This document shows, in pieces, positions 1-64,000 of a stretch of DNA of 64,000 nt. Position 1 is the stretch's first letter. The number at the start of each line of letters is the position of its first letter. The DNA comes from Methanobrevibacter sp. (GTDB lineage: Archaea > Methanobacteriota > Methanobacteria > Methanobacteriales > Methanobacteriaceae), in the NCBI GenBank assembly GCA_017407115.1, contig JAFQXD010000047.1, positions 1 through 64,000 on the forward strand. Direction: 5' to 3'. Position numbers and translations under genes: made by a program. The notes beneath the pieces were generated by a model, which searched no databases, was not told the origin of the DNA, and saw only the letters and a program-made list of their open reading frames with translations.

Positions 1-1
1 A

Positions 2-2071
2 GAACCTTTAAAAAGACACCCTGTAAACGAGGGTAAAGTATGTCCAAAAGGTAACTTTGGATATCAGTTTATTAATAGGGAAGACAGATTAACTACTCCT
101 TTAATAAAAGAAAACGGTGAATTTAGAGAAGCATCTTGGGATGAAGCATTAGACCTTGTTGCTAACAAACTCAAAGAAGTATCTGACGAAGATCCAAACA
201 AAGTTGGATTCTACGCATGTGCTCGTTCACCTAACGAAAACATTTACATTACTCAAAAATTAGCAAGAGTAGCTTGTCAAACTCAAAACGTAGACCACTG
301 TGCACGTATCTGTCACGGTCCTACTGTAGCAGGTTTGGCTAACACTTTCGGATCCGGTGCTATGACCAACGGATTTGACAGTATTAAAGAAGCTGACTAC
401 ATATTCTGTATTGGATCTAACAACATGGAAGCACACCCATTGTTTGGACGTAAAATGATTCAAGCTAAACAAAACGGTGCTAAATTAGTTGTATTAGACC
501 CAAGATTCACTCCTACTGCTAAAATCGCAGACGAATATGTTCAATTTGAAACTGGTACTGACGTAGCTTTAATGAACGCAATGATTAAAGTAATCATCGA
601 CAAAGACTTACATGACAAAGAATTCATTGCAAACAGAACCAAAGGTTTCGAAGAAATGAAAGAAACCGTTCAAAAATACACTTTAGATATGGCTTCTGAA
701 ATTACCGGTATCAAACCTGAAGTAATCGAACACTTGGCTGTAGAATACGCATCTGCTGACAAAGCAGCTATCGTATATTCATTAGGTATTACAGAACACT
801 CTCACGGTGCAGACAACGTTATGTCCACTGCAAACCTCGCAATGTTAACTGGTAACATTGGTAGACAAGGTACTGGTGTAAACCCATTAAGAGGACAAAA
901 CAACGTACAAGGTGCTTGTGATATGGGTGCATTACCTTCCGATTACGTAGGTTACAGAAAAGTTAAAGATCCAGAAACTACTGCATGGTTCAACGACTAC
1001 TACAGTGGATACGGATATGAAGTAAACTTACCAACCACTCCTGGTTTAACCTTAGTAGAAATGATGAACGCTGCTCACGCTGGTGACTTAAAAGTATTAT
1101 ACATCCACGGGGAAGACCCAGTACTCTCCGATGCTGACGTACAACACACCAAAGAAGCACTTGCAAACTTAGAAATGTTAGTTGTACAAGAATGTTTCTT
1201 AACCGATACTGCACAATGTGCTGATGTTGTTTTACCTGCAGCAGGTTGGGGTGAACAAGAAGGTACCTTCACCAGTGGTGAAAGAAGAGTACAATGCTTA
1301 CACAAAGCTCAAGAACCTCCTGAAGGCGCAAGGTTAGATTGGAAAATCATGGAAGAAATCGCTGTTAGAATGGGCGTTCCTAGAGAATTATTCCACTACG
1401 AAACCTCTGAAGACATCTTTAACGAAATCAGAGAATGTGCACCAATCATGGCAGGTATGGACCGTAAAAGATTAGACACTCCAGAAGCACTCCACTGGCC
1501 TTGTCCTTCTGAAGATGATCCATGTCAACCATTAATGCACAAAGAAAAATTCGCACACCCTGACGGTTTAGGAATTTTCCAAGCATTAGAACACAAAGGA
1601 CCTGTTGAAACTGTAGATGATGAATACCCATTATTATTAACTACTACTAGAATATTGTTCCACTATCATGCAGCAATGACTAGAAGATGTGAAACCTTAA
1701 ACAACGAAGTTAAAACAGGATTCATCGAAATCAACACTAAAGATGCTGAAGCAAGAGGAATTATCAACGGTGAAGTAGTAAAAGCTTTCTCAAGAAGAGG
1801 AGAAATCGCAATTCCTGCACGTGTAACTGATGATATCAGAGAAGGAATCGTAAACATTCCAATGCACTTTGTAGAATGTGCTGCTAACGTATTAACCAAC
1901 TCCGATTCATTTGACCCTAAATCTAAAATGGTTGAATTGAAAGCTTGTGCTATCCAAGTAGAAAAACTCCCAGAAGTATTAGAAATGAAAGGAGAAGTCT
2001 ACAAAGATGGTACTGACACTGAAATTAAAGCTGAAAACATGGCAACTACCACCGTAAAAGTAGGTAAATAA
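2..2071 (+). CDS. fdhA: Formate dehydrogenase alpha subunit (N-terminus cut by window edge)
   Basis: Catalytic subunit that oxidises formate to CO2 at a molybdenum or tungsten bis-pterin centre; electrons pass to F420 through FdhB. The frame is open from base 2, so the first ATG (335) is internal. The last cysteine of the N-terminal 4Fe-4S site is visible at 41-43 in the motif VCPKGN, followed by the conserved Lys. The metal ligand is an ordinary Cys (TGT, 311-313) within ARICHGP, where E. coli FdhF has selenocysteine. Later come the [15 protein letters not shown] pterin-binding motif and the C-terminal molybdopterin-dinucleotide domain (roughly the last 130 residues, with [10 protein letters not shown]). 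About 40-60 N-terminal residues are missing. It lies 17 bases before fdhB, evidently one operon. Confidence 0.96.
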
Positions 2072-2088
2072 ATAGGGAGTAGATTTAA

Positions 2089-3294
2089 ATGAGCGCAAAA
2101 ATTAACGATATGTACTACGCATACTCTGCTATTGATGATATCAAAGAAAAAGGAGAATATGGTGGAGTAGTAACTACTATCATGAAATACTTATTAGAAG
2201 AAGGTATCGTTGACGGTGTTGTTGGTGTAACCCAAGGTCACGATATTTATGATGGTGTACCAACCCTTATCACTGATCCTGCTGATGTAATTAAAACTGC
2301 AGGTTCCATTCACTGTGGTACTTTAAACATTGCTAAATTTGTATCCAAATACTTAGACGGTGCAAGATACATGAAATTAGCTGTCGCATGTAAACCATGT
2401 GATGCAATGACCATCAGAGAATTAATGAAAAAAGGAAAAATCATCGAAGATAACGTAATTATGATCGGTGTAAACTGTGGTGGAACTATGTCACCTGTTC
2501 CAACCATGAACATGATTAGAGATGTATACGAATTAGACCCTAAAGATGTTATCAAAGAAGAAATCGCTAAAGGTAAACTCATCATGGAAACTGCTGACGG
2601 CGAAAAAGGATTCAAAATCGATGAATTAGAAGAACAAGGTATGGGTAGAAGAGAAAACTGTCAAAGATGTAATCTCAAAATCCCTTCCAATGCTGACTTA
2701 GCTTTAGGTAACTGGGGAGTTATCGGTGAATTAGCTGGTAAAGCTACTTTCGTAGAAGTATTCTCAGAAACTGGTGCTGACGTATTAGACAAAGTTATTG
2801 AAGCAGGTTTAATTGAAACCGCTGAACCAATCGAAAAAGGTATCAAAATCAGAGAAAACATTAACAACTTCATGTTAAAAGAATCTCAAGCTAAAAAAGA
2901 CGTAGACTACGCAGGCACTACCGGAGACATCATTGATGTATTCTACCAATACGAAGATGAATTCTCCAAATGTATGAAATGTTACGGTTGCCGTGAAGCA
3001 TGTCCATTATGTTTCTGTGAAGACTGCTGTCTTGAAGCTGAAGGTCCTGAATGGGTTCCTGGTGGATACACTCCTGCAGCTCCATTCTTCCACTTAACAC
3101 GTTTAGTACACATGGTTGACGCATGTACCAACTGTGGTCAATGTTCCGAAGTATGTCCATGTGAAATCCCTGTAGCTAAAGTATGGAGTACTGTAAACAA
3201 CAAAGTAAGAGAAATCTACGGATACATCCCAGGTATGGGCAGTGAAGACCCACTTCCATTTACCGACCACGTATCCAAAGCTAAATGGTTATAA
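2089..3294 (+). CDS. fdhB: Formate dehydrogenase beta subunit, F420-reducing
   Basis: 401-residue iron-sulfur flavoprotein of the FrhB/FdhB family that passes electrons from FdhA to coenzyme F420. The N-terminal two thirds hold the F420/FAD-binding FrhB domain, with conserved cysteines in CKPCDA, GVNCGGT and NCQRCN. The C-terminal part carries two ferredoxin-like clusters, [12 protein letters not shown] followed by CFCEDCC, and [14 protein letters not shown]. It starts 17 bases after the fdhA stop with a GGGAG ribosome site. The stop codon lies inside a hairpin terminator. Together with fdhA it allows growth on formate. Length and motifs match the family; no defect seen. Confidence 0.96.
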
Positions 3295-3330
3295 GGATTT
3301 TTCCTTATACCAATTTTTTCTTTTTTTTAT
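3291..3330 (+). terminator. Hairpin and T-tract ending fdhAB
   Basis: Perfect inverted repeat ATAAGGA-TTTT-TCCTTAT (3291-3308) followed by a T-rich run. The fdhB TAA stop (3292-3294) is part of the left arm. The convergent moaA gene ends just beyond, so the T-tract separates the two units. Confidence 0.75.
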
Positions 3331-3378
3331 CCCAAAGAACATAACATTGTTATATATCTTTTCAAAAAATATAAAAAA

Positions 3379-4308
3379 TTATGTGTTAAATGGTTCCCGG
3401 TTGTTAATACCGTTTATGAAAATTTCCTCTAGTTTTTCTTCACCTTCCCCATTTCGGATGTGGGAAATTAACTCGACAAGATTGTCATTTCTTAAAAGGC
3501 ATGGCTTGATTTTTCCGTCAGGGGTTATCCTCAATCTGGAGCAATTTGCGCAAAAGCTGGAGTTATCAACAGGCCTGACTATCTCGATTTCTCCATCGTT
3601 TATGTAATATTTTTTACGCCCTTGCATAAACTTACGTTCTCTTACCTTTTCAGATATATCAGCCAACTTATTTTCAATGGAATCTAATGGGTAATGGTAG
3701 TCGGCATTAAATTTATCGTCATCGCAGTTTTCACTTTCAATAAGTTCGATCAACTGAAGTATGATTCCATGTTCCTTACAGAAATTGAACATGTCTTTTA
3801 TTTCATCAGTGTTGATGTCTTTCATTATTACCATGTTTATTTTGACTGGGTAAAGTCCGACCTCAACAGCTTTTAGGATACCTGCCTTTGCCTTTTCGAG
3901 GTAATCCATATTTGTCACGAATTTGTAGGTGTCCCTATTGAGGGTGTCCAGACTGACATTGACCCTATCCAACCCCGCATCTTTCAGGCCTTGGGCATAT
4001 TTTTCAAGCAATACTCCGTTGGTTGTAAGGGATATGTCTTTAAAATCCAAACTGGATATCTTTTCAACTATCTCGACAATGTCATTTCTGATTAAAGGGT
4101 CGCCACCGGATAATCTGATTTTTCTAACTCCAATTTTTTTAGCTATTTTGCATATTTTATACAGTTCATCCGGAGTCATTTCATCTTTTGATGAGACCAT
4201 TCCGTCGTGGTGACAATAAATGCAGTTTTCATTACATCTGTTTGTAATTGTGATTCTTAGTGAAATGATTGGTCTTTCGAACTTGTCTTTTACTACTCCA
4301 TCTAGCAT
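3379..4308 (-). CDS. moaA: GTP 3',8-cyclase, radical SAM (molybdopterin step 1)
   Basis: 309-residue radical-SAM enzyme that rearranges GTP toward cyclic pyranopterin, the first step of molybdopterin synthesis. The N-terminal cluster motif CNENCIYC (CX3CX2C) binds the SAM 4Fe-4S, and the C-terminal cysteines in FCANCSRLR plus the later Cys in IKPCLLRND bind the second cluster that holds GTP. Residues typical of MoaA ([20 protein letters not shown]) are present. It overlaps the upstream mobB by 7 bases, so the two are translationally coupled. The pterin made serves the neighbouring Fdh and Fwd enzymes. Length is normal for the archaeal family. Confidence 0.93.
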
Positions 4309-5345
4309 GTTATCTCTTCCACTGTAATGTTGATTTTTTCAATTTCTTCATCTGTTTTCAAGGATGTTATTATTGCATAAATTGTCTCTTTCAGGATTCC
4401 TGATGTGAATTCATTGATTTCAACGTCATGGTTATTTGTTTTAAGGTTAATTTCTGCATTTTTCAATTCACTTTTGATGTTTGTTATTTCAATATCTATT
4501 AATTTAACATCACTTTCGGTTTTAATTGAGCTTATCATTCCTTTAATGGAATTTGAAACTATATTTTCTGTAAATCCATTTATTTTTAAATCTTTATCAT
4601 TTATTAAAATTGTGCATTTTGATTTGGTTTCATTTTGAGGGGTGTTTTCATTTGGGATTACAATTTCAATTTTGCCTATGTCGCTTACGCCGAAATCCTT
4701 TAGGTTGAGGGTGTTAATGACACCGATTACTTCCTTTTTAATGTAATCGCTCACAAATCTGTTCAGGCCCACCACTTTACCGTCAATTGACATGTAGCTA
4801 TGCACGTTGTCTAAATCATCAACACTCAAATTTCCCTGGCGAATCTCTTTGGCAATTGTTTCGCCATTGTTAAATCCGCAGTTATTTGCAAATAATGTGT
4901 CTACAATATCATGGCCTCGAACTTCGATTAAATCTGCAAGCTCGCTAACTCCTTCAGGAGTAATCTCAAATGAATTGACTTCTTTAATTGTATATTCGTC
5001 TCTTACATTAGGGGATGTGATTATTTTAGGATAGTTGTAGCTTTTATAGCCTTCAATTATTACGAAATCAAAATCATCGAAGTGTTTTAGTAGGTATAAT
5101 ATTCTGTTTAAGTCGTGCTCTTTTCTTGCATTAAAGAAGGTTGTTGATCCAACACCGACTACAAGGTTGGCTCCGGCCTGTTTATGTTTCCATGTATCGG
5201 TATTTTCTTTATCCATTTCTATTGAGTGGTGTGAATGTTTTATTGAGGCTACATTGTATCCTCTTTTTGTTAACTCTTCAATAACTTTAACCGTCAGTGA
5301 AGTTTTTCCAGTATTTTTTTTACCTACTATTGATACTATTTTCAT
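4302..5345 (-). CDS. mobB: MobB-like molybdopterin-guanine dinucleotide protein with long repeat C-terminus
   Basis: P-loop GTPase-type protein thought to assist guanylylation of molybdopterin. The N-terminal ~160 residues are MobB: Walker [11 protein letters not shown] at residues 8-17, IKHSHH, then the FVIIEGYK strand. At 347 residues it is about twice the length of a bacterial MobB. The extra C-terminal half contains three related ~50-residue units (about 188-232, 246-288 and 298-344), each with a pattern like G-[FL]-[VT]-x3-[IV]-x6-[IG]-x-[IV]-x2-[LI] and ending in an alternating Ile/Glu strand. Their role is unknown. First gene of a mobB-moaA operon; its promoter carries a GTGT-N7-ACAC site. 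Confidence 0.88.
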
Positions 5346-5392
5346 GTTAGCTCCCCTATTTTAATATTGTATTTTGATATTAATAATACTAT

Positions 5393-5420
5393 TTTTTATA
5401 TGGATGTGTAGTTACTACAC
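5393..5420 (-). promoter_or_regulatory. mobB-moaA promoter with palindromic operator candidate
   Basis: On the minus strand a TATA-like run ATATAAAAAA (5402-5393) sits about 50 bases before the mobB start. Immediately upstream is a perfect palindrome GTGTAGT-T-ACTACAC (5406-5420). Its core GTGT-N7-ACAC recurs in the divergent fwd promoter. A protein bound here would cover the BRE/TATA edge. Confidence 0.55.
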
Positions 5421-5661
5421 ATTGATTTAGGAAGTCCTAAAAAATAGCAGTTTTTTGCAGTTTTTTGTATTTTTTTCATATTTTTTTGGAATTTTTTATT
5501 ACTAATTTGTCAAAAATAGTCGATATAAATAAAAGTATATATCGATAAGTGATATTAAAAAAAGATATAAGTCATCATATATTTCTAATTACTTCTATAT
5601 CTTATTTTTAGAGAGTATTATTTTAATTAAATTGTTTACATTTATTTTTCAAAAAATTTTT

Positions 5662-5756
5662 GTGTAGTATTCCCACAGTTATATATAAGAGTTGTGTCTT
5701 GAGTCTAGTAGGTAAATATATTTATATAAGTAAACATATGTGTTATCATTACACAT
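5662..5756 (+). promoter_or_regulatory. fwd operon promoter region with two GTGT-N7-ACAC-like sites
   Basis: The 423-base gap between mobB and fwdH is AT-rich. Two TATA-like boxes are seen, TTATATATAAG (about 5679-5689) and TTTATATAAG (5721-5730). A near-perfect site GTGT-AGTATTC-CCAC lies at 5662-5676, just before the first TATA, and a perfect GTGT-TATCATT-ACAC lies at 5740-5754 between the second TATA and the fwdH start. I see no gene in the remainder of the gap. Confidence 0.5.
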
Positions 5757-5768
5757 GGTGGTTTTCAA

Positions 5769-6227
5769 ATGCCAAAACATATTGCCTCTGGTCTTAAATA
5801 TTTGGCTGCGGTCAAGTTGAAGGATGCTGGTGAAAGTCATCAGGCAATTGCTGATGAGTTAGGTGTTGACAGATCTACCATCTCACATTATTTGAATGGT
5901 AGAAACTTATCATGGAACTCAATTGATGTTGCAAGAACAATGATTGAGTTATGCCCCAGAGATTTCTTGAAAATGGCCGAAGCAATATTTGACGAACCAG
6001 AACAGAGTCGGAAAATTGTGAATATTTGCAGAGAAAGAGATTTCGAAGTAATTATAGAAGATTCTTGTATTGGTTGCGGTTTATGTGTAAATGCATGTAC
6101 AATGAACGCTATTAAGTTAGAATCATTGAAAGCTCATGCAGACTCCATACAATGTTGTGGGTGTGAGCTATGTAGCGATGATTGCCCAACTAGTTCTATA
6201 AAAATTTTGGAGATTGAATATGATTAG
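5769..6227 (+). CDS. fwdH: FwdH-like protein: helix-turn-helix plus two-cluster ferredoxin
   Basis: 152 residues with two parts. The N-terminal ~60 residues form a clear helix-turn-helix (HQAIADELGVDRSTISHYL). The C-terminal ~60 residues are a ferredoxin domain with CIGCGLCVNACT and CCGCELCSDDCP. By position it is the first gene of the formylmethanofuran dehydrogenase operon, as fwdH is in Methanothermobacter. The ferredoxin could deliver electrons to the enzyme, while the HTH suggests DNA binding, perhaps autoregulation sensitive to the cluster state (inference). The start follows a GGTGG ribosome site. Its last 8 bases overlap the start of fwdF. Confidence 0.82.
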   Translation: MPKHIASGLKYLAAVKLKDAGESHQAIADELGVDRSTISHYLNGRNLSWNSIDVARTMIELCPRDFLKMAEAIFDEPEQSRKIVNICRERDFEVIIEDSCIGCGLCVNACTMNAIKLESLKAHADSIQCCGCELCSDDCPTSSIKILEIEYD

Positions 6228-7317
6228 AAATTTAAAAGAGGTTAAAGACAACAACTTTGATATCACAAGAGATGCTGATGAAGTTAGAAACTTGTCTTTC
6301 AATGACCATGTTTGTTTAGGATGTGGAATTTGTGAATCTACTTGTCCTGTCGAAGCAATTACATTAAATGCAATTGCTGTAGATGCACGTCACAGAGTAT
6401 TCAACGATGTTTACTTCAGTGGTCACGAAAAGATTGCTCAAAACTTCAAAGATGAATTTGATGTTCAAAGAATAAGCATTGACGAAAGTAAATGTGTATT
6501 ATGTGGTATGTGCAGTGGATTATGTCCTGTTGATGCATTAGTTTTAACAATCGACGACGTACCAATCCGTGAAATTGAAGCATATCCTCATTACAACGCT
6601 TTCTCAGAAATTGATGATGATGAATGTATTTACTGTAAAAGATGTGAAATCGCATGTCCTCGTGATGCAATTGTCATTGAAAGAATTTTACCAGAACGTG
6701 CTGATTTAGTAACTGGTGAAATTGAAGTGGACGACAATGAATGTATTTACTGTGGAGTTTGTGAAGAATTATGTCCTGCAGAAGCAATTGTTGTTGACAA
6801 AGAAACTGGTAAAGAATCCATTGTTATTGACAAAGACAAATGTGTTTACTGTCTTGTTTGTAAAAAATCCTGTCCTACCAATGCTATTAAAGCAATCTGT
6901 AGAGCATGTAACTATGGAGAATATGAATTAGACCCAGCTAAAGCTGTCGTTAAAGGAAACTCCGTCATTGACTCAGAACTTTGTGTATACTGTGGATGGT
7001 GTGAAGGAGTATGTCCAACTGATGCAGCAAAAGTTAAAAAACCATTTGAAGGTTCTATTGAAGTTGATGACGAAAAATGTCAAGCTTGTGGTGCTTGTGT
7101 AGATATCTGTCAATGTAATGCTTTAGCATTCCCAGTATCTTCAGGTCCAGGTTCTAGAATGGAACATGTCATTGCATACGATGAGTACTGTGTAAGATGT
7201 AAAGCATGTGCAAAAGCATGTCCTAATGGTGCAATTACCGTCAAAAGAACTGAAGTTGACCACACACCTATTAACTCAAGTACTTGGAAAGAAGCTTTAG
7301 ATGCAATTAAAGACTAG
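6220..7317 (+). CDS. fwdF: Formylmethanofuran dehydrogenase polyferredoxin subunit
   Basis: Polyferredoxin carrying electrons to the CO2-reducing site of formylmethanofuran dehydrogenase. Eight CxxCxxCxxxC motifs can be counted, beginning with CLGCGICESTCP and ending with CVRCKACAKACP; the seventh (CQACGACVDICQ) ends in Gln rather than Pro. An extra CRAC pair lies between motifs five and six. I chose ATG at 6220, not the TTG at 6214, because GGAG (6209-6212) sits 7 bases before it; this gives 365 residues and an 8-base overlap with fwdH. It is followed closely by fwdG. Confidence 0.94.
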   Translation: MIRNLKEVKDNNFDITRDADEVRNLSFNDHVCLGCGICESTCPVEAITLNAIAVDARHRVFNDVYFSGHEKIAQNFKDEFDVQRISIDESKCVLCGMCSGLCPVDALVLTIDDVPIREIEAYPHYNAFSEIDDDECIYCKRCEIACPRDAIVIERILPERADLVTGEIEVDDNECIYCGVCEELCPAEAIVVDKETGKESIVIDKDKCVYCLVCKKSCPTNAIKAICRACNYGEYELDPAKAVVKGNSVIDSELCVYCGWCEGVCPTDAAKVKKPFEGSIEVDDEKCQACGACVDICQCNALAFPVSSGPGSRMEHVIAYDEYCVRCKACAKACPNGAITVKRTEVDHTPINSSTWKEALDAIKD

Positions 7318-7325
7318 GTGATTTG

Positions 7326-7556
7326 ATGGAACTTAAAGTTAATCAAGATAATTGTTTAGGATGCGGGATTTGTGTAATCGCTTGTCCTGTAAATGCTGCT
7401 ATCAGCCCAGAAAACGCTGGTGGTAATGGTGCAAAGACTGAAGAAGTTATTATGATGGTAGAAAACGGTTTTATCAAACTTTTCAGTCCGGAAAAATGTG
7501 AAAAATGTGGAACATGTCAAATGTTTTGCCCAGTAAATGCTATATGGTTAGAATAG
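7326..7556 (+). CDS. fwdG: Formylmethanofuran dehydrogenase ferredoxin subunit
   Basis: A 76-residue two-cluster ferredoxin with CLGCGICVIACP and CEKCGTCQMFCP separated by about 40 residues, as expected for FwdG, which links FwdF to the FwdB catalytic unit. ATG 7326 is preferred over TTG 7323 because AGGTG (7316-7320) is correctly spaced for it. That ribosome site overlaps the fwdF stop, so the genes are tightly coupled. Twelve bases separate it from fwdD. Confidence 0.92.
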   Translation: MELKVNQDNCLGCGICVIACPVNAAISPENAGGNGAKTEEVIMMVENGFIKLFSPEKCEKCGTCQMFCPVNAIWLE

Positions 7557-7568
7557 GGGGATTATTAA

Positions 7569-8138
7569 ATGCATTATGCTAATACTTATTTAGAAAAACC
7601 TGTAGTGCCTGATGTAAAAATTACTGGTGAAGGAAATACTAAAGTTCTTAAATGTATGTTAAACACTGGTTCTGACATTTACCAAGGTGCTTGTAAAAAA
7701 AGAGGATCCACATTAAAACAAGAGTACAAAAACGCTTCCGGTACATGTTACATGGATCCAAGAGACATGGCAAAATTAGGTGTAAACAACTGGGATACTG
7801 TACTTGTAAAAACTGATTTCGGTGAAGTCGTAGTAAACTGTGCAGTTTCAAGAGATGCACCTCACGAAGGTACTGTATTCATTTGTAAAGGACCATGGGC
7901 TAACACTATCGTAAGTCACGACACTTACTGTTGTTCTGACCCTACTTACAAAGGAATTAGATGTACTGTTGAAAAAACAGACAGAAAAGTATTACTCATG
8001 GCTGACTTAATGAGATGGGTATACAAAAAATACGTTGATGAAGAAGATGACGATGTTGTAGAAAACATGGAATCTTTAGGTGAAAGACCGGTTTATCACG
8101 GACGTAAATGGGAGGAGTTGATTGACCATGACTTATGA
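7569..8138 (+). CDS. fwdD: Formylmethanofuran dehydrogenase subunit D (pterin-binding)
   Basis: 189-residue molybdopterin-dinucleotide-binding subunit (MopB C-terminal type) that completes the active site together with FwdB. The core spans about residues 20-130: [22 protein letters not shown], and [12 protein letters not shown] typical of FwdD. It is somewhat longer than the ~130 residues of the thermophile homologues, with an extra acidic C-terminal stretch ([10 protein letters not shown]) of unknown role. The ribosome site is a run of G residues just before the ATG. The 3' end overlaps the start of fwdB. Confidence 0.92.
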
Positions 8139-9504
8139 ACCACCTATAACTGATTATGATTACATTGTTGAAAATTGTACCTGTGCATTCTGTGGTTGTA
8201 ACTGTGACGATTTAGATTACTTAGTCAAAGACAATCACGTAGTTGCTGTAAGACACGCATGCAGATTAGGTGCAAGTAAAATTATGGAAGATATGGATCA
8301 AAGATTGATTGTTCCAATGATTAGGGATGAAAACGGAGAACTTATGGAAGTAGATTGGGATACTGCTTTAGACAAAGCTGCTGAATATATCGCTAACTCC
8401 ATCAGGCCGGTATTTTACGGATGGTCTGAAACTTCTACTGAATGTATGAAAGAAGGAGTAGCATTAGGTGAATATATTGGTGCAGTTTTAGATAACCAAG
8501 CTACTATCTGTCACGGTCCTTCCTTACAAGCTGTACAAAACGCAGGTTACCCTATTCAAACCTTAGGTGAAGTACAAAACAGAGCTGACATGGTTGTTTA
8601 CTCTGGAAGTAACGCTATGAACTCTCACCCAAGACACATGGCAAGATACGCTGTATTCTGTCGTGGATACTTCAGACAAAGAGGAAGATTCGACAGAACT
8701 GTCGTAACTATGGATCCAAAATTCTCCGATACTGCAAAATGTTCAGACAAATGGATCGGATTCGAACAAAACGGAGACTACGGTTTCTACAACGCTATTA
8801 GGGCTGTACTCAGAGGAAAAGAATTATACCAAGATGTAATTTCTGGAATTCCTAAAGAAGATATTTACGAATTAGCAGAAGAAATGAAAAACGCTGAATT
8901 CGGTGTTCTCTTCTTCGGTTTAGGTTTAACCCACACATTATCCAAACAAAGAAACATTGATATTGCTATTAAAATGGTACAAGACTTAAATAGATTCTCC
9001 AAATGGGGTCTTACTCCAATGAGAGGTCACTTTAACGTAAACGGGTTCAACATTTTCATGGCATTCGAATGTGGATTTGCATTTGGTGTTGACTACTGTA
9101 GAGGTTACCCAAGATACATGTTAGGTGAAACCAACACTATCGATTTATTAACCAGAAAAGAACCAGACTGTTTCATGGTTATTGCAGCTGACCCAGGTGC
9201 TCACTTCCCTAACGGAGCAAACCAACACTTAGCTGACATTCCTGTTATTCAAATCGATATTCACTGGGGTCCATCTACCGAACTCGCAGACGTAGTATTG
9301 CCAGGTTCATTCATTGCTGTAGAATGTGCCGGTACCAGTTACCGTATGGATGGAGTTCCTATCTACATGAAGAAAGCTATCGACAAACCAGAAACCTGTC
9401 GTGACGACGAATGGATTGTCCGTGAATTGAAAGAAAGAGTAATGAAACTCAGAGAAGAGCCAAACGTAGCTCCAAAATATGTGCCAAATCCAAACGCACT
9501 CTAA
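8128..9504 (+). CDS. fwdB: Formylmethanofuran dehydrogenase catalytic subunit B
   Basis: Tungsten- or molybdenum-pterin subunit that reduces CO2 to formate, which FwdA then condenses with methanofuran. The N-terminal 4Fe-4S motif is [12 protein letters not shown] and the metal ligand is Cys in ATICHGPS (the Cys form, not selenocysteine). Other landmarks are [23 protein letters not shown] and [15 protein letters not shown] 8128 is used; TTG 8122 is an alternative with a closer GGAGG (8111-8115). It overlaps fwdD by 11 bases. Whether the metal is W or Mo cannot be read from the sequence; the gene set (H, F, G, D, A, C) resembles the tungsten operon of Methanothermobacter. Confidence 0.95.
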
Positions 9505-9514
9505 AGGTGATATA

Positions 9515-11227
9515 ATGGAATATATTCTTAAAAACGGTATTGTCTACGACCCTGCTAATGAAGTAAATGGGGACAAGATGGACGTCATGTTTAAAGATGG
9601 TAAAATCGTCGAGAGTGTATCCTCTGATGCTAAAGTCTTAGATGTTACCGATAAAATAGTCATGCCAGCAGGTATTGACCCTCACGCTCACGTTGCAGGT
9701 CCAAAATTAGTAGTTGGAAGATTATACAGACCTGAAGATTCCAGAAGAGGTGTTACTCAAAAAACTAAAGTATTAAGATCTGAATCTGGATTCTCAATTC
9801 CAAGTTGTCCTGCAACTGGATACAGATACTCAAGATTAGGTTACGGTACTGTTGTAGAAGCAGCTATGCCTCCTCTTGAAGCAAAACACACTCACGAAGA
9901 AATTGCAACTATTCCACAATTAGATATTCCAGCATTACCATTATTCGGTAACAACTGGTTCGTAATGGAATATGCAAAAGATAACAATATTGAAGATATT
10001 GCAGCATTCATTGCAGCATGGTTAAAAATCTCAAAAGGTTACGGTGTAAAAATTGTAAACCCATGTGGAAGTGAAGCATGGGGATGGGGTATGAACGTAC
10101 ACGGTTTCAATGATAAAGCACCATACTTCGACGTAACTTCCAAAGAAGTTGTAATTGCTTTAGCAAAAGCTAACGAAATGTTAAACTTACCTCACTCTAT
10201 ACACATTCACCCAAATGACTTAGGACACCCAGGTAACGTACCAACTACCTTAGAAACCATGGACGCTATGGACGGAATTAAAAAAGGTAAAGGTGCAGCT
10301 GAAATCAGGGACCAAGTTATGCACATGACTCACTTGCAATTCCACTCTTACTTAGGTAACAGCTGGAAAGATGTAACTTCAGGTGCTGAAGAAGTCGCTA
10401 AACATTTCAACAAAAAAGACAACATTACCTGTGATATCGGTCAAGTAACTTTCGACGAAACCACTACCATGACTGCAGACGCTCCTATGGAATACGACTT
10501 ATTCAGATTATCCGGTCTCAAATGGACCAACAAGGATATTGAATGTGAAACTGCAGCAGGTATCATTCCATGTATCTACTCCAAGAAAAGTCCTGTTAGT
10601 ACCTTACAATGGGCTATCGGTCTTGAATTGTTCTTGTTAATTGAAGATCCATGGAGAGTATGTTTAACCACTGACCACCCTAATGCAGGTCCATTTACCA
10701 GATATCCTAGAATTATCTCCTGGTTGATGAGTAATGAGAAAAGACTTGACATGTGTGAAAATGAAGTTCACAAATGGGTAAACAAAAGAACTCTTCTCCC
10801 TACTCTTGAAAGAGAATACGATTTCTACGATATTGCAACTATTACAAGAGCTGCTCCTGCTAAAATCTACGGATTTACCGACAAAGGTGCTCTTACTCCT
10901 GGATACAGAGCAGACATTGCAGTATACGACATAAATCCTAATGATATTGACCCATCCAAACAAGCTGATGAAATCGAAAAAGGTTTCAACGTAGCTGAAT
11001 ACACCATTAAAGATGGTCAAATATTAGTAAAAGATAAAGAAATCGTTAAAGTTAAAGAAAGTCAAAACGTTTGGGTTAACGTAAAAGGATGGGAACAACA
11101 AGAACAAAAAGTAATCGACAACATTATGCCGTTCTTCACCCAATACTACTCAGTAAAATGGGAAAACTATCCAGTACACGACCACTATGTATCTAACCCA
11201 ATCAGAATAGATGTTGATGGTAAATAG
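9515..11227 (+). CDS. fwdA: Formylmethanofuran dehydrogenase amidohydrolase subunit A
   Basis: 570-residue amidohydrolase-fold subunit that joins formate and methanofuran. The binuclear metal site is marked by [12 protein letters not shown], and later His residues in HIHPND and [22 protein letters not shown] supplies the catalytic Asp. The length matches the 569 residues of Methanothermobacter FwdA. I chose ATG 9515 because AGGTGA (9505-9510) precedes it; the longer frame from 9479 would sit inside fwdB without a ribosome site. Gene order here is H-F-G-D-B-A-C, with B before A. Confidence 0.95.
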
Positions 11228-11238
11228 GGGTGTTTAGT

Positions 11239-12105
11239 TTGAAAACAATTACATTTGATCAAATCAAAACTTCATCAATCGCTTTAGAATTCGATGAATT
11301 AATTCCTGATGAAATTTATTCCTGGACCGAAGCAGACTTTGCAAAATACCAAGTTCCTATTGGAAACTCCAGATTCCCAATCACTGACTTCTTCGATATC
11401 ACTGTAGAAGGGGAAGCTAACAGTCCTGCTGAAGTTGAAATGATTCTCAACGGAGACTTAAACAGGGTAAAATACATCGGTTGTAAAATGAGTGCTGGAA
11501 ACATCGTATGTAACAGTAGTGTAGATTTACACGTAGGTGCAGAAATGTCCGGTGGATCTATCCTCGTTAAAGGTGATGCAGCTGCTCACGCTGGAAGAGA
11601 AATGTCTGGTGGATACCTTGAAATTGAAGGTAATACCAAAGAATTCACTGGTGCTTCTTACATTGGTGAATGGAGAGGTATGACCGGAGGACAAATTGTT
11701 GTTGGCGGTAACGCTGGAAAACAATGTGGTGAATGTTTAACCGGTGGAAGAATCCACGTTAAAGGTAACTGTGATATCTTAGCTGGTATTCACATGACCA
11801 AAGGTCTCATTGAAATTGACGGTGACGTAAACCGTTGGCCTGGTGGTCAAATGAAAAACGGTAACATTGTCATCCACGGATTCCTCGGAAGATTACTCGA
11901 AGGATTTGTTCTCAATGGTATCGTAGTAGATCCTGAAGTAGAAGGAACTACTTTCAAAGGTAAATTTATCCACTATACTGGAGATATTGGTCTCAACGGT
12001 AAAGGTAACCTTTACTTAGACGCTGAAGCTAACAAAGAAAAATTAGCTACTTACGGCGAATTAGACGACGAATATACTTCAATCAGAGAATACAGGAATT
12101 TATAA
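11239..12105 (+). CDS. fwdC: Formylmethanofuran dehydrogenase subunit C
   Basis: About 288 residues, rich in the glycine repeats (G-x-M-x-G-G-x-[IL]-x-[IV]-x-G) of the glutamate-synthase C-terminal-like right-handed beta helix; at least six turns can be counted between residues ~80 and ~220. FwdC is structural, holding FwdA and FwdB together. The frame could begin at GTG 11230, but the ribosome site AGGGGTG overlaps that codon and fits TTG 11239, giving MKTITFDQ. Last gene of the fwd operon; its stop codon is inside a terminator hairpin. Confidence 0.92.
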
Positions 12106-12129
12106 TTCCTTCTCTTTTTCTTTTTTTTT
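12094..12129 (+). terminator. Hairpin and T-tract ending the fwd operon
   Basis: Inverted repeat AGGAATT-TAT-AATTCCT (12094-12110) with a T/C-rich then pure T run. The fwdC TAA stop is in the loop and right arm. Confidence 0.7.
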
Positions 12130-12147
12130 AAAATTGTAGGCGATATT

Positions 12148-12438
12148 ATGGTGAAAGAAGTTGAAATGACCTTTGAAGAAACAGTGGAATATGTAAGAAA
12201 CAAGGTTTATGTTGGAGATGTTTTTGAAATTTCTTACAATCGTATTTTTGCTCCTGGAGAAGTGTTAGGAATCACTGAAGAAGATGACGTGACTGGTGAA
12301 GGTCTTCGGGTCGGTTTGCAATTGACCGGTGAAATTTTAAATCAGGCTGTCGAAGTTGATTTGCACGAAATAGGCGATGATTTATTGGAAATTCGTCATA
12401 TTCACGATGATGATGAAATAATCATCGAAGTTTTATAA
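12148..12438 (+). CDS. Small acidic protein, DUF2097-like (first copy)
   Basis: 96 residues, strongly acidic, no signal peptide or membrane segment. It resembles the Methanobacteriales-specific DUF2097 family as I remember it; function unknown. It is a paralog of the gene that follows (12563): both share E-V-E-[ML]-T near the start, a V-x-D-x-[FI]-E-I-S-Y-[ND]-R-I-F-A core, G-E-V-L, and a C-terminal acidic I-H/P-x-D-x-E-x-E tail. The ATG follows AGGCGAT; GTG 12151 is a possible alternative. It sits directly behind the fwd terminator. Confidence 0.75.
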   Translation: MVKEVEMTFEETVEYVRNKVYVGDVFEISYNRIFAPGEVLGITEEDDVTGEGLRVGLQLTGEILNQAVEVDLHEIGDDLLEIRHIHDDDEIIIEVL

Positions 12439-12562
12439 TTCTCTTTTTTATTTATTCATTTTTTATTTTGGTTCTGCATCGAAAAATTATTTTGTTCGGC
12501 AATATACAAACAAACTTTTATATAATGAGTGTCATATTATATCTTATAGTGAGTTGATTGGC

Positions 12563-12853
12563 ATGAAAGAAGTAGAATTAACCACACAGGATGCTGTAAA
12601 TTACTTGAAAGAAAATGTTAAAATGCATGATAGGATTGAGATTTCCTATGATAGGATTTTTGCAGAAGGTGAAGTTTTAAACGTTGATTTTTCCGAGTAT
12701 TTTGGAAAACCGGGATTTAAAATCTTAGTGTCTCTTGATGAGAGTGATTTGGGAGCAGTTATTGAAATTGACGTATATGAAGTAGAAGAAGATATAATAG
12801 AATTTATCCATTATCCTAAAGATGGTGAAGAAGTGGAAGTTACAGTAGTGTAA
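12563..12853 (+). CDS. Small acidic protein, DUF2097-like (second copy)
   Basis: 96 residues from ATG 12563 (the longer frame starts at TTG 12554). Paralog of the preceding gene with the same EISYDRIFAEGEVL core, so a tandem duplication. It has its own promoter: TTTTATATAATG lies at about 12515-12527, giving a short leader. It ends exactly where the convergent nrpR ends (12853/12854), with no base between the two stop codons. Function unknown. Confidence 0.75.
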   Translation: MKEVELTTQDAVNYLKENVKMHDRIEISYDRIFAEGEVLNVDFSEYFGKPGFKILVSLDESDLGAVIEIDVYEVEEDIIEFIHYPKDGEEVEVTVV

Positions 12854-14536
12854 CTATAATCTGTCCATTTCTTCAAATGGAATTAATTTTTCGATAGCTT
12901 TGACTTCGATATCTATTCCCTTTTCTTTTATTGCACCGATGGTGTTAAGTCCTCCACCGGCCACCACACCGAAGTTATAGTTATCTGCCTTTGCATTGTA
13001 TGTCACTTCTCTTGGTTTTCCTATTTTATATATTGAAAATCCTGTATTTTTTAGGATATCGAGAAGATGGACAGCATAATCACGGGCAATGTATGGAATT
13101 TCCTTAAAACTGGCCAATATCTTTTTTGTTCCGATATTTGCTGATATGGAAGTCATGTTTTTTGATATGAATATCTTATGAGGGTCTATTGTTGTACCAC
13201 TGTATGATATCAGGTCAATGAATAATGGGGGTTCTGTAAGTTCAAGCAATCCTCCATAAATCGGATTGCACATTATTCCGTTGTTTATTAAAAGCCCGTC
13301 AATACTTAAACTGCATATTGTAGCTATTCCTACCTTGTTTTCATCTGTAGGATGATCTAAAATCTTGTAGTATGGATTGATGTATTTCGGATTTGAATTA
13401 AATGTGTTCTCCATGATGGTCATTGCATCATCCAGTTTGGCCTTGTCGATATAGGAAACATTTGCTATTATGTCTCCTTTTCTTTTTTCCACATCAAAAT
13501 TGACCTGCTGGATTAGATTCCATGATTTTGAAAGTAAAAATGGTATTTTTGGGGTGACTATATTTCCCCTAGGCTTCAATGTAGGGTTAATTGTTGTCAC
13601 GATTGGGGATAGTGTATTGAAATCTCTGATTTCTTCAGCTATCTTGATGTCGATTTCCTCTCCCAATTCCTTGATTGCACAAAATGGAGTAATTCCTCCG
13701 ACAAGAGCTATTCCAACCATTCCATCGGGTACAGGTATTCCTAGAATGTCTTCTCCCTCTTGGGAAATGTCGATTAAACCGCCAATTCCGATGTCGTTTA
13801 ATTTTTTGAACAGTTCTATTGTTTTTGTCCTGCCTATTCCCGGTATGAGTCTGAAGTTTGCAGGAATTGTTCCGCTACCCTTGGTAATGACGTCCAGAAC
13901 TGAGGTTCTGTTGCTGTCTGAGAATGCATCAAGGGGTGTAATGGATGTCTTTTTGTAGGATATCAGTTCCGTAAAGGTTGTAGGTTGGAAATGTTCAATT
14001 TCAAGCAGCCCTCCATATATCGGTTGGGAAGGTATTCCCTCATTTAGAAGTATCCCGTCGATTGTTGTTCCGCATAATGTGGTCACTTCAATTTCATCCT
14101 TGTTTCTGACTCTGTTTAAATTAACGTAAGGACTTACAGAAAGACCACTTTCAAAAATTTCTTTCAGTATTTCAACCGATTCTTCATTATAAACAGTTGA
14201 TGTATTGACTACTACTTTCCCGCTTTGTGTCATATAGTTGAAGTCAGTCAAATAAATCATTTCTTCAAATTTTGAATGAATGAAATCAACCTGGTCGTAA
14301 ATCAGTCCTTTTTCTAATTTTTCACGACCCAGCTCAGTAATCTGTCTTCCGGAATATCCCATCCTTTCGGTATATCCTTTTTTGTCCAATATCTGCATAT
14401 GGTATCTGACTGCACGTTCGCCCAGATTGTAGCCCTTGTTTTTCAGTTCATCTGCTATCAGTTTGGAGCCTGTAGGCTTATCCTGTGCATTCAATATTCT
14501 TAAAATTTCCATCATACGGTGTTCGGATTCTGACAT
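12854..14536 (-). CDS. nrpR: Global nitrogen repressor NrpR
   Basis: 560-residue repressor of nitrogen-assimilation genes in euryarchaea; 2-oxoglutarate lowers its DNA binding. Residues 1-70 form a winged helix (SKLIADELKNKGYNLGERAV, then RYHMQILDKKGY). Two NrpR (DUF128) domains follow, about 85-310 and 325-555; both contain an S-[IL]-DG-[IL]-LIN-[EN]-G-I-type core, GGLLE-[IL] and a late VAGG/VGG loop. ATG 14536 is chosen over TTG 14542 because GAGG (14547-14544) is spaced for it. It lies 71 bases downstream of glnA, its expected target, and ends tail-to-tail with a DUF2097-like gene. Confidence 0.93.
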   Translation of the reverse strand: MSESEHRMMEILRILNAQDKPTGSKLIADELKNKGYNLGERAVRYHMQILDKKGYTERMGYSGRQITELGREKLEKGLIYDQVDFIHSKFEEMIYLTDFNYMTQSGKVVVNTSTVYNEESVEILKEIFESGLSVSPYVNLNRVRNKDEIEVTTLCGTTIDGILLNEGIPSQPIYGGLLEIEHFQPTTFTELISYKKTSITPLDAFSDSNRTSVLDVITKGSGTIPANFRLIPGIGRTKTIELFKKLNDIGIGGLIDISQEGEDILGIPVPDGMVGIALVGGITPFCAIKELGEEIDIKIAEEIRDFNTLSPIVTTINPTLKPRGNIVTPKIPFLLSKSWNLIQQVNFDVEKRKGDIIANVSYIDKAKLDDAMTIMENTFNSNPKYINPYYKILDHPTDENKVGIATICSLSIDGLLINNGIMCNPIYGGLLELTEPPLFIDLISYSGTTIDPHKIFISKNMTSISANIGTKKILASFKEIPYIARDYAVHLLDILKNTGFSIYKIGKPREVTYNAKADNYNFGVVAGGGLNTIGAIKEKGIDIEVKAIEKLIPFEEMDRL

Positions 14537-14607
14537 AAACAAGCCTCAATTCCAAATTTAACTATAATCCTATCATTAAATTTAAAATAAAAAATTAATA
14601 TTTAGAT

Positions 14608-15963
14608 TTAGATATCTAAATATTTTCTTTGTTCGTATCCAAATACTTGAACACGGTATTCGTCCCATTCTTGATATTTGAGCTCCAAGAATTTGGTACT
14701 GATGTGGTCGCCTAAAGCATTCAATATTAATGGGTCTTCTTCAAGGGAATGGTATGCTTCCCATAAGCTTGTAGGCAAAACTTTGATTCCCAATGCTTCC
14801 CTTTCCTCTTCACTCATGCTGTAGATGTCTGCTTCAATAGGTTCTCCAGGATCGATTTTGTTTTGGATACCGTCAATACCTGCTTCAAGCATTACTGCAA
14901 ATGCAAGGTATGGGTTACATGCAGGGTCAGGTGACCTGTATTCGATACGTGTAGCTTTTCCACGAGCTGCAGGAACTCTGATTAAAGCTGACCTGTTTTT
15001 AAGACCATATGCTCTGTATACTGGAGCTTCATAACCTGGAACTAAACGTTTGTATGAGTTCACAATTGGATTGGTGATTGCAGTTATTGCGGGAGCATGT
15101 TTTAAAAGCCCTCCCATAAAGTGGAGCGCATCTTTTGAAAGACCGGTTTCTGAATCAGGATCTGAGAACAGGTTTCTGTCTCCTTTGAATACGGACTGGT
15201 GACAGTGCATACCACTACCGTTGACTCCAAAGAACGGTTTTGGCATGAATGTTACTCTGTAATCCAACTGATCGAAAGTTGCCATATTATCTACAATAGC
15301 TTTAATAGCTTGTTTGAATGTTATTACTGCGTCTGCAGTCTTAAGAGCATCTTTAAATTTGAATGCGATTTCGTTTTGACCTGGAGCTACTTCGTGGTGG
15401 GAAGCTTCAACTTCAAAGTCAAGTTCTTCAAGGTTTAAGGTCAGTTCTCTTCTGAAATCAGGACCTTTGTCCAACGGTTCCACATCAAAGTATCCTGCTT
15501 CATCGTATGGCAGGGGATATCCGTTTTCGTCTATGTCCACGATAAAGAATTCAGGTTCAGGACCGATATTGTACTGCAATCCCATTTTTGCGATTTTTGC
15601 AAGGGATTTTTTAAGAACGCTTCTTGGGTCTCCAACGAAAGGTTCATGCTCAGGAGTCCATACGTCACAGATGAATCTGCATACTGCTGATTCTTCAGGT
15701 CTCCAGGATAATCTTGAGTAGGTGTTTATATCAGGTTTTAAAACAAGGTCACTTTCGTTGATTCCGACAAATCCTGCAATTGATGATCCGTCAAAGAGCA
15801 TTCCTTCACAAAATAACTCTTCCATATCTTCTTTATTGAATGGAATGACAATGTTTTTTACAGTTCCGTTAATGTCAACAAATTGCAAACGAATAAACTT
15901 GATATTGTCCTCTACCATCTGTTCAATTACTTTTTCCATTTTTTCTTCATTAATATCGCTCAT
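14608..15963 (-). CDS. glnA: Glutamine synthetase type I
   Basis: 451-residue enzyme making glutamine from glutamate, ammonia and ATP. Landmarks: [17 protein letters not shown], the ATP/Glu-binding [24 protein letters not shown], and R-I-E-Y-R-S-PDP. The bacterial adenylylation-loop Tyr motif is not obvious; the equivalent region reads [10 protein letters not shown], as in archaeal enzymes. I use ATG 15963; TTG 15972 lies only one base from the GGAG ribosome site and is unlikely. Two tandem NrpR operators overlap its promoter, and nrpR follows. Confidence 0.96.
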
Positions 15964-16011
15964 ATAATTCAAGCTCCAATTTTATGATAATATTGAGTTT
16001 AAAAAATAGTC

Positions 16012-16062
16012 GGAATATATATTCCTACCTTGGAAATATATCTCCTTATCATTGTATATAAA
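16012..16062 (-). promoter_or_regulatory. glnA promoter with tandem NrpR operators
   Basis: On the minus strand a BRE/TATA box TTTATATAC (16062-16054) is followed by GGAG-ATATAT-TTCC (16045-16032, one mismatch) and then GGAA-TATATA-TTCC (16025-16012, perfect match to the NrpR operator GGAA-N6-TTCC known from Methanococcus). The centres are 20 bp apart, two helical turns. The first site lies between TATA and the expected start point. Confidence 0.82.
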
Positions 16063-16221
16063 GGTTTTGAAAAAAATAGTAATTATTAGGTTTTATATGG
16101 ATTTTCATAGGTTAATGTCTATTATTTATTTATTTTAATGGATATGCTCCTATCAATTTTAATAATTTCTACTATTTTGTTTAAACAAGAATAAAAATAA
16201 AGGAAAAAGTTGACTTATTGT

Positions 16222-16962
16222 TTAGATTTCCTCGATTGAAAATGATGCAAGGTCCAGCAAATCAAAAGTCAATATTTTTGGGGCAACTGTCACTTTGCCG
16301 ATTCCGGTTATGATTTTATAGGCTTCCATAGCCTGCATACAGCTTACCATATTGGGTACAGGTCCAATAACTGGCGGTGCACCTGAAGTAACGTTTTTAA
16401 GTTCGTTTAAAACATCATCAGTGAGGTCCTTACCGCAGGAGGGAAGGGCGAACATTTCCTCATAGCTTTTGGTATTCGCCAGAAATACTGAAATCTGGCC
16501 CAATGTTCCATGGACTGCTCCATGTACAAATGGGATTTTTGCCTCATTTGCAAATCTTGACACTATTACTCTTGTCAGGACATTGTCAAGAGCATCAATA
16601 ACCAGATTTGAATCTCCGATAATTTTTTTAACGTTATTTTCATCCACATGTTCGCTGAATCGGGTTATTTTAACGTAAGGGTTTATGGATTTGACCTTTT
16701 TGGCTGCAACTTCACTTTTGTCCTTTCCGATGGTATCCACACTTGACAATGCTTGGCGGTTGAGGTTTGTATAGTCAAAGATGTCCTCGTCAACCAGTCT
16801 GATTTCACCGACGCCCATCCTTGCAAGCATTTCAATGGTCTGGCCTCCGATTCCTCCGCAGCCGATTACTGTGACTGTTGCATTTTTGAATTTTTCCTGC
16901 TCTTCTTTTGTCACCAAAGGCATTTGGCGGGTTATGATTTCCCAGTATCTATCATCTGGCAT
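16222..16962 (-). CDS. ThiF/MoeB/HesA-family adenylyltransferase (E1-like)
   Basis: 246 residues with the Rossmann ATP-binding motif GCGGIGG (about residue 34), VDEDIFDYTNLNRQ, and the D-A-L-D-N strand that in this family aligns with the nucleotide site. Members activate the C-terminus of a ubiquitin-like sulfur carrier. The paired CxxC zinc motif of MoeB is not evident; isolated Cys residues occur in PSCGKD and VSCMQ. No partner carrier protein is encoded nearby. It starts 8 bases after the aldo/keto reductase stop with AGGTGA, so the two are co-transcribed. The substrate pathway (molybdopterin, thiamine or tRNA thiolation) cannot be decided. Confidence 0.8.
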   Translation of the reverse strand: MPDDRYWEIITRQMPLVTKEEQEKFKNATVTVIGCGGIGGQTIEMLARMGVGEIRLVDEDIFDYTNLNRQALSSVDTIGKDKSEVAAKKVKSINPYVKITRFSEHVDENNVKKIIGDSNLVIDALDNVLTRVIVSRFANEAKIPFVHGAVHGTLGQISVFLANTKSYEEMFALPSCGKDLTDDVLNELKNVTSGAPPVIGPVPNMVSCMQAMEAYKIITGIGKVTVAPKILTFDLLDLASFSIEEI

Positions 16963-16970
16963 GTTTTCAC

Positions 16971-18137
16971 CTAGAAATGGTCAAATTCGCTTCCGAAGTA
17001 TTCGTATACTTTCTGAAGCTCTTCAGGAATATTCAACATTTGAGTACAGAACGGCAGACATTCCTTGCAGTCTATACAGCTGTCTGCCCTTGAGTCATCA
17101 TCAATCAGTGTGAAGTACTGCATTGCACTGGCTTTAGGATCATTCAGCATGTTTGCAATGTTGAACTCTGTCAGACAATTTATGATGTCCACTCCATGAG
17201 GGCAAGGCATGCAATATCCGCATCTGGTACAGCGGTTTCCGACAAATCCTCTGTATTCCCTTGAGACTTCTCTGATTATTTCCGCATCATAATCGCTGAT
17301 TTCATCGATTTTTGAAGCTATTTCAACATTTTCCTTAACCTGTTCGAGGCTTGTCATTCCGCTAAGGACACAATCAACATCATCCCTGTTCCATAAGTAC
17401 TGCAAAGCCCATTCAACAGGTGTCCTTTTGACTTCGGCCATGTCCCAAATTTTTTGCACTGATTCTGGAATGTTGTTGACAAGTCTGCCTCCCCTTAGAG
17501 GTTCCATAATCATGCTTCCAATATTTACGTCCTTGAGATAGTCAAGACCCATGATACCTGACTGATAGTATTCATCAAAGTAGTTCATTTGAGTTAGGAC
17601 CACTTCCCATTTAGGATATTCGTCGATGATTTCGATAAGATAATCCACTTCAAGGTGTGATGAGAATCCGACATGCTTGACTGCACCTGAGCTTAGGCAG
17701 TCATCCAGAAAGTCCAGAACATCAAAGTTTTTAACCTTTTCCCAGTCTGGAACGGTAAGTGAATGAAGCAGATAAATGTCTATATAATCGGTCTGGAGCT
17801 TTTCGAGCTGTTCGTCAAGATACATCTGAAAGTCGCCTTTGCTTTCAATTGCCCATGAAGGTGATTTTGTTGATAAAAATACTTCATCCCTATAGCTGTT
17901 TTCAGCCAAAAATTCGCCGACAAAACGTTCACTGTTTCCGCTGCCTTCCAAGGTTTTGCTGTGGTATGGATATGCAGTATCGATAAGGTTTATTCCGTTT
18001 TCAATTCCATATTCGAGCATTTTTGATGCTTCGGTGGTGTTAATTTCATCATTTGCATCAATTGTTGGAAGTCTCATTGTTCCAAAACCGAGTCTTGAAA
18101 CCTTCAGTCCGGTTTTTCCAAGTTCATTATATAACAT
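16971..18137 (-). CDS. Aldo/keto reductase with C-terminal 4Fe-4S motifs
   Basis: 388 residues. The N-terminal ~270 are an aldo/keto reductase TIM barrel (GFGTMRLP, LIDTAYPYH, the catalytic Lys in STKSPSW, and YLLHSL). The C-terminal ~110 hold ferredoxin-like cysteines, CTRCGYCMPCP and CIDCKECLPFC, seen in the predicted iron-sulfur oxidoreductases of this family. Substrate unknown. It has a GAGG ribosome site and forms an operon with the downstream ThiF-like gene. The tRNA-Met lies just upstream on the same strand. Confidence 0.87.
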   Translation of the reverse strand: MLYNELGKTGLKVSRLGFGTMRLPTIDANDEINTTEASKMLEYGIENGINLIDTAYPYHSKTLEGSGNSERFVGEFLAENSYRDEVFLSTKSPSWAIESKGDFQMYLDEQLEKLQTDYIDIYLLHSLTVPDWEKVKNFDVLDFLDDCLSSGAVKHVGFSSHLEVDYLIEIIDEYPKWEVVLTQMNYFDEYYQSGIMGLDYLKDVNIGSMIMEPLRGGRLVNNIPESVQKIWDMAEVKRTPVEWALQYLWNRDDVDCVLSGMTSLEQVKENVEIASKIDEISDYDAEIIREVSREYRGFVGNRCTRCGYCMPCPHGVDIINCLTEFNIANMLNDPKASAMQYFTLIDDDSRADSCIDCKECLPFCTQMLNIPEELQKVYEYFGSEFDHF

Positions 18138-18251
18138 TTCAAATCCTCAATAACTTAACATGAATATATTATTGATGAAACTATAAAATTGTTATGTCTG
18201 AAAAAAATTTTTTAAAAATAGTAGTTAGATGGAAATTCCTGGGATATAGGA

Positions 18252-18361
18252 TGCCGGGGGCGGGATTCGAACCCGCGATCTCACGGTATCCCAGGAATAA
18301 GTCAGAGCACTGCTTTATTACCCTATGAGCCGTGCGCTCTAACCAGCTGAGCCACCCCGGC
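18252..18361 (-). tRNA. tRNA-Met (CAU, elongator type) with 36-nt intron
   Basis: Read on the minus strand: acceptor GCCGGGG pairs with CCCCGGC, discriminator A73; D-stem GCTC/GAGC; T-arm GCGGG-TTCGAAT-CCCGC; anticodon stem CACGG/CCGTG. The loop is C-U-C-A-U-A, then a 36-base intron (18323-18288), then A38. Exon lengths are 38 and 36, total 74. The intron sits at the canonical 37/38 position and its ends can pair (TAATAA with TTATT), as needed for a bulge-helix-bulge. G1-C72 argues for elongator rather than initiator. No CCA is encoded. Confidence 0.93.
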
Positions 18362-18497
18362 ATCTAACAAATATATTTATTTTTATCATTACATTTAAAG
18401 TTTTTGTTTTTTTAACTTTTTTGGCTGTTTTTTCAAAATATTTAATAACTTTTAATTTCATAATTATATTATTGACAATTATAATGCTGATGATATT

Positions 18498-19748
18498 ATG
18501 AGTAAAGTTAAAGATATGTCACTTGCACCGGAAGGTGTTCGTAAAATTGAATGGGTTCAAAAACACATGCCTGTTTTGGAACACATTAAACAAGAGTATT
18601 TGGAAACCCAACCTTTCAAAGGAATCACAATCGGGTCCTGTTTGCACTTGGAGCCTAAAACCATCAATTTAGGTTTAACCTTGATGGCTGGTGGGGCTGA
18701 AGTAGCAATGACCGGATGCAATCCGCTTTCAACCCATGACGATGCGGTTGCAGGTGCGGCAGACTTAGGTCTGAACGTTTACGGTTGGAGAGAACAAGAC
18801 GATGAGGAATATTACCAGACAATCAACATGGTTTTGGACCACAAGCCGGACATCATCATCGATGACGGCGCAGACATGATTATGGTTTTACACAACGAAA
18901 GAAAAGAGTTGTTAAGCCACATCAAAGGAGCATGTGAAGAAACCACAACTGGTGTTCACAGATTGCAGGCAATGCATGCTGACGGTGCATTGAAATTCCC
19001 AGTAATCGCTGTAAACGATGCATACACCAAATACTTATTCGACAACAGATACGGTACCGGACAATCCAGTTTCGATGCAATCATGGGAACAACCAATATG
19101 GTAATTGCAGGTAAAACCGTAGTCGTATGCGGATACGGATGGTGCGGTCGTGGACTTGCACTCAGAGCAGCAGGTCTCGGTGCTGATGTAATTGTAACAG
19201 AAGTTGATCCAATTCGTGCATTGGAAGCAAGAATGGACGGATACCGCGTAATGACAATCAGAGAAGCAGTAAAACAGGCCGACTTGATTATCACTGTAAC
19301 AGGTAATGCTGATATTATCTGCGGTGATGACTTCAAATACATGAAAGACGGCTGTATGCTTGCAAACTCCGGACACTTCAACGTTGAAATCAACCGCCCA
19401 GACCTTGAAGCAATTTCAACCGAAGTTAAAGAAGTACGTGAAAGTATTGAAGAGTTCACCACCAAAGACGGCAGAAAAATATACCTTTTAGCTGACGGAA
19501 GATTAGTGAACTTATCCGCTGCACGTGGACAAGGACACCCTGCAGAAATCATGGACATGAGTTTTGCCGTACAGGCATTATCTGCAAAACACATTCTCGA
19601 AAACGATTTGCCTGTAGGAGTAACCAAAGCACCTGATGAAATCGACTATAATGTCGCTTCAATGAAATTGGATGCAATGGGTATTGAAATCGATTCATTA
19701 ACCGACAGCCAAAAAGCCTACTTGGCAAACTGGCAAGAAGGAACATAG
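18498..19748 (+). CDS. ahcY: Adenosylhomocysteinase family (S-adenosyl/S-inosyl-homocysteine hydrolase)
   Basis: 416-residue NAD-dependent hydrolase that removes the product of SAM methylations. Landmarks: GSCLHLEPKT, TGCNPLSTHDD, the NAD site VVCGYGWCGRG at about residues 210-220, EVDPIRALEA, NSGHFNVEI and the C-terminal ARGQGHPAEIMD. In methanogens (shown for Methanocaldococcus) the enzyme prefers S-inosylhomocysteine, so the exact substrate here is open. The start follows a weak site; TATA-like sequence lies at about 18460-18470. The stop codon is inside a hairpin terminator. Confidence 0.94.
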   Translation: MSKVKDMSLAPEGVRKIEWVQKHMPVLEHIKQEYLETQPFKGITIGSCLHLEPKTINLGLTLMAGGAEVAMTGCNPLSTHDDAVAGAADLGLNVYGWREQDDEEYYQTINMVLDHKPDIIIDDGADMIMVLHNERKELLSHIKGACEETTTGVHRLQAMHADGALKFPVIAVNDAYTKYLFDNRYGTGQSSFDAIMGTTNMVIAGKTVVVCGYGWCGRGLALRAAGLGADVIVTEVDPIRALEARMDGYRVMTIREAVKQADLIITVTGNADIICGDDFKYMKDGCMLANSGHFNVEINRPDLEAISTEVKEVRESIEEFTTKDGRKIYLLADGRLVNLSAARGQGHPAEIMDMSFAVQALSAKHILENDLPVGVTKAPDEIDYNVASMKLDAMGIEIDSLTDSQKAYLANWQEGT

Positions 19749-19772
19749 TTTTCCTTCTAAACTTATTTTTTT
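19736..19772 (+). terminator. Hairpin and T-tract ending ahcY
   Basis: AGAAGGAA (19736-19743) pairs with TTCCTTCT (19751-19758); the TAG stop is in the 7-base loop. A T-rich run follows and reaches the next start codon. Confidence 0.7.
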
Positions 19773-19773
19773 C

Positions 19774-20424
19774 ATGTCTTATTTTAGATACATTGACAAT
19801 GGTGAAGGTCCTACCAAACTGTTCATTGGTGGCATTCATGGAAACGAAGGTGTTACCTCTTTGAGATTCATTGAAAATATCGATGAGAGTGATTTATCGC
19901 CAGGACAGTTCTATTTTTATAATTTTGATAAAACTCCGTATATATCTACAATAAAAAAGGAATATTACGAATCTCCGATAGGTCAAAAGATTCTTGATTT
20001 GATTAAATACTTCGAGCCTGATTTTTACACTGAACTTCACTGCTACAACCTTAAAAACTACGATAAGCTGACTTCAATGGAGAGATATAGGAAAACAGGA
20101 ATTCCTCCATTGATTAAACTCGGAAATCATGTGCTTGTATCTTCAGTTTCTCCATTAATCAGAATGACTTATTTTTCAACCGAAACGGTATGCAAAACCT
20201 TGGAATTTCCATGCCTCGAGAAGCTGACTCCAGAGCTTATTGAAGAGTATGATTTTGATAAGAAACTGGCCATTGAAACCTATGAGAAATTGCTAAAACT
20301 TATTTTGAAATCTCCTTCCAGAAATCATTTTGAGGCTCAGATGTTGATTGATTATGCTCCTCAAGTTGATTTGGCTATGAAATATGCAGAAAAAGTATTT
20401 GGAAAGGATTTCCCGCCTTATTAG
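19774..20424 (+). CDS. DUF2119-like putative zinc hydrolase
   Basis: 216 residues. The N-terminal motif GGIHGNEG (His, Glu two residues later) and the later ELHCYN resemble the zinc-binding H-x2-E...H of the succinylglutamate desuccinylase/aspartoacylase group; I believe this is the methanogen family DUF2119. The substrate is unknown. The ATG comes directly after the T-tract of the ahcY terminator with no ribosome site, so it may be translated from a very short or leaderless transcript. No signal peptide. Adjacent to ahcY but the link is not established. Confidence 0.72.
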   Translation: MSYFRYIDNGEGPTKLFIGGIHGNEGVTSLRFIENIDESDLSPGQFYFYNFDKTPYISTIKKEYYESPIGQKILDLIKYFEPDFYTELHCYNLKNYDKLTSMERYRKTGIPPLIKLGNHVLVSSVSPLIRMTYFSTETVCKTLEFPCLEKLTPELIEEYDFDKKLAIETYEKLLKLILKSPSRNHFEAQMLIDYAPQVDLAMKYAEKVFGKDFPPY

Positions 20425-20640
20425 TTTTCCTTTTAGAAATGATTGAATATTGTTCAGATTATTTTTGTTTTTAATATTTTTTTTATAGCTAATCATTTTT
20501 TTGGTAAATGAAAAGGTTTAATTTACCAATTTATATATAATGAGATACAAAAATTTATTTAAGCATGGATTATGTCCAATTGGTGTAAAATTAATATTAC
20601 ATCGATTGATTTTTCTATAGAAAATGTTAAGGTCTTTAAA

Positions 20641-21117
20641 ATGAAGTTAAATAAGAATCTAGTGGGAAATATTGTGATTATGGTATCAATTCTGCTTGTT
20701 TTATCATGTTTTGCTTTAATAATGATTTCAGGACCTATGGGTATCGAAACTGTCAAATGGGAGGGTGACGGTTATACGTATATAATTACTTCAGATATGA
20801 AGTATCAGATGGATGAAAATACATTCAATGTTACCAGTCCCTACGAACCCAATAATTATATGATGAAAAAGACTAATGATCAGACCAATTTCAGGAAATA
20901 CTTCAAGAACTCACTTACAGATGCTTACAGTACTCCTAGAAATCTAACACATACGATTCTTGTAAATGGTCAGGAAAACTTTGCAGTCATTGTACCTACA
21001 GAGTCCTTTAAAACAACAGACCGTGGTTACGAGTTGAATGGAACTCCAGAAATTATTGAAATTCAGATGAAGGACAGCAGCGGAATAGCTTCCTTTATAC
21101 TTGGTAGTACTAGGTGA
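20641..21117 (+). CDS. Small membrane-anchored protein of unknown function
   Basis: 158 residues from ATG 20641, preceded by AAGG; a longer frame from 20572 has no ribosome site. Residues ~9-32 are one hydrophobic segment (GNIVIMVSILLVLSCFALIM), so the protein is anchored or exported with an extracytoplasmic C-terminal region of about 120 residues. That region is rich in Asn/Thr with YTYIITSDMKY and may be beta-structured. No family recognised. A TATA box TTTATATATAATG is at about 20530. The stop overlaps the ribosome site of the following TIR gene, so they form one operon. Confidence 0.7.
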   Translation: MKLNKNLVGNIVIMVSILLVLSCFALIMISGPMGIETVKWEGDGYTYIITSDMKYQMDENTFNVTSPYEPNNYMMKKTNDQTNFRKYFKNSLTDAYSTPRNLTHTILVNGQENFAVIVPTESFKTTDRGYELNGTPEIIEIQMKDSSGIASFILGSTR

Positions 21118-21121
21118 TAAT

Positions 21122-21931
21122 ATGGCACATGATGTTTTTATAAGTTATTCAACAAAAGACAAGGTCACGGCAGATGCAATTTGCCATATTCTTGAGGAAA
21201 ATGACATGAAATGTTGGATTGCACCAAGAAATATTTCTTCAGGCCAGCCCTATGCTGAAGAGATATTAAATGCTATTAAAACTACAAAAATTGTTGTTCT
21301 TGTGTTTTCATCTAATTCTCAGGCATCACAATTTGTTCAAAAGGAGATTAATTTATCATTTTCAAACGGTAAGCCTATCATATCTTTTGTAATCGATGAA
21401 TCATTGCCTCAAGGAGATTTAGAATTTTATTTAAAAACCAACCATTGGCTGGATGCATATCCTGAGCCTGAAGTGGTATTTTCTAAATTGGTAACTGATG
21501 CCTCCAGATTGATTGGGGATGAGAAGCACAATCCTATCATCGACAGTAATGTAATGGAAAAGGCCAGAAATGGTGAATTCAATCAGCCAAGCATAAAAAA
21601 TGAATGGAAATCATTTATTTTCCTTGCAACTCCATTATATCCAATTGCATTGATTTATATGGGACTTTCCGCAAAAATGAAAAAAATTACAATTCAAGGT
21701 GTTATTTGTATGATTCCTTTGCTGTTATTTTTAGTTTTATCATTCTATGGAGCATACATGGCAAGACAGCAGGCAATTGCAGCAGTTTTCGTAGTTATTT
21801 TATGGATTATTTCAGTTGCATATATTCTTGTTATCAGAAAAGATTATCTCTTTAGAAAATCCGTTATCAATAGTGTCAGTGACGATAAGGAGCTGTTTAC
21901 AGCTTTGATTGAAGAATATGCCAATGTGTAG
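21122..21931 (+). CDS. TIR-domain protein with three C-terminal membrane segments
   Basis: 269 residues. Residues ~1-140 are a TIR domain: HDVFISYSTKDK, CWIAPRNI, and the helix S-x-F-V-x2-E-I with the Glu that is catalytic in NAD-cleaving TIR proteins. After a linker come about three membrane segments (about residues 160-245). The domain is thus cytoplasmic and tethered. ATG 21122 is chosen (AGGTGAT overlapping the previous stop). It is followed 9 bases later by a second TIR gene. Such proteins could act in NAD+ depletion defence or in cell signalling; the sequence does not decide. Confidence 0.85.
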   Translation: MAHDVFISYSTKDKVTADAICHILEENDMKCWIAPRNISSGQPYAEEILNAIKTTKIVVLVFSSNSQASQFVQKEINLSFSNGKPIISFVIDESLPQGDLEFYLKTNHWLDAYPEPEVVFSKLVTDASRLIGDEKHNPIIDSNVMEKARNGEFNQPSIKNEWKSFIFLATPLYPIALIYMGLSAKMKKITIQGVICMIPLLLFLVLSFYGAYMARQQAIAAVFVVILWIISVAYILVIRKDYLFRKSVINSVSDDKELFTALIEEYANV

Positions 21932-21940
21932 GTGTTTGTT

Positions 21941-23323
21941 ATGCATGAAGTTTTTATTTCTTATGCTGATGGTGATGAAAAGGTTGCAGAAGATATATGT
22001 AACCTTTTTGAGAAAAACGGAAGTTCCTGTTGGTATAAAAAAAGAGATTATGGTGAAAATGACACGGTTTCAAAAATATCACAGGCGATTAGGGATTCAA
22101 ATCGTGTTGTTTTGGTTTATTCAGAAAATGCCAAGGACTCAAATTTCACCATAACGGAGATAGATATTGCGTTTTCTGAAGATCTTCCCATTTTGGTATT
22201 CAACATCGATGGCACACCTATTTCTCCTAAATTGCAATTTTATTTGGAAAATAAGCCATCAATCGATGCATATCCGGATACAGAAAAATATTATGGGGAA
22301 TTGTTGGAAGATTCAACTCAATTGGTTTCAATTACTAAAGAAGACCCTTCTAAAAACGATGTTTATATCTGTTATACAGAAGAGGATGATTTGACAGCCG
22401 ATGCAATCTGTCATGTGATGGAATCAAATGGAATGAAATGTTGGTTTAAAAAACGTGATTTTAAAGTCGGCGAATCAATTCAAAAAGTCAATAATGCAAT
22501 TAAGAGTTCTAAAAGTGTCGTTTTAGTTTATTCTGAAGATATTAAAAAGTCAAATTTTGTTAAAACAGAGCTTGAAATTGCTCATTCATCAGAAATTCCG
22601 ATTGTATGTTTTAAAATTGATGAGTTTCCGGCTGATGAATTCAAAAGTTTGAAGGATGCTCACTGGTTGGAAGCATTTCCAAATCCTGGAAAAATATTTA
22701 AGGACCTTGTAGGTGATGTTTCAAAAACCATTGGAAAGGATGTAGATGAGCCCGTAGTTTCAAAGGAATATGAGGATTTAAAAATAGACAAAAAACCTCA
22801 ACAAAAAGTTGAAGAGACAAAAGATGAAATTTCTGAAGATTTCGATGAGGATTATGGTGTCAGCAAAAGATTCAAGAAAATTGCCATAGGCGTTACTGCT
22901 GTTTTGGTTGTGATTTTGCTTGTGGTTTATCTGTCAAACTATATATTCCTTCCGGGGTTGACTGATGATAAATTAGTATTTTCCGATGGAGGGGTCAGTA
23001 TTGAGAATTCCAATTCATATTATGAGAATTATTTGGACATCAACGTCAGTGAAATGAAAGTTGGTTCAAAATATTCTCTTGAAGGATTTGTAGAATTTCC
23101 TCCTGATGATTTTGATGATTACTACGTAACGGTTGACTATGCAGACAGTTCGGGAGCAGTAGTAGATTCAACCAATACTCCGGTTAAGGATTTAACTAAA
23201 ACCAATGATGGAAAAATATTGCTGGTAAATCATGATGTCCTTCCGGATGTCACTACAATTTATGTAACAATATTCAATGCGAAAGGAGTACAAGTGTATT
23301 ATGACGTATTTACAGATTTATAA
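21941..23323 (+). CDS. Tandem TIR-TIR protein with one membrane span and outer domain
   Basis: 460 residues in receptor-like order. TIR 1 covers about 1-135 (HEVFISYADGDE, CWYKKRDY, SNFTITEID), TIR 2 about 140-275 (NDVYICYTEEDD, CWFKKRDF, SNFVKTELE). An acidic/lysine linker (~275-315), a single membrane segment (~320-345, VTAVLVVILLVVYLSNYIF) and a ~115-residue outer region rich in beta strands follow. Both TIR halves keep the Glu expected at the NADase site. ATG 21941 follows AGGTG that overlaps the previous stop. Same operon as the preceding TIR gene, and 47 bases before the secreted paralog array. Confidence 0.86.
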   Translation: MHEVFISYADGDEKVAEDICNLFEKNGSSCWYKKRDYGENDTVSKISQAIRDSNRVVLVYSENAKDSNFTITEIDIAFSEDLPILVFNIDGTPISPKLQFYLENKPSIDAYPDTEKYYGELLEDSTQLVSITKEDPSKNDVYICYTEEDDLTADAICHVMESNGMKCWFKKRDFKVGESIQKVNNAIKSSKSVVLVYSEDIKKSNFVKTELEIAHSSEIPIVCFKIDEFPADEFKSLKDAHWLEAFPNPGKIFKDLVGDVSKTIGKDVDEPVVSKEYEDLKIDKKPQQKVEETKDEISEDFDEDYGVSKRFKKIAIGVTAVLVVILLVVYLSNYIFLPGLTDDKLVFSDGGVSIENSNSYYENYLDINVSEMKVGSKYSLEGFVEFPPDDFDDYYVTVDYADSSGAVVDSTNTPVKDLTKTNDGKILLVNHDVLPDVTTIYVTIFNAKGVQVYYDVFTDL

Positions 23324-23370
23324 TGATATTCATAGTTTAAATTGTAAAATATATATTTAGAGGTGATTTT

Positions 23371-23841
23371 ATGAAGTATGGTAAAATAATTGGTATTTTA
23401 TTGGTTATTTGTGTGGCTATTACCTTTTTGGGTGTTGCCAGTGCCGCTGAAGTGGTTGTGAATGGTGAAAAATTTAACATTCCCGACAATTATGTAAAAA
23501 ATAATTCATCATCTTCCGTTAAAAAAACATCAACTGGAACAGAGGAACATGCGGTATATGATGGTGTTTCAGAGTACATAAGTATTGTTGTTACTTTATT
23601 TAATGCAGGCACTCCAAAAGTTCCAGAAGACCCACAGGCTGTAGATAAAACCATTAATGGGGTGTCCGGAAAATATGTTGAAAATTTCGCTGGAACAGGT
23701 AGTGAACAGTTTACATACATCAGCAATAATAAATTAGTAATAATTACTAAAGATGCAGATTCTAATGTGACTTTTGAGGACATTGTTATCAAATCTGCTG
23801 ATGAAGGAGGTTCAGGATCTTTATTTAATTTGTTTGGCTAG
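23371..23841 (+). CDS. Secreted small protein, paralog 1 of 5
   Basis: 156 residues with a signal peptide (KIIGILLVICVAITFLGVASA, cleavage near residue 25) and a ~115-residue mature domain. The conserved pattern is V-N-G-E-K-F-N-I-P, a T-G-T-[ED]-E turn, I-S-I-V-V, T-I-N-G-V-S-G-K-Y, [YI]-x-x-N-N-K-L-[VI], and F-E-D-I-V-I-K, ending in a Gly/Ser tail and LFNLFG. Family not recognised. AGGTGA precedes the ATG. First of five tandem copies behind the TIR genes, and it keeps the full tail and the 3' hairpin. Confidence 0.82.
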   Translation: MKYGKIIGILLVICVAITFLGVASAAEVVVNGEKFNIPDNYVKNNSSSSVKKTSTGTEEHAVYDGVSEYISIVVTLFNAGTPKVPEDPQAVDKTINGVSGKYVENFAGTGSEQFTYISNNKLVIITKDADSNVTFEDIVIKSADEGGSGSLFNLFG

Positions 23842-23869
23842 ATTTTTTTTAATCTGCCTTTTCTTTTTT
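23836..23869 (+). terminator. Terminator after secreted paralog 1
   Basis: GGCTAGATT (23836-23844) pairs, with one bulged T, with AATCTGCC (23851-23858); TTTTCTTTTTT follows. The TAG stop is inside the stem. The same block recurs after copies 3 and 5 and as a remnant after copy 2. Confidence 0.65.
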
Positions 23870-23950
23870 AAAGGAAATTCAACATGGTTCCTTCATAGAT
23901 GGATGATGTATTTATTAATTAATAATTTAGCTCTTGTTTGAGGCGATGTT

Positions 23951-24379
23951 ATGAAGCATGGTAAAATAATTGGGATTATTTTGATTGTTTGTTTGGCTAT
24001 TACCTTTTTGGGTGTGGCCAGCGCAGCCGAAGAAGTTGTGAATGGAGAGAAGTTTAACATTCCTGACAATTATGTAAAAAACGAGGATAACTCATATGTT
24101 AAAAAAACAGCTACCGGAACGGATGAAAATGCAGTATATAATTGCAATAATGACTTCATAAGTATTGTTGTCGTTGTGATTAATAAGGGTATTCCAAATA
24201 TTCCAGAAGATTCTGGGGCTGTAGATAAAACAATTAATGGGGTGTCAGGAAAATATGTTGAAAATTCCACAGACACAGGCAATGCAAAGTTTATTTATGT
24301 ACATGATAACAGATTGGTAACAATTGTCAAAAATCCAGATTCTAATGTGACTTTTGAGGATATTGTTATTAAATTCTGA
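23951..24379 (+). CDS. Secreted small protein, paralog 2 of 5 (tail lost)
   Basis: 142 residues; signal peptide nearly identical to copy 1 and the same mature domain (VVNGEKFNIPDNY, TINGVSGKY, FEDIVIKF). The frame stops right after the last strand, so the Gly/Ser-LFNLFG tail is missing. About 30 bases further on, AATTTTCTTGGCTAG remains as an untranslated remnant of the tail and terminator, showing a recent loss. AGGCGA ribosome site. Between copies 1 and 2 is about 110 bases with no other gene. Confidence 0.8.
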   Translation: MKHGKIIGIILIVCLAITFLGVASAAEEVVNGEKFNIPDNYVKNEDNSYVKKTATGTDENAVYNCNNDFISIVVVVINKGIPNIPEDSGAVDKTINGVSGKYVENSTDTGNAKFIYVHDNRLVTIVKNPDSNVTFEDIVIKF

Positions 24380-24494
24380 AGAATAGGGCATTAACTCATA
24401 AATTTTCTTGGCTAGATTTTTTTAAAGAAAAGTCTAATTAATGGATTTTAGTCTATTGAGTATTATTAATTTAAATATGTATTTGGGTGATATT

Positions 24495-24965
24495 ATGAAG
24501 TATGGTAAAATAATTGGCATTTTATTGGTTATTTGTGTGGCCATTACCTTTTTGGGTGTGGCCAGCGCTGCTGAAATTGTTGTAAATGGTGAGAAGTTCA
24601 ACCTTCCGGATGATTTTAAAAAAGACAATGAATCATCCACAGTTACAAAAACTTCCACCGGAACAGATGAAAATATAATATATGGAAATGGATTTGACTT
24701 TGTAACCTTTGCTATCAGTTCATTTAATTCAGGGTCTTCTCCAGCACTCCCAACAGGAGGCAATTATACAGATAAAACAATTAATGGCATAGATGGTAAA
24801 TATACGGTAGATGAATACGGCAATGAGGAGTTTGTTTATATCAACAATAATAAATTAATCATGATTTCATTAACTGCTGATAGTTCTTTGAGTTTCGAAA
24901 ACATCATTATCAAACCTGCTGCTAGTGAACAAGGTTCCGGATCCCCATTTAATTTGTTTGGCTAG
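24495..24965 (+). CDS. Secreted small protein, paralog 3 of 5
   Basis: 156 residues from ATG 24495 (GGTGA at 24486-24490); the longer frame from 24441 lacks a ribosome site and a proper signal peptide. Signal peptide and the mature domain as in copy 1 (IVVNGEKFNLPDDF, TINGIDGKY, NNNKLIMIS), with full GSGSPFNLFG tail. A terminator hairpin carries its stop codon. Confidence 0.82.
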   Translation: MKYGKIIGILLVICVAITFLGVASAAEIVVNGEKFNLPDDFKKDNESSTVTKTSTGTDENIIYGNGFDFVTFAISSFNSGSSPALPTGGNYTDKTINGIDGKYTVDEYGNEEFVYINNNKLIMISLTADSSLSFENIIIKPAASEQGSGSPFNLFG

Positions 24966-24992
24966 ATTTATTTAATCTGCCTTTTCTTTTTT
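24960..24992 (+). terminator. Terminator after secreted paralog 3
   Basis: GGCTAGATT (24960-24968), loop TATTT, AATCTGCC (24974-24981), then TTTTCTTTTTT. Near-copy of the block after paralog 1; the TAG stop is in the left arm. Confidence 0.65.
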
Positions 24993-25033
24993 AATGGAGT
25001 ATTTGCAATTTAGGCAATTTAAGAGTTGATATT

Positions 25034-25492
25034 ATGAAATACAGTAAACTAATAGGCATTATTTTGATTGTTTGTATCGCATTTACTTTTTTAGCAGTGG
25101 TTAGTGCATATGAAGTAACTGTGTGTGGAGACCAATTTAACATCCCTTACGGGTTTGAAAAAGATGATGCATACTCTACAGTTTCAAAAACTGCTATGGG
25201 AACACAAGAAAATGCAGTATTTACAAATGGTATAGATATTATATATATTGGGGTCAGTGTCATGAATAATGGTGGTGTTGTACTGCCAACTGGCGATAAT
25301 TATACAGATAAAACTGTTAATGGAGTTAGTGGAAAATATTATGAAGATGATACTGGCATTGGTTTTATTTATATCCATGGCAATAAATGTATAACCATTT
25401 CCTTCCCGAACGATTCCAATTCGACATTTGAGGAGATTGTTATCAAACCTCCTGAAGATGATTCTGGATCTCCATTTAATCTGTTCGGCTAA
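25034..25492 (+). CDS. Secreted small protein, paralog 4 of 5
   Basis: 152 residues; the most divergent copy. Signal peptide GIILIVCIAFTFLAVVSA, then YEVTVCGDQFNIPYGF, in which VNGEKF is replaced by VCGDQF. The tail DSGSPFNLFG is kept, but the stop is TAA and the terminator hairpin is gone. Only 24 bases separate it from copy 5, so these two are probably co-transcribed. A Cys pair (VCG..., NKCITI) is unusual for the family and could form a disulfide. Confidence 0.8.
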   Translation: MKYSKLIGIILIVCIAFTFLAVVSAYEVTVCGDQFNIPYGFEKDDAYSTVSKTAMGTQENAVFTNGIDIIYIGVSVMNNGGVVLPTGDNYTDKTVNGVSGKYYEDDTGIGFIYIHGNKCITISFPNDSNSTFEEIVIKPPEDDSGSPFNLFG

Positions 25493-25516
25493 ACTATTAA
25501 TTTTATAGGCGATACT

Positions 25517-25942
25517 ATGAAATACAGTAAACAAATTGGTATTATTTTGATTGTTTGCGTGGCTATTACATTTTTGGGGGTGGCCAGTGCTGCCGAAGAA
25601 GTGGTGAATGGGGTAAAGTTCAACATTCCTGATGGTTTTGTAAAAAATGAAGAGATGTCTTCCGTTTCAAAATCCACTTATGGAACTGATGAAATTGCAT
25701 TTTATGAAAATGGAGATGATTGCATATCTCTTACCATTAGTTCTTTAAACAGTGGCATTGCGGGGTTACCTCAAGATGATAAGTATGAAGACAAAAACAT
25801 TTCAGGCATTAATGGAAAATATTGCAGTGAAGAAGACGGCGAAGAGTTCATTTATGCTATTGATAATAAATCAATAACCATCTGGCTGCCTCATAACTGT
25901 ACTGTCTCTTTTGAAGACATTATTATTAATGAGGCTTCTTAA
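25517..25942 (+). CDS. Secreted small protein, paralog 5 of 5 (tail lost)
   Basis: 141 residues with signal peptide and mature domain (VVNGVKFNIPDGF, NISGINGKY, FEDIIIN). It stops at EAS, before the Gly/Ser-FNLFG tail. Downstream, TTTAATTTGTTGGCTAG differs from the intact tail of copy 1 by loss of one T, a frame-shifted relic that still carries the terminator. The ribosome site is AGGCGA. It is the last gene before the tnpB element. Confidence 0.8.
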   Translation: MKYSKQIGIILIVCVAITFLGVASAAEEVVNGVKFNIPDGFVKNEEMSSVSKSTYGTDEIAFYENGDDCISLTISSLNSGIAGLPQDDKYEDKNISGINGKYCSEEDGEEFIYAIDNKSITIWLPHNCTVSFEDIIINEAS

Positions 25943-25971
25943 GATGTACTAAATTCTCATTTTAATTTGTT

Positions 25972-26008
25972 GGCTAGATTTTTTTTAATTTGCCTTTTCT
26001 TTTTTTTA
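25972..26008 (+). terminator. Terminator relic after secreted paralog 5
   Basis: GGCTAGATT-TTTTTT-AATTTGCC (25972-25994) and a T-run to about 26008; same block as after copies 1 and 3, but the TAG in it is now out of frame and unused. Confidence 0.6.
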
Positions 26009-26028
26009 ATGAATTATTTACCTTAAAT

Positions 26029-26072
26029 GTGCAAGAATACCATGACTTCTTTAAGTCGTGGATGAATTGCAC
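26029..26072 (+). repeat. Subterminal left-end hairpin of the IS element
   Basis: Outer arms GTGCAA (26029-26034) and TTGCAC (26067-26072) enclose an inner 9-bp stem CCATGACTT-CTTT-AAGTCGTGG (26040-26061, one G-T pair). Foldable ends of this kind are recognised as single strands by IS200/IS605 TnpA. Confidence 0.6.
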
Positions 26073-26178
26073 AAAAAATGGCATTATTACTTTTCAAATG
26101 CTCTTACTAACTTTTAATATATGTATTATTAGTTAATATAATAGTGTATGATTTAATGAATGGTGGAGTTGTGTTTTT

Positions 26179-27414
26179 TTGAGGATTGTTAATAAAGGTT
26201 TGGTGGTTAGGTTGTATCCTGATGAATGTATGGTGCGTGAGTTTAATCAGAATATTGGTAATGCTCGTTTCACTTGGAATATGCTCTTGGAGGAATACCA
26301 AAAGACATATGAATTATTTAAACAACACGGATATAACCGTTTAAAGTGTAATATGACTACATTCAATACCATGTTGACTATGCTTAAAAAGTGGTATCCT
26401 TTTCTTTATTTAAGTGAATCCAGTAGCTTGCAGCAAGTTTATCGAGACCTACTGAACGCATTTAAAAAATTCTTCAATGAAGGAGCAGGTTTTCCATGTT
26501 TTAAATCAAAAAAACACCCTAAACAATCATTCAGAATACAAAACAATAATAATATTAAAATAAAAGATAATATTCTGGTTTTACCTAAAATCGGGAAAGT
26601 ATACTACCGGACCAGCAAAGAATACAAAAGATTATTGAATAGCAATGAGATTAAAATCAACAATGTCACCATTAAAAAATCAAATGGAAAATTCTATACT
26701 GTATTCAACATTGAAATGCCCGTAGAATCTTTTGAAAAAACATTCTTGAGCGTAGGGATCGATTTGGGATTAGAAACATTAGCCACCCTAAGTAACGAAC
26801 TAAAGATAACCAATTTTGACCTAACTTACGAGGAAAAAATGATTAAAAAATACCAACGAATACTCTCAAGAAAAAACTATGATAGCAATCGATACCGAAA
26901 AGTCCAAAAAACCTACTGGAAATGGATAGACAAAAAAAATAACAAAATAAAAGACGCATACCACAAACTAAGCCACTACCTAACTAAAGTCTATGATATA
27001 ATATGTATGGAAGACTTAGACATCAAAGAAATGTTTCAAGACTCTGATTTAAGCAGTAAACTACAAAGAATTGGCTTAGCCTCTTTAGTGGACAAAATCA
27101 AGTACAAAGCGGAATGGTATGATAAAGTTTTCATTCAAATCAGCAGGTGGTTTCCATCAAGCAAAAATTGCCATAACTGCGGATACTACAACAAAAATCT
27201 CAAAAGAGATGAACGAGAATGGACTTGCCCAGAATGCGGCACACACCATGACCGGGACGCGAATGCTGCAAAAAACATACAAATGGAAGGTTTGAGAATC
27301 TATCATGAAAATTTAGTGAACCTCAGGGACTGGGGGGATAGCACGGTAATCCTAGAAGCATTAGCATCTACAGTCCGTGAAGTAAGAATCCTAGAGCTCT
27401 ACAGCTCGAGGTAG
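26179..27414 (+). CDS. tnpB: TnpB, RNA-guided nuclease of IS605 family
   Basis: 411 residues. All three RuvC acidic residues are present: Asp in GIDLG (about 195), Glu in CMEDLDI (about 277), Asp in DRDANAAKNI (about 357), and a zinc ribbon CHNCG...CPECG lies between the last two. Known TnpB proteins use a right-end-derived omega RNA to cut DNA next to a short target-adjacent motif. The start is TTG 26179 with GGTGGAG upstream. The ORF is undamaged, so the protein may be active. Its 3' end overlaps the presumed omega-RNA scaffold. Confidence 0.9.
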   Translation: MRIVNKGLVVRLYPDECMVREFNQNIGNARFTWNMLLEEYQKTYELFKQHGYNRLKCNMTTFNTMLTMLKKWYPFLYLSESSSLQQVYRDLLNAFKKFFNEGAGFPCFKSKKHPKQSFRIQNNNNIKIKDNILVLPKIGKVYYRTSKEYKRLLNSNEIKINNVTIKKSNGKFYTVFNIEMPVESFEKTFLSVGIDLGLETLATLSNELKITNFDLTYEEKMIKKYQRILSRKNYDSNRYRKVQKTYWKWIDKKNNKIKDAYHKLSHYLTKVYDIICMEDLDIKEMFQDSDLSSKLQRIGLASLVDKIKYKAEWYDKVFIQISRWFPSSKNCHNCGYYNKNLKRDEREWTCPECGTHHDRDANAAKNIQMEGLRIYHENLVNLRDWGDSTVILEALASTVREVRILELYSSR

Positions 27415-27415
27415 T

Positions 27416-28402
27416 TCAATAAAACCAGGCATCCAAACTTCCCTGTGATGAACTTAAGTTCTTAAGCTTGTCGGATGCTTTAACAACACGGTCTTCGGAA
27501 AATCCGTGTTCGTAGCACAGGAATTCAATTATTTTGTCCTGTTTTGGCTTTTCCCATTTGATTTTGTAGTCTGTGTTGACGTCATGATTTAAAAAGAGTT
27601 CTCTTATTTCATCCAAATCGTGTGTGGATTGCTCTTGGAGTTCAGCCATTTTTTCTTTGAGCTGGCCTTTGTGTGCTAGCTTGAGTGCTGTTTTTGCACC
27701 TATTCCCTTTAGGCCTTCGCAGAAATCGGTTCCGATTAGGATTCCCATATCTATCAGCTCTTCTCGGGTCACGTCCAATTCTTTTAGGACTTTATTTAAT
27801 TCGTAGTATTCGAGATTTCCTAAGTTGGAATTGACCGCAAGGTTTCTTACAACTCTTTTTGCTCCGAAAAGCAGGCAATCGTAATCTTGGGATGCAACTG
27901 CATATGCGTCTCCGTTTGCTACAAGATATGCTGCCTGCGCTTCACCTTCTCCTTTAGCTTCAACGTATGGTATTCCCATCAGTGTCAGCAGCTTTTTGGA
28001 GGATTCAATGATTTCGGCTGACAGTTTGCTTGATCTCATTGCAAACTTGCGTGCCTTTTCGGTGTCTCCTTGCTTTAGAGCTTCCTTGTAGATTTTTTCT
28101 GCTTCATTTCTTACTTCTCTTCTTTTGGATTGGGTGTCACTTTTAAGTTCTGATGACTGTCCATCAAAGACATAAATAGGTTTGATGTCTTTTTCGACCA
28201 TTGATGAGTTCCTGTATAGGATTCCGCTTAAATGTGATGTAATGTTCCCGTTCTCATTGGTCAGCGGTCTTCCGTCCCTTTGTCTGATTGTGGATAAGAA
28301 CTGATAAAGGGTGTTGAAAGCATCAATGGATACCGCTCTACCTTCAAGGTCTTTGAAATCTATTTTTTTCGGTTCGACAATATCTTTAAGTTTTACACCC
28401 AT
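27416..28402 (-). CDS. fen: Flap endonuclease 1
   Basis: 328-residue FEN-1 that removes 5' flaps at Okazaki fragments and in repair. The N domain has the metal-site Asp in SIDAFN and VFDGQ; the I domain has GEGEAQAAY and SQDYDCLLFG; GTDFCEGLKGIGAKTA is the helix-hairpin-helix. The C-terminus QGSLDAWF is a PCNA-interacting (PIP) box. The TGA stop (27416-27418) lies in the TTCAA where the IS right end ends. Last gene of a minus-strand run after two DUF98 genes (8-base gap). Confidence 0.95.
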   Translation of the reverse strand: MGVKLKDIVEPKKIDFKDLEGRAVSIDAFNTLYQFLSTIRQRDGRPLTNENGNITSHLSGILYRNSSMVEKDIKPIYVFDGQSSELKSDTQSKRREVRNEAEKIYKEALKQGDTEKARKFAMRSSKLSAEIIESSKKLLTLMGIPYVEAKGEGEAQAAYLVANGDAYAVASQDYDCLLFGAKRVVRNLAVNSNLGNLEYYELNKVLKELDVTREELIDMGILIGTDFCEGLKGIGAKTALKLAHKGQLKEKMAELQEQSTHDLDEIRELFLNHDVNTDYKIKWEKPKQDKIIEFLCYEHGFSEDRVVKASDKLKNLSSSQGSLDAWFY

Positions 28403-28410
28403 TTTAACAC

Positions 28411-28971
28411 CTAGTCTTTAAAATAACTTAAAGGATATGCCTCTTTAGACCATATGACTATATTTTTCTTATGTATCAGAACATACTCACGCACCAGCAT
28501 GTCTTCGTTGACATGGAATAGGTTTTGAAGCTTTGCTGATGGCTTTTCAATTCTAATGTTGTTTATTTTTGTAATTGTTTCGATTTCATGCTCCAGTATT
28601 ATTCTGCCTGTGGTCTGGTCTTCTTTTAGTAATTTTTCTATAACAGTATTGCTGCATCTGTCCTTAGGTATGTAGGATAATCCGTAAACAAGTGGACGAC
28701 CGTGTTTATGTATGATGACTTCCCTCAAATCTATTTCATCGCCTACGTTTATTTTAAGTTTCTCGGCTATGTCTTCATTCGCTTTTTCCATATGCTGGTC
28801 CAATATGAACAGGTTAACGTCGCCGTATAAAACATCCAAGATTGAAACGAGAGGTCCTTCAATTGAACACAGCACTTTTTGCATTGTTGTGAGTTTCACG
28901 TCATTTTCTTGTTCTACTTTTTGTATCTTTTCTCTTATTAAATTTGGTATTGCTTCTTGTTTAGAGCTCAT
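28411..28971 (-). CDS. DUF98 / chorismate-lyase-like protein, copy A
   Basis: 186 residues resembling the DUF98 group that includes the mycobacterial chorismate pyruvate-lyase Rv2949c. Shared features: M-Q-K-V-L near residue 30, G-P-L-V-S-I-L-D-V-L-Y-G, the invariant LREVI-x-H-K-x-G-R-P-L-V-Y, and late N-x-D-x-L-V-R-E-Y. GGAGGT lies 4 bases before the ATG. It is a diverged paralog of the next gene upstream (28985). Both may make 4-hydroxybenzoate or an allied compound; the link to aks and fen1 is not known. Confidence 0.72.
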   Translation of the reverse strand: MSSKQEAIPNLIREKIQKVEQENDVKLTTMQKVLCSIEGPLVSILDVLYGDVNLFILDQHMEKANEDIAEKLKINVGDEIDLREVIIHKHGRPLVYGLSYIPKDRCSNTVIEKLLKEDQTTGRIILEHEIETITKINNIRIEKPSAKLQNLFHVNEDMLVREYVLIHKKNIVIWSKEAYPLSYFKD

Positions 28972-28984
28972 TTTTACCTCCGAT

Positions 28985-29554
28985 TTAAATTTCTGTAAAG
29001 TAACTTACAGGAAACATTTCCTTAATCCACATCAATATTTCATCTTGGTTTATGATTACATAATCGCGAGCAAGGAAGTCCTCATCTGTTTTGAACAGTT
29101 CTTTGAGTTTTGCATCCGGTTTTTCGATGAATATGTTGTTGACTTCCCTTCTTGATTCAATCTTATAATTTTTAAGGATTCTTCCAATAGGTATGTCCGC
29201 CCTTAGCAAATCGGCGCAGATTTCATCGCTGCACCTTCCTAATGGAACATGTGATATTGCATATATTAAAGGACGGCCTTTCTTGTGCATTATGACTTCC
29301 CTGAAGTTAATTTCATCACCAGCATTTACATTCACAAGCTTTGCATGGCTTTCATCTGCCACTCCGAAATGCTGGTCGATTGTGAAGAGATTTATTTTTC
29401 CGTATAATACATCCAGTATCGCCGTAATTGAGCCGTCTGTTGTTAAAAGGATTTTTTGCGTGTTGGAAAACTTCTGTCCGTACTCCTTTTCCAAGTCATT
29501 CATTTTTTCTATAAGTCTTTTGTTTGCTTCATTTTTATTGGTTGACATTTCCAT
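28985..29554 (-). CDS. DUF98 / chorismate-lyase-like protein, copy B
   Basis: About 189 residues, same family as the adjacent copy A (QKILLTTDGSITAILDVLYG; FREVIMHKKGRPLIYA; EDFLARDYV). ATG 29554 is used, though GTG 29557 and ATG 29548 are possible; it starts within a few bases of the aksD stop, so translation is coupled. The two copies differ enough to suggest an old duplication with different roles. No membrane segment. Confidence 0.72.
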   Translation of the reverse strand: MEMSTNKNEANKRLIEKMNDLEKEYGQKFSNTQKILLTTDGSITAILDVLYGKINLFTIDQHFGVADESHAKLVNVNAGDEINFREVIMHKKGRPLIYAISHVPLGRCSDEICADLLRADIPIGRILKNYKIESRREVNNIFIEKPDAKLKELFKTDEDFLARDYVIINQDEILMWIKEMFPVSYFTEI

Positions 29555-29556
29555 CA

Positions 29557-30810
29557 CTATAAGTCTTTTGGATTTGTAATTACTCCTGTAATTGCTGAAG
29601 CGGCTACCACTTTTGAATTTGACAGGTAAACCGAGGATTTTGCATCTCCCATTCTACCTTTGAAGTTCCTGTTTGTTGTTGAAATGCAGGATTCTCCTTC
29701 AGATAATACTCCCATATGCCCTCCAAGACATGGTCCACAGCCAGGATTGCATATGATGGCTCCCGCATCGATGAATGTATCAATGTAGCCTAAATGCATT
29801 GCCTTTTTATATATTTCCCTTGAAGCTGGGAGAATCAATAGTCTAACATCATTACATATATTATGATTTTCAAGAATTTCACAGGCATCCTTCAGGTCGG
29901 ACAACCTCCCGTTGGTGCATGAACCTATCAGGCACTGGTCAATGGATGTGCCCTCTATTTTTGAGATGTCACAAACGTTGTCTACATCGTTTGGACATGC
30001 AATTTGAGGTTCCATATCTGTTATGTCAAAGTTCATTTCCTGTGAGTATATTGCATCTTCGTCGGATTTCACGACATTCAGCTGGTCTTCGCTCTTGCCG
30101 GTTCTTTTGCAGATGTAGTCGATGACGTCCCGATTAGGTTCCATAATTCCGTTTTTCGCCCCCATTTCAATTGCCATATTGCACATGGTTGCTCTTCCTT
30201 CAACGCCCATGCTTTCTATTGTGGGACCACAGAATTCGGCAGTCTTATAGGTTGCCCCTGCAATTCCGATTTCTCCGATGATATTTAATATTATGTCCTT
30301 TGGTGCAATATATGGGTTGAGTTCTCCTTCAACTGTCATTTTTATTGCTTCAGGAACCATGAACCAGGTTTTGCCTGTTGCCCAAACCATTGCAAGGTCT
30401 GTTGCACCCATTCCAGTTGAAAATGCTCCAAAAGCACCATAAGTACATGTATGTGAATCGGCGCCGACAATTACCTTTCCAGGTTCGACCAATCCCATTT
30501 CAGGGACTACCTGGTGGCAAATTCCTTCGCCGTGTATAAAATTTTTTGTAATTTTTTGAGTTTTGATGAAATTTCTGCAGACTTTTTGAAATTCAGCTGA
30601 ACCGATTGTATTTGCAGGGATGTTGTGATCAAATATTATAGCTATTTTTTCAGGGTCCCATACTTTGTCAGCTAATTTTTCAAAGGTTTTAATGGCAGGT
30701 GGGCTTGTCCCATCATGTGACATTGCAAGGTCAACTGGGATTTCTATTATTTCGCCCGGGCTCACTTCGTGGCCTGCCTTTGCAGATAATATCTTTTCAG
30801 TAATATTCAT
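29557..30810 (-). CDS. aksD: Homoaconitase / isopropylmalate dehydratase large subunit (AksD/LeuC type)
   Basis: 417-residue aconitase-family large subunit. Cluster-ligand cysteines are in LIGSCTNGR and GCGPCLGGH; DSHTCTYGAFG is also conserved. Methanogens have two such paralogs (leucine and 2-oxosuberate pathways). I assign AksD because the gene directly follows an aksA-like synthase with a 6-base gap; LeuC remains possible. With a small subunit encoded elsewhere it would isomerise homocitrate homologues for the coenzyme B chain. Confidence 0.85.
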   Translation of the reverse strand: MNITEKILSAKAGHEVSPGEIIEIPVDLAMSHDGTSPPAIKTFEKLADKVWDPEKIAIIFDHNIPANTIGSAEFQKVCRNFIKTQKITKNFIHGEGICHQVVPEMGLVEPGKVIVGADSHTCTYGAFGAFSTGMGATDLAMVWATGKTWFMVPEAIKMTVEGELNPYIAPKDIILNIIGEIGIAGATYKTAEFCGPTIESMGVEGRATMCNMAIEMGAKNGIMEPNRDVIDYICKRTGKSEDQLNVVKSDEDAIYSQEMNFDITDMEPQIACPNDVDNVCDISKIEGTSIDQCLIGSCTNGRLSDLKDACEILENHNICNDVRLLILPASREIYKKAMHLGYIDTFIDAGAIICNPGCGPCLGGHMGVLSEGESCISTTNRNFKGRMGDAKSSVYLSNSKVVAASAITGVITNPKDL

Positions 30811-30816
30811 TTCAAT

Positions 30817-31995
30817 CTATTCCTTTTTACTGATTTTTTTAACAATATCCTTGAATACTTGATCGTTGATGTATTTTCCTTCTTCTCTTGATTTTTTGAC
30901 CTGTCTTACAATTTCAATGAGTTCTTCATCACTGACGTCAAGTTCGCATTCATTTAATTTTGCTCTTACTGCTCTGCATCCTGAATGTTTTCCCAATACG
31001 AGCTGTCTTTTTTGACCGACGAGCTCTGGAAGATAGGGTTCATAGCATAAAGGCTCTTCAATAACTGCATCAACGTGAATGCCTGATTCGTGTCTGAACA
31101 CGTTGTTTCCAACTACAGGCTTGTTGTATGGAATCGGAAGCCCGCTTGCTTTTGATACGAGATCGGATAGTTCTTTTATGTATTTGGTTTTAAATCCGTA
31201 GTCTTTTCCGTATAGGATTTTCATCGCCATGATGAGCTCTTCAAGTGAAGCGTTACCTGCTCTTTCACCAATGCCGTTGACGGTAGTGGACACTGCCTTT
31301 GCACCTGCCAAAACACCAGTGATTGAGTTGATAACGGCCAGGCCAAAGTCATTGTGCAGGTGAACTGCAATGTCAATGTCAATGTCTTTTACAAGCTCTT
31401 CAACCAGATATTTAATTCCTTGAGGAGTAATAGCTCCTGTTGTATCGGCAATATGGACTCTGTCTGCTCCACATTCCTGTGCCTTGTTGTAGATACGTTT
31501 TAAAAATTCGATATCTGTTCTTGTTGCATCTTCCGCTGAGAATGCCACAAACAATCCATGGTCCTTGGCGTAATCCACTGCGGTTTCACATAGGTTGATT
31601 GCGTCCTGACGGGTGATGTGCATTTTATGGTCCAGATGGATGTCTGAAGTTCCGACAAATGTGATTACTCCATCCACATCACAGTCAAGTGCAGCGTCAA
31701 TGTCGGCAGGTTTTGTTCTTGTAAGTCCAAGGATTGTAGCGTCAAGGCCTTCATTTGCTATTGCCTTTACGGTTTCCTTTTCTTTTTCGGAAACTATTGG
31801 AAAACCCGCTTCAATCTGATGGATTTTAAACTGATCAAGCTTTCTTGCAATTTCTAATTTCTCATCAAAGCTAAAACAAACTCCTGGAGTTTGTTCTCCA
31901 TCTCTAAGGGTTGTATCATAAATTGTAATGTCGTCTGGAAATGTCAATTCAGACTCTTTGTTATAATGACTTATGAAATATTGCAATATAATCAC
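30817..31995 (-). CDS. aksA: Homocitrate synthase AksA (coenzyme B pathway)
   Basis: 392-residue 2-isopropylmalate/homocitrate synthase family enzyme that condenses 2-oxoacids with acetyl-CoA to extend the chain of coenzyme B. Visible: DTTLRDGEQTPGV, AHLHNDFG-type HLHNDFGLA, NGIGERAGN and FRHESGIHVDA. The ~100-residue LeuA/CimA regulatory C-terminal domain is missing and ELVGQKRQLVLGKHSG is present, both favouring AksA over LeuA. No ATG near the N-terminus: GTG 31995 or the TTG at 31986 must be used, preceded by a weak GATGTGAT. First of the aksA-aksD-DUF98-DUF98-fen run. Confidence 0.85.
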   Translation of the reverse strand: MIILQYFISHYNKESELTFPDDITIYDTTLRDGEQTPGVCFSFDEKLEIARKLDQFKIHQIEAGFPIVSEKEKETVKAIANEGLDATILGLTRTKPADIDAALDCDVDGVITFVGTSDIHLDHKMHITRQDAINLCETAVDYAKDHGLFVAFSAEDATRTDIEFLKRIYNKAQECGADRVHIADTTGAITPQGIKYLVEELVKDIDIDIAVHLHNDFGLAVINSITGVLAGAKAVSTTVNGIGERAGNASLEELIMAMKILYGKDYGFKTKYIKELSDLVSKASGLPIPYNKPVVGNNVFRHESGIHVDAVIEEPLCYEPYLPELVGQKRQLVLGKHSGCRAVRAKLNECELDVSDEELIEIVRQVKKSREEGKYINDQVFKDIVKKISKKE

Positions 31996-32037
31996 ATCTA
32001 AAATTTATTAATATTATAAATATTATAATAGTATTAT

Positions 32038-32577
32038 TTATAACTTTTCTAATAACTCCAGATAGGAAGTCCTTTCAAAACCGTCTGTAATTCCTAATTT
32101 TTCAAACAGTGCGAATATTTTCTCTTGAGCTTCGCTGTAGTCCTCACCATCTTCCAGGCCGATTTCTATTTCCATATACGGCTCAAGACCTTCAACGTCA
32201 TCAAGTGATATTTCAAAATTTTCATATTTGTAATATTGTCTGTTCTTTCTCACGGCTCTTACCTTTTTAAATCCAATCTCCTCGAAAATGTCTGCACATT
32301 TTTTTGAATCCTCAATTGCCATTTCAATCTCCTTTCTTGTTTTAGATTTGGAGTCTATTTTAGGTCCTTTGTAGGTTATGAATATGTTGGTGTTGTCATT
32401 TTCAGTGGTGGTCCTTATCCTCAATGCCTCATCTGTTTTGGCGAAATCCACAATCGGGCTATTGAAGTAGATATCCTCCTGAAATTCCTTTTTGGTTTTG
32501 GTTGCACCTATCCTTTCGAGCTCTTCTTTCATCTGTTCAAAACTGTCGATCTTTGCTTTTACTTCCACTTCTATCAT
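32038..32577 (-). CDS. CYTH-domain protein (class IV adenylate cyclase / thiamine-triphosphatase-like)
   Basis: 179-residue single CYTH domain. The signature E-x-E-x-K is EVEVKAK at residues 3-9, and other charged tunnel residues appear in LRIRTT, ITYKGPK, R-K-E-I-E-M and the late YMEIEI. Such proteins bind triphosphates; in archaea they are usually annotated as CyaB or ThTPase, but the reaction is unproven. It ends 42 bases before aksA on the same strand. Confidence 0.82.
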   Translation of the reverse strand: MIEVEVKAKIDSFEQMKEELERIGATKTKKEFQEDIYFNSPIVDFAKTDEALRIRTTTENDNTNIFITYKGPKIDSKSKTRKEIEMAIEDSKKCADIFEEIGFKKVRAVRKNRQYYKYENFEISLDDVEGLEPYMEIEIGLEDGEDYSEAQEKIFALFEKLGITDGFERTSYLELLEKL

Positions 32578-33091
32578 GTTATCATGCAGGCCTTTTTCAG
32601 TTAAATATATTTTATGTTTTAAATGTATTATTTTTTTTCATTTAATTCATCTAAAATTGGATTCTTTATATTTCATTTATATATGGAGGCCAATTTCAGA
32701 TAATTCTGAAACGTTTTTAATTTATGTGGTTATATATAAATGATAACTGATTTGAGTGATTTTTACAAACACTTTTACTATTTAAATGAATTTAAATGAA
32801 AATATTTTTTTAAAATTAATTTGATTGCCTATTTTTTAGAGAATAATACTAAAAATTAGTAACATTTATAAAGGGGTATTGTTAATATAGATTTTCGCCT
32901 TTCATATATAAATAGGAAGTTATTTCGAAAATTTAAAATTTTCATTTTTTTTAAAATTTCCGATATATTGTTTAAATAAACATACCTTTATATACTATTT
33001 AAATTAAATATTTTATTAGTAAAAATTTAATGTATTTTTTGTTTTCTTAAATTCTTACTTACTACTTTTAATAACTTATGGAGGTTTTAAA
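32578..33091 (+). other. Intergenic AT-rich region with tbp promoter
   Basis: About 514 bases between the divergent CYTH and tbp genes, extremely AT-rich. The clearest signal is a TATA box in CTTTATATACTAT (about 32985-32995) that would give a leader of about 70 bases for tbp, ending in GGAGG (33080-33084). Other TATA-like runs occur. I see no open reading frame, tRNA or repeat. Confidence 0.5.
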
Positions 33092-33643
33092 TTGACCGAT
33101 GTTGATATAAAAATTGAAAACATTGTTGCTTCTGCAAGCATTGGTAAGGACATCGATTTAAAAGAAATTGAAAGCTCTAATATGTTAGAGGGTGTTTCTT
33201 ATAATCGTGAACAATTCCCAGGTCTAGTTTTCAAACTTAAAGATCCAAAAACTGCAGCTTTAATTTTTGGTTCTGGAAAACTTGTTTGTACTGGAGCAAA
33301 ATCTATAGATGACTCTAAATTAGCAATTAAGAGAACTGTAGATTTAATGAGGAAAGTCGATACAGACATTCCTGAAGAATTTGAAATTAAAATTCAAAAC
33401 ATCGTGGCTTCTGCTAATTTGGAGTCCACATTAAACTTGGAGGCTGTAGCTTTAGAACTTGAAGATACTGAATATGAACCGGAACAATTCCCTGGTTTAG
33501 TATACAGATTATCTGATCCTAAAGTGGTCTTATTATTATTTGGTTCTGGTAAAGTTGTATGTACTGGAGCTAAAACCCGTAGCGATGCTAAATTAGGCGT
33601 CGAAAGAGCTTACGACAGATTAAGTGAGCTAGATTTAATATAA
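33092..33643 (+). CDS. tbp: TATA-binding protein
   Basis: 183-residue archaeal TBP that nucleates transcription at TATA boxes. Two imperfect direct repeats of about 90 residues give the saddle: each has N-I-V-A-S-A, Y-x-x-E-Q-F-P-G-L-V-[FY], and F-G-S-G-K-[LV]-V-C-T-G-A-K. The start is TTG 33092 with GGAGG 7 bases before. It is followed after 13 bases by the serB fusion gene, as in Methanothermobacter. Confidence 0.97.
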   Translation: MTDVDIKIENIVASASIGKDIDLKEIESSNMLEGVSYNREQFPGLVFKLKDPKTAALIFGSGKLVCTGAKSIDDSKLAIKRTVDLMRKVDTDIPEEFEIKIQNIVASANLESTLNLEAVALELEDTEYEPEQFPGLVYRLSDPKVVLLLFGSGKVVCTGAKTRSDAKLGVERAYDRLSELDLI

Positions 33644-33656
33644 TTTGGTGGTATTA

Positions 33657-35315
33657 TTGATTAAACTTGTAGTATTTGACTTAGATAACGTTATTATTGA
33701 TGGTGAAGCGATAGATGAGATAGGAAAATTAGCAAATGTTGAAGAAGACATAGCTGAAATTACTGAAAAAGCTATGCAAGGTGAAATAGACTTTGAAACT
33801 TCTATTAAAGACAGAGTTCAACTTCTTGAAGGAACTTCAATTGAAGACATCGAGAAAGTTGCTGATGATCTTCCATTAATGGATGGAGCTTGCAAAACCA
33901 TCGAATGTTTGAAAGAAAAAGATGTAGATGTAGCTATCATTAGTGGTAGTTTTGATATAGTGGCTGATAAAGTAAAAGACAAACTCGGTGTTGAAACAGT
34001 TTATACTAATAGTTTCACAGTCGAAGATGGTAAATTAACTGGTGAAGTGACTGGTCCTTTAGTATCTGGTTCCAAATTAGATGTATTAAAAGACCATGTT
34101 GAAGAAGCAGGAATTACTTTGGATGAAGTAGTTGCTGTTGGGGATGGCGCTAACGACATTTCCATGATTGAATCAGCTGGTTGCGGAATTGCATTCAATG
34201 CTAAAGATTCCGTTAAAGAAATAGCTGATATTGTAGTAGATGGAAAAGACTTATGCAAAGTCTTGGATGAAATTCTTAATCAATTAACCACTGAAGAAGA
34301 AACTGAAACTGTTGACGACGAAGAAACCGAAGAAGCTGTAGAAGCTGAAGCTGCTGAAGAAGCTGAAGAGGCTGAAGAGGCTGAAGAAGTAGAAGAAACC
34401 GAAGAGGCAGAAGAAGCTGAAGTAGCTGAAACTGAAGATAAAAAAGAGAATAAAAAAGAACTTCCTAAATCTGATTTTGTTCTTGCTGACACCATGGAAG
34501 GTGTAAGAAAACAAAAAGATGAAAAAGAAGCTGAAATCTCCAAAGTTGCTGATGAAAGGGAAGAATTCAACAAAATAGCTAAAGAACAACGTAAAATCCG
34601 TGATGAATTAAATGCATCATTGAAAGAAAACTTAAATAAAGCTATTGAATTCAGAAACGAGCGTAATGAAATCAACAAAGAAGTTGAAGCTGCTAAAAAG
34701 GCTCGTAACGAAGCTAATAACAAAATCAAAAATCTCGAATGGTCTTCAGGTAAACGCGATAAAATCAAAATAGAAAATGAAATCAAAAAGATCGATAAAA
34801 TCATTGAAACTCGCGTTTTAGACATCAAAAAAGAAAATCAACTTGTTAAAAATGCAAATGATTTGAGAAAACAGTTAATGGAAATTCATGAAGATGAATC
34901 CGTTAAAAGTGAAGCTCAAGAACTTAAAAAATTATCTGAAGAAGAGCACGAAAAAGTTATTACACTTTCCGAAAAAGCTCAAGAAGCTCACGAAGAAATG
35001 CTCACCTACTTCAGAAAAACCGATGATATCAGAACTGCAGCTGACGAAGCTCACAAGAAATTCATCGAAGCACGTAAAAACGCTTCCGCTAAACATGAAG
35101 AATTCAAAGCTATCTTAAGCGACATTCATGTAATCAACAAAAAATTAGGTTCCAACAAACCTAAGAAAAGGAAAAATGAAAACAAAGGCGGAGCTGGTGC
35201 TAACAAAAACCGTGAAGAAAAAGAAAGAGCTGAAGAAATCTTTGCTAAATTTAAACAAGGTGGAAAAGTTTCCACTGAAGAGATTTTACTCTTGCAAAAA
35301 TATAATATAGGTTAA
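33657..35315 (+). CDS. serB: SerB-type phosphatase fused to a long coiled-coil domain
   Basis: 552 residues in three parts. Residues 1-205 are a HAD phosphatase like phosphoserine phosphatase: VFDLDNVI (motif I), ISGSFD (II), Lys in SGSKLDVLK (III), GDGANDISMI (IV). Residues ~210-260 are an acidic low-complexity stretch of E-A-E-E repeats. Residues ~270-520 are Lys/Glu coiled coil ending with a basic, Gly-containing segment. TTG 33657 fits the GGTGGT ribosome site. The partner of the coiled coil is unknown; homologues next to tbp have the same fusion in other Methanobacteriales. The stop is inside a terminator. Confidence 0.87.
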   Translation: MIKLVVFDLDNVIIDGEAIDEIGKLANVEEDIAEITEKAMQGEIDFETSIKDRVQLLEGTSIEDIEKVADDLPLMDGACKTIECLKEKDVDVAIISGSFDIVADKVKDKLGVETVYTNSFTVEDGKLTGEVTGPLVSGSKLDVLKDHVEEAGITLDEVVAVGDGANDISMIESAGCGIAFNAKDSVKEIADIVVDGKDLCKVLDEILNQLTTEEETETVDDEETEEAVEAEAAEEAEEAEEAEEVEETEEAEEAEVAETEDKKENKKELPKSDFVLADTMEGVRKQKDEKEAEISKVADEREEFNKIAKEQRKIRDELNASLKENLNKAIEFRNERNEINKEVEAAKKARNEANNKIKNLEWSSGKRDKIKIENEIKKIDKIIETRVLDIKKENQLVKNANDLRKQLMEIHEDESVKSEAQELKKLSEEEHEKVITLSEKAQEAHEEMLTYFRKTDDIRTAADEAHKKFIEARKNASAKHEEFKAILSDIHVINKKLGSNKPKKRKNENKGGAGANKNREEKERAEEIFAKFKQGGKVSTEEILLLQKYNIG

Positions 35316-35345
35316 GCAATTAACCTCTATTTTTTTATTTTTTTT
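35309..35345 (+). terminator. Hairpin and T-tract ending tbp-serB
   Basis: AGGTTAA (35309-35315) pairs with TTAACCT (35320-35326), loop GCAA; T-rich run follows. The left arm contains the serB TAA stop. Confidence 0.72.
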
Positions 35346-35360
35346 AAATAAGGTAATACT

Positions 35361-35522
35361 ATGTCAGAAGAAAAAATCGAAACTTGTTTTATTTGTGGAA
35401 AGGAATTTGACATGGCCAAAGCTGATCTTGCGTATTACAGAAATGGCAAATATCCAATTTGCGACTATTGTGCTGATTTTTATGGGTTTTTCCAAGAGGA
35501 TTTGGAGCCTAAAAAAGAATAA
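35361..35522 (+). CDS. Small zinc-finger protein (53 residues)
   Basis: A short gene with AGGT upstream of ATG 35361. The 53 residues contain CFICGKEF and, 25 residues later, CDYCADFYGFF, two CxxC pairs expected to bind one zinc. The rest is acidic and aromatic. No known family recalled; such single-finger proteins are common in methanogens and may bind nucleic acid or protein. It lies between the serB terminator and topA. Confidence 0.72.
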   Translation: MSEEKIETCFICGKEFDMAKADLAYYRNGKYPICDYCADFYGFFQEDLEPKKE

Positions 35523-35655
35523 CTTTTTTTAATTCTATTTTTCATATGGCATTTTTGCTGGCCCCAACTGTTTTTCATAGAAATGTTTTTATATAAGAAA
35601 TTATTTTAAATTTAATTCAGTTATTATTTTTTTTTAATGTGGGGGAAGTTTGTAA

Positions 35656-37815
35656 ATGCATGAAGTAATTATATGCGAAAAGCCTAGTTCGGCTGAAAAA
35701 ATAGCCAAAGCACTTTCACCGAGTGCAAAAAAGAAAGTATACAATAAGAAAGTTAAATATTGGGAACTTGAACGTGATTCAAAGAACATTACTGTCTTAT
35801 CTGGTGTTGGTCATTTGTATTCTTTGATTCCAAAGGAAAACAGATACAGTATTTCATTCAATCTTCATTGGGTTCCTTCATATGAAGCAAGCAAAAGCAG
35901 TTCATTCACCAGAAGTTATCTCAATGCAATTAAGAAGTTCGGAAAGGATGCTGATTCATATATCCACGCTTGCGATTATGATGTTGAGGGGACACTGATA
36001 GGATACAACGCTTTGAAATATGCCTGCGGTGAAGATTCCCTTAAGAAAGCTTCCAGAATGAAATTTTCCACATTGACCAAAAAGGACATCATAGATGCAT
36101 ACGAAAACAGAATGGACATTGACATGCATCAGGTCGACAATGGTATCGCACGTCATATTCTCGATTATTACTTCGGTATGAACATTTCCATTTCCCTTTC
36201 AAATTCAGTGCGCAAAACCAAACACCGATTTTTGAAATTGTCTGTCGGAAGGGTCCAGACCCCTACATTGTCAATTCTCGTAAACCGTGAAAAGGAGATT
36301 CGGGAATTTGTTCCTGAACCTTATTGGGTCATTAAAGCGATTCTTGACTTTGAAGGCATTGAAATCAAGCATGTAAAGGGCAATATTTTCGACCGTGAAC
36401 TGGCAGAAGAGATATTCAACAAATGCAATGGAAAGGATGCTGTCGTTGACAAGATTGAGCTGACAAATTCAAAAACCAAACCTCCTGTTCCGTTTAACTT
36501 AAGCGGTCTTCAGGCTGAAGCATACAATGTATTTGGTTTCTCACCTAAAAGAACTCAGATTGCTGCTCAAAACCTTTACAGTGCAGGTTATACTTCTTAT
36601 CCACGTACCTCTTCTCAAAAATTACCCGAAAGCTTGGGATTTGAGTCAATTTTCAAACAGCTATCTGCAAACAGTGAGTTTAAAAAGCATATAGATCAGC
36701 TTCCGGCAAAACTGAAACCGAACAACGGTAAGAAGGAAGATGCTGCTCACCCTCCTATTCACCCAACAGGAATACTTCCTTCCAAATTGAATAAGGATGA
36801 GCAGAAAATCTATGATCTGATTGTTTACAGATTCATTGCTGTATTTTTCGATGCGGCAAAATTCGAAACCATGAAAACCACTTTGGACATTGAAGGTGAA
36901 AAGTTCAAGTTTTCAAGAAGAAGAGTCACATACAAAGGATGGATGGAACATTATCCATTTAAAAAGATAGATGATGAAAGATTCCCTGACGTCAAGGAAG
37001 GAGATGTTATGAGCGTTAAGGAACTTATCTCTGAGGAGAAGGAGACAAAACCTCCTGCCCGATATAATCAGGCATCACTTATCAAGGAGCTTGAAAAGAA
37101 AAATCTCGGTACAAAGGCCACCCGTGCGGATATCATCGACAAGCTATATGACCGTAAATATATAGAGGGAACAAAAATCGAGGTCAATACCTTGGGTGAA
37201 CACCTGATTGATACTTTAAATACTTACTGTAACAATCTCACAAGTGAAAAGTTAACCAGGTCTCTTGAGCTTAAGCTTGAGGACATAAACACTGACAAGA
37301 CTACAAAGGAAAGCGTTGTCAGCGAAGGTGAAAAAGAGGTTAAGGAGATTCTAGGCGACATCAACAAGAATATGGAAGGTATAGGCTCCAAACTCTATGA
37401 AGCTTATCAGGAAGGTAATATTATTGGCGATTGCAGTTGCGGCGGAAGACTTGTCAAAAGGAAAGGCAGCTATGGTTCATTTGTAGGATGTACCAATTAT
37501 CCTGACTGTAATGTAACCTATTCTCTCCCAAGAAACTCAAGGGTTCTTAAAACAAAATGTGAGAAATGCGGACTTCCTATGATTTCCACAGGAAAGGGCA
37601 AGAATCTACAGAGGATGTGTCTTGATTCTAATTGCGGCAAGGATAAGGGTGCTGTTAAAAAGCATCAACCGGAAGTCGTTGGAGAATGCCCTCAATGCGG
37701 CAAACCTCTTTTAAAACGTTCAGGTCGTTTTGGTGAGTTCATTGGTTGTAAGGGTTTTCCAAAATGCAAGTTCACATGTTCAGTTGATGAGCTTGAAAGC
37801 AAGCTGAAACAGTGA
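35656..37815 (+). CDS. topA: DNA topoisomerase I (type IA)
   Basis: 719-residue type IA enzyme that relaxes negative supercoils. The Toprim domain has ICEKPSSAEKIA and the acidic ACDYDVEG; the catalytic Tyr is residue 315 in TSYPRTSSQ. The C-terminus holds two CxC/CxxC-type topoisomerase zinc fingers (CSCGGR...CTNYPDC; CPQCGK...CKGFPKC) and a third cysteine-rich unit between them (CEKCG...C). Start ATG 35656 follows a G-rich site (GGGGGAAG). Length is typical of archaeal TopA. Confidence 0.95.
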   Translation: MHEVIICEKPSSAEKIAKALSPSAKKKVYNKKVKYWELERDSKNITVLSGVGHLYSLIPKENRYSISFNLHWVPSYEASKSSSFTRSYLNAIKKFGKDADSYIHACDYDVEGTLIGYNALKYACGEDSLKKASRMKFSTLTKKDIIDAYENRMDIDMHQVDNGIARHILDYYFGMNISISLSNSVRKTKHRFLKLSVGRVQTPTLSILVNREKEIREFVPEPYWVIKAILDFEGIEIKHVKGNIFDRELAEEIFNKCNGKDAVVDKIELTNSKTKPPVPFNLSGLQAEAYNVFGFSPKRTQIAAQNLYSAGYTSYPRTSSQKLPESLGFESIFKQLSANSEFKKHIDQLPAKLKPNNGKKEDAAHPPIHPTGILPSKLNKDEQKIYDLIVYRFIAVFFDAAKFETMKTTLDIEGEKFKFSRRRVTYKGWMEHYPFKKIDDERFPDVKEGDVMSVKELISEEKETKPPARYNQASLIKELEKKNLGTKATRADIIDKLYDRKYIEGTKIEVNTLGEHLIDTLNTYCNNLTSEKLTRSLELKLEDINTDKTTKESVVSEGEKEVKEILGDINKNMEGIGSKLYEAYQEGNIIGDCSCGGRLVKRKGSYGSFVGCTNYPDCNVTYSLPRNSRVLKTKCEKCGLPMISTGKGKNLQRMCLDSNCGKDKGAVKKHQPEVVGECPQCGKPLLKRSGRFGEFIGCKGFPKCKFTCSVDELESKLKQ

Positions 37816-38117
37816 CTGTTTAATGAAATTTGAATTTTTTTCAATTTTATATTATTTTTCTTATTTTTTTTATTGTTTATTTATAGATATATAATTTCAA
37901 TTTATTTTTTTCAATTTAAGATAAATATTGCCAAAAATGTCGGTATGCAAAATACTTAATAATGTAAAGAAATATAAATATATCTTAATAAAAATATTAT
38001 GCATTTTTTTAATATTTTTATTTAATATCGATATTAAATTAAAATAAATTTTTATAATTGATTATTAGAAATTGTTTGACAAAAACAATTATTAACGAAC
38101 TTAAAACGAGGATTTTG
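37816..38117 (+). other. AT-rich intergenic region before aglB
   Basis: About 300 bases, extremely AT-rich, with several TATA-like runs (for example AAATATAAATATATC at about 37970). T-rich stretches right after topA probably end its transcript. No gene or repeat seen. Confidence 0.45.
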
Positions 38118-40814
38118 ATGAATAGAGAAACAATGATGACAATAGCAAAATCAGTAGTTATCATATTGATTTTATTAGCTGTTGTCTTTGCACTAAAAGC
38201 TCCTGCAGCTAATTTGGACATGCTTCCTAATGATTATAAGGCGGAGTATGTAGATTCATCAGGTCTTCCTTATTTCAGTGAAATGGATTCATACTATAAC
38301 TTAAGGTTGACCGAAGATTACGTGGATCATGGCTTTGTAGGAGACGAAATGGTAAATGGTAGTGAGTGGGATATGCACAGGTACGCTCCTACTGGTAATC
38401 AGATTAATTACGAACTTGGAATTGTATATATTACGTCATTCTTGCATGGTTTCTTCGCAGACCATGCCGTAAAAGAAGTAGCATTCTGGACAGGTGCTGT
38501 CATTTCTACATTGGCTGTCATTCCGGCTTTCATATTCGCAAGAAGGCTGACCAATGACTATGGTGCTATTGTAGCTACTGTGATTATAGTTCTTGCTCCG
38601 AACTACTTTGCGCACACATTCCCAGGATTTTTCGATACAGATATGTTCTATTACATATTCTCCCTGTTCTTTATATTCTTCTTTGTAGAGACAATACGGG
38701 CCAAAAATATTATTTTCAAGGTATTGTTTGCGATTTTATCAATCATATCAATTGGTCTGTTTTCAATATCATGGACGGGTTATATCTTTTACATAGGTCT
38801 TATGGGAATATTCTCAGTTGTTTACTTAATTGCTTGTTATTTCTTCAATGTTGGTGAAGACAATCAAAATGAATATTCTAACAAGTTACAGTGGTTCATT
38901 CGCCAGAATGTGGTTGTATCACTTGTAATTTTAGGAGTGATAGGATTTGGAGGCCTTGCTATTTTCCAAGGTCTTGATGGTGTAACAGGCATTTTCGGTA
39001 ACTTACTTAACTTACTTTCCTTGCAATCTGCATCCAGGACAATCAATGGGTTCCCTAACGTACTGGTTTCCGTTGCAGAGATGCAAATGCCAAGCATGCT
39101 TGGTAAGGGAATGACTTCTGCATTTTTAGCAAATACTGGTGGTGTAGTAAACGGTATGGGTGGTATAGCTGTATTGTTCGCTGGTTTAACTGTCCTTTAT
39201 GTTTTAGTGAGAAGGGCATTCAAACTCAGAAAAGCTAAAGTTAGCACACCTAATACTTCTAATAAAAAACCTCCTAAAGGCAAAAGGTTATCTTCCGCTA
39301 AAAAAATCGATGATGACCGTAAATTTAAATTAAGCCTTGGCAATTTTGAATTCGGTTCAACCGATGAACTTTTAGCTTCAAAACATTTGACTGTATTGTA
39401 TGCTACATTGTTTGTTGTTTGGATTGTAATTACAGCTCTTGCGGTAAGTAGGGGTTCAAGGTTCATTACTACAATCGTATTGCCTTTCGGTCTTTTAACA
39501 GGTATATTTGTTGGATTTGCAATAAATTACATTAAAAATAAATTAAACGATGACAAATGGTTGATTGCTATTGCAGTAGTGTGTGGTTTCCTCACTGCAG
39601 TTCCTGCAGCTCAAATCAACGTTATTTTGGCAGTGGTACTATTTGCAATTATTGTTGGGGCGGCTTTGGTTACTGTCTACGGTATCAAACCTGTTGCAAC
39701 CAAAAAGGTTCCTCTCAAAAAGTACGTTGTTATCATAGCCATAGTTGTTGCATTGATTACTCCTTCAGTGTGCGGTGCTTTCATCACTTCAGAAACCGTT
39801 GTACCAGGTACAAGCGATGCAATGTGGAACTCAATGAAATGGATTAATGAAAATACTGCTAATGACACTGTAATTACATCCTGGTGGGACTTCGGGTACC
39901 TCTTTGAGATTGCTGCCGACAGACAGGTAACATTCGATGGGGGTTCTCAATCCGGTGACCGGGCATTCTGGCTGGGTCAGGCGATGACAACAAGCAACCT
40001 GGAGCTGTCTGCAGGTATTTTCAGAATGCTGGATTCTACAGGAACACAGGCTCAAGAGGCATTGATTGAATACACTGGCGATGCGGGTAAGGCTACAGAT
40101 ATTCTTATTGATATCTTGCCAAGAACCGCAGATGATGCTCAAAAGACTTTGGTTGAGAAATATCACTTGACCACTGCACAGGCCAGCGATGTTGTTCAAT
40201 ACACTCACCCTTCAGACATACGTCCTGTAATATTTGTAGCATCTTCAGATATGCTTCAAAAAGCTGGATGGTGGAGTTACTTCGGTGCTTGGAACTTTGA
40301 AAACCAAACATCTGAAAACTACAACTACTATGTTCCAACCGAACAAATTGAAGTCAAACCTAACCAGACTGGTAAATTGGCTTTAATTAATGACCAAGGA
40401 ATGACCATTAATGCGGTAATTACACGTGGAGCTGGAAACAACACCACTTCAGGTTACACAGAAGCGGTACACACTCAAACTGGTGAGCAAATATATGTAA
40501 ACAATACTACATACAACCCATTGAACATTTCAAACATTATTGTCATTGAAGATGGTTATATCATGAAAAACGAATCAGTAGGCAATGTTTCAAACGCTAA
40601 CTTCACATTGTTCCTGATGGGTAACGACAATATGTACTCACCTATACTGATTAGTAATGAGTTAACCAATTCAATGTTTACTCAGCTGTACCTTTTAGGA
40701 GGAGCAGGTCAGAACATATTTGAAAATGTTCACGTGGAAAACGGAGTAATGCTCTTTAGAGTGAACTTCGACAATACCGTTGCTGGTGGCGCATCCGGCA
40801 ATTCAACTACTTAG
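38118..40814 (+). CDS. aglB: Oligosaccharyltransferase AglB (STT3 family)
   Basis: 898-residue integral membrane enzyme that transfers the lipid-linked glycan to Asn of secreted proteins. Roughly 13 membrane segments fill residues 1-570. The first-loop acidic motif is EMDSYYN and a second metal motif is FFDTDMFYY. The signature WWDYG reads WWDFGY at residues 589-594. The periplasm-facing C-terminal region (600-898) is soluble and Asn/Thr rich. ATG 38118 with GAGG is used; an upstream frame from 38058 lacks a ribosome site. The adhesin-like proteins further on are likely substrates (inference). Confidence 0.93.
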   Translation: MNRETMMTIAKSVVIILILLAVVFALKAPAANLDMLPNDYKAEYVDSSGLPYFSEMDSYYNLRLTEDYVDHGFVGDEMVNGSEWDMHRYAPTGNQINYELGIVYITSFLHGFFADHAVKEVAFWTGAVISTLAVIPAFIFARRLTNDYGAIVATVIIVLAPNYFAHTFPGFFDTDMFYYIFSLFFIFFFVETIRAKNIIFKVLFAILSIISIGLFSISWTGYIFYIGLMGIFSVVYLIACYFFNVGEDNQNEYSNKLQWFIRQNVVVSLVILGVIGFGGLAIFQGLDGVTGIFGNLLNLLSLQSASRTINGFPNVLVSVAEMQMPSMLGKGMTSAFLANTGGVVNGMGGIAVLFAGLTVLYVLVRRAFKLRKAKVSTPNTSNKKPPKGKRLSSAKKIDDDRKFKLSLGNFEFGSTDELLASKHLTVLYATLFVVWIVITALAVSRGSRFITTIVLPFGLLTGIFVGFAINYIKNKLNDDKWLIAIAVVCGFLTAVPAAQINVILAVVLFAIIVGAALVTVYGIKPVATKKVPLKKYVVIIAIVVALITPSVCGAFITSETVVPGTSDAMWNSMKWINENTANDTVITSWWDFGYLFEIAADRQVTFDGGSQSGDRAFWLGQAMTTSNLELSAGIFRMLDSTGTQAQEALIEYTGDAGKATDILIDILPRTADDAQKTLVEKYHLTTAQASDVVQYTHPSDIRPVIFVASSDMLQKAGWWSYFGAWNFENQTSENYNYYVPTEQIEVKPNQTGKLALINDQGMTINAVITRGAGNNTTSGYTEAVHTQTGEQIYVNNTTYNPLNISNIIVIEDGYIMKNESVGNVSNANFTLFLMGNDNMYSPILISNELTNSMFTQLYLLGGAGQNIFENVHVENGVMLFRVNFDNTVAGGASGNSTT

Positions 40815-40855
40815 ATTAGGATTTTCCTAATCTAAAACTTTTTTTTATTTTTATT
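40811..40855 (+). terminator. Strong hairpin and T-tract ending aglB
   Basis: Perfect 11-bp stem TTAGATTAGGA-TTT-TCCTAATCTAA (40811-40835) with a long T-run. The TAG stop of aglB is in the left arm. Best terminator in the window. Confidence 0.82.
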
Positions 40856-40870
40856 TAATATGGTGATTTA

Positions 40871-41965
40871 ATGGGGATTGAAGAGAAAATAAAAGATATT
40901 GAAGAAGAAATTCAAAAGACACCATATAATAAAGCAACTTCACATCATATAGGAAAGCTTAAGGCTAAATTATCTAAGCTTAAGGAAGAATCATTGCAAC
41001 GTAGCAGTGGGGGATCAAAAGGCCAGGGTTTTCACGTAAAGAAATCCGGCGACGCTACCGTTGTACTTGTAGGATTTCCATCTGTTGGTAAATCTACTCT
41101 CTTAAATGAAATTACAAATGCTGAAAGTAAAGTTGGAGCTTATCAGTTCACAACATTGGATATTGTTCCGGGCGTTATGGAACATAAGAACGCTAAAATT
41201 CAAATTTTTGACATTCCTGGAATCATCACAGGAGCAAGCAGCGGTAAAGGTAGAGGTAAAGAAATTCTCTCCGTTGCAAGAACTGCAGATTTGATTCTGG
41301 TGGTTCTAGATACGTTAAATCCGCAGCATATCAATGTCATTCTTAACGAATTAAGGGCCATTGGAATAAGGCCAAACGAACAGCCACCTGATGTAACCGT
41401 CAAAAGGAAAAAGCTTGGTGGGGTAAAGGTTTCATCCACCTGTCCTCTGACCCATATGGATGAGAAAACAATCAGGTCTATACTAAATGAGTACGGATAT
41501 ATTAATGCAGACGTTCTCTTTAGGGACGATGTAACAATGGATCAGTTTATTGACGTGCTCGATAGAAATAAATCATATGTTCCGATGTTGGTTTTATTAA
41601 ATAAGGTGGACCTTGTAGATGAAGCATACATTGAAGAGCTTAAGAAATATATTCCGGAATTCATTCCGATTTCTGCTGACAAGAAAACAAACATCGAAGA
41701 GTTAAAGGACATAATCTTTGACAACTTGGACCTTGTAAGGATTTATCTAAAACCTCAAGGAAGAAAGGCAGACATGGAAGATCCGTTGGTCATTAAAAAA
41801 GGTTCTACTGTAATTGATGCATGCCGCAAGTTACACAGAGAATTTGTGAAAAATTTCCGTCATGCAAAGGTTTGGGGAACTTCCGTTAAATTCCCAGGTC
41901 AAAAAGTAGGTCCGGACCATGTTTTGGAAGATGAAGATGTTTTAAGGGTTATTCTTAAAAAATAA
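40871..41965 (+). CDS. DRG-family GTP-binding protein
   Basis: 364-residue OBG/DRG GTPase of the developmentally regulated GTP-binding group, linked to translation in eukaryotes. Motifs: helical N-terminus, G1 [10 protein letters not shown]3 DIPGI, G4 NKVD, and a C-terminal TGS domain (residues ~290-364, VRIYLKPQG... [14 protein letters not shown]). The S5D2-type insert contains the [13 protein letters not shown] stretch. Ribosome site GGTGAT. Single gene between the aglB terminator and the kinase. Confidence 0.92.
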
Positions 41966-41989
41966 TTCTTAATCTTTTTTTTGATTATT

Positions 41990-42535
41990 ATGTGCAATAC
42001 TATTTTTATTACAGGAACTCCCTGCACAGGAAAGACTACAGTCAGTGAAGTTTTATCTGAAAAATTAAACTGTAAATTAATCAAGATTAATGATTTGGCC
42101 ATTGACAATGGTTTTGTTTTGGGAATTGATGAGGATAAGGGATATAAGGTCATTGATATTCCTAGATTAAACGATGAAGTTTCACAGATTATTTCCAATA
42201 GTGATGAAATGCTTATTTTTGAAGGTCATTTGGCTCATTTGTGCAATGGGGCGGATAAAGTCATTGTTTTAAGGGTTAGGCCCGACATTTTACGTTCTAG
42301 ACTTGAAGAGCGTAATTATTCTGAGAGTAAAATTCAAGAAAACCTGGAAGCTGAAGCCATGGGAGTATGCACTGCTGAAGCTTATGATATTTATGGTGAT
42401 GATGTCTCAGAGATTGATGTAAGTGATTTGACTGTTGATGAGATTGTTGAATTGATTATTAAAGTGGTTAATTGTGACATTAAATTCCCGATTGGTGATG
42501 TTGATTTTATGGATTGGTTGATTGATTCATTATAG
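41990..42535 (+). CDS. AK6/Fap7-like adenylate kinase family NTPase
   Basis: 181 residues with Walker A GTPCTGKTT near residue 9, LIKINDLA, EGHLAHL, and R-V-R-P-x-[IV]-L-x2-R-L in the lid region. This matches the archaeal Fap7/hCINAP group, adenylate-kinase-like proteins linked to small-subunit ribosome maturation. ATG 41990 follows the T-tract after the GTPase gene and has no clear ribosome site; the longer frame from TTG 41981 lies within that T-tract. Functional role by homology only. Confidence 0.82.
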   Translation: MCNTIFITGTPCTGKTTVSEVLSEKLNCKLIKINDLAIDNGFVLGIDEDKGYKVIDIPRLNDEVSQIISNSDEMLIFEGHLAHLCNGADKVIVLRVRPDILRSRLEERNYSESKIQENLEAEAMGVCTAEAYDIYGDDVSEIDVSDLTVDEIVELIIKVVNCDIKFPIGDVDFMDWLIDSL

Positions 42536-42714
42536 TATCACAACAATTTTTTCTATTCACTGCAATTTTATTAAATTGCTTCAATTTTCATTATTTAGGT
42601 CAATTATCATATAAGATTCATCTATTTTTAAAACATGTGCTTGTGCATTTGTGTAGTTAGAAAATATTTATATGCATGAGAGTTCAATATTAAATTGATT
42701 GTTCTAGCTAGTTC

Positions 42715-42755
42715 AAGCACAGAAAGTATTTGTTTATTAATTCTTTCGAGTGCTT
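42715..42755 (+). promoter_or_regulatory. Hairpin leader before the VapB-like locus
   Basis: The 42536-42760 gap is AT-rich with a TATA-like TATTTATATGC (about 42665-42675). Close to the expected transcript start, AAGCAC-A-GAAAG (42715-42726) pairs with CTTTC-GA-GTGCTT (42743-42755), 11 base pairs with a small internal loop. It may be an operator or leader structure of the toxin-antitoxin unit; role unproven. Confidence 0.4.
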
Positions 42756-42760
42756 TTGAT

Positions 42761-42897
42761 ATGGTCAAACTATATTCAGATATTCATGATAAGTTACTCG
42801 AAGACTTAAAAAACCAAGCTTATGAAATAAAGTAAGTTGTAATGAGTTAATTGGAAAATATGTCCAAAAAGGATTAATTAATAATGAGGTTGAAAAA
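42761..42897 (+). pseudogene. Frameshifted antitoxin-like N-terminal region
   Basis: A frame from ATG 42761 (MVKLYSDIHDKLLEDLKNQ...) stops at 42835. Adding one A in the AAA at 42829-42831 joins it to KVSCNELIGKYVQKGLINNEVEK, which reads on without a stop into the VapB-like gene. The joined text looks like a ribbon-helix-helix antitoxin unit (D-x-L-x-E-x-L-K, then ELI-x-K-Y). Either a real one-base loss or a sequence error in a homopolymer. Confidence 0.55.
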
Positions 42898-43137
42898 ATG
42901 CATTCAGTAATTGTTCCAGATGACATAATGGATAAAATAAATAGTAGGTCTAAAGAGCTTAATTGTAATCCAGAAAAATTGATTCATAGTATCCTTTTTG
43001 ATTATCTTAAAAAGGTCGAAAGTATTCCATGCACTGTTGATCGTGAAAAAATTATGGCTATGCTTGAACATGATAATCCTGAAGGTGATGATATTCTAGA
43101 CAATCTTATCCGTCTTGGTAATGAAGGTTGGGATTAA
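42898..43137 (+). CDS. vapB: VapB-like antitoxin
   Basis: 79 residues. An N-terminal helix pair (MHSVIVPDDIMDKINSRS, then NPEKLIHSILFDYLKK) is typical of small antitoxins; the acidic C-terminus (HDNPEGDD) would wrap the toxin. It has its own GAGGT ribosome site 7 bases before ATG 42898. It lies 32 bases before the PIN-domain gene. The upstream sequence can be read in the same frame as a second, related segment, so the original protein may have been longer. Confidence 0.68.
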   Translation: MHSVIVPDDIMDKINSRSKELNCNPEKLIHSILFDYLKKVESIPCTVDREKIMAMLEHDNPEGDDILDNLIRLGNEGWD

Positions 43138-43169
43138 TCATTGATTCAAACACCACGCGAGGATTTTAA

Positions 43170-43565
43170 ATGATTTTTTTAGATACAACTTATATCAATG
43201 GTTTGATTCTTAAAAATGATGTTCATTCAAAATTGTCTAAAAGTATTGAACCTTTTCTTGAAAAGGAATCAAAAATTACCAATGTTACTGTTCTTGTTGA
43301 AGTTTTAAATAGTGTTAACAGGTATAATTTCTTTGGAAATGTGGATGATTTGAGAAATTACTTATTGAACATGAATGTCTTTGATTTTTTAACTGTTGAT
43401 GATTACCAAAAAGCATTTGGATTATTCAAATATTATAACAAAAGCATTAATTATGCTGATTGTACTATATTACAATCCATGCAAAATCATGGGATAACAA
43501 AAATTGTGTCTTTTGATAGTGATTTTGACAAAATCAAAGGCATTCAAAGGATAGTAGGCTTTTAG
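43170..43565 (+). CDS. vapC: PIN-domain toxin (VapC-like)
   Basis: 131-residue PIN-domain ribonuclease. The four acidic metal ligands can be placed: Asp5 in FLDTTYI, Glu in VLVEVLN (about 44), Asp in YADCTI (about 97) and Asp in SFDSDFD (about 115-118). VapC toxins cut tRNA or rRNA and are held inactive by VapB. GAGG precedes the ATG. Paired with the small upstream gene, so a type II toxin-antitoxin system. Confidence 0.85.
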   Translation: MIFLDTTYINGLILKNDVHSKLSKSIEPFLEKESKITNVTVLVEVLNSVNRYNFFGNVDDLRNYLLNMNVFDFLTVDDYQKAFGLFKYYNKSINYADCTILQSMQNHGITKIVSFDSDFDKIKGIQRIVGF

Positions 43566-43783
43566 TAAAGTATTTATTTTTTTATTTTTTAATATTGGCA
43601 GTTTCAATTAAAATAACTAAAAAATCCATAACCTTTATAAATAGTGAGGTACATATTTATTTTTAATATTCATATTAACCTAAGGTTAGTTTTTAACTAT
43701 GGTTTTTGTTTTAATTTGCGCAAATCATTTTAATTCAATTTTGAATATTATATCCTATTTTCATAATTATGAGGAGGATATTT

Positions 43784-44149
43784 TTGAGTAGAGGAAAACG
43801 ACCAAAGTGGATGATTGATATAGCGATTGAAAGAATGAATATTCTTTTTGAACGTGCTGAGATGGAATTCATCACCCATCCGGAAAGATCCAATCGTTAT
43901 GTGGAACTTGCCTTGAAATTATCCACAAAATACAATACCAAGGTCCCTGAAAAATGGTCACGAAGGTATTGTAGGAAGTGTAAGCGTTTCCTTTATCCTG
44001 GCCATAATTGCACCGTCCGGCTGGTTAACTCGGAGGTTAACATTTTTTGTGGTGAATGTGGTCATGTAATGAAAATTCCTTATCACAAGGAAAAAAAGTT
44101 AAAGAGGAGAGCTAAATATGAGTCACACAAAAAAGGAAATGATGAATAG
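43784..44149 (+). CDS. rnp4: RNase P protein component 4 (Rpp21/Rpr2)
   Basis: 121 residues from TTG 43784; GAGGAGG (43771-43777) is spaced for this codon while ATG 43769 overlaps it. The zinc ribbon is formed by CRKCKRFLYPGHNC and CGECGH, with N-terminal helices (ERMNILFERAE) that contact Rpp29. It is part of archaeal RNase P, which matures tRNA 5' ends. It overlaps the following yhbY by 32 bases and opens the translation gene cluster. Confidence 0.9.
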   Translation: MSRGKRPKWMIDIAIERMNILFERAEMEFITHPERSNRYVELALKLSTKYNTKVPEKWSRRYCRKCKRFLYPGHNCTVRLVNSEVNIFCGECGHVMKIPYHKEKKLKRRAKYESHKKGNDE

Positions 44150-44375
44150 AGCTCTTGGTGCGATGACAATTAACATTGGTAAAAGCGGTGTCAATGACAA
44201 TGTTATTGAAGAGATTAAACGCCAGCTTAAAGCTAATGAAATTGTTAAACTTAAATTTGCAAAAAATATCGCTAGAAATAAAGAAGATTACATTGATGAA
44301 ATAGTCTCCAAGACTAGAGCACAGCTCATTGATGTCAGAGGCCACGTTGCTGTAATCTACAAGAAAAAGCCTTAA
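44118..44375 (+). CDS. YhbY/CRM-domain RNA-binding protein
   Basis: 85-residue single CRM domain. Conserved landmarks: N-I-G-K-S-G-V-N-D-N-V-I-E-E-I near the start and the late R-G-H-V-A-V-I-Y-K. Bacterial YhbY associates with the pre-50S subunit. It begins inside the 3' end of the RNase P gene (overlap 32 bases in another frame), a coupling kept in many euryarchaea. A short hairpin CCTA-TTTTTT-TAGG lies at about 44402 behind it. Confidence 0.88.
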   Translation: MSHTKKEMMNRALGAMTINIGKSGVNDNVIEEIKRQLKANEIVKLKFAKNIARNKEDYIDEIVSKTRAQLIDVRGHVAVIYKKKP

Positions 44376-44470
44376 ACATTTTAAATTTAGAGTTACAGGC
44401 CCTATTTTTTAGGTCTTAAATTTACAGTGGATTAAGCTACAATTATTTAATAAAATATTGGAGAATTAAT

Positions 44471-44908
44471 ATGACTACTGTATTTGATGTACCTGCAGAT
44501 TTATTAATTGAAAAAGTCGCAGAAGAATTTAAAAACAATGAAAAAATCAATTCCCCTGCATGGTCCAATTTTGTTAAAACTGGTGTTCACAAAGAAAGAA
44601 AACCAGAAAATGCTGATTGGTGGTATGTAAGAACTGCTTCTATCATCAGAAGAGTTTACATGGACGGTCCTGTAGGAGTTATGAGTTTAAGAACTTTTTA
44701 CGGTGGTAAAAAAGACCGTGGTGTACGTCCTGAAGTTTTCAGAAAAGGTAGCGGATCTATCATTAGAACTGCATTACAACAATTGGAAGACGCAGGATAT
44801 GTTGAAAAAGTTGAAGGTGGAAGAGTTGTTTCCCCAGCAGGAAGATCATTCTTAGATAAAATTTCTGCTGAAATCATTAAAGATATTCCTGAACTTGAAA
44901 AATACTAA
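44471..44908 (+). CDS. rps19e: Ribosomal protein S19e
   Basis: 145 residues, small-subunit protein of archaea and eukaryotes. Diagnostic stretches: [33 protein letters not shown] and [18 protein letters not shown] ribosome site before ATG 44471. Followed after 20 bases by the PDCD5-like gene. Confidence 0.96.
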
Positions 44909-44928
44909 TTATAATTGGAGAGTTTGAT

Positions 44929-45285
44929 ATGAGCGAATTAGATGAAATTCGTCAAAAAAGAATGGCTGAATTACAAGCTCAGCAAGCTGCTATGCAAAAT
45001 CAAGCACAACAACAAGCTGTTGCCCAAGCTCAACAACAAGAAGCACAGGCACAATTTGAAGCTCAGAAAAAACAAATTTTAGGTCAGATAATGACTCCTG
45101 AAGCTCGTGCACGCTTAGCAAATCTTAAATTAACTAAACCAGACCTTGTCAATAACATTGAACTTCAGTTGATTCAATCTGCACAGGCTGGAAGTTTAAG
45201 AGGAAAAGTCACTGATGATCAGTTGAAAGTTCTTTTGAGAAACATTGCTGGTCAAAAAAGAGAAATTAAAATTACAAGGAAATAA
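44929..45285 (+). CDS. PDCD5-family DNA-binding protein
   Basis: 118 residues: an N-terminal Gln/Ala-rich helix (AELQAQQAAMQNQAQQ) and a three-helix PDCD5 core (ILGQIMTPEARARLANLKLTKP, then VTDDQLKVLLRNI). The archaeal homologue MTH1615 binds DNA in structural studies; the cellular role is unclear. GGAG ribosome site. The gene order S19e-PDCD5 is conserved in Methanobacteriales. Confidence 0.93.
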   Translation: MSELDEIRQKRMAELQAQQAAMQNQAQQQAVAQAQQQEAQAQFEAQKKQILGQIMTPEARARLANLKLTKPDLVNNIELQLIQSAQAGSLRGKVTDDQLKVLLRNIAGQKREIKITRK

Positions 45286-45290
45286 TATCG

Positions 45291-45875
45291 ATGAAAGCAG
45301 CTGTATTATATAGTGGAGGTAAAGATTCATCTTTCATGGCAGTAATGCTTGACAGATTGGGTCTTGATGTTGAATTGTGCACCGCAAATTTCGGCGTTTA
45401 TGATTCATACATTCCGGCTAGCAAATCAGCAGCATCTTTGGGTTTTACCCACAAGGTCCTTGATTTGGACTTTGACTTATTGGACCAGACCTGTGAGATG
45501 ATAATGAAGGACGGATTTCCGAATGACGGAATCAAGTTCATTCACGAAAATGTCGTCGAACAGATTTCTGAAAAATACGATATTATTGCCGATGGGACAA
45601 GAAGGGATGACAGAACTCCTAAACTGACTGTCAATCAAATAAGAAGTCTTGAAGACAGGAAAAATGTTCAGTATATAAATCTGGACAGTTTCGGTCATAA
45701 ATCCGTTAAGCTGATAACTTCAAATCTGTTTGAAATTTCACACGAAAAGTCAAACAAGGACAACAGTTCAGACTACGAGGTTGAAATCAGGACATTGATT
45801 GATGAGAAGGGAGGAAATTCACTTGACATATTCCCTGAACATTATCAAACTCGCGTTATTGGATATAAAAAATAA
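45291..45875 (+). CDS. PP-loop ATPase of unknown substrate
   Basis: 194 residues with the N-terminal PP-loop SGGKDSS (residues 8-14) used by ATP pyrophosphatases such as tRNA-modifying and NAD/GMP synthases. A second motif is [10 protein letters not shown] around residue 100. It lacks the zinc fingers of TtuA/Ncs6. Situated between PDCD5 and L39e, which favours an RNA-related task (inference). It starts 5 bases after the preceding stop. Confidence 0.78.
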
Positions 45876-45901
45876 TTATTATATGTATTACAGGTGAGAA
45901 A

Positions 45902-46057
45902 ATGAGTAGAAATAAACCATTAGCTAAAAAATTAAGAATGGCAAAAGCAAACAAACAAAATAGGAGAATTCCAATCTGGGCTTATGCTAAAACTAATCGT
46001 AAACTTAGATACAGACCAAAACCTAGACATTGGAGAAGAAACAGTCTTAAATTATAA
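45902..46057 (+). CDS. rpl39e: Ribosomal protein L39e
   Basis: 51-residue, very basic protein of the large subunit exit tunnel. It starts [20 protein letters not shown] and ends [14 protein letters not shown], with the W-A-Y-A-K-T-N-R segment in between. AGGTGA upstream of ATG 45902. Placed directly before L31e, as in other euryarchaea. Confidence 0.95.
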
Positions 46058-46068
46058 GAGGGGTTAAC

Positions 46069-46314
46069 ATGGAAAGAGTTTACACAATTCCACTTAGAAA
46101 CGTAAAAAATGTCAAAAGGACCATCAGAGCTCCTAGAGCTATTAGAGAAGTACAAAACTTCTTGACTAAACATATGAAAGCAGAAGAAGTTAAACTTGAT
46201 GAGTCTATCAATCATGCAATTTGGGAAAGAGGTATTCAAAAAATACCTTCTAAAATTACTGTAAAAGCAGTTAAAGATGATGATGGTGTTGTAAAAGCTA
46301 CTTTAGCAGAATAG
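46069..46314 (+). CDS. rpl31e: Ribosomal protein L31e
   Basis: 81-residue large subunit protein near the exit tunnel. Features: [10 protein letters not shown] at the start, R-A-P-R-A-I-R-E-V, and [22 protein letters not shown] ribosome site shared with the L39e 3' end (11-base gap). Confidence 0.95.
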
Positions 46315-46358
46315 GCTAAGTATCTTCGCCATATATTAGATTAATGTGAGGTAACAAT

Positions 46359-47033
46359 ATGTTGAAAAGAGTTGATATTGTAGGAAATCCGAATATAGGA
46401 GTATTCATTCTTGCAACCGATGATGTAGCTATTGTTCCTTATAATCTCATTGATGAAAAAGCGGAAATTATTAAGGAAACATTAGAAGTCGAAGTTGTAA
46501 AGTCTTCTATTGCTGGAAGTAATCTTATAGGATCTTTAGCTGTGGCTAATTCAAACGGTATCGTTGTTTCCCCACACGTCTTAGACAGAGAAGTTAAACA
46601 ATTCGAAGAATTAGGATTGAATGTGGCTACCATTCCTTCACAGTACACTGCTGTTGGAAATATCGTTGCCTGCAACGACACAGGCGCCATCATAAGTCCG
46701 TTCTTATCTGAAGATGCTAAAAATGTAATCGAAAATGCTTTGGACGTCGATGCAGAAGCTCGCTCCATCAGCGGAAGCGACATCATCGGGTCTCTGGTTA
46801 AGGTAACCAATAAGGGATTTTTGATTTCCAAGAATGCAACTTCCAGCGAAATTAACTTGGCTCGTAAAGTATTTGGTGTTGAAGGAGATATTGGTACTGT
46901 TGGTAGAGGTATTCCTTTGGTTGGCGCTTGTTCCATTGCCAATTCCAATGGTGCAATTGTAGCTAAAGGCAGTACTGGTCCTGAAATGGCTAGAGTTGAA
47001 GAAGCGTTAGGCTTTTTGGATGATAATTTTTAA
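46359..47033 (+). CDS. eif6: Translation initiation factor aIF6
   Basis: 224-residue anti-association factor that binds the large subunit. Five-fold repeated pseudo-symmetric units can be seen; each has a G-[NS]-x-I-[GV]-S/V-x-x-x-x-[NT]-x-x-G-x-[IL] pattern, e.g. GSNLIGSLAVANSNGIV and GSDIIGSLVKVTNKGFL. GTGAGG precedes ATG 46359. Part of the L39e-L31e-aIF6-LX-prefoldin cluster. Confidence 0.95.
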   Translation: MLKRVDIVGNPNIGVFILATDDVAIVPYNLIDEKAEIIKETLEVEVVKSSIAGSNLIGSLAVANSNGIVVSPHVLDREVKQFEELGLNVATIPSQYTAVGNIVACNDTGAIISPFLSEDAKNVIENALDVDAEARSISGSDIIGSLVKVTNKGFLISKNATSSEINLARKVFGVEGDIGTVGRGIPLVGACSIANSNGAIVAKGSTGPEMARVEEALGFLDDNF

Positions 47034-47057
47034 TTAATATATCATGAGGGATTTTAT

Positions 47058-47282
47058 ATGATAACAAAAATTTACAGAGTTAAAGGTACTTTTGTAATGG
47101 GTGATGAATATCATAAATTTACTAAAGAATACAAAGCTACTTGCGAAGAGGATGTAGAAGCAAAAATCTACGCACGTTTCGGAAGTAAACATGGTATTAA
47201 CAGGAATCAAATTTCTATTGCTTCAATAGAAGAAATTGCTCCTGAAGATGTTCAAGACCCAATTGTAAAAGAAATTTTATAG
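47058..47282 (+). CDS. rplX: Ribosomal protein L18Ae (LX)
   Basis: 74-residue LX protein: RVKGTFVMGD at the start, FTKEYKA, YARFGSKHGINRNQI. A large-subunit protein found in archaea and in longer form in eukaryotes. GAGGG ribosome site. It lies between aIF6 and prefoldin alpha as in relatives. Confidence 0.93.
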   Translation: MITKIYRVKGTFVMGDEYHKFTKEYKATCEEDVEAKIYARFGSKHGINRNQISIASIEEIAPEDVQDPIVKEIL

Positions 47283-47298
47283 ACACGCAGGTGTTACT

Positions 47299-47733
47299 AT
47301 GGAAGATCAACAAAGATTAAACAGTCTTCTCAATGAAATCAATGCATACAGACAGCAAGCTGAATTGATTCAACAACAGATTGAAATGATTCAAGCTTCA
47401 ATTGCTGAAGTAGATGCATTATTTTCCACTTTGGAAGATATTGAAGGTAAAGAATCTGTCGAAGCTTTCGTACCTGTAGGTGCTGGTTCTTTCATTAAAG
47501 GCGAACTTAAAAGTACTGACGAAATTATTGTAAGTATCGGTTCAGGCATTGCCATTAAAAAAGATGCTGAAGGGGCTCGTGAAATACTCACAGGCCAAAA
47601 AGAGGATTTAAAAGATAGTTTAGACAAAATGTTGGCTAACTTGCAACAATGCACTGATATTGTTGGTTCTCTTCAAGCACAAGTTGAGCAAATTGCTGCT
47701 GCAGCACAAGGCAACATGACCCAAATGGGATAA
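47299..47733 (+). CDS. pfdA: Prefoldin alpha subunit
   Basis: 144 residues with the long N- and C-terminal coiled coils and the central beta hairpins (AFVPVGAGSFIKGELK, VSIGSGIAIKK) of prefoldin alpha. Two alpha and four beta subunits make a hexameric chaperone that passes unfolded proteins to the thermosome. AGGTG ribosome site. The next gene in relatives is ftsY; here a secreted protein gene intervenes. Confidence 0.95.
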   Translation: MEDQQRLNSLLNEINAYRQQAELIQQQIEMIQASIAEVDALFSTLEDIEGKESVEAFVPVGAGSFIKGELKSTDEIIVSIGSGIAIKKDAEGAREILTGQKEDLKDSLDKMLANLQQCTDIVGSLQAQVEQIAAAAQGNMTQMG

Positions 47734-47853
47734 ATATTTACAATTTTTTCTTTTTTTCTATTTTTTTTAATTTTGACTTGAATTAAAGTCAAAAGAGTTA
47801 TATATCACATTTCACAAACTATTTCTTAATTTCATTTCATGGAGGTGAAAAAC

Positions 47854-48210
47854 ATGAAATTCAAAAGTTTATTTGCATTACTCGCAATTTTTGTCGTCAT
47901 AATGTCTGCTTCTGCAGTATGTGCTGATGATACAACTGATGCGAATGCTCCTGATGATGGTGTCGCTGATACAGGTGTTCCTGATGAAGACGAACCTGTG
48001 GAAGATGAAGGAGATGACATTGCTGAAGAAGGCGATGATGTAAATGGGACTGATGCGCTGATAGTCATTTCTCCTGGTGTTGACGAAGCGGAAGGTAGTG
48101 CAAGTGGTGCTAGTGAAACTCCATTAAGTAACAACGCTGCAGGTAATCCAATTTTGGTATTATTAGCCGCTTTAGCTGTTTTAGGAGTTATCCCATTTAA
48201 AAGAAACTAA
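47854..48210 (+). CDS. Acidic secreted protein with C-terminal anchor
   Basis: 118 residues from ATG 47854 (GGAGGTGA immediately upstream). N-terminal signal peptide (LFALLAIFVVIMSASAVCA); a middle part almost wholly Asp/Glu/Gly/Ala (for example DEDEPVEDEGDD); and a C-terminal N-N-A-A-G-N-P-I-L, hydrophobic helix and KRN. That tripartite end resembles the anchoring ends of Methanobrevibacter adhesin-like proteins. No domain recognised. It has its own TATA-like AGTTATATATCA (about 47800) and interrupts the prefoldin-ftsY linkage. Confidence 0.75.
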   Translation: MKFKSLFALLAIFVVIMSASAVCADDTTDANAPDDGVADTGVPDEDEPVEDEGDDIAEEGDDVNGTDALIVISPGVDEAEGSASGASETPLSNNAAGNPILVLLAALAVLGVIPFKRN

Positions 48211-48337
48211 TTTCTAATTTTTTTCTTTTCTATTTTTTTTTATTTTTCAATGCTTTTTTTGATTGCTTTTAAATATTATGAAAAATCAATATATTAATAA
48301 TATAATTTTTTAACTAAACTAAAAAGGTTGGGTTATT

Positions 48338-49765
48338 TTGTTTGAATCATTAAAAAAGAAGTTTTCACGTACCAGTGAAAAATTAGAAGAAGAGCTTATT
48401 GAAGAAGCTGAAGCTGAAGATAACCTTCAAGAGGAAGAAGGTACTAGATTCTCATTTTTCTCATTCGGTAGAAAAAATAAGGAAGAAAAAGAAGAGAAAG
48501 ATGAATCCAATTTACTCCCAGAACCTGAAGATGAAATTGAAGAGGAAAAACCAGTTTCCGAAGATGTTGAAGATGAAACTGAAGAAAAAGAGGAGAAAAA
48601 ATCTGGATTTTTGAGTAGATTCAAATCTAGCGATGAAGATGAAGTAGAAGAAGAGTCCGTCGAAGATGATGAAGAATTGGAAGAGGACACTCAAGAAGAG
48701 GAAAAAGAGAAAAAATCCCGCTTCTGGAGCAGGAATAAGGATAACGAAGAAGATGACTCTGATGAAGAGGAAGACTCTGAAGAAGAAAAAGAAGAGAAAT
48801 CCCATTTCTGGAGCAGAAACAAAAATAAGGAAGATGTTTCTGCAGACGGAGAAGCAAGTGGAGGACTGTTCTCATTTGTTCGTGAAAAAACCATTCAGGA
48901 AAAGCACGTTGAAGACATTCTCTTTGAACTTGAAATGGAACTCCTTCAGGGGGATGTTGCAATGGAAGTTGCAACTGAAGTTGTCGAGGGTGTTAAAGAC
49001 AATCTTGTCGGTAAAAAAATCAAAAGAAGCAGCGATATTACTGAGCTGACCTACAATGCACTAAGGGATACCGTTTCAGGTATCATCGATATTCCTGGAA
49101 AATCCATGACAGAAATGATTGAAGAGAAAAAGGCTCAAGGGGAGCCATTGGTTGTAATGTTTGTTGGTATCAACGGTACAGGAAAAACCACAACCATAGG
49201 TAAACTGGCCAATTATTATCTCAAAAAAGGTTATACTCCTGTAATTGCCGCTTCCGATACGTTCAGGGCGGGAGCTATTGAACAGGTTACCTATCACGCA
49301 GACAATGTAGGTGTTAAAATCATCAAGCACCAAAAAGGTTCAGATCCTGCAGCAGTGGCATTTGATGCCGTAGAACATGCAAAAGCTCAGGGTAAGGAAT
49401 TGGTTTTAATCGATACTGCAGGAAGAATGCAGACAAATACAAACCTTATGGATGAAATGAAAAAGATTAAAAGGGTTTCCAATCCTGATTTGGTTATTTT
49501 CGTCGGTGACGCACTTACAGGTAACGATGCAACAGAACAGGCCAAAAAGTTCAATGAAGCAATTGATATTGATGGAGTAATTTTAACAAAAGCTGATGCG
49601 GACAGCAAGGGAGGAGCTTCCCTTTCAATCGGTTATGTAATCAAAAAGCCAATCATGTTTTTAGGTGTCGGTCAGGGATACGACGACATCAAGGAATATG
49701 ATGCAGACTGGATGCTCAATCAGCTGTTTTCCGAAGATGATGATTTGGCCTTGATTGAGGAATAA
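48338..49765 (+). CDS. ftsY: Signal recognition particle receptor FtsY
   Basis: 475-residue SRP receptor GTPase that docks ribosomes at the membrane. The NG domain occupies ~180-475: GINGTGKTTTIGKL, AASDTFRAGAIEQ, DTAGRMQ, TKADADSKGG. The first ~175 residues are a very acidic, Lys/Glu-rich linker containing four related Phe/Trp-Ser units (FFSFGRKN, FLSRFKSS, FWSRNKDN, FWSRNKNK). The start is TTG 48338. The stop is 5 bases before capA-like ATG. The acidic linker is much longer than in most archaeal FtsY. Confidence 0.94.
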   Translation: MFESLKKKFSRTSEKLEEELIEEAEAEDNLQEEEGTRFSFFSFGRKNKEEKEEKDESNLLPEPEDEIEEEKPVSEDVEDETEEKEEKKSGFLSRFKSSDEDEVEEESVEDDEELEEDTQEEEKEKKSRFWSRNKDNEEDDSDEEEDSEEEKEEKSHFWSRNKNKEDVSADGEASGGLFSFVREKTIQEKHVEDILFELEMELLQGDVAMEVATEVVEGVKDNLVGKKIKRSSDITELTYNALRDTVSGIIDIPGKSMTEMIEEKKAQGEPLVVMFVGINGTGKTTTIGKLANYYLKKGYTPVIAASDTFRAGAIEQVTYHADNVGVKIIKHQKGSDPAAVAFDAVEHAKAQGKELVLIDTAGRMQTNTNLMDEMKKIKRVSNPDLVIFVGDALTGNDATEQAKKFNEAIDIDGVILTKADADSKGGASLSIGYVIKKPIMFLGVGQGYDDIKEYDADWMLNQLFSEDDDLALIEE

Positions 49766-49769
49766 CTTC

Positions 49770-50813
49770 ATGAAATTCAAATTTATATTGCCTGTTTTGG
49801 CAATTCTTTTAATGCTGGCTGCATGGTTTACAATATTCGGTGCGGAAACCTTTTCCTCCGAAGGGGATGTTTCAATAGCCGTAACGGGAGATGTTATGTT
49901 TGCACGAAATATGCATAACGTTTTGAGTCTGGGCACTTCTCCATTTGAAGGCGTAAGCAATGTCACTTCAAATGTTGATTTGCTTTTGATTAACTTTGAA
50001 AATGCAGCTACGTCCTCGCAAGATGCCGTCAAGCCGGACATTCCACTCAAATGCAATCCTCATTATGCAGTTCTGGCCCATGCAAACAACAATACTGTTG
50101 CAGCACTTGCCAACAATCACGTATGTGATTACGGAATCAGAGGCATGCAGGATACAGTAAATGCTTTAAATGAAGCAAACATCACTCCTATTGGAGCGGG
50201 CAACAATGAGGATGAAGCCCACAGGGCTGTTACCCAACAAATCAACGGACGTCAAATAACAATATTAAACTATATGGATGCGAACAACTTTGCAGAATAC
50301 AGCTATGGGGTGCTTCCTTATGCAAACGGGTCTTCACCGGGATATTCAGCATATGACTCGATAGATGCCAAAAATCAGATAGAAGAGGCAAAGGAAAATG
50401 GTAGTTTTGTAATCATATTCATGCACTATGGAAACGAATACCATACATCTCCAAACGATGACCAGATAAACATTTCCCACCAGCTGATTGATTATGGGGC
50501 GGATATAGTAATAGGTTCACATCCGCATGTGGCTCAGGGAATTGAAATGTATAATGGAAAGCCGATATTCTACAGTTTGGGGGATTTCATATTCGACCTC
50601 CAGCGCGAAGGCACTCTGGATACATATTTTGTCCAGATTGATCTGGTAGGCGATGAAGGTATCTGTACAGTTTATCCGGTCCATCTCAATAACTACCTGC
50701 CTCAGTACATGGACTCAGATGCAGGCAATGCATTCCTAAACAGTTTGACTCCGAAAACAGACGCTCTACAAATAAATGACGGAGTCGGAAAATTAAACTT
50801 TACATTAAATTAG
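49770..50813 (+). CDS. CapA-family (PgsA-like) metallophosphatase-fold protein
   Basis: 347 residues with an N-terminal membrane segment or signal (ILPVLAILLMLAAWF), then a CapA fold: TGDVMFAR, INFENAAT, ALANNHVCDYG, MHYGNEY, GSHPHVAQG, YSLGDFIFD. In bacteria the family acts in poly-gamma-glutamate capsule handling. In Methanobrevibacter a role in cell-wall glutamyl polymers is conceivable but unproven. ATG 49770 with GAGG within the ftsY 3' end. Its TAG overlaps the ribosome site of the next gene, so they form an operon. Confidence 0.85.
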   Translation: MKFKFILPVLAILLMLAAWFTIFGAETFSSEGDVSIAVTGDVMFARNMHNVLSLGTSPFEGVSNVTSNVDLLLINFENAATSSQDAVKPDIPLKCNPHYAVLAHANNNTVAALANNHVCDYGIRGMQDTVNALNEANITPIGAGNNEDEAHRAVTQQINGRQITILNYMDANNFAEYSYGVLPYANGSSPGYSAYDSIDAKNQIEEAKENGSFVIIFMHYGNEYHTSPNDDQINISHQLIDYGADIVIGSHPHVAQGIEMYNGKPIFYSLGDFIFDLQREGTLDTYFVQIDLVGDEGICTVYPVHLNNYLPQYMDSDAGNAFLNSLTPKTDALQINDGVGKLNFTLN

Positions 50814-50821
50814 GTGATATT

Positions 50822-52609
50822 ATTCATTATAAAAAACTATTTGTCGCTTGCATGATTCTTGCAGTCCTAGTTTCACTGTCTGCGGTTTGCGCAAGTGACG
50901 CAAATCAAACGGAAGAGATAGTCTCATCCGATGAGGATGATGCGCTAACATTAAATGATGATGATGCAGTTTCAAGTGATTCAGACAATCTTATACCCAC
51001 ATCATCCAAGACACCTTCCAATGATGTTTTCATTAAGGGTTCAAAGTATTCCGTTCAGATTCTTGACGGAAACGGAACAGGTTTGGCTAACAAAACGGTT
51101 CATATTACAATCAACAACAAGACTTCCACAAAGACCACCAACGCTAAAGGTAATATTTACATTAATTTAAATACAAAAGGAACATTCACATTAAGCTATT
51201 CATTCAATGAAAATGGATATGCTCCTGTTAATGCGACAAAAACATTATATGTTGTCGGCAATTCAAAATCAAAAATATATGGTGCCAGTTCATATGTCGC
51301 TTATAAGGGTGTTAAAAATCCTTATGCAGTGGCTCTGACTGTGGACGGCGTAAGATTGGCCAACAAAAAGGTCACATTCACAGTAAACGGTAAAAAATAT
51401 GTGAAAACTACAAATGAAAACGGAAGGGCTGCTATTGACCTCAGCTTTTTGGGCAAGGGAACATATACTCTCAAATATCGTTTCAACGGTGAGAAAAATG
51501 CGAAGGCAGTTTCCGGTTCGGCTAAAATAACGGTTAAGAAGGGAATGCCTACTAAAATTGTTTGTGTAAGTTCTCTCAGCGTTCATGAAAAAACCACAAA
51601 TTCATTCACGTTCCAATATCTTGATGCGCGAGGAAATCCGATTCACAGCAAGACAATAGTGCTTAAGGTAAACAAAAAAACCTACACTCAGGTAACAGAC
51701 AAGAACGGTATGGTCACTTTCAAGCTGAATTTGAACAGGGGACTTTTCACCATGTATGTAAACTCATACAATACCAATGTATATCTCAAATCCGAAAAGA
51801 CATTCATGCTTAAGGTAAAGCCGACCTACACTACTCACAACGGGTTCTGGCTGTTTGGAGCCGACATGTATAAGGTTGATTTTAAGGTTCTATCCAAAAA
51901 CGGCGTAAATGAGATATTTTTGAACGCCCATGCAATCACATTATACGGCAAATCTGCAGTATCCAAGTTTGCAAAGGAAGCTGATTTGTACGGCATCAAT
52001 GTCCACATATGGATGCAGACTTTCTATAACAACAAAAAATGGGTTTCTCCGGTATACAGTAATGGAACATACAAGTATTCTTTGTTTAATTCATTAATTA
52101 AGGAAGCAAAGGAATATGCTGCCATTGAGGGGGTTGATGGTATTCACTTTGACTATTTGAGATTTCCGGGAACTGCATATAAATACAAAAACGGTGTAAG
52201 TGCAATCAATTACTTTACAAAAACAGCATGTGAAGCCCTTCACAAGCAAAATTCAAAATGCATAGTTTCAGCGGCTGTAATGCCTGAACCATCCGGAATG
52301 AAGTATTCCTACGGTCAGGACATTCCTACAATAAGCAAATATCTCGACGTAATTGTCCCCATGGTTTATAAGGGAAACTACGGAAGGGACACTTCATGGA
52401 TCAAGTCAACCACTAAAACCTTCGTTGAAATGTCAAACGGAGCTAAAATCTGGACAGGTCTTCAGGGATACTATTCCGACAGCAATGTCAAAAAGCTTCC
52501 GACTTCTAACATAAAAAACGATGCAGATTATGCTTCAATCGGTGGAGCTCATGGTGTAATTGTATTCAGATACACTTTATTCAACTTATTCAATTTTAAC
52601 AATATCTGA
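50822..52609 (+). CDS. Exported Ig-repeat plus TIM-barrel hydrolase-like protein, copy 1 (ATT start)
   Basis: About 595 residues. AGGTGATATT sits where an ATG is expected, but the codon at 50822 is ATT; from there the signal peptide (HYKKLFVACMILAVLVSLSAVCA) is complete, while the first ATG (50852) would remove its charged start. Three Ig/Big-like repeats (~60-335) are followed by a ~260-residue barrel with NAHAITLYGKS, IHFDYLRFPG and AAVMPEP, resembling uncharacterised glycoside-hydrolase-like (DUF4015/GHL) proteins. Wall polysaccharide or pseudomurein could be the substrate (inference). The next gene is a paralog. Confidence 0.78.
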   Translation: MHYKKLFVACMILAVLVSLSAVCASDANQTEEIVSSDEDDALTLNDDDAVSSDSDNLIPTSSKTPSNDVFIKGSKYSVQILDGNGTGLANKTVHITINNKTSTKTTNAKGNIYINLNTKGTFTLSYSFNENGYAPVNATKTLYVVGNSKSKIYGASSYVAYKGVKNPYAVALTVDGVRLANKKVTFTVNGKKYVKTTNENGRAAIDLSFLGKGTYTLKYRFNGEKNAKAVSGSAKITVKKGMPTKIVCVSSLSVHEKTTNSFTFQYLDARGNPIHSKTIVLKVNKKTYTQVTDKNGMVTFKLNLNRGLFTMYVNSYNTNVYLKSEKTFMLKVKPTYTTHNGFWLFGADMYKVDFKVLSKNGVNEIFLNAHAITLYGKSAVSKFAKEADLYGINVHIWMQTFYNNKKWVSPVYSNGTYKYSLFNSLIKEAKEYAAIEGVDGIHFDYLRFPGTAYKYKNGVSAINYFTKTACEALHKQNSKCIVSAAVMPEPSGMKYSYGQDIPTISKYLDVIVPMVYKGNYGRDTSWIKSTTKTFVEMSNGAKIWTGLQGYYSDSNVKKLPTSNIKNDADYASIGGAHGVIVFRYTLFNLFNFNNI

Positions 52610-52618
52610 GGTGATTAG

Positions 52619-54097
52619 ATGAAAAAGACGATAATATTTTTGATATTGGCATTGGTACTCATATCACTTTCTGCGGTTTCGGCAAATGAAAACGCAACAG
52701 ATTTGGAAGTTGATGAGGCAAACGACGATGTCATTTCCATTGACGACGAGGTCAAGGCGGATTCCACAATTTCTGCAAATTCAACAAAAGGATATGAAGG
52801 CTTTTCAACAAATTTTGTTGTGAAACTAACCTCTGAAGGGGCCAATTTAAGCTCCAAAAGGGTCATCATCAATCTCAACGGCAACAACTATTCAAGACTG
52901 ACGGATGATTTGGGTGAAGCAGTATTAAACATCAAGCTTGAAAAGGGCACATATGATGTTAACTATTACTTTTTGGGCGATAACCAGACACGCCCTTCAA
53001 ATGGAACAAGCAGGATAACCGTTGCAGATTCAATCAAGACAACTCTGAAGAACGCAGACAAGGACATTAACTACCGTCAGGGCCTGAGGTCAGTATTCAT
53101 CGTTCGCCTTCAGACAAGCACAGGAGCGCCTGTAAAAAACCAGAATGTAACTTTTAAGGCAAACGGTAAAACCTACACTGCCGTTACAGATTCCAGAGGG
53201 TATGCGCAAATATTTTTAAGCCTTAAAAAGGGAAAATACAGAGTTTCATATTCATTCAAATCCAACGCCCCATACCTTTCATCAAGCGGACATGACTATA
53301 TAACAGTCAAGGAGTCCATGGGTAAAGGAAACGGATACTGGATGTGGGCATCCGGAATCAAAAGCGTCAATCTGAAAACCCTGAAAGCAAGGGGAACCAA
53401 ACAGATTTTTCTTCACTCCTACGCTTTCCAGCTTTACGGCAAAAGCACTGTAACTTCCTGGATTGCAAGGGCAAACAGTTACGGAATGAAAGTCCACATA
53501 TGGGTACAGGTATTCTATGATGGAAATTGGGTAAAGCCTATCAAAAGCGATGGTTCTATAGATTACGGATACATGAAAAGGAAAGCTTCAACAGTTGTAA
53601 ATTATGCCAAAATAAAGGGTGTTGCCGGAGTTCATCTTGATTATGTGAGATTTGGAGGAACAGCCTACAAATACGATAATTCCGTCAAGGCCGTCAACTA
53701 CTTTGTTAAAAAGGTCTGCACAGATGTGAGAAAAGTAAGGCCAAACTGCATAATTTCAGCGGCGATAATGCCCGAACCGGGTATGATGGAATACTATTAT
53801 GGCCAGGACATTCCTACAATAAGTAAATATCTTGATGTAATCGTTCCGATGGCCTACAAGGGCAACTATGGGAAATCCACATCGTGGATTCAGTATGTAA
53901 CTAATTCATTTGTCCTTGATTCAAACGCAGCTCAGGTATGGACAGGTCTTCAGGCCTACCAGTCAGACAGCAAAGTTGTCAAGTTGTCTTCAACAGCACT
54001 CCTTAAGGATTCAAAAGCTGCAATGAATGGTGGAGCTAAAGGTGTTGTGCTTTTCAGAATAGGAATTACAAATCTTTTAAATTTCAATAAGGTATAA
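52619..54097 (+). CDS. Exported Ig-repeat plus TIM-barrel hydrolase-like protein, copy 2
   Basis: 492 residues with signal peptide (TIIFLILALVLISLSAVSA), two Ig-like repeats (~50-235, each with a threonine/glycine strand ending in L-K-K/E-G-x-Y) and the same C-terminal barrel as copy 1: HSYAFQLYGKS, VHLDYVRFGG, AAIMPEPG, DVIVPMAYKGNYG, WTGLQAY. AGGTGATT and ATG 52619 are normal. Copy 1 and 2 share identical segments such as GQDIPTISKYLDVIVPM, so the duplication is recent or homogenised. The gene ends on a C-rich, then T-rich terminator inside the convergent gene. Confidence 0.85.
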   Translation: MKKTIIFLILALVLISLSAVSANENATDLEVDEANDDVISIDDEVKADSTISANSTKGYEGFSTNFVVKLTSEGANLSSKRVIINLNGNNYSRLTDDLGEAVLNIKLEKGTYDVNYYFLGDNQTRPSNGTSRITVADSIKTTLKNADKDINYRQGLRSVFIVRLQTSTGAPVKNQNVTFKANGKTYTAVTDSRGYAQIFLSLKKGKYRVSYSFKSNAPYLSSSGHDYITVKESMGKGNGYWMWASGIKSVNLKTLKARGTKQIFLHSYAFQLYGKSTVTSWIARANSYGMKVHIWVQVFYDGNWVKPIKSDGSIDYGYMKRKASTVVNYAKIKGVAGVHLDYVRFGGTAYKYDNSVKAVNYFVKKVCTDVRKVRPNCIISAAIMPEPGMMEYYYGQDIPTISKYLDVIVPMAYKGNYGKSTSWIQYVTNSFVLDSNAAQVWTGLQAYQSDSKVVKLSSTALLKDSKAAMNGGAKGVVLFRIGITNLLNFNKV

Positions 54098-54101
54098 TTC
54101 C

Positions 54102-54479
54102 TTACCATTTTCTTTTTGAAAGCGCTTTCAGGCGCTTTTTTTCTATATTTTTCTTTTTTTCTGACTGATACTGTCTGTTTTGGCGATTGGTTGTTGTTTC
54201 ATTGTTTCTCATCACTGTTACAAGGTCAATCGAGTTGTCGCTACATGCCATTACCACTCTGATTTCCTTATAGTCCTTGGAAGGCGGTGCCTTGAATACA
54301 GCAGCATATTTTTCCCTTTCAATATGCTCCCAGCTAATAGGCTCCTCGTTTAAAAGGCAGTCCACGACATACTCTCTTGAAATGCCGTTTTCATCCAGCC
54401 TTTCAATGAAATGCCTGTTTTCAAAACACCAGTTTATGGTGGTTGTATCTCCCATTATGAATTTGTCAAATACGTTCAT
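54102..54479 (-). CDS. DUF4258-like small protein
   Basis: 125 residues from ATG 54479. The core (H-F-I-E-R-L-D-E-N-G-I-S-x-E-x-V, then a V-M-A-C...L-V-T-V-M-R strand) resembles DUF4258, a small family related to toxins of the RelE/HigB type. No antitoxin neighbour is visible. The Lys/Arg-rich tail (KKKNIEKKRLKALSKRKW) is encoded by the T-rich terminator of the convergent gene; that tail may not be selected protein. It lies tail-to-tail with the exported protein, 4 bases apart. Confidence 0.6.
   Translation of the reverse strand: MNVFDKFIMGDTTTINWCFENRHFIERLDENGISREYVVDCLLNEEPISWEHIEREKYAAVFKAPPSKDYKEIRVVMACSDNSIDLVTVMRNNETTTNRQNRQYQSEKKKNIEKKRLKALSKRKW
54121..54160 (+). terminator. Terminator of exported protein copy 2, inside a convergent gene
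   Basis: AGCGC (54121-54125) pairs with GCGCT (54132-54136), followed by a long T/C-rich run (54137-54160). It is transcribed in the plus direction but lies within the 3' coding end of the minus-strand gene. Confidence 0.6.
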
Positions 54480-54529
54480 CACTATTATTATGTAAACTTT
54501 ATTATATATTGTTTTATAGATGTAATAGT

Positions 54530-55987
54530 ATGAGTGAACAAGCACAATGGGATTCATCATTATCATTTATTTTTGCTATGATTGGAGCTGCCGTTGGGTT
54601 AGGTAACATTTGGCGTTTCAGCTATGTGCTATATTCTAATGGTGGGGGATCGTTTTTCATCCCATATTTTATAGCAATCGCTATTATGGGGATTCCGTTT
54701 TTGATATTAGAATATGGTGTGGGATTTAGCTTCAAGGAATCTTTTTCGAAGATTATGCGCAAGATTAATCCTAAATTCGAGATAATTGCTTGGATATTGG
54801 TCCTTTTTGTTTTTATAGTAACTATTTATTATATGGTAATCCTGAGCTGGGATTTGGTTTACCTTTTAAGCAGCTTTACATTCAATTGGGGAACTGATAC
54901 GGCGGCTTATTTTGTACAGAGCGTAGGTGGAAGTTCCAACCTTTCAAATGCAAGTTTCCTACTTATTCCAACAACTGTAGGTGTAGTCATATTGTGGGTT
55001 GTGTTATGGTTCATTTCCCACAGAAATGTTGACAAGGGTATTGGTAAGGTTTCAAAAGTCCTTATCCCTGCATTGTTTGTCATAATGGGAGTAATCATCG
55101 TTTATGCCCTTACATTGCCTGGAGCGGGTGTTGGTATTAGTACTCTTCTCACTCCTGACTGGTCAAAATTGTGGGACATCAACATATGGCTTGCAGCATT
55201 TGCACAAATCATCTTTTCATTGAGTATGGGTCAGGCAATTGCGCTTACCTATGCAAGCTATCTGCCTGAAAACTCCAAGCTGATTGATAATGTACTGATT
55301 GTGGTTGCATCAAACTCCGCTTTTGAAATCTGTACAGCATTTGGTGTATTTTCAATATTGGGTTATATGTCCGTTACTGCCGGAACTCCTATGGTTCAGC
55401 TTGTAACCGAAGGTACAGGTCTGGTATTTATAGTATTTCCGATGATTTTCAACATCATGGGTCCTATCGGACGCATCTTGGCGCCATTGCTTTTCCTGGC
55501 AATACTGTTTGCTGGGGTCACATCAGCTCTTGGATTTTTCGAACCGATGCTGAATTCAACATCAGCAAAGCTCGGATGGTCACGTAAGAGAACAGCAACA
55601 GTACTGTCAATTATCGGATGTGCGTTTTCACTGCTTCTGACAACAGGTATAAGCAGCTATCTTGTTGGAATCATAGATTCATTCGTAAACGAATTCGGAA
55701 TATTGCTCCTTATTGGTATTCAGTGCATAGTTTTCGCATGGTTCTATGGAGTTGAACACTTCCTTCCTGCTTTAAATGAGTCTTCAACTTTTAAAGTAGG
55801 TAAATCATGGTCTTTTGTAATCAAATACTTACTTCCTTTGGTCTTAATCATCATGTGGGTAGTAGGTATCATACAGCTGTTTTCAACTGCAAAGTCATTC
55901 GAGATAATGGTTGATTTGATAATCATCATTGCAGTGTTGGTATTTTCCGTAATACTTACAAAACTCAAACCTGCTGAAGATAGCTAA
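54530..55987 (+). CDS. Sodium-dependent transporter of the SNF (neurotransmitter:Na+ symporter) family
   Basis: 485 residues with about 12 membrane segments. The first segment carries the sodium/substrate motif GAAVGLGNIWRF, followed by YSNGGGSFFIPY; segment 6 has FSLSMGQAIALTYASY. Prokaryotic members (LeuT, MhsT) import amino acids with Na+. Substrate here unknown. ATG 54530 used. It runs divergently from the DUF4258-like gene, with which it shares a short promoter region, and ends in a hairpin terminator. Confidence 0.9.
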   Translation: MSEQAQWDSSLSFIFAMIGAAVGLGNIWRFSYVLYSNGGGSFFIPYFIAIAIMGIPFLILEYGVGFSFKESFSKIMRKINPKFEIIAWILVLFVFIVTIYYMVILSWDLVYLLSSFTFNWGTDTAAYFVQSVGGSSNLSNASFLLIPTTVGVVILWVVLWFISHRNVDKGIGKVSKVLIPALFVIMGVIIVYALTLPGAGVGISTLLTPDWSKLWDINIWLAAFAQIIFSLSMGQAIALTYASYLPENSKLIDNVLIVVASNSAFEICTAFGVFSILGYMSVTAGTPMVQLVTEGTGLVFIVFPMIFNIMGPIGRILAPLLFLAILFAGVTSALGFFEPMLNSTSAKLGWSRKRTATVLSIIGCAFSLLLTTGISSYLVGIIDSFVNEFGILLLIGIQCIVFAWFYGVEHFLPALNESSTFKVGKSWSFVIKYLLPLVLIIMWVVGIIQLFSTAKSFEIMVDLIIIIAVLVFSVILTKLKPAEDS

Positions 55988-56014
55988 TTTCTATCTTCAT
56001 CTTTTCTTATTTTT
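55976..56014 (+). terminator. Hairpin and T-rich tract ending the symporter
   Basis: GAAGATAG (55976-55983) pairs with CTATCTTC (55991-55998), loop CTAATTT holding part of the stop; a T-rich run follows. The TAG/TAA context shows the stop codon within the hairpin. Confidence 0.68.
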
Positions 56015-56195
56015 GCCATGAAAATTACCTATCGAATAATTATTTTCAAGATTATTTAAATTGATTTTGATTTTAAAAATACTCGAATTATTTGATGGTT
56101 TTGTTGTTATTTTAGTTGATGGTTTAATTTTTAAAAAAAGTTTTCGGTTAATCTACATATCACATTAAAAAAGAATAATTTGGTTAAAAATTATT

Positions 56196-56423
56196 CTATC
56201 GGCAGACCGCTTCGGCCTCTCTCCAGGTCAGGTAAAGTGCCACAATCCACACGATGATTGCGAAGCGTGAAAAGATCCAGTGCACCCAAAAGCCCATGCA
56301 ACTTAAAAGTATCCTTGCGGCAAATAGTGTCACTCCCTTTTTGACATTGCCCAAATATGCAATACCAAGGCCTGTGAATATGAATGATATAACCAATGCG
56401 GTAATTTTGCTTTTCTCAGCCAT
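56196..56423 (-). CDS. Small two-span membrane protein
   Basis: 75 residues from ATG 56423 (GGAGGAGAGAG upstream; a longer frame begins at 56441 inside that site). Two or three hydrophobic helices: ITALVISFIFTGLGIAYLG, VTLFAARILLSCMGF and IVWIVALYLTW, with Lys between. It resembles the TM2-type small membrane proteins; function unknown. Single gene between the symporter and the RyR-like gene. Confidence 0.65.
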   Translation of the reverse strand: MAEKSKITALVISFIFTGLGIAYLGNVKKGVTLFAARILLSCMGFWVHWIFSRFAIIVWIVALYLTWREAEAVCR

Positions 56424-56582
56424 ACTCTCTCCTCCATTCAACTTTTAAGGACAAACTTCCTAATTAATTTTATATTGGGATTATTATTTAAATATTATTT
56501 TTTTGAAAAAATAAGACAATTTGTATATACTTCCTTTTTGAAATAGTTACATAAGAAATATTTGTTGATTAGGGGGATAATC

Positions 56583-56870
56583 ATGGGAAATGAAACAATT
56601 GAAAAGCTTGCAAATCTTGAACACGTCCAATGGCAGAACTGGGCGGGGTCAGTATGTGGGGATTTAGAAGTGCTTCTTGAAATCATAGCCGAACACGTAT
56701 CTGTGGAAGATTTGGATTTAAATCACCTTGAAGTGATTGAAAAAGCTACCAGCCGTGTTGAAAGATGGCCTGAACTCATGGTTGATTATGAAAAGCTGTC
56801 TGAAGAAATGAAGGAAAAAGATAGGGAGTATGCACGAAAGGCATATGAAATATGTAAAAACGAGTTTTAG
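56583..56870 (+). CDS. Small helical protein, RyR-domain-like
   Basis: 95 residues from ATG 56583, preceded by AGGGGG. The beginning (E-K-L-A-N-L-E-H-V-Q-W-Q-N-W) and the end (ERWPEL...YEKLSEEMKEKDREYARKAYEI) fit the small RyR-domain proteins seen in phages and prokaryotes, which often occur in nucleotide-signal or defence settings; this is resemblance from memory. Helical, acidic, no export signal. It lies next to the second TIR locus but on the other strand. Confidence 0.6.
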   Translation: MGNETIEKLANLEHVQWQNWAGSVCGDLEVLLEIIAEHVSVEDLDLNHLEVIEKATSRVERWPELMVDYEKLSEEMKEKDREYARKAYEICKNEF

Positions 56871-56927
56871 TTGTTATCCTGGGGTCAAGGTTCCCCAAGA
56901 TAAACTTAAACTAAAAATTTTTTTAGA

Positions 56928-56945
56928 TAACACGAGAACGTGTTA
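56928..56945 (+). repeat. Inverted repeat between convergent genes
   Basis: TAACACG-AGAA-CGTGTTA (56928-56945), a perfect 7-bp stem, with a weaker TGGGG/CCCCA hairpin just before (56879-56897). It lies in the 122-base gap between the RyR-like gene and the convergent zinc-ribbon gene and may serve as a two-way terminator. Confidence 0.45.
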
Positions 56946-56992
56946 CAGATAATATTATTTTTTAGCTATTATATAAATATTTACTTATTTTT

Positions 56993-57637
56993 TTAAAGCA
57001 CTTCAATTTCATCAAAAAGGTCTGGATTTGTGGTATAGACTGTGATTATTTTATTGTTATTTACAAAGGTGAATGAATATGTGTTGTCATCCACATTGTA
57101 ATAACCGTCATAGCCCATCATTGTTTTTTGTTCTCCGCCCATTTCCTCTGCAAGCCCTTCGGCATCGGAAGTGCCTGATTCAGCGTATGTAACATCAATT
57201 GAAATTGCATCCTCATAGTTTTCCCAATATTTTGAGACATAAATGAGTCCGTTATCGTTTTCATTAACCCTTGCAATTTCATCTTCTGCAAAATCCTCAG
57301 GTATGCTGAAAGTGAACTCATCCACCTGATATTCCTGACTTCCTGTCGGAGAAAGCATCATCATCGCTCCTGCGGTAACTAGAGATATTGCTGCAATGAC
57401 TGCAAATACAATAATTGCAGTTTTGTGCTTGTCAGCAAAACTCTCCTTTTCTTTTTTGGGTTCTATAAGTCTTATTCCACAATTTTTGCAGAAATACTCA
57501 TCTTTTTGAATTTCCTCACCGCAGTTGTGGCAGAATTTGGCTTGGGATTTGGCCCCATCGATTTTCCTTCCGCAATCGGGACAGATATCCTCGCCGTCCT
57601 GGATGTATGCCGCACAGTTTTTACAGAATTTTGCCAA
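56993..57637 (-). CDS. Double zinc-ribbon, membrane-anchored protein with the secreted-paralog domain
   Basis: 214 residues from TTG 57637; AGGTGA is spaced for it and overlaps the alternative GTG 57646. Two zinc ribbons (CKNCAAYI...CPDCG; CHNCGEEI...CKNCG) occupy ~1-60, then a membrane segment (~75-98, IIVFAVIAAISLVTAGAMMML), then a ~110-residue outer domain. That domain matches the five secreted paralogs: F-T-F-S-I-P-E-D-F, ISI-x-V-T, M-G-Y-D-G-Y-Y, FTFVNNNKIITV and FDEIEV. The TIR gene directly upstream on the same strand repeats the TIR association. Confidence 0.78.
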   Translation of the reverse strand: MAKFCKNCAAYIQDGEDICPDCGRKIDGAKSQAKFCHNCGEEIQKDEYFCKNCGIRLIEPKKEKESFADKHKTAIIVFAVIAAISLVTAGAMMMLSPTGSQEYQVDEFTFSIPEDFAEDEIARVNENDNGLIYVSKYWENYEDAISIDVTYAESGTSDAEGLAEEMGGEQKTMMGYDGYYNVDDNTYSFTFVNNNKIITVYTTNPDLFDEIEVL

Positions 57638-57685
57638 TTGTCTCACCTAGAGTTAATATTATTTGATTTTTGCTTAAATATGTTT

Positions 57686-58135
57686 TTAGTGTGATATTGC
57701 CCGAAGTACTGCATCAACCAAAATTTCATATGCTTCCTCAGACGGAGGGCACGCAACTATCCAATTAAGACTTGTGAGGTAGCGTTCCATTTCATCGTCT
57801 GGAAATGATCCGTCGATGTTGAATGCAATGATTGGCATTTTTTCTTTAAATGCCATTCTGATTTCCTGAGCTACATATTTGGATTTGCATGCATTCATGG
57901 AGTATATTAAAACGTCAGCTTTTGAATTTTTAAGTGCACCGGCGATTTGAGTGGTGAAGCTTTCACCCGCCAGAAGGTCTCTTGGTGCAATCCAACATTT
58001 GACGCCGTTTTCTTCTAGAATGTAACGTACTTTGTCCGCTTCGGTGTGGTCCTTGCTTGAATAGGAGATGAATACATCATATTTCTTATCATTGCTTTTG
58101 GCGGATTTTTTGAATATTTTGTCAAGAATGCTCAT
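57686..58135 (-). CDS. TIR-domain protein (single domain)
   Basis: 149 residues; an N-terminal basic stretch (KIFKKSAKSNDKK) then one TIR domain: YDVFISYSSKDH, CWIAPRDL, and SKYVAQEIRMAF with the Glu expected for NADase-type TIR. No membrane segment. It is closest in motif style to the TIR domain of the gene at 21122 (same CWIAPR). It precedes the zinc-ribbon gene by about 48 bases on the minus strand and lies divergent from the large adhesin. Confidence 0.85.
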   Translation of the reverse strand: MSILDKIFKKSAKSNDKKYDVFISYSSKDHTEADKVRYILEENGVKCWIAPRDLLAGESFTTQIAGALKNSKADVLIYSMNACKSKYVAQEIRMAFKEKMPIIAFNIDGSFPDDEMERYLTSLNWIVACPPSEEAYEILVDAVLRAISH

Positions 58136-58383
58136 GTAAATGGATATGTTACTGTTGATATATAACTTTGTAGGATTTTATTTCATTTAAAGAAAGTATT
58201 ATGTTAGCCTAGTATTTAATATCATGCTAAACAGTTAGTTATTTGTATCAGTTATTATTTGTTTTAATAACTCTTGTTCAATAATATTCATTTATATAAA
58301 TTATAAATTTTCATGTTTTTGTTTATTATTTGTAATGTATTCTATACATAAGATATTCAATTGAAAATAATCATGTTATTTCA

Positions 58384-58443
58384 TTCGAAAATAAATCAAA
58401 ATGTATATATAATCATGCCTTAAAGAAATATTAAATGTATTTT
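58384..58443 (+). promoter_or_regulatory. Adhesin upstream element (first copy)
   Basis: The 339-base gap 58136-58474 is AT-rich. It holds TTCGAAA (58384-58390), a TATA-like TGTATATATAATC (about 58402-58414) and AGAAATATTAAATGTATTT (58424-58442), the latter two in the order TATA then leader. The same parts recur upstream of the adhesin at 62041. No gene seen in the rest. Confidence 0.55.
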
Positions 58444-58474
58444 GATAATCGATTATTAAAAAGAAGGTAAAATT

Positions 58475-61400
58475 ATGAAATTTAAGGGAATGATGCTGGT
58501 AACGCTTGTTTTACTAGCGATTTTAACAATTGGTGCTGTAAGTGCATCTGATAACCTTACTGTTGAAGATGGCTTGACAGCAAGTGACACTGAGGATAAT
58601 CCTATTGGGGAGGCTCCGGTCGATGAAGTAATTGCAGAAGCTCCGGAAGAGCCAATTGGGGTGGTTGCAAATGATTTTAATGTATGGATATCTAATGAAA
58701 CTCTTGATGCAGATGATGATAAAAATGAAGTTGTAATCAGTTTCTTATCTCCTGATGGTGTAGATGGGGAGATTGATGTTTTTATAGATGGTAGATATAA
58801 GACTTATTTTATGCTTGATTCAAGCACTCAAGGAAGCACAATAAATGTGACTTTAGAAAATTTGTATATTTCACAATACGGCGTGCAGCCGGTTTCACTT
58901 AAATATTGTCCGACCTCCGGCGATCCGTATGAAATTGCAACAGGAACATTTACTGTTGTTAAAAATTATTCTAAAGATGAATTCGACACCACCACATATG
59001 ATGATGTAAGGAGTGAAACGTACCGTCTCTACTCTTTCAGTAAAGTTCCGGCTCTTGGAAATTTAGTGGTCTATGTTAATGGAAAAGAATGCTACAATGA
59101 ATATATCGATAGTAAAAATCCATATATGCAGCTTTTTGTATCTGACTTAGACATCACAGAAAACGGAATCTATAATATTCGCACTGAATATGTTGTAGAG
59201 GGTTCAGATCAGATAATCGCTCTTGATGATTTTAATACTGAAGTACTTTGCATGCCGGTATCAATATTTTTAGCAGATCTCCCTATAGATGTGGCAGATG
59301 ACTATTTAAAATCAATTGGTTCTGTTTATGACAAAAACGGTATTCGAGGAACAATCACAGCTTACATTGATAACAATCAGGTTTTCACCAAACAATATAC
59401 TGTAAGCGATGATAAATATAGTGTTAATATAGATGATTTCACATACTATGATGGCTTTTCATTAGGTAATCACACAGTAAAAATCGTTTATTCAAAAAAT
59501 AAAGAATACGTCAAAGAGGGAAACATCACATTCTATGCAGATCCGACAATCATCAACAACGGTTATGGAATGACTGTAGGTGATAATAGGTTCATCACTG
59601 TCAATTATTACAAAGGATCAACAGGTACTTTAGTGGTATATAATACAGTAAAAGACAGTACAGTATCAACAGGATGGAAAAAGTCTGATGTTTTCATGAC
59701 TATTGCTTTAAACGGCAATGGAACTGCAAGCATTCCTTTAAACACAATGAGTGTAGGTTACCATGGTTTCTGTTTGAACATTACACTTGGAACCTACAGT
59801 GTTGAGAAATATGTAGATATAAATGTAAATGAAAAGCAGGACACAAGACCTTCACCTGATTTGTTAATCACAGTTGACGACATCAAATTTGGAAATGATG
59901 CAACAGTCAGCATCACTGCTGACAGCGCATTTTCAGGCAATGTCGTTGTTGTTGTTGGTGATAAAAGTATTAACGTAGCTGTGAAAAATGGTGCAGGATC
60001 AGGCAAAATTTCCAATTTGGATGCAGGAGACTATATGGCCAGTGCAACATTCACAGCCAATGACACCAGTGCATTCAAATCAGGTTACGCTTCCAGATAT
60101 TTCACTGTTGAAAAGATTTATCCTAAAAACTTCCGCGTTGATGATTATGAATATGACTTGGGCTATGGAGACACTTTAAATTTAAATGTGACAACCAGTG
60201 AAGGTATCACAGGCTTTATAGCTAAATTGGATGGTGAAAACGCTACTGTTGCCGGTAATGTGATTTTAATTTCCAACTTAAGCATGGGGACCCATGAACT
60301 GTTCATCACTTCAATCACAGATGCCAATTATAAATCTGAAGAGCTATTGGTGACCATTCGCGTTTCAAAAGCCCAATCCAAGATTATTGTTGATGATGAA
60401 TTTGCAATGATTAAAGGCAGCTTCACCAACATTACAGTATCCACTGAAGGAGCTACAGGATTTACAGCTAAAATTGATGGCATAGCAGCTGCTGTCAGCG
60501 GCAATGTAGTTGAAATTCCTGATTCTCTTGATGTTGGAACTCACACAGTGACAATCACAACAATTCCAGATGAAAACCACACCGTTGCAACCAAGGATAT
60601 TGCTCTTACAGTCAAAAAGCTTCCTTCAGCCGTTTCCATAAATGGCGATTTGGCATTTGACTATGGCTCATCTGCAAGCTGTGAAGTTGCATATGCAAAC
60701 GCTACTGGAGTTAAAGCTGAAGTTGTCGGCCATAGTGAAGCTAGTGTTGTTGTGGATAACAAGATAATTACAGTGTCAGGCCTTAATGCAGGCAAATATA
60801 CATTGATGGTTACCACAATCGTCGATGACAATTATGAACCTGCAACAGCAACCGCAAACATCACTGTAAACAAAATCAAGACCAGTGTTTCAATTAGGGA
60901 CAGCAATATCGTATTTGACTATGGATCTTCCAACTTTACATATGTGACATCCGATGTCAAATTCGCTGCTAAGGTTGTTGGTCAAAGCAAGGCTAAAGTT
61001 GAAATTGACGGAAATAAAATCACTGTTTCCGGTTTGGATGCGGGCAGTTACGTCCTTGAAGTAACAACTGATGATGAAAATTATGAAACCGCAATGGCAA
61101 CTGCAAACATTACAGTCAACCAGATTGCTACCAAGGTTACTCCATCATCCACCAAGGTAACAACTACCTATGGAACCAGCAAAAATATTGTTGTAACCTT
61201 AAATGATATTAATGGCAATCCAATTGAAGGAAAAACAATAATTCTCACTTTGAACGGCAAACAATATCCTAAAACCACAAATGGAAAAGGACAGGCAACA
61301 ATTGCAATTCCAAATAACTTGGCTGTTAAAAACGCATACTCTGCAACTATTACATTTGCAGGAGATGTTAACTATGCAAAATCAACCGGAAAGGTCAGTG

Positions 61401-61699
61401 TTGTTGTAAACAAGGCAACTCCTAAACTTGTCTACAAGGCTGCTTCATTTAAACGCACACTCAAAACCAAACAGTACACTGTAACCTTGAAGACAGATAA
61501 AAACGCCATTTACAAAAACGCAAAGGTTAGCTTAACAGTCAACAAGAAGACATTCTCAGGCAAAACCAATTCAAAAGGTCAGGTTACTTTCAAAATAACC
61601 AATTTAAGCAAAAACGGTAAGTATACTGCGACCATCAAATTTGCCGGTGATGCAAAATACAAGGCTGTAAGCAAATCAGTAAAATTAACAGTTAAATAA
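58475..61699 (+). CDS. Large exported adhesin-like protein with Ig repeats
   Basis: 1074 residues. Signal peptide MLVTLVLLAILTIGAVSA, then an N-terminal unique part (~30-450), then about seven Ig/Big-like beta units (~450-1074). Several share T-V-S-G-L-[DN]-A-G-x-Y-x-L-x-V-T-T and N-I-T-V-N/K steps; the last two have V-x-L-T-V-N-x-K-x-[FY]-x-G/K-T-N-x-K-G-Q. No C-terminal membrane helix; it ends in L-T-V-K, so attachment would be by wall binding. Typical of Methanobrevibacter surface proteins that bind hosts or partners. GGTAAAA ribosome site before ATG 58475. Confidence 0.87.
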   Translation: MKFKGMMLVTLVLLAILTIGAVSASDNLTVEDGLTASDTEDNPIGEAPVDEVIAEAPEEPIGVVANDFNVWISNETLDADDDKNEVVISFLSPDGVDGEIDVFIDGRYKTYFMLDSSTQGSTINVTLENLYISQYGVQPVSLKYCPTSGDPYEIATGTFTVVKNYSKDEFDTTTYDDVRSETYRLYSFSKVPALGNLVVYVNGKECYNEYIDSKNPYMQLFVSDLDITENGIYNIRTEYVVEGSDQIIALDDFNTEVLCMPVSIFLADLPIDVADDYLKSIGSVYDKNGIRGTITAYIDNNQVFTKQYTVSDDKYSVNIDDFTYYDGFSLGNHTVKIVYSKNKEYVKEGNITFYADPTIINNGYGMTVGDNRFITVNYYKGSTGTLVVYNTVKDSTVSTGWKKSDVFMTIALNGNGTASIPLNTMSVGYHGFCLNITLGTYSVEKYVDINVNEKQDTRPSPDLLITVDDIKFGNDATVSITADSAFSGNVVVVVGDKSINVAVKNGAGSGKISNLDAGDYMASATFTANDTSAFKSGYASRYFTVEKIYPKNFRVDDYEYDLGYGDTLNLNVTTSEGITGFIAKLDGENATVAGNVILISNLSMGTHELFITSITDANYKSEELLVTIRVSKAQSKIIVDDEFAMIKGSFTNITVSTEGATGFTAKIDGIAAAVSGNVVEIPDSLDVGTHTVTITTIPDENHTVATKDIALTVKKLPSAVSINGDLAFDYGSSASCEVAYANATGVKAEVVGHSEASVVVDNKIITVSGLNAGKYTLMVTTIVDDNYEPATATANITVNKIKTSVSIRDSNIVFDYGSSNFTYVTSDVKFAAKVVGQSKAKVEIDGNKITVSGLDAGSYVLEVTTDDENYETAMATANITVNQIATKVTPSSTKVTTTYGTSKNIVVTLNDINGNPIEGKTIILTLNGKQYPKTTNGKGQATIAIPNNLAVKNAYSATITFAGDVNYAKSTGKVSVVVNKATPKLVYKAASFKRTLKTKQYTVTLKTDKNAIYKNAKVSLTVNKKTFSGKTNSKGQVTFKITNLSKNGKYTATIKFAGDAKYKAVSKSVKLTVK

Positions 61700-61737
61700 G
61701 TGGATTGATTTCTACTTATTTCTTTTTCTTTTTTTTG
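61694..61737 (+). terminator. Hairpin and T-tract ending the adhesin
   Basis: AAATAAGT (61694-61701) pairs with ACTTATTT (61714-61721), loop of 12 bases; a T/C-rich run follows. The TAA stop is in the left arm. Confidence 0.65.
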
Positions 61738-61973
61738 ATGTAAAATTGTTAAACATAATTTTCATACATTACTCAAAATGTTTCATCATGTTTAAATTCT
61801 TTTTTTAGATGTAAACAATATTTTACTTAAATCAACTATTTTTGAAGAAATTTCAATATAAAAATTTATTTTACATATTTTTTAGACAAATTTAATTTTT
61901 TATTCTAAATGTTCAATATTAAATTAAAAATTTAAACATAAATTATTAAAATTAATATAATTTATTCATTTTA

Positions 61974-62021
61974 TTCGAAATCTATATATAAAGATGTTTT
62001 ATAGAAATATTAAATGTATTT
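61974..62021 (+). promoter_or_regulatory. Adhesin upstream element (second copy)
   Basis: The 341-base gap 61700-62040 is very AT-rich. TTCGAAA (61974-61980), TATA-like CTATATATAAAG (61982-61993) and AGAAATATTAAATGTATTT (62003-62021) repeat the parts seen before the previous adhesin, with 29 instead of 40 bases between the first and last. No gene seen in the rest. Confidence 0.55.
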
Positions 62022-62040
62022 AATGATGTAGGTTAAGATT

Positions 62041-64000
62041 ATGAAATTTAAAAGGATAATGCTTGTAACGTTTGTGTTGCTTGCAATTTTAACAATAGGT
62101 GCTGTTAGCGCATCAGATGATATTAATGCAACTGAAACGCTAACTGCCGACGTAGATGAAGTGTCGGTTGATGCTTCAGTTGACAATTTAGGTTCTGAAG
62201 ATGGTGGCGAGATTGTTGCTGCTTCGGATGAGGATGTTATTCCTGTTGGAAATTCAACTCTAATGGGGACTGGACTAGAAGTAAATGTTGATGATGCTGT
62301 TTATGGTGATCCTGTCAATATAGAAATAAATGTTATCGGTGTTGAAAGCGGAATTGTTCATGTTAATGTGGGTGGAGAGGATTATACTCTCAACTTCATG
62401 TCACATCATGCTTCATTATCTTTAAATGATTTGGATTTGGGCAGTTATAGAGTTTTAGTAAGTTATCCTGGAGATTCTTATCATGCGGCTGCTGAGTGTT
62501 TTTCAGACTTTAGAGTGGTCGAAAGTCTGGATGTGGAAATTGACATGGAAATAGATATGAAATATGCTTTCCATTTAGGTGACACGGTTAAGGTTAATGT
62601 GTCTCTTGGGGAAAATGCAACAGGGATGGCATTTGCAACCCTGAATGGTGTAACTTACAACTCAACTGTTGACAACGGAACTTGCAGTTTTGAATTCAGT
62701 GGTTTGGAGATTGGATTATATGATCTTACTATAGAATATGTCCGTGATGAAAATTATTCAGCAACAGAATATAAATCATTTATCATACTGCCTCCACTAT
62801 ATACATCAGATTTTGAATATTGGCATGAAAGTTATGAAACCCGGTCTAAAGGTTACAGTATAATACTTCAGATTTTTTCTGAGGTTAATGAAGGGGCATT
62901 AACATTGTATTCCATTTCAGAGGATGGAAATATAAAAGCTTTAAACATCACAATCGAAAATTATAATGAGCTCTATACTTGGAACTATTTGTTGAGATTG
63001 GATGATTTAGGTTTAGAGAATCTGGGCTATTATAATCTTTATTTAACATATAACGATGAATTCACAGTATTTGAGGATTTGGAATTTAGATTAATGTATT
63101 CCAATATTGAAGAGTACAAACGTGAGGGTGTGGATGATGTTTTCATTAACTATCCTTTTGATGTACTGAGAATATATGAGCAGCCGGGCATTATTGAAGT
63201 TTATGTCAACGGCAGTGAAACAGCTTCAAAACCAGGTTACAGGGAAAGTGATATTGATTGGTATCCGATAGTATGGAATCTGGATGAATTGGGCATAACT
63301 TCTCCAGGCAAATATAATATTTTCATTAAAGCTTTGGACCATGGTTATAACCTTGTCGAAACATTTGAAACAACTTTAAATGTTATGGATTTCAACAACA
63401 GCCAATTTTACATGTTTACCAATTATGAGGGCATACATGATTTTGACGGAAGTCATCCTGTAGTATATCTTTATTGTCCGGTAAACAGCACAGGCAATGT
63501 CACTGTTTATGTCAATGACAAGTTAGTTGATAGGGAATTCCCTATTGCATCCGATGACCTGTTTTCTTTTACATTATCCGATTTGAACATCAATGAAAAC
63601 GGTAATTACGAGGTTAGATTCATGCAGGATGATGTGGAAATAGGTTCTGTTGACATTGAAGTATGGCATATTGTTAAGGATTATGACGGTATAGAGTTAT
63701 GGGTCAATACTGAAGATGAGTTTTCAACCAATCCTGAGGATTTAGGTGCAATATTTGCAACAGTAGCCATTCCTGAAGGCATTTTAGGCCAGATTATATT
63801 TTCAAAGGATGAGAATTTATTATATAAAGTTGATTTAAGCATATATGTTGATCATGTGTTTGAAGGCACCACATTTAACATAGCTCTTAATGATACATTT
63901 TTCCTTGAAAACCTTAACGACGGAGATTTAATCAGGTTCGCATTTTTGGAAAATGGAACTGAACTGGCAGGTCAGGAATACTTTGTGTTCATTGGAGAAG
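62041..64000 (+). CDS. Large exported adhesin-like protein (3' end beyond window)
   Basis: The frame is open from ATG 62041 to the window end, at least 653 residues. The signal peptide is nearly identical to the previous adhesin (MKFKRIMLVTFVLLAILTIGAVSAS). The mature part begins with an acidic stretch, then Ig-like units (for example DAVYGDPVNIEINV and FHLGDTVKVNVSL), and continues as beta-rich segments with L-N-E-x-G-x-Y near each end. The true length and anchor are unknown. Same promoter and family as the 58475 gene. Confidence 0.85.
   Translation, partial: MKFKRIMLVTFVLLAILTIGAVSASDDINATETLTADVDEVSVDASVDNLGSEDGGEIVAASDEDVIPVGNSTLMGTGLEVNVDDAVYGDPVNIEINVIGVESGIVHVNVGGEDYTLNFMSHHASLSLNDLDLGSYRVLVSYPGDSYHAAAECFSDFRVVESLDVEIDMEIDMKYAFHLGDTVKVNVSLGENATGMAFATLNGVTYNSTVDNGTCSFEFSGLEIGLYDLTIEYVRDENYSATEYKSFIILPPLYTSDFEYWHESYETRSKGYSIILQIFSEVNEGALTLYSISEDGNIKALNITIENYNELYTWNYLLRLDDLGLENLGYYNLYLTYNDEFTVFEDLEFRLMYSNIEEYKREGVDDVFINYPFDVLRIYEQPGIIEVYVNGSETASKPGYRESDIDWYPIVWNLDELGITSPGKYNIFIKALDHGYNLVETFETTLNVMDFNNSQFYMFTNYEGIHDFDGSHPVVYLYCPVNSTGNVTVYVNDKLVDREFPIASDDLFSFTLSDLNINENGNYEVRFMQDDVEIGSVDIEVWHIVKDYDGIELWVNTEDEFSTNPEDLGAIFATVAIPEGILGQIIFSKDENLLYKVDLSIYVDHVFEGTTFNIALNDTFFLENLNDGDLIRFAFLENGTELAGQEYFVFIGE

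What the first reader, a model, noticed from the sequence alone, without database searches (positions are those of the whole stretch)
20641..25942. TIR cluster with five secreted paralogs: candidate undescribed membrane sensing or defence module
A small anchored protein, a TIR-3TM protein and a TIR-TIR-TM-ectodomain protein form a tight operon (stop/ribosome-site overlaps) directly before five tandem exported proteins of one family. TIR domains keep the helix Glu found in NAD-cleaving TIRs. Tethered TIRs with an outer domain next to a secreted ligand-like family suggest signal recognition at the membrane, by analogy with TIR immune receptors. The role is inference.
Basis: partly seen in the sequence, partly recalled or inferred. 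Interest (0 to 1): 0.72.

Follow-up and report, generated by a model that had tools for sequence, protein, structure and literature searches.

The report
Membrane TIR operon with surface-protein partners
Gut methane-producing archaea carry a conserved three-gene set of membrane-anchored TIR (immune-type signalling) proteins that repeatedly sits beside cell-surface protein genes, which makes it a plausible, still untested, system for watching the outside of the cell.

Summary
Window 20641-25942 carries a one-TM protein (orfA), a TIR-multiTM protein (TIR1), a TIR-TIR-TM-ectodomain protein (TIR2), then five exported paralogues (S1-S5). orfA-TIR1-TIR2 is a real conserved unit: 18 loci examined, same order and strand, gene gaps of -29 to +27 bp. 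It occurs in 10 of 67 genomes of the genus and in two genomes of a sister genus. Within the genus, orfA occurs in exactly the genomes that carry full-length TIR1. The putative catalytic Glu is invariant in 15 of 15 TIR1s.

The 'secreted ligand family' reading needs correction. S proteins occur in 59 of 67 genomes, mostly away from TIR genes. They accompany only one TIR1 clade (S downstream in three loci, fused as TIR-TIR-TM-S in one). The other clade lies beside a DUF11-TM protein and/or adhesin-like surface proteins. In this genome all three S loci sit directly behind TIR genes, including a zinc-ribbon-TM-S gene next to a second TIR gene at 57 kb.

No ThsA (STALD) effector, cyclase or defence-gene neighbours were found, so it is not Thoeris, CBASS or Pycsar on this evidence. 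Best explanation: a membrane TIR complex monitoring the cell envelope, with NAD-based output inferred. Defence is possible but unshown.

The parts
20641..21117 (+). orfA: 158 aa, N-terminal TM (about 3-36) plus an outer domain of about 120 aa, PsbP-like at low confidence
   Evidence: no Pfam; same genomes as TIR1 within the genus; pLDDT 86, pTM 0.71; PsbP/CyanoP prob up to 0.96, E 0.01-0.1
21122..21931 (+). TIR1: N-terminal TIR domain (5-113) plus multi-TM C-terminal region; E75 in the NADase Glu position
   Evidence: (E75 invariant in 15 of 15)
21941..23323 (+). TIR2: TIR-TIR-TM(310-341)-ectodomain of about 110 aa
23371..23841 (+). S1: exported S-domain protein
   Evidence: (pLDDT 92)
23951..24379 (+). 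S2: exported S-domain protein (C-terminal tail lost)
24495..24965 (+). S3: exported S-domain protein
25034..25492 (+). S4: exported S-domain protein
25517..25942 (+). S5: exported S-domain protein (C-terminal tail lost)
57686..58135 (-). second TIR locus: 149 aa TIR-only protein, Glu kept (YVAQE)
56993..57646 (-). double zinc ribbon - TM - S-domain protein, 39 bp downstream of the second TIR gene

Best explanation
orfA, TIR1 and TIR2 form one membrane complex. orfA and TIR2 place small domains outside the membrane; TIR1 and TIR2 place TIR domains inside. The outer domains respond to the state of exported envelope proteins encoded next door (S proteins in one clade; DUF11-TM and adhesin-like proteins in the other). 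Disturbance of these, for example by virus adsorption or wall damage, brings the TIR domains together. TIR1, with TIR2 as partner or regulator, then cleaves NAD+ and gives a nucleotide signal or growth arrest. Shown: gene order, co-occurrence, architecture, Glu conservation, clade-specific linkage to exported proteins, an S-TIR fusion. Inferred: complex formation, ligand, NAD cleavage, outcome.
For: Conserved core with 4-bp start/stop overlaps between orfA and TIR1 in most loci. orfA and full-length TIR1 in the same 10 of 67 genus genomes. Glu invariant in 15 of 15 TIR1s. TIR2 has N-terminal TIR, one TM and a C-terminal ectodomain. S directly downstream of TIR genes at 3 of 3 S loci in the own genome (chance about 1.6e-7 if placed at random) and at G060:C22; TIR-TIR-TM-S fusion in G060:C12. 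The other TIR1 clade lies within 5 kb of lectin-like-domain adhesin-like proteins at 5 of 8 loci (P about 9e-6 if such genes were unclustered) and of DUF11-TM proteins. Partner type follows the TIR1 tree (100/100). A Methanobrevibacter TIR, TcpO, is reported as a NADase (PMC10937652) making v-cADPR, with Glu-dependent effects in plants (PMC10022894).
Against: No binding, complex or activity data. Surface-protein genes may cluster in these genomes, so the linkage P values are too optimistic. TIR2 of the C29 paralogue has Asp in both Glu positions and G060:C34 in one, so TIR2 is not always an enzyme. G060:C34 TIR2 lacks the ectodomain, and the G060:C16 and G028:C98 loci show no surface neighbours. 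No known nucleotide-receptor effector (STALD) in the own genome. Fold matches of orfA and S are weak (E 0.01 or worse).
Confidence: 0.45

Rival explanations
1. The TIR proteins are membrane scaffolds that assemble or regulate surface proteins (adhesion, pseudomurein anchoring, quality control). They act by protein contacts, not by NAD cleavage and not in defence.
For: Linkage to surface proteins, not to defence genes. Asp replaces Glu in some TIR2 domains. Many TIR domains act in signalling complexes rather than as enzymes (survey PMC7075850, abstract).
Against: Glu is invariant in all 15 TIR1s, together with the CWIAPR motif, which a pure scaffold need not keep.
Confidence: 0.25
2. A conventional intracellular anti-virus TIR system anchored at the membrane. 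Surface genes lie nearby only because both occupy variable genome regions.
For: Patchy distribution (10 of 67 genomes; five core loci in G060), duplications, and partial hits of the TIR domains to retron-TIR, SAVED-TIR and ThsB models.
Against: Partner type follows the TIR1 tree; S is fused to TIR; the window, C29 and most clade-A loci lie among housekeeping genes rather than defence islands; STALD effector absent.
Confidence: 0.17
3. The S array is an unrelated secreted family that happened to expand downstream of a TIR operon.
For: S family in 59 of 67 genomes, mostly unlinked; T-rich tracts between S genes suggest separate transcripts.
Against: All three S loci of this genome and two loci of G060 are TIR-linked, one by fusion.
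Confidence: 0.13

Closest known systems
TcpO of Methanobrevibacter olleyae (341 aa archaeal TIR NADase; PMC10937652, PMC10022894)
   Same: TIR protein of the same genus name; Glu-dependent effect in plants; NADase, v-cADPR producer
   Different: Operon context and membrane architecture of TcpO are not given in the passages read; its sequence was not compared here
Thoeris (ThsB TIR + ThsA)
   Same: ThsB_TIR Pfam model above cut-off in TIR1 and TIR2
   Different: No STALD-type ThsA in this genome or in 66 of 67 genus genomes; these TIRs are membrane-bound, TIR2 with an ectodomain
Toll-like receptors
   Same: Ectodomain - one TM - TIR logic; TIR-STING and TLR1/2/6 TIR domains are among the best solved sequence matches
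   Different: Reversed order (TIR N-terminal, ectodomain C-terminal), no LRR, small ectodomain; analogy only
Bacterial TIR-TM-C-terminal-domain proteins (e.g. Bacteroidales L129, Lentisphaeria L131)
   Same: Very similar TIR subfamily (CWIAPRDI), N-terminal TIR then TM then a large C-terminal part
   Different: Single genes, no orfA and no TIR1-type TM region recognised next to them, different C-terminal domains
RseB/MucB periplasmic stress sensors and PsbP-like domains
   Same: Weak fold resemblance of S (RseB prob 0.99, E 0.035) and orfA (PsbP prob up to 0.96, E 0.01-0.1)
   Different: TM-scores about 0.3-0.43 only; no significant sequence match; cannot be called members

Membership tests
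TIR domain family | TIR_2/TIR profile above curated cut-off | tested here: met
   72 bits (TIR1), 114 bits (TIR2), cut-off 28
TIR NADases | Glu in the catalytic helix position | tested here: met
   15 of 15 TIR1; window TIR2 both domains; paralogue C29 TIR2 has Asp instead
TIR NADases | NAD+ cleavage | not testable with these tools
   needs a protein assay
Thoeris | ThsA effector (SLOG/STALD) in the genome | tested here: not met
   none in G000 (92.9% complete); one of 67 genomes (G032) has it
CBASS / Pycsar TIR effectors | nucleotide cyclase gene next to the TIR gene | tested here: inconclusive
   no cyclase recognised among neighbouring ORFs, but neighbours were mostly read by eye and Pfam was run on a subset only
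Toll-like receptors | outer LRR domain, TM, C-terminal TIR | tested here: not met
   TIR N-terminal, no LRR
DUF4367 (S domain) | Pfam PF14285 above cut-off | tested here: not met
   S5 19.2 bits against 22.1
PsbP/RseB-type fold (orfA, S) | confident structural match | tested here: inconclusive
   no match at E <= 0.001, TM-scores about 0.3-0.43
Known PADLOC defence systems | full-length match of operon proteins to a defence model | tested here: not met
   partial hits of the TIR domains only; none for orfA or S

The most novel reading that the evidence does not exclude
An archaeal outside-in TIR receptor complex (orfA-TIR1-TIR2) that reads the state of dedicated cell-surface proteins and answers with a TIR enzymatic signal: a functional, independently arranged counterpart of TIR receptor signalling, with clade-specific swapping of the extracellular partner.
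Probability: 0.33. Interest if true: 0.82.

Novelty: new variant of a known kind. Interest (0 to 1): 0.56.

Why it matters
To my knowledge, nearly all prokaryotic TIR systems with known function sense an infection inside the cell. A conserved TIR operon with outward-facing domains, linked to surface proteins in rumen and gut methanogens, would show TIR signalling across a membrane in archaea. It would also give a concrete handle on how these methane producers respond to viruses or to damage of their pseudomurein envelope.

Tried and rejected
S as the obligate ligand of the TIRs: rejected by 59 of 67 genomes and mostly unlinked copies. Common ancestry of orfA and S: profile comparison gives only 64% over the signal and first strand, so not claimed. 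Positive selection on S1-S5: dN/dS 0.2-0.65 in the mature part, no sign of it, though the signal part is much better conserved. Phage origin: no S relative confirmed in viral contigs and only two TIR relatives, matching TIR1 residues 1-186 and 3-75. Thoeris: no STALD effector. The TIR-beta-helix protein of G060:C33 looked like a TIR-adhesin fusion but has no TM or signal, so it is probably cytosolic and not used as evidence. C119 copy of the locus: 100% identical over 15.8 kb, so treated as assembly redundancy, not as a second locus. Literature: no paper found that joins TIR genes with adhesin-like proteins in methanogens, and none on a type III Thoeris.

Full report
Observation. orfA (158 aa) has an N-terminal TM and an outer domain. 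TIR1 has an N-terminal TIR and a multi-TM region. TIR2 has two TIR domains, one TM (310-341) and a C-terminal ectodomain of about 110 aa. S1-S5 have a signal or anchor segment and one small domain. Gaps inside the TIR part are 4 and 9 bp. S1 follows after 47 bp, and T-rich tracts follow S1, S2, S3 and S5, so S1-S5 may be separate transcripts. The genome is a 2.96 Mb draft of 121 contigs. Close relatives found by name are Methanobrevibacter MAGs, several from ruminants, so the source is most likely a gut or rumen Methanobrevibacter (inference).

Conserved core. TIR searches found paralogous clusters in the same genome: C29 (orfA-TIR1-TIR2-S, with TIR1, TIR2 and S overlapping at their ends) and C105 (orfA-TIR1-TIR2 with a single TIR in TIR2, then a DUF11-TM protein and a 2209-aa adhesin-like protein). 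C119 is a 100% copy of window 11161-26970 and is treated as assembly redundancy. Across 67 genomes of the genus, full-length TIR1 is in 10, and orfA is in exactly those 10. Outside the genus, a search of 152 genomes of the phylum found full-length TIR1 only in two genomes of one further genus, both with orfA. One of these has a single contig of 2,937,203 bp, which I take from memory to be M. ruminantium M1 (inference). In all 18 loci examined the order is orfA, TIR1, TIR2 on one strand, with gaps of -29 to +27 bp, most often a 4-bp overlap between orfA and TIR1. The Glu that is catalytic in TIR NADases is invariant in 15 of 15 TIR1s. It is kept in both window TIR2 domains but replaced by Asp in both TIR2 domains of C29 and in one of G060:C34. 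TIR1 therefore looks like the conserved enzyme candidate and TIR2 like a partner that can lose the residue.

Partners. The S family is not tied to TIR genes in general: it is found in 59 of 67 genomes, mostly alone, in three architectures: exported S, zinc ribbon-TM-S, and TIR-TIR-TM-S. Yet in the window's genome every S locus found is directly behind a TIR gene: the S1-S5 array, C29, and the zinc ribbon-TM-S gene at 56993-57646, 39 bp behind a TIR-only gene at 57686-58135. The chance of three of three is about 1.6e-7 if loci were placed at random; the profile was built from these S proteins, so remote S copies may have been missed. In G060 one TIR1 locus has S 23 bp downstream, and another has S fused to TIR-TIR-TM plus a free S gene upstream of orfA. 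The other TIR1 clade has DUF11-TM proteins and/or giant adhesin-like proteins (with papain-type C1 and lectin-like, beta-helix or Ig-like domains) next to the operon. Lectin-like-domain adhesins lie within 5 kb at 5 of 8 testable loci (P about 9e-6 without clustering; such genes may cluster, so the true value is weaker). A tree of 18 TIR1s separates S-linked and adhesin-linked loci with 100/100 support. So the common theme is an exported or surface-anchored partner that differs by clade.

Folds. S1 is predicted with high confidence (pLDDT 92, pTM 0.83), orfA with fair confidence (86, 0.71). Foldseek against PDB gives only weak matches: RseB/MucB stress-sensor proteins for S (prob 0.99 but E 0.035), PsbP/CyanoP for orfA (prob up to 0.96, E 0.01-0.1), and the immunity protein Tsi3 for both. 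These are leads, not assignments. Profile comparison does not join orfA and S.

Mechanism. The architecture (cytosolic TIRs, TM segments, outer domains), the tight operon, the strict pairing of orfA with TIR1 and the clade-specific exported neighbours fit best with a membrane complex that watches envelope proteins and signals through TIR1. NAD+ cleavage is inferred from the kept Glu and from TcpO, a Methanobrevibacter olleyae TIR reported as a NADase (PMC10937652) and v-cADPR producer (PMC10022894); whether TcpO belongs to this family was not tested. Whether the trigger is a virus or wall damage is open. No Thoeris effector (STALD) is in the genome, no cyclase was recognised nearby, and PADLOC and NCBIfam models match only the TIR domains. 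The TIR subfamily itself is common in bacteria, often as TIR-TM-large C-terminal domain single genes, so membrane TIRs with outer parts are a known kind; the three-gene unit with orfA and partner swapping is, as far as I could search, undescribed.

Verdict. Observation confirmed; interpretation partly supported. It is a conserved membrane TIR module with surface partners. The secreted family is one clade's partner rather than the defining one, and the defence role remains a hypothesis.

Noticed in passing
56993-58135 (-): Second TIR locus in the window: TIR-only gene followed after 39 bp by a double zinc ribbon-TM-S-domain gene; an Ig-like surface protein (58475-61699) lies divergently beside it.
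   Followed up: partly
26179-27414 (+): IS605-type TnpB directly downstream of S5; contig C119 ends inside it and its last 15.8 kb are a 100% copy of window 11161-26970 (assembly redundancy).
   Followed up: partly
L075:3225-5702 (G060:C33) and L035 (G043:C228): TIR followed by beta-helix/Chlam_PMP-like repeats without signal or TM: possibly a cytosolic TIR with an adhesin-like repeat domain.
   Followed up: partly
L061:8164-11966 (G060:C11): Two adjacent proteins of 615 and 639 aa, each with about four TIR-like domains in tandem.
   Followed up: no
L068, L070, L072, L074, L076-L081: A second widespread layout: two adjacent genes, each TIR followed by a TM-type C-terminal half with ectodomain, without orfA.
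   Followed up: no
L036, L037, L039, L040: Stand-alone membrane proteins of about 140 aa resembling the TM region of TIR1, in genomes without TIR1; the two tested match no Pfam family.
   Followed up: partly
50852-54097 (+): Two tandem exported proteins of one family (585 and 492 aa): Ig-like repeats plus a C-terminal domain that looks glycosidase-like by eye.
   Followed up: no
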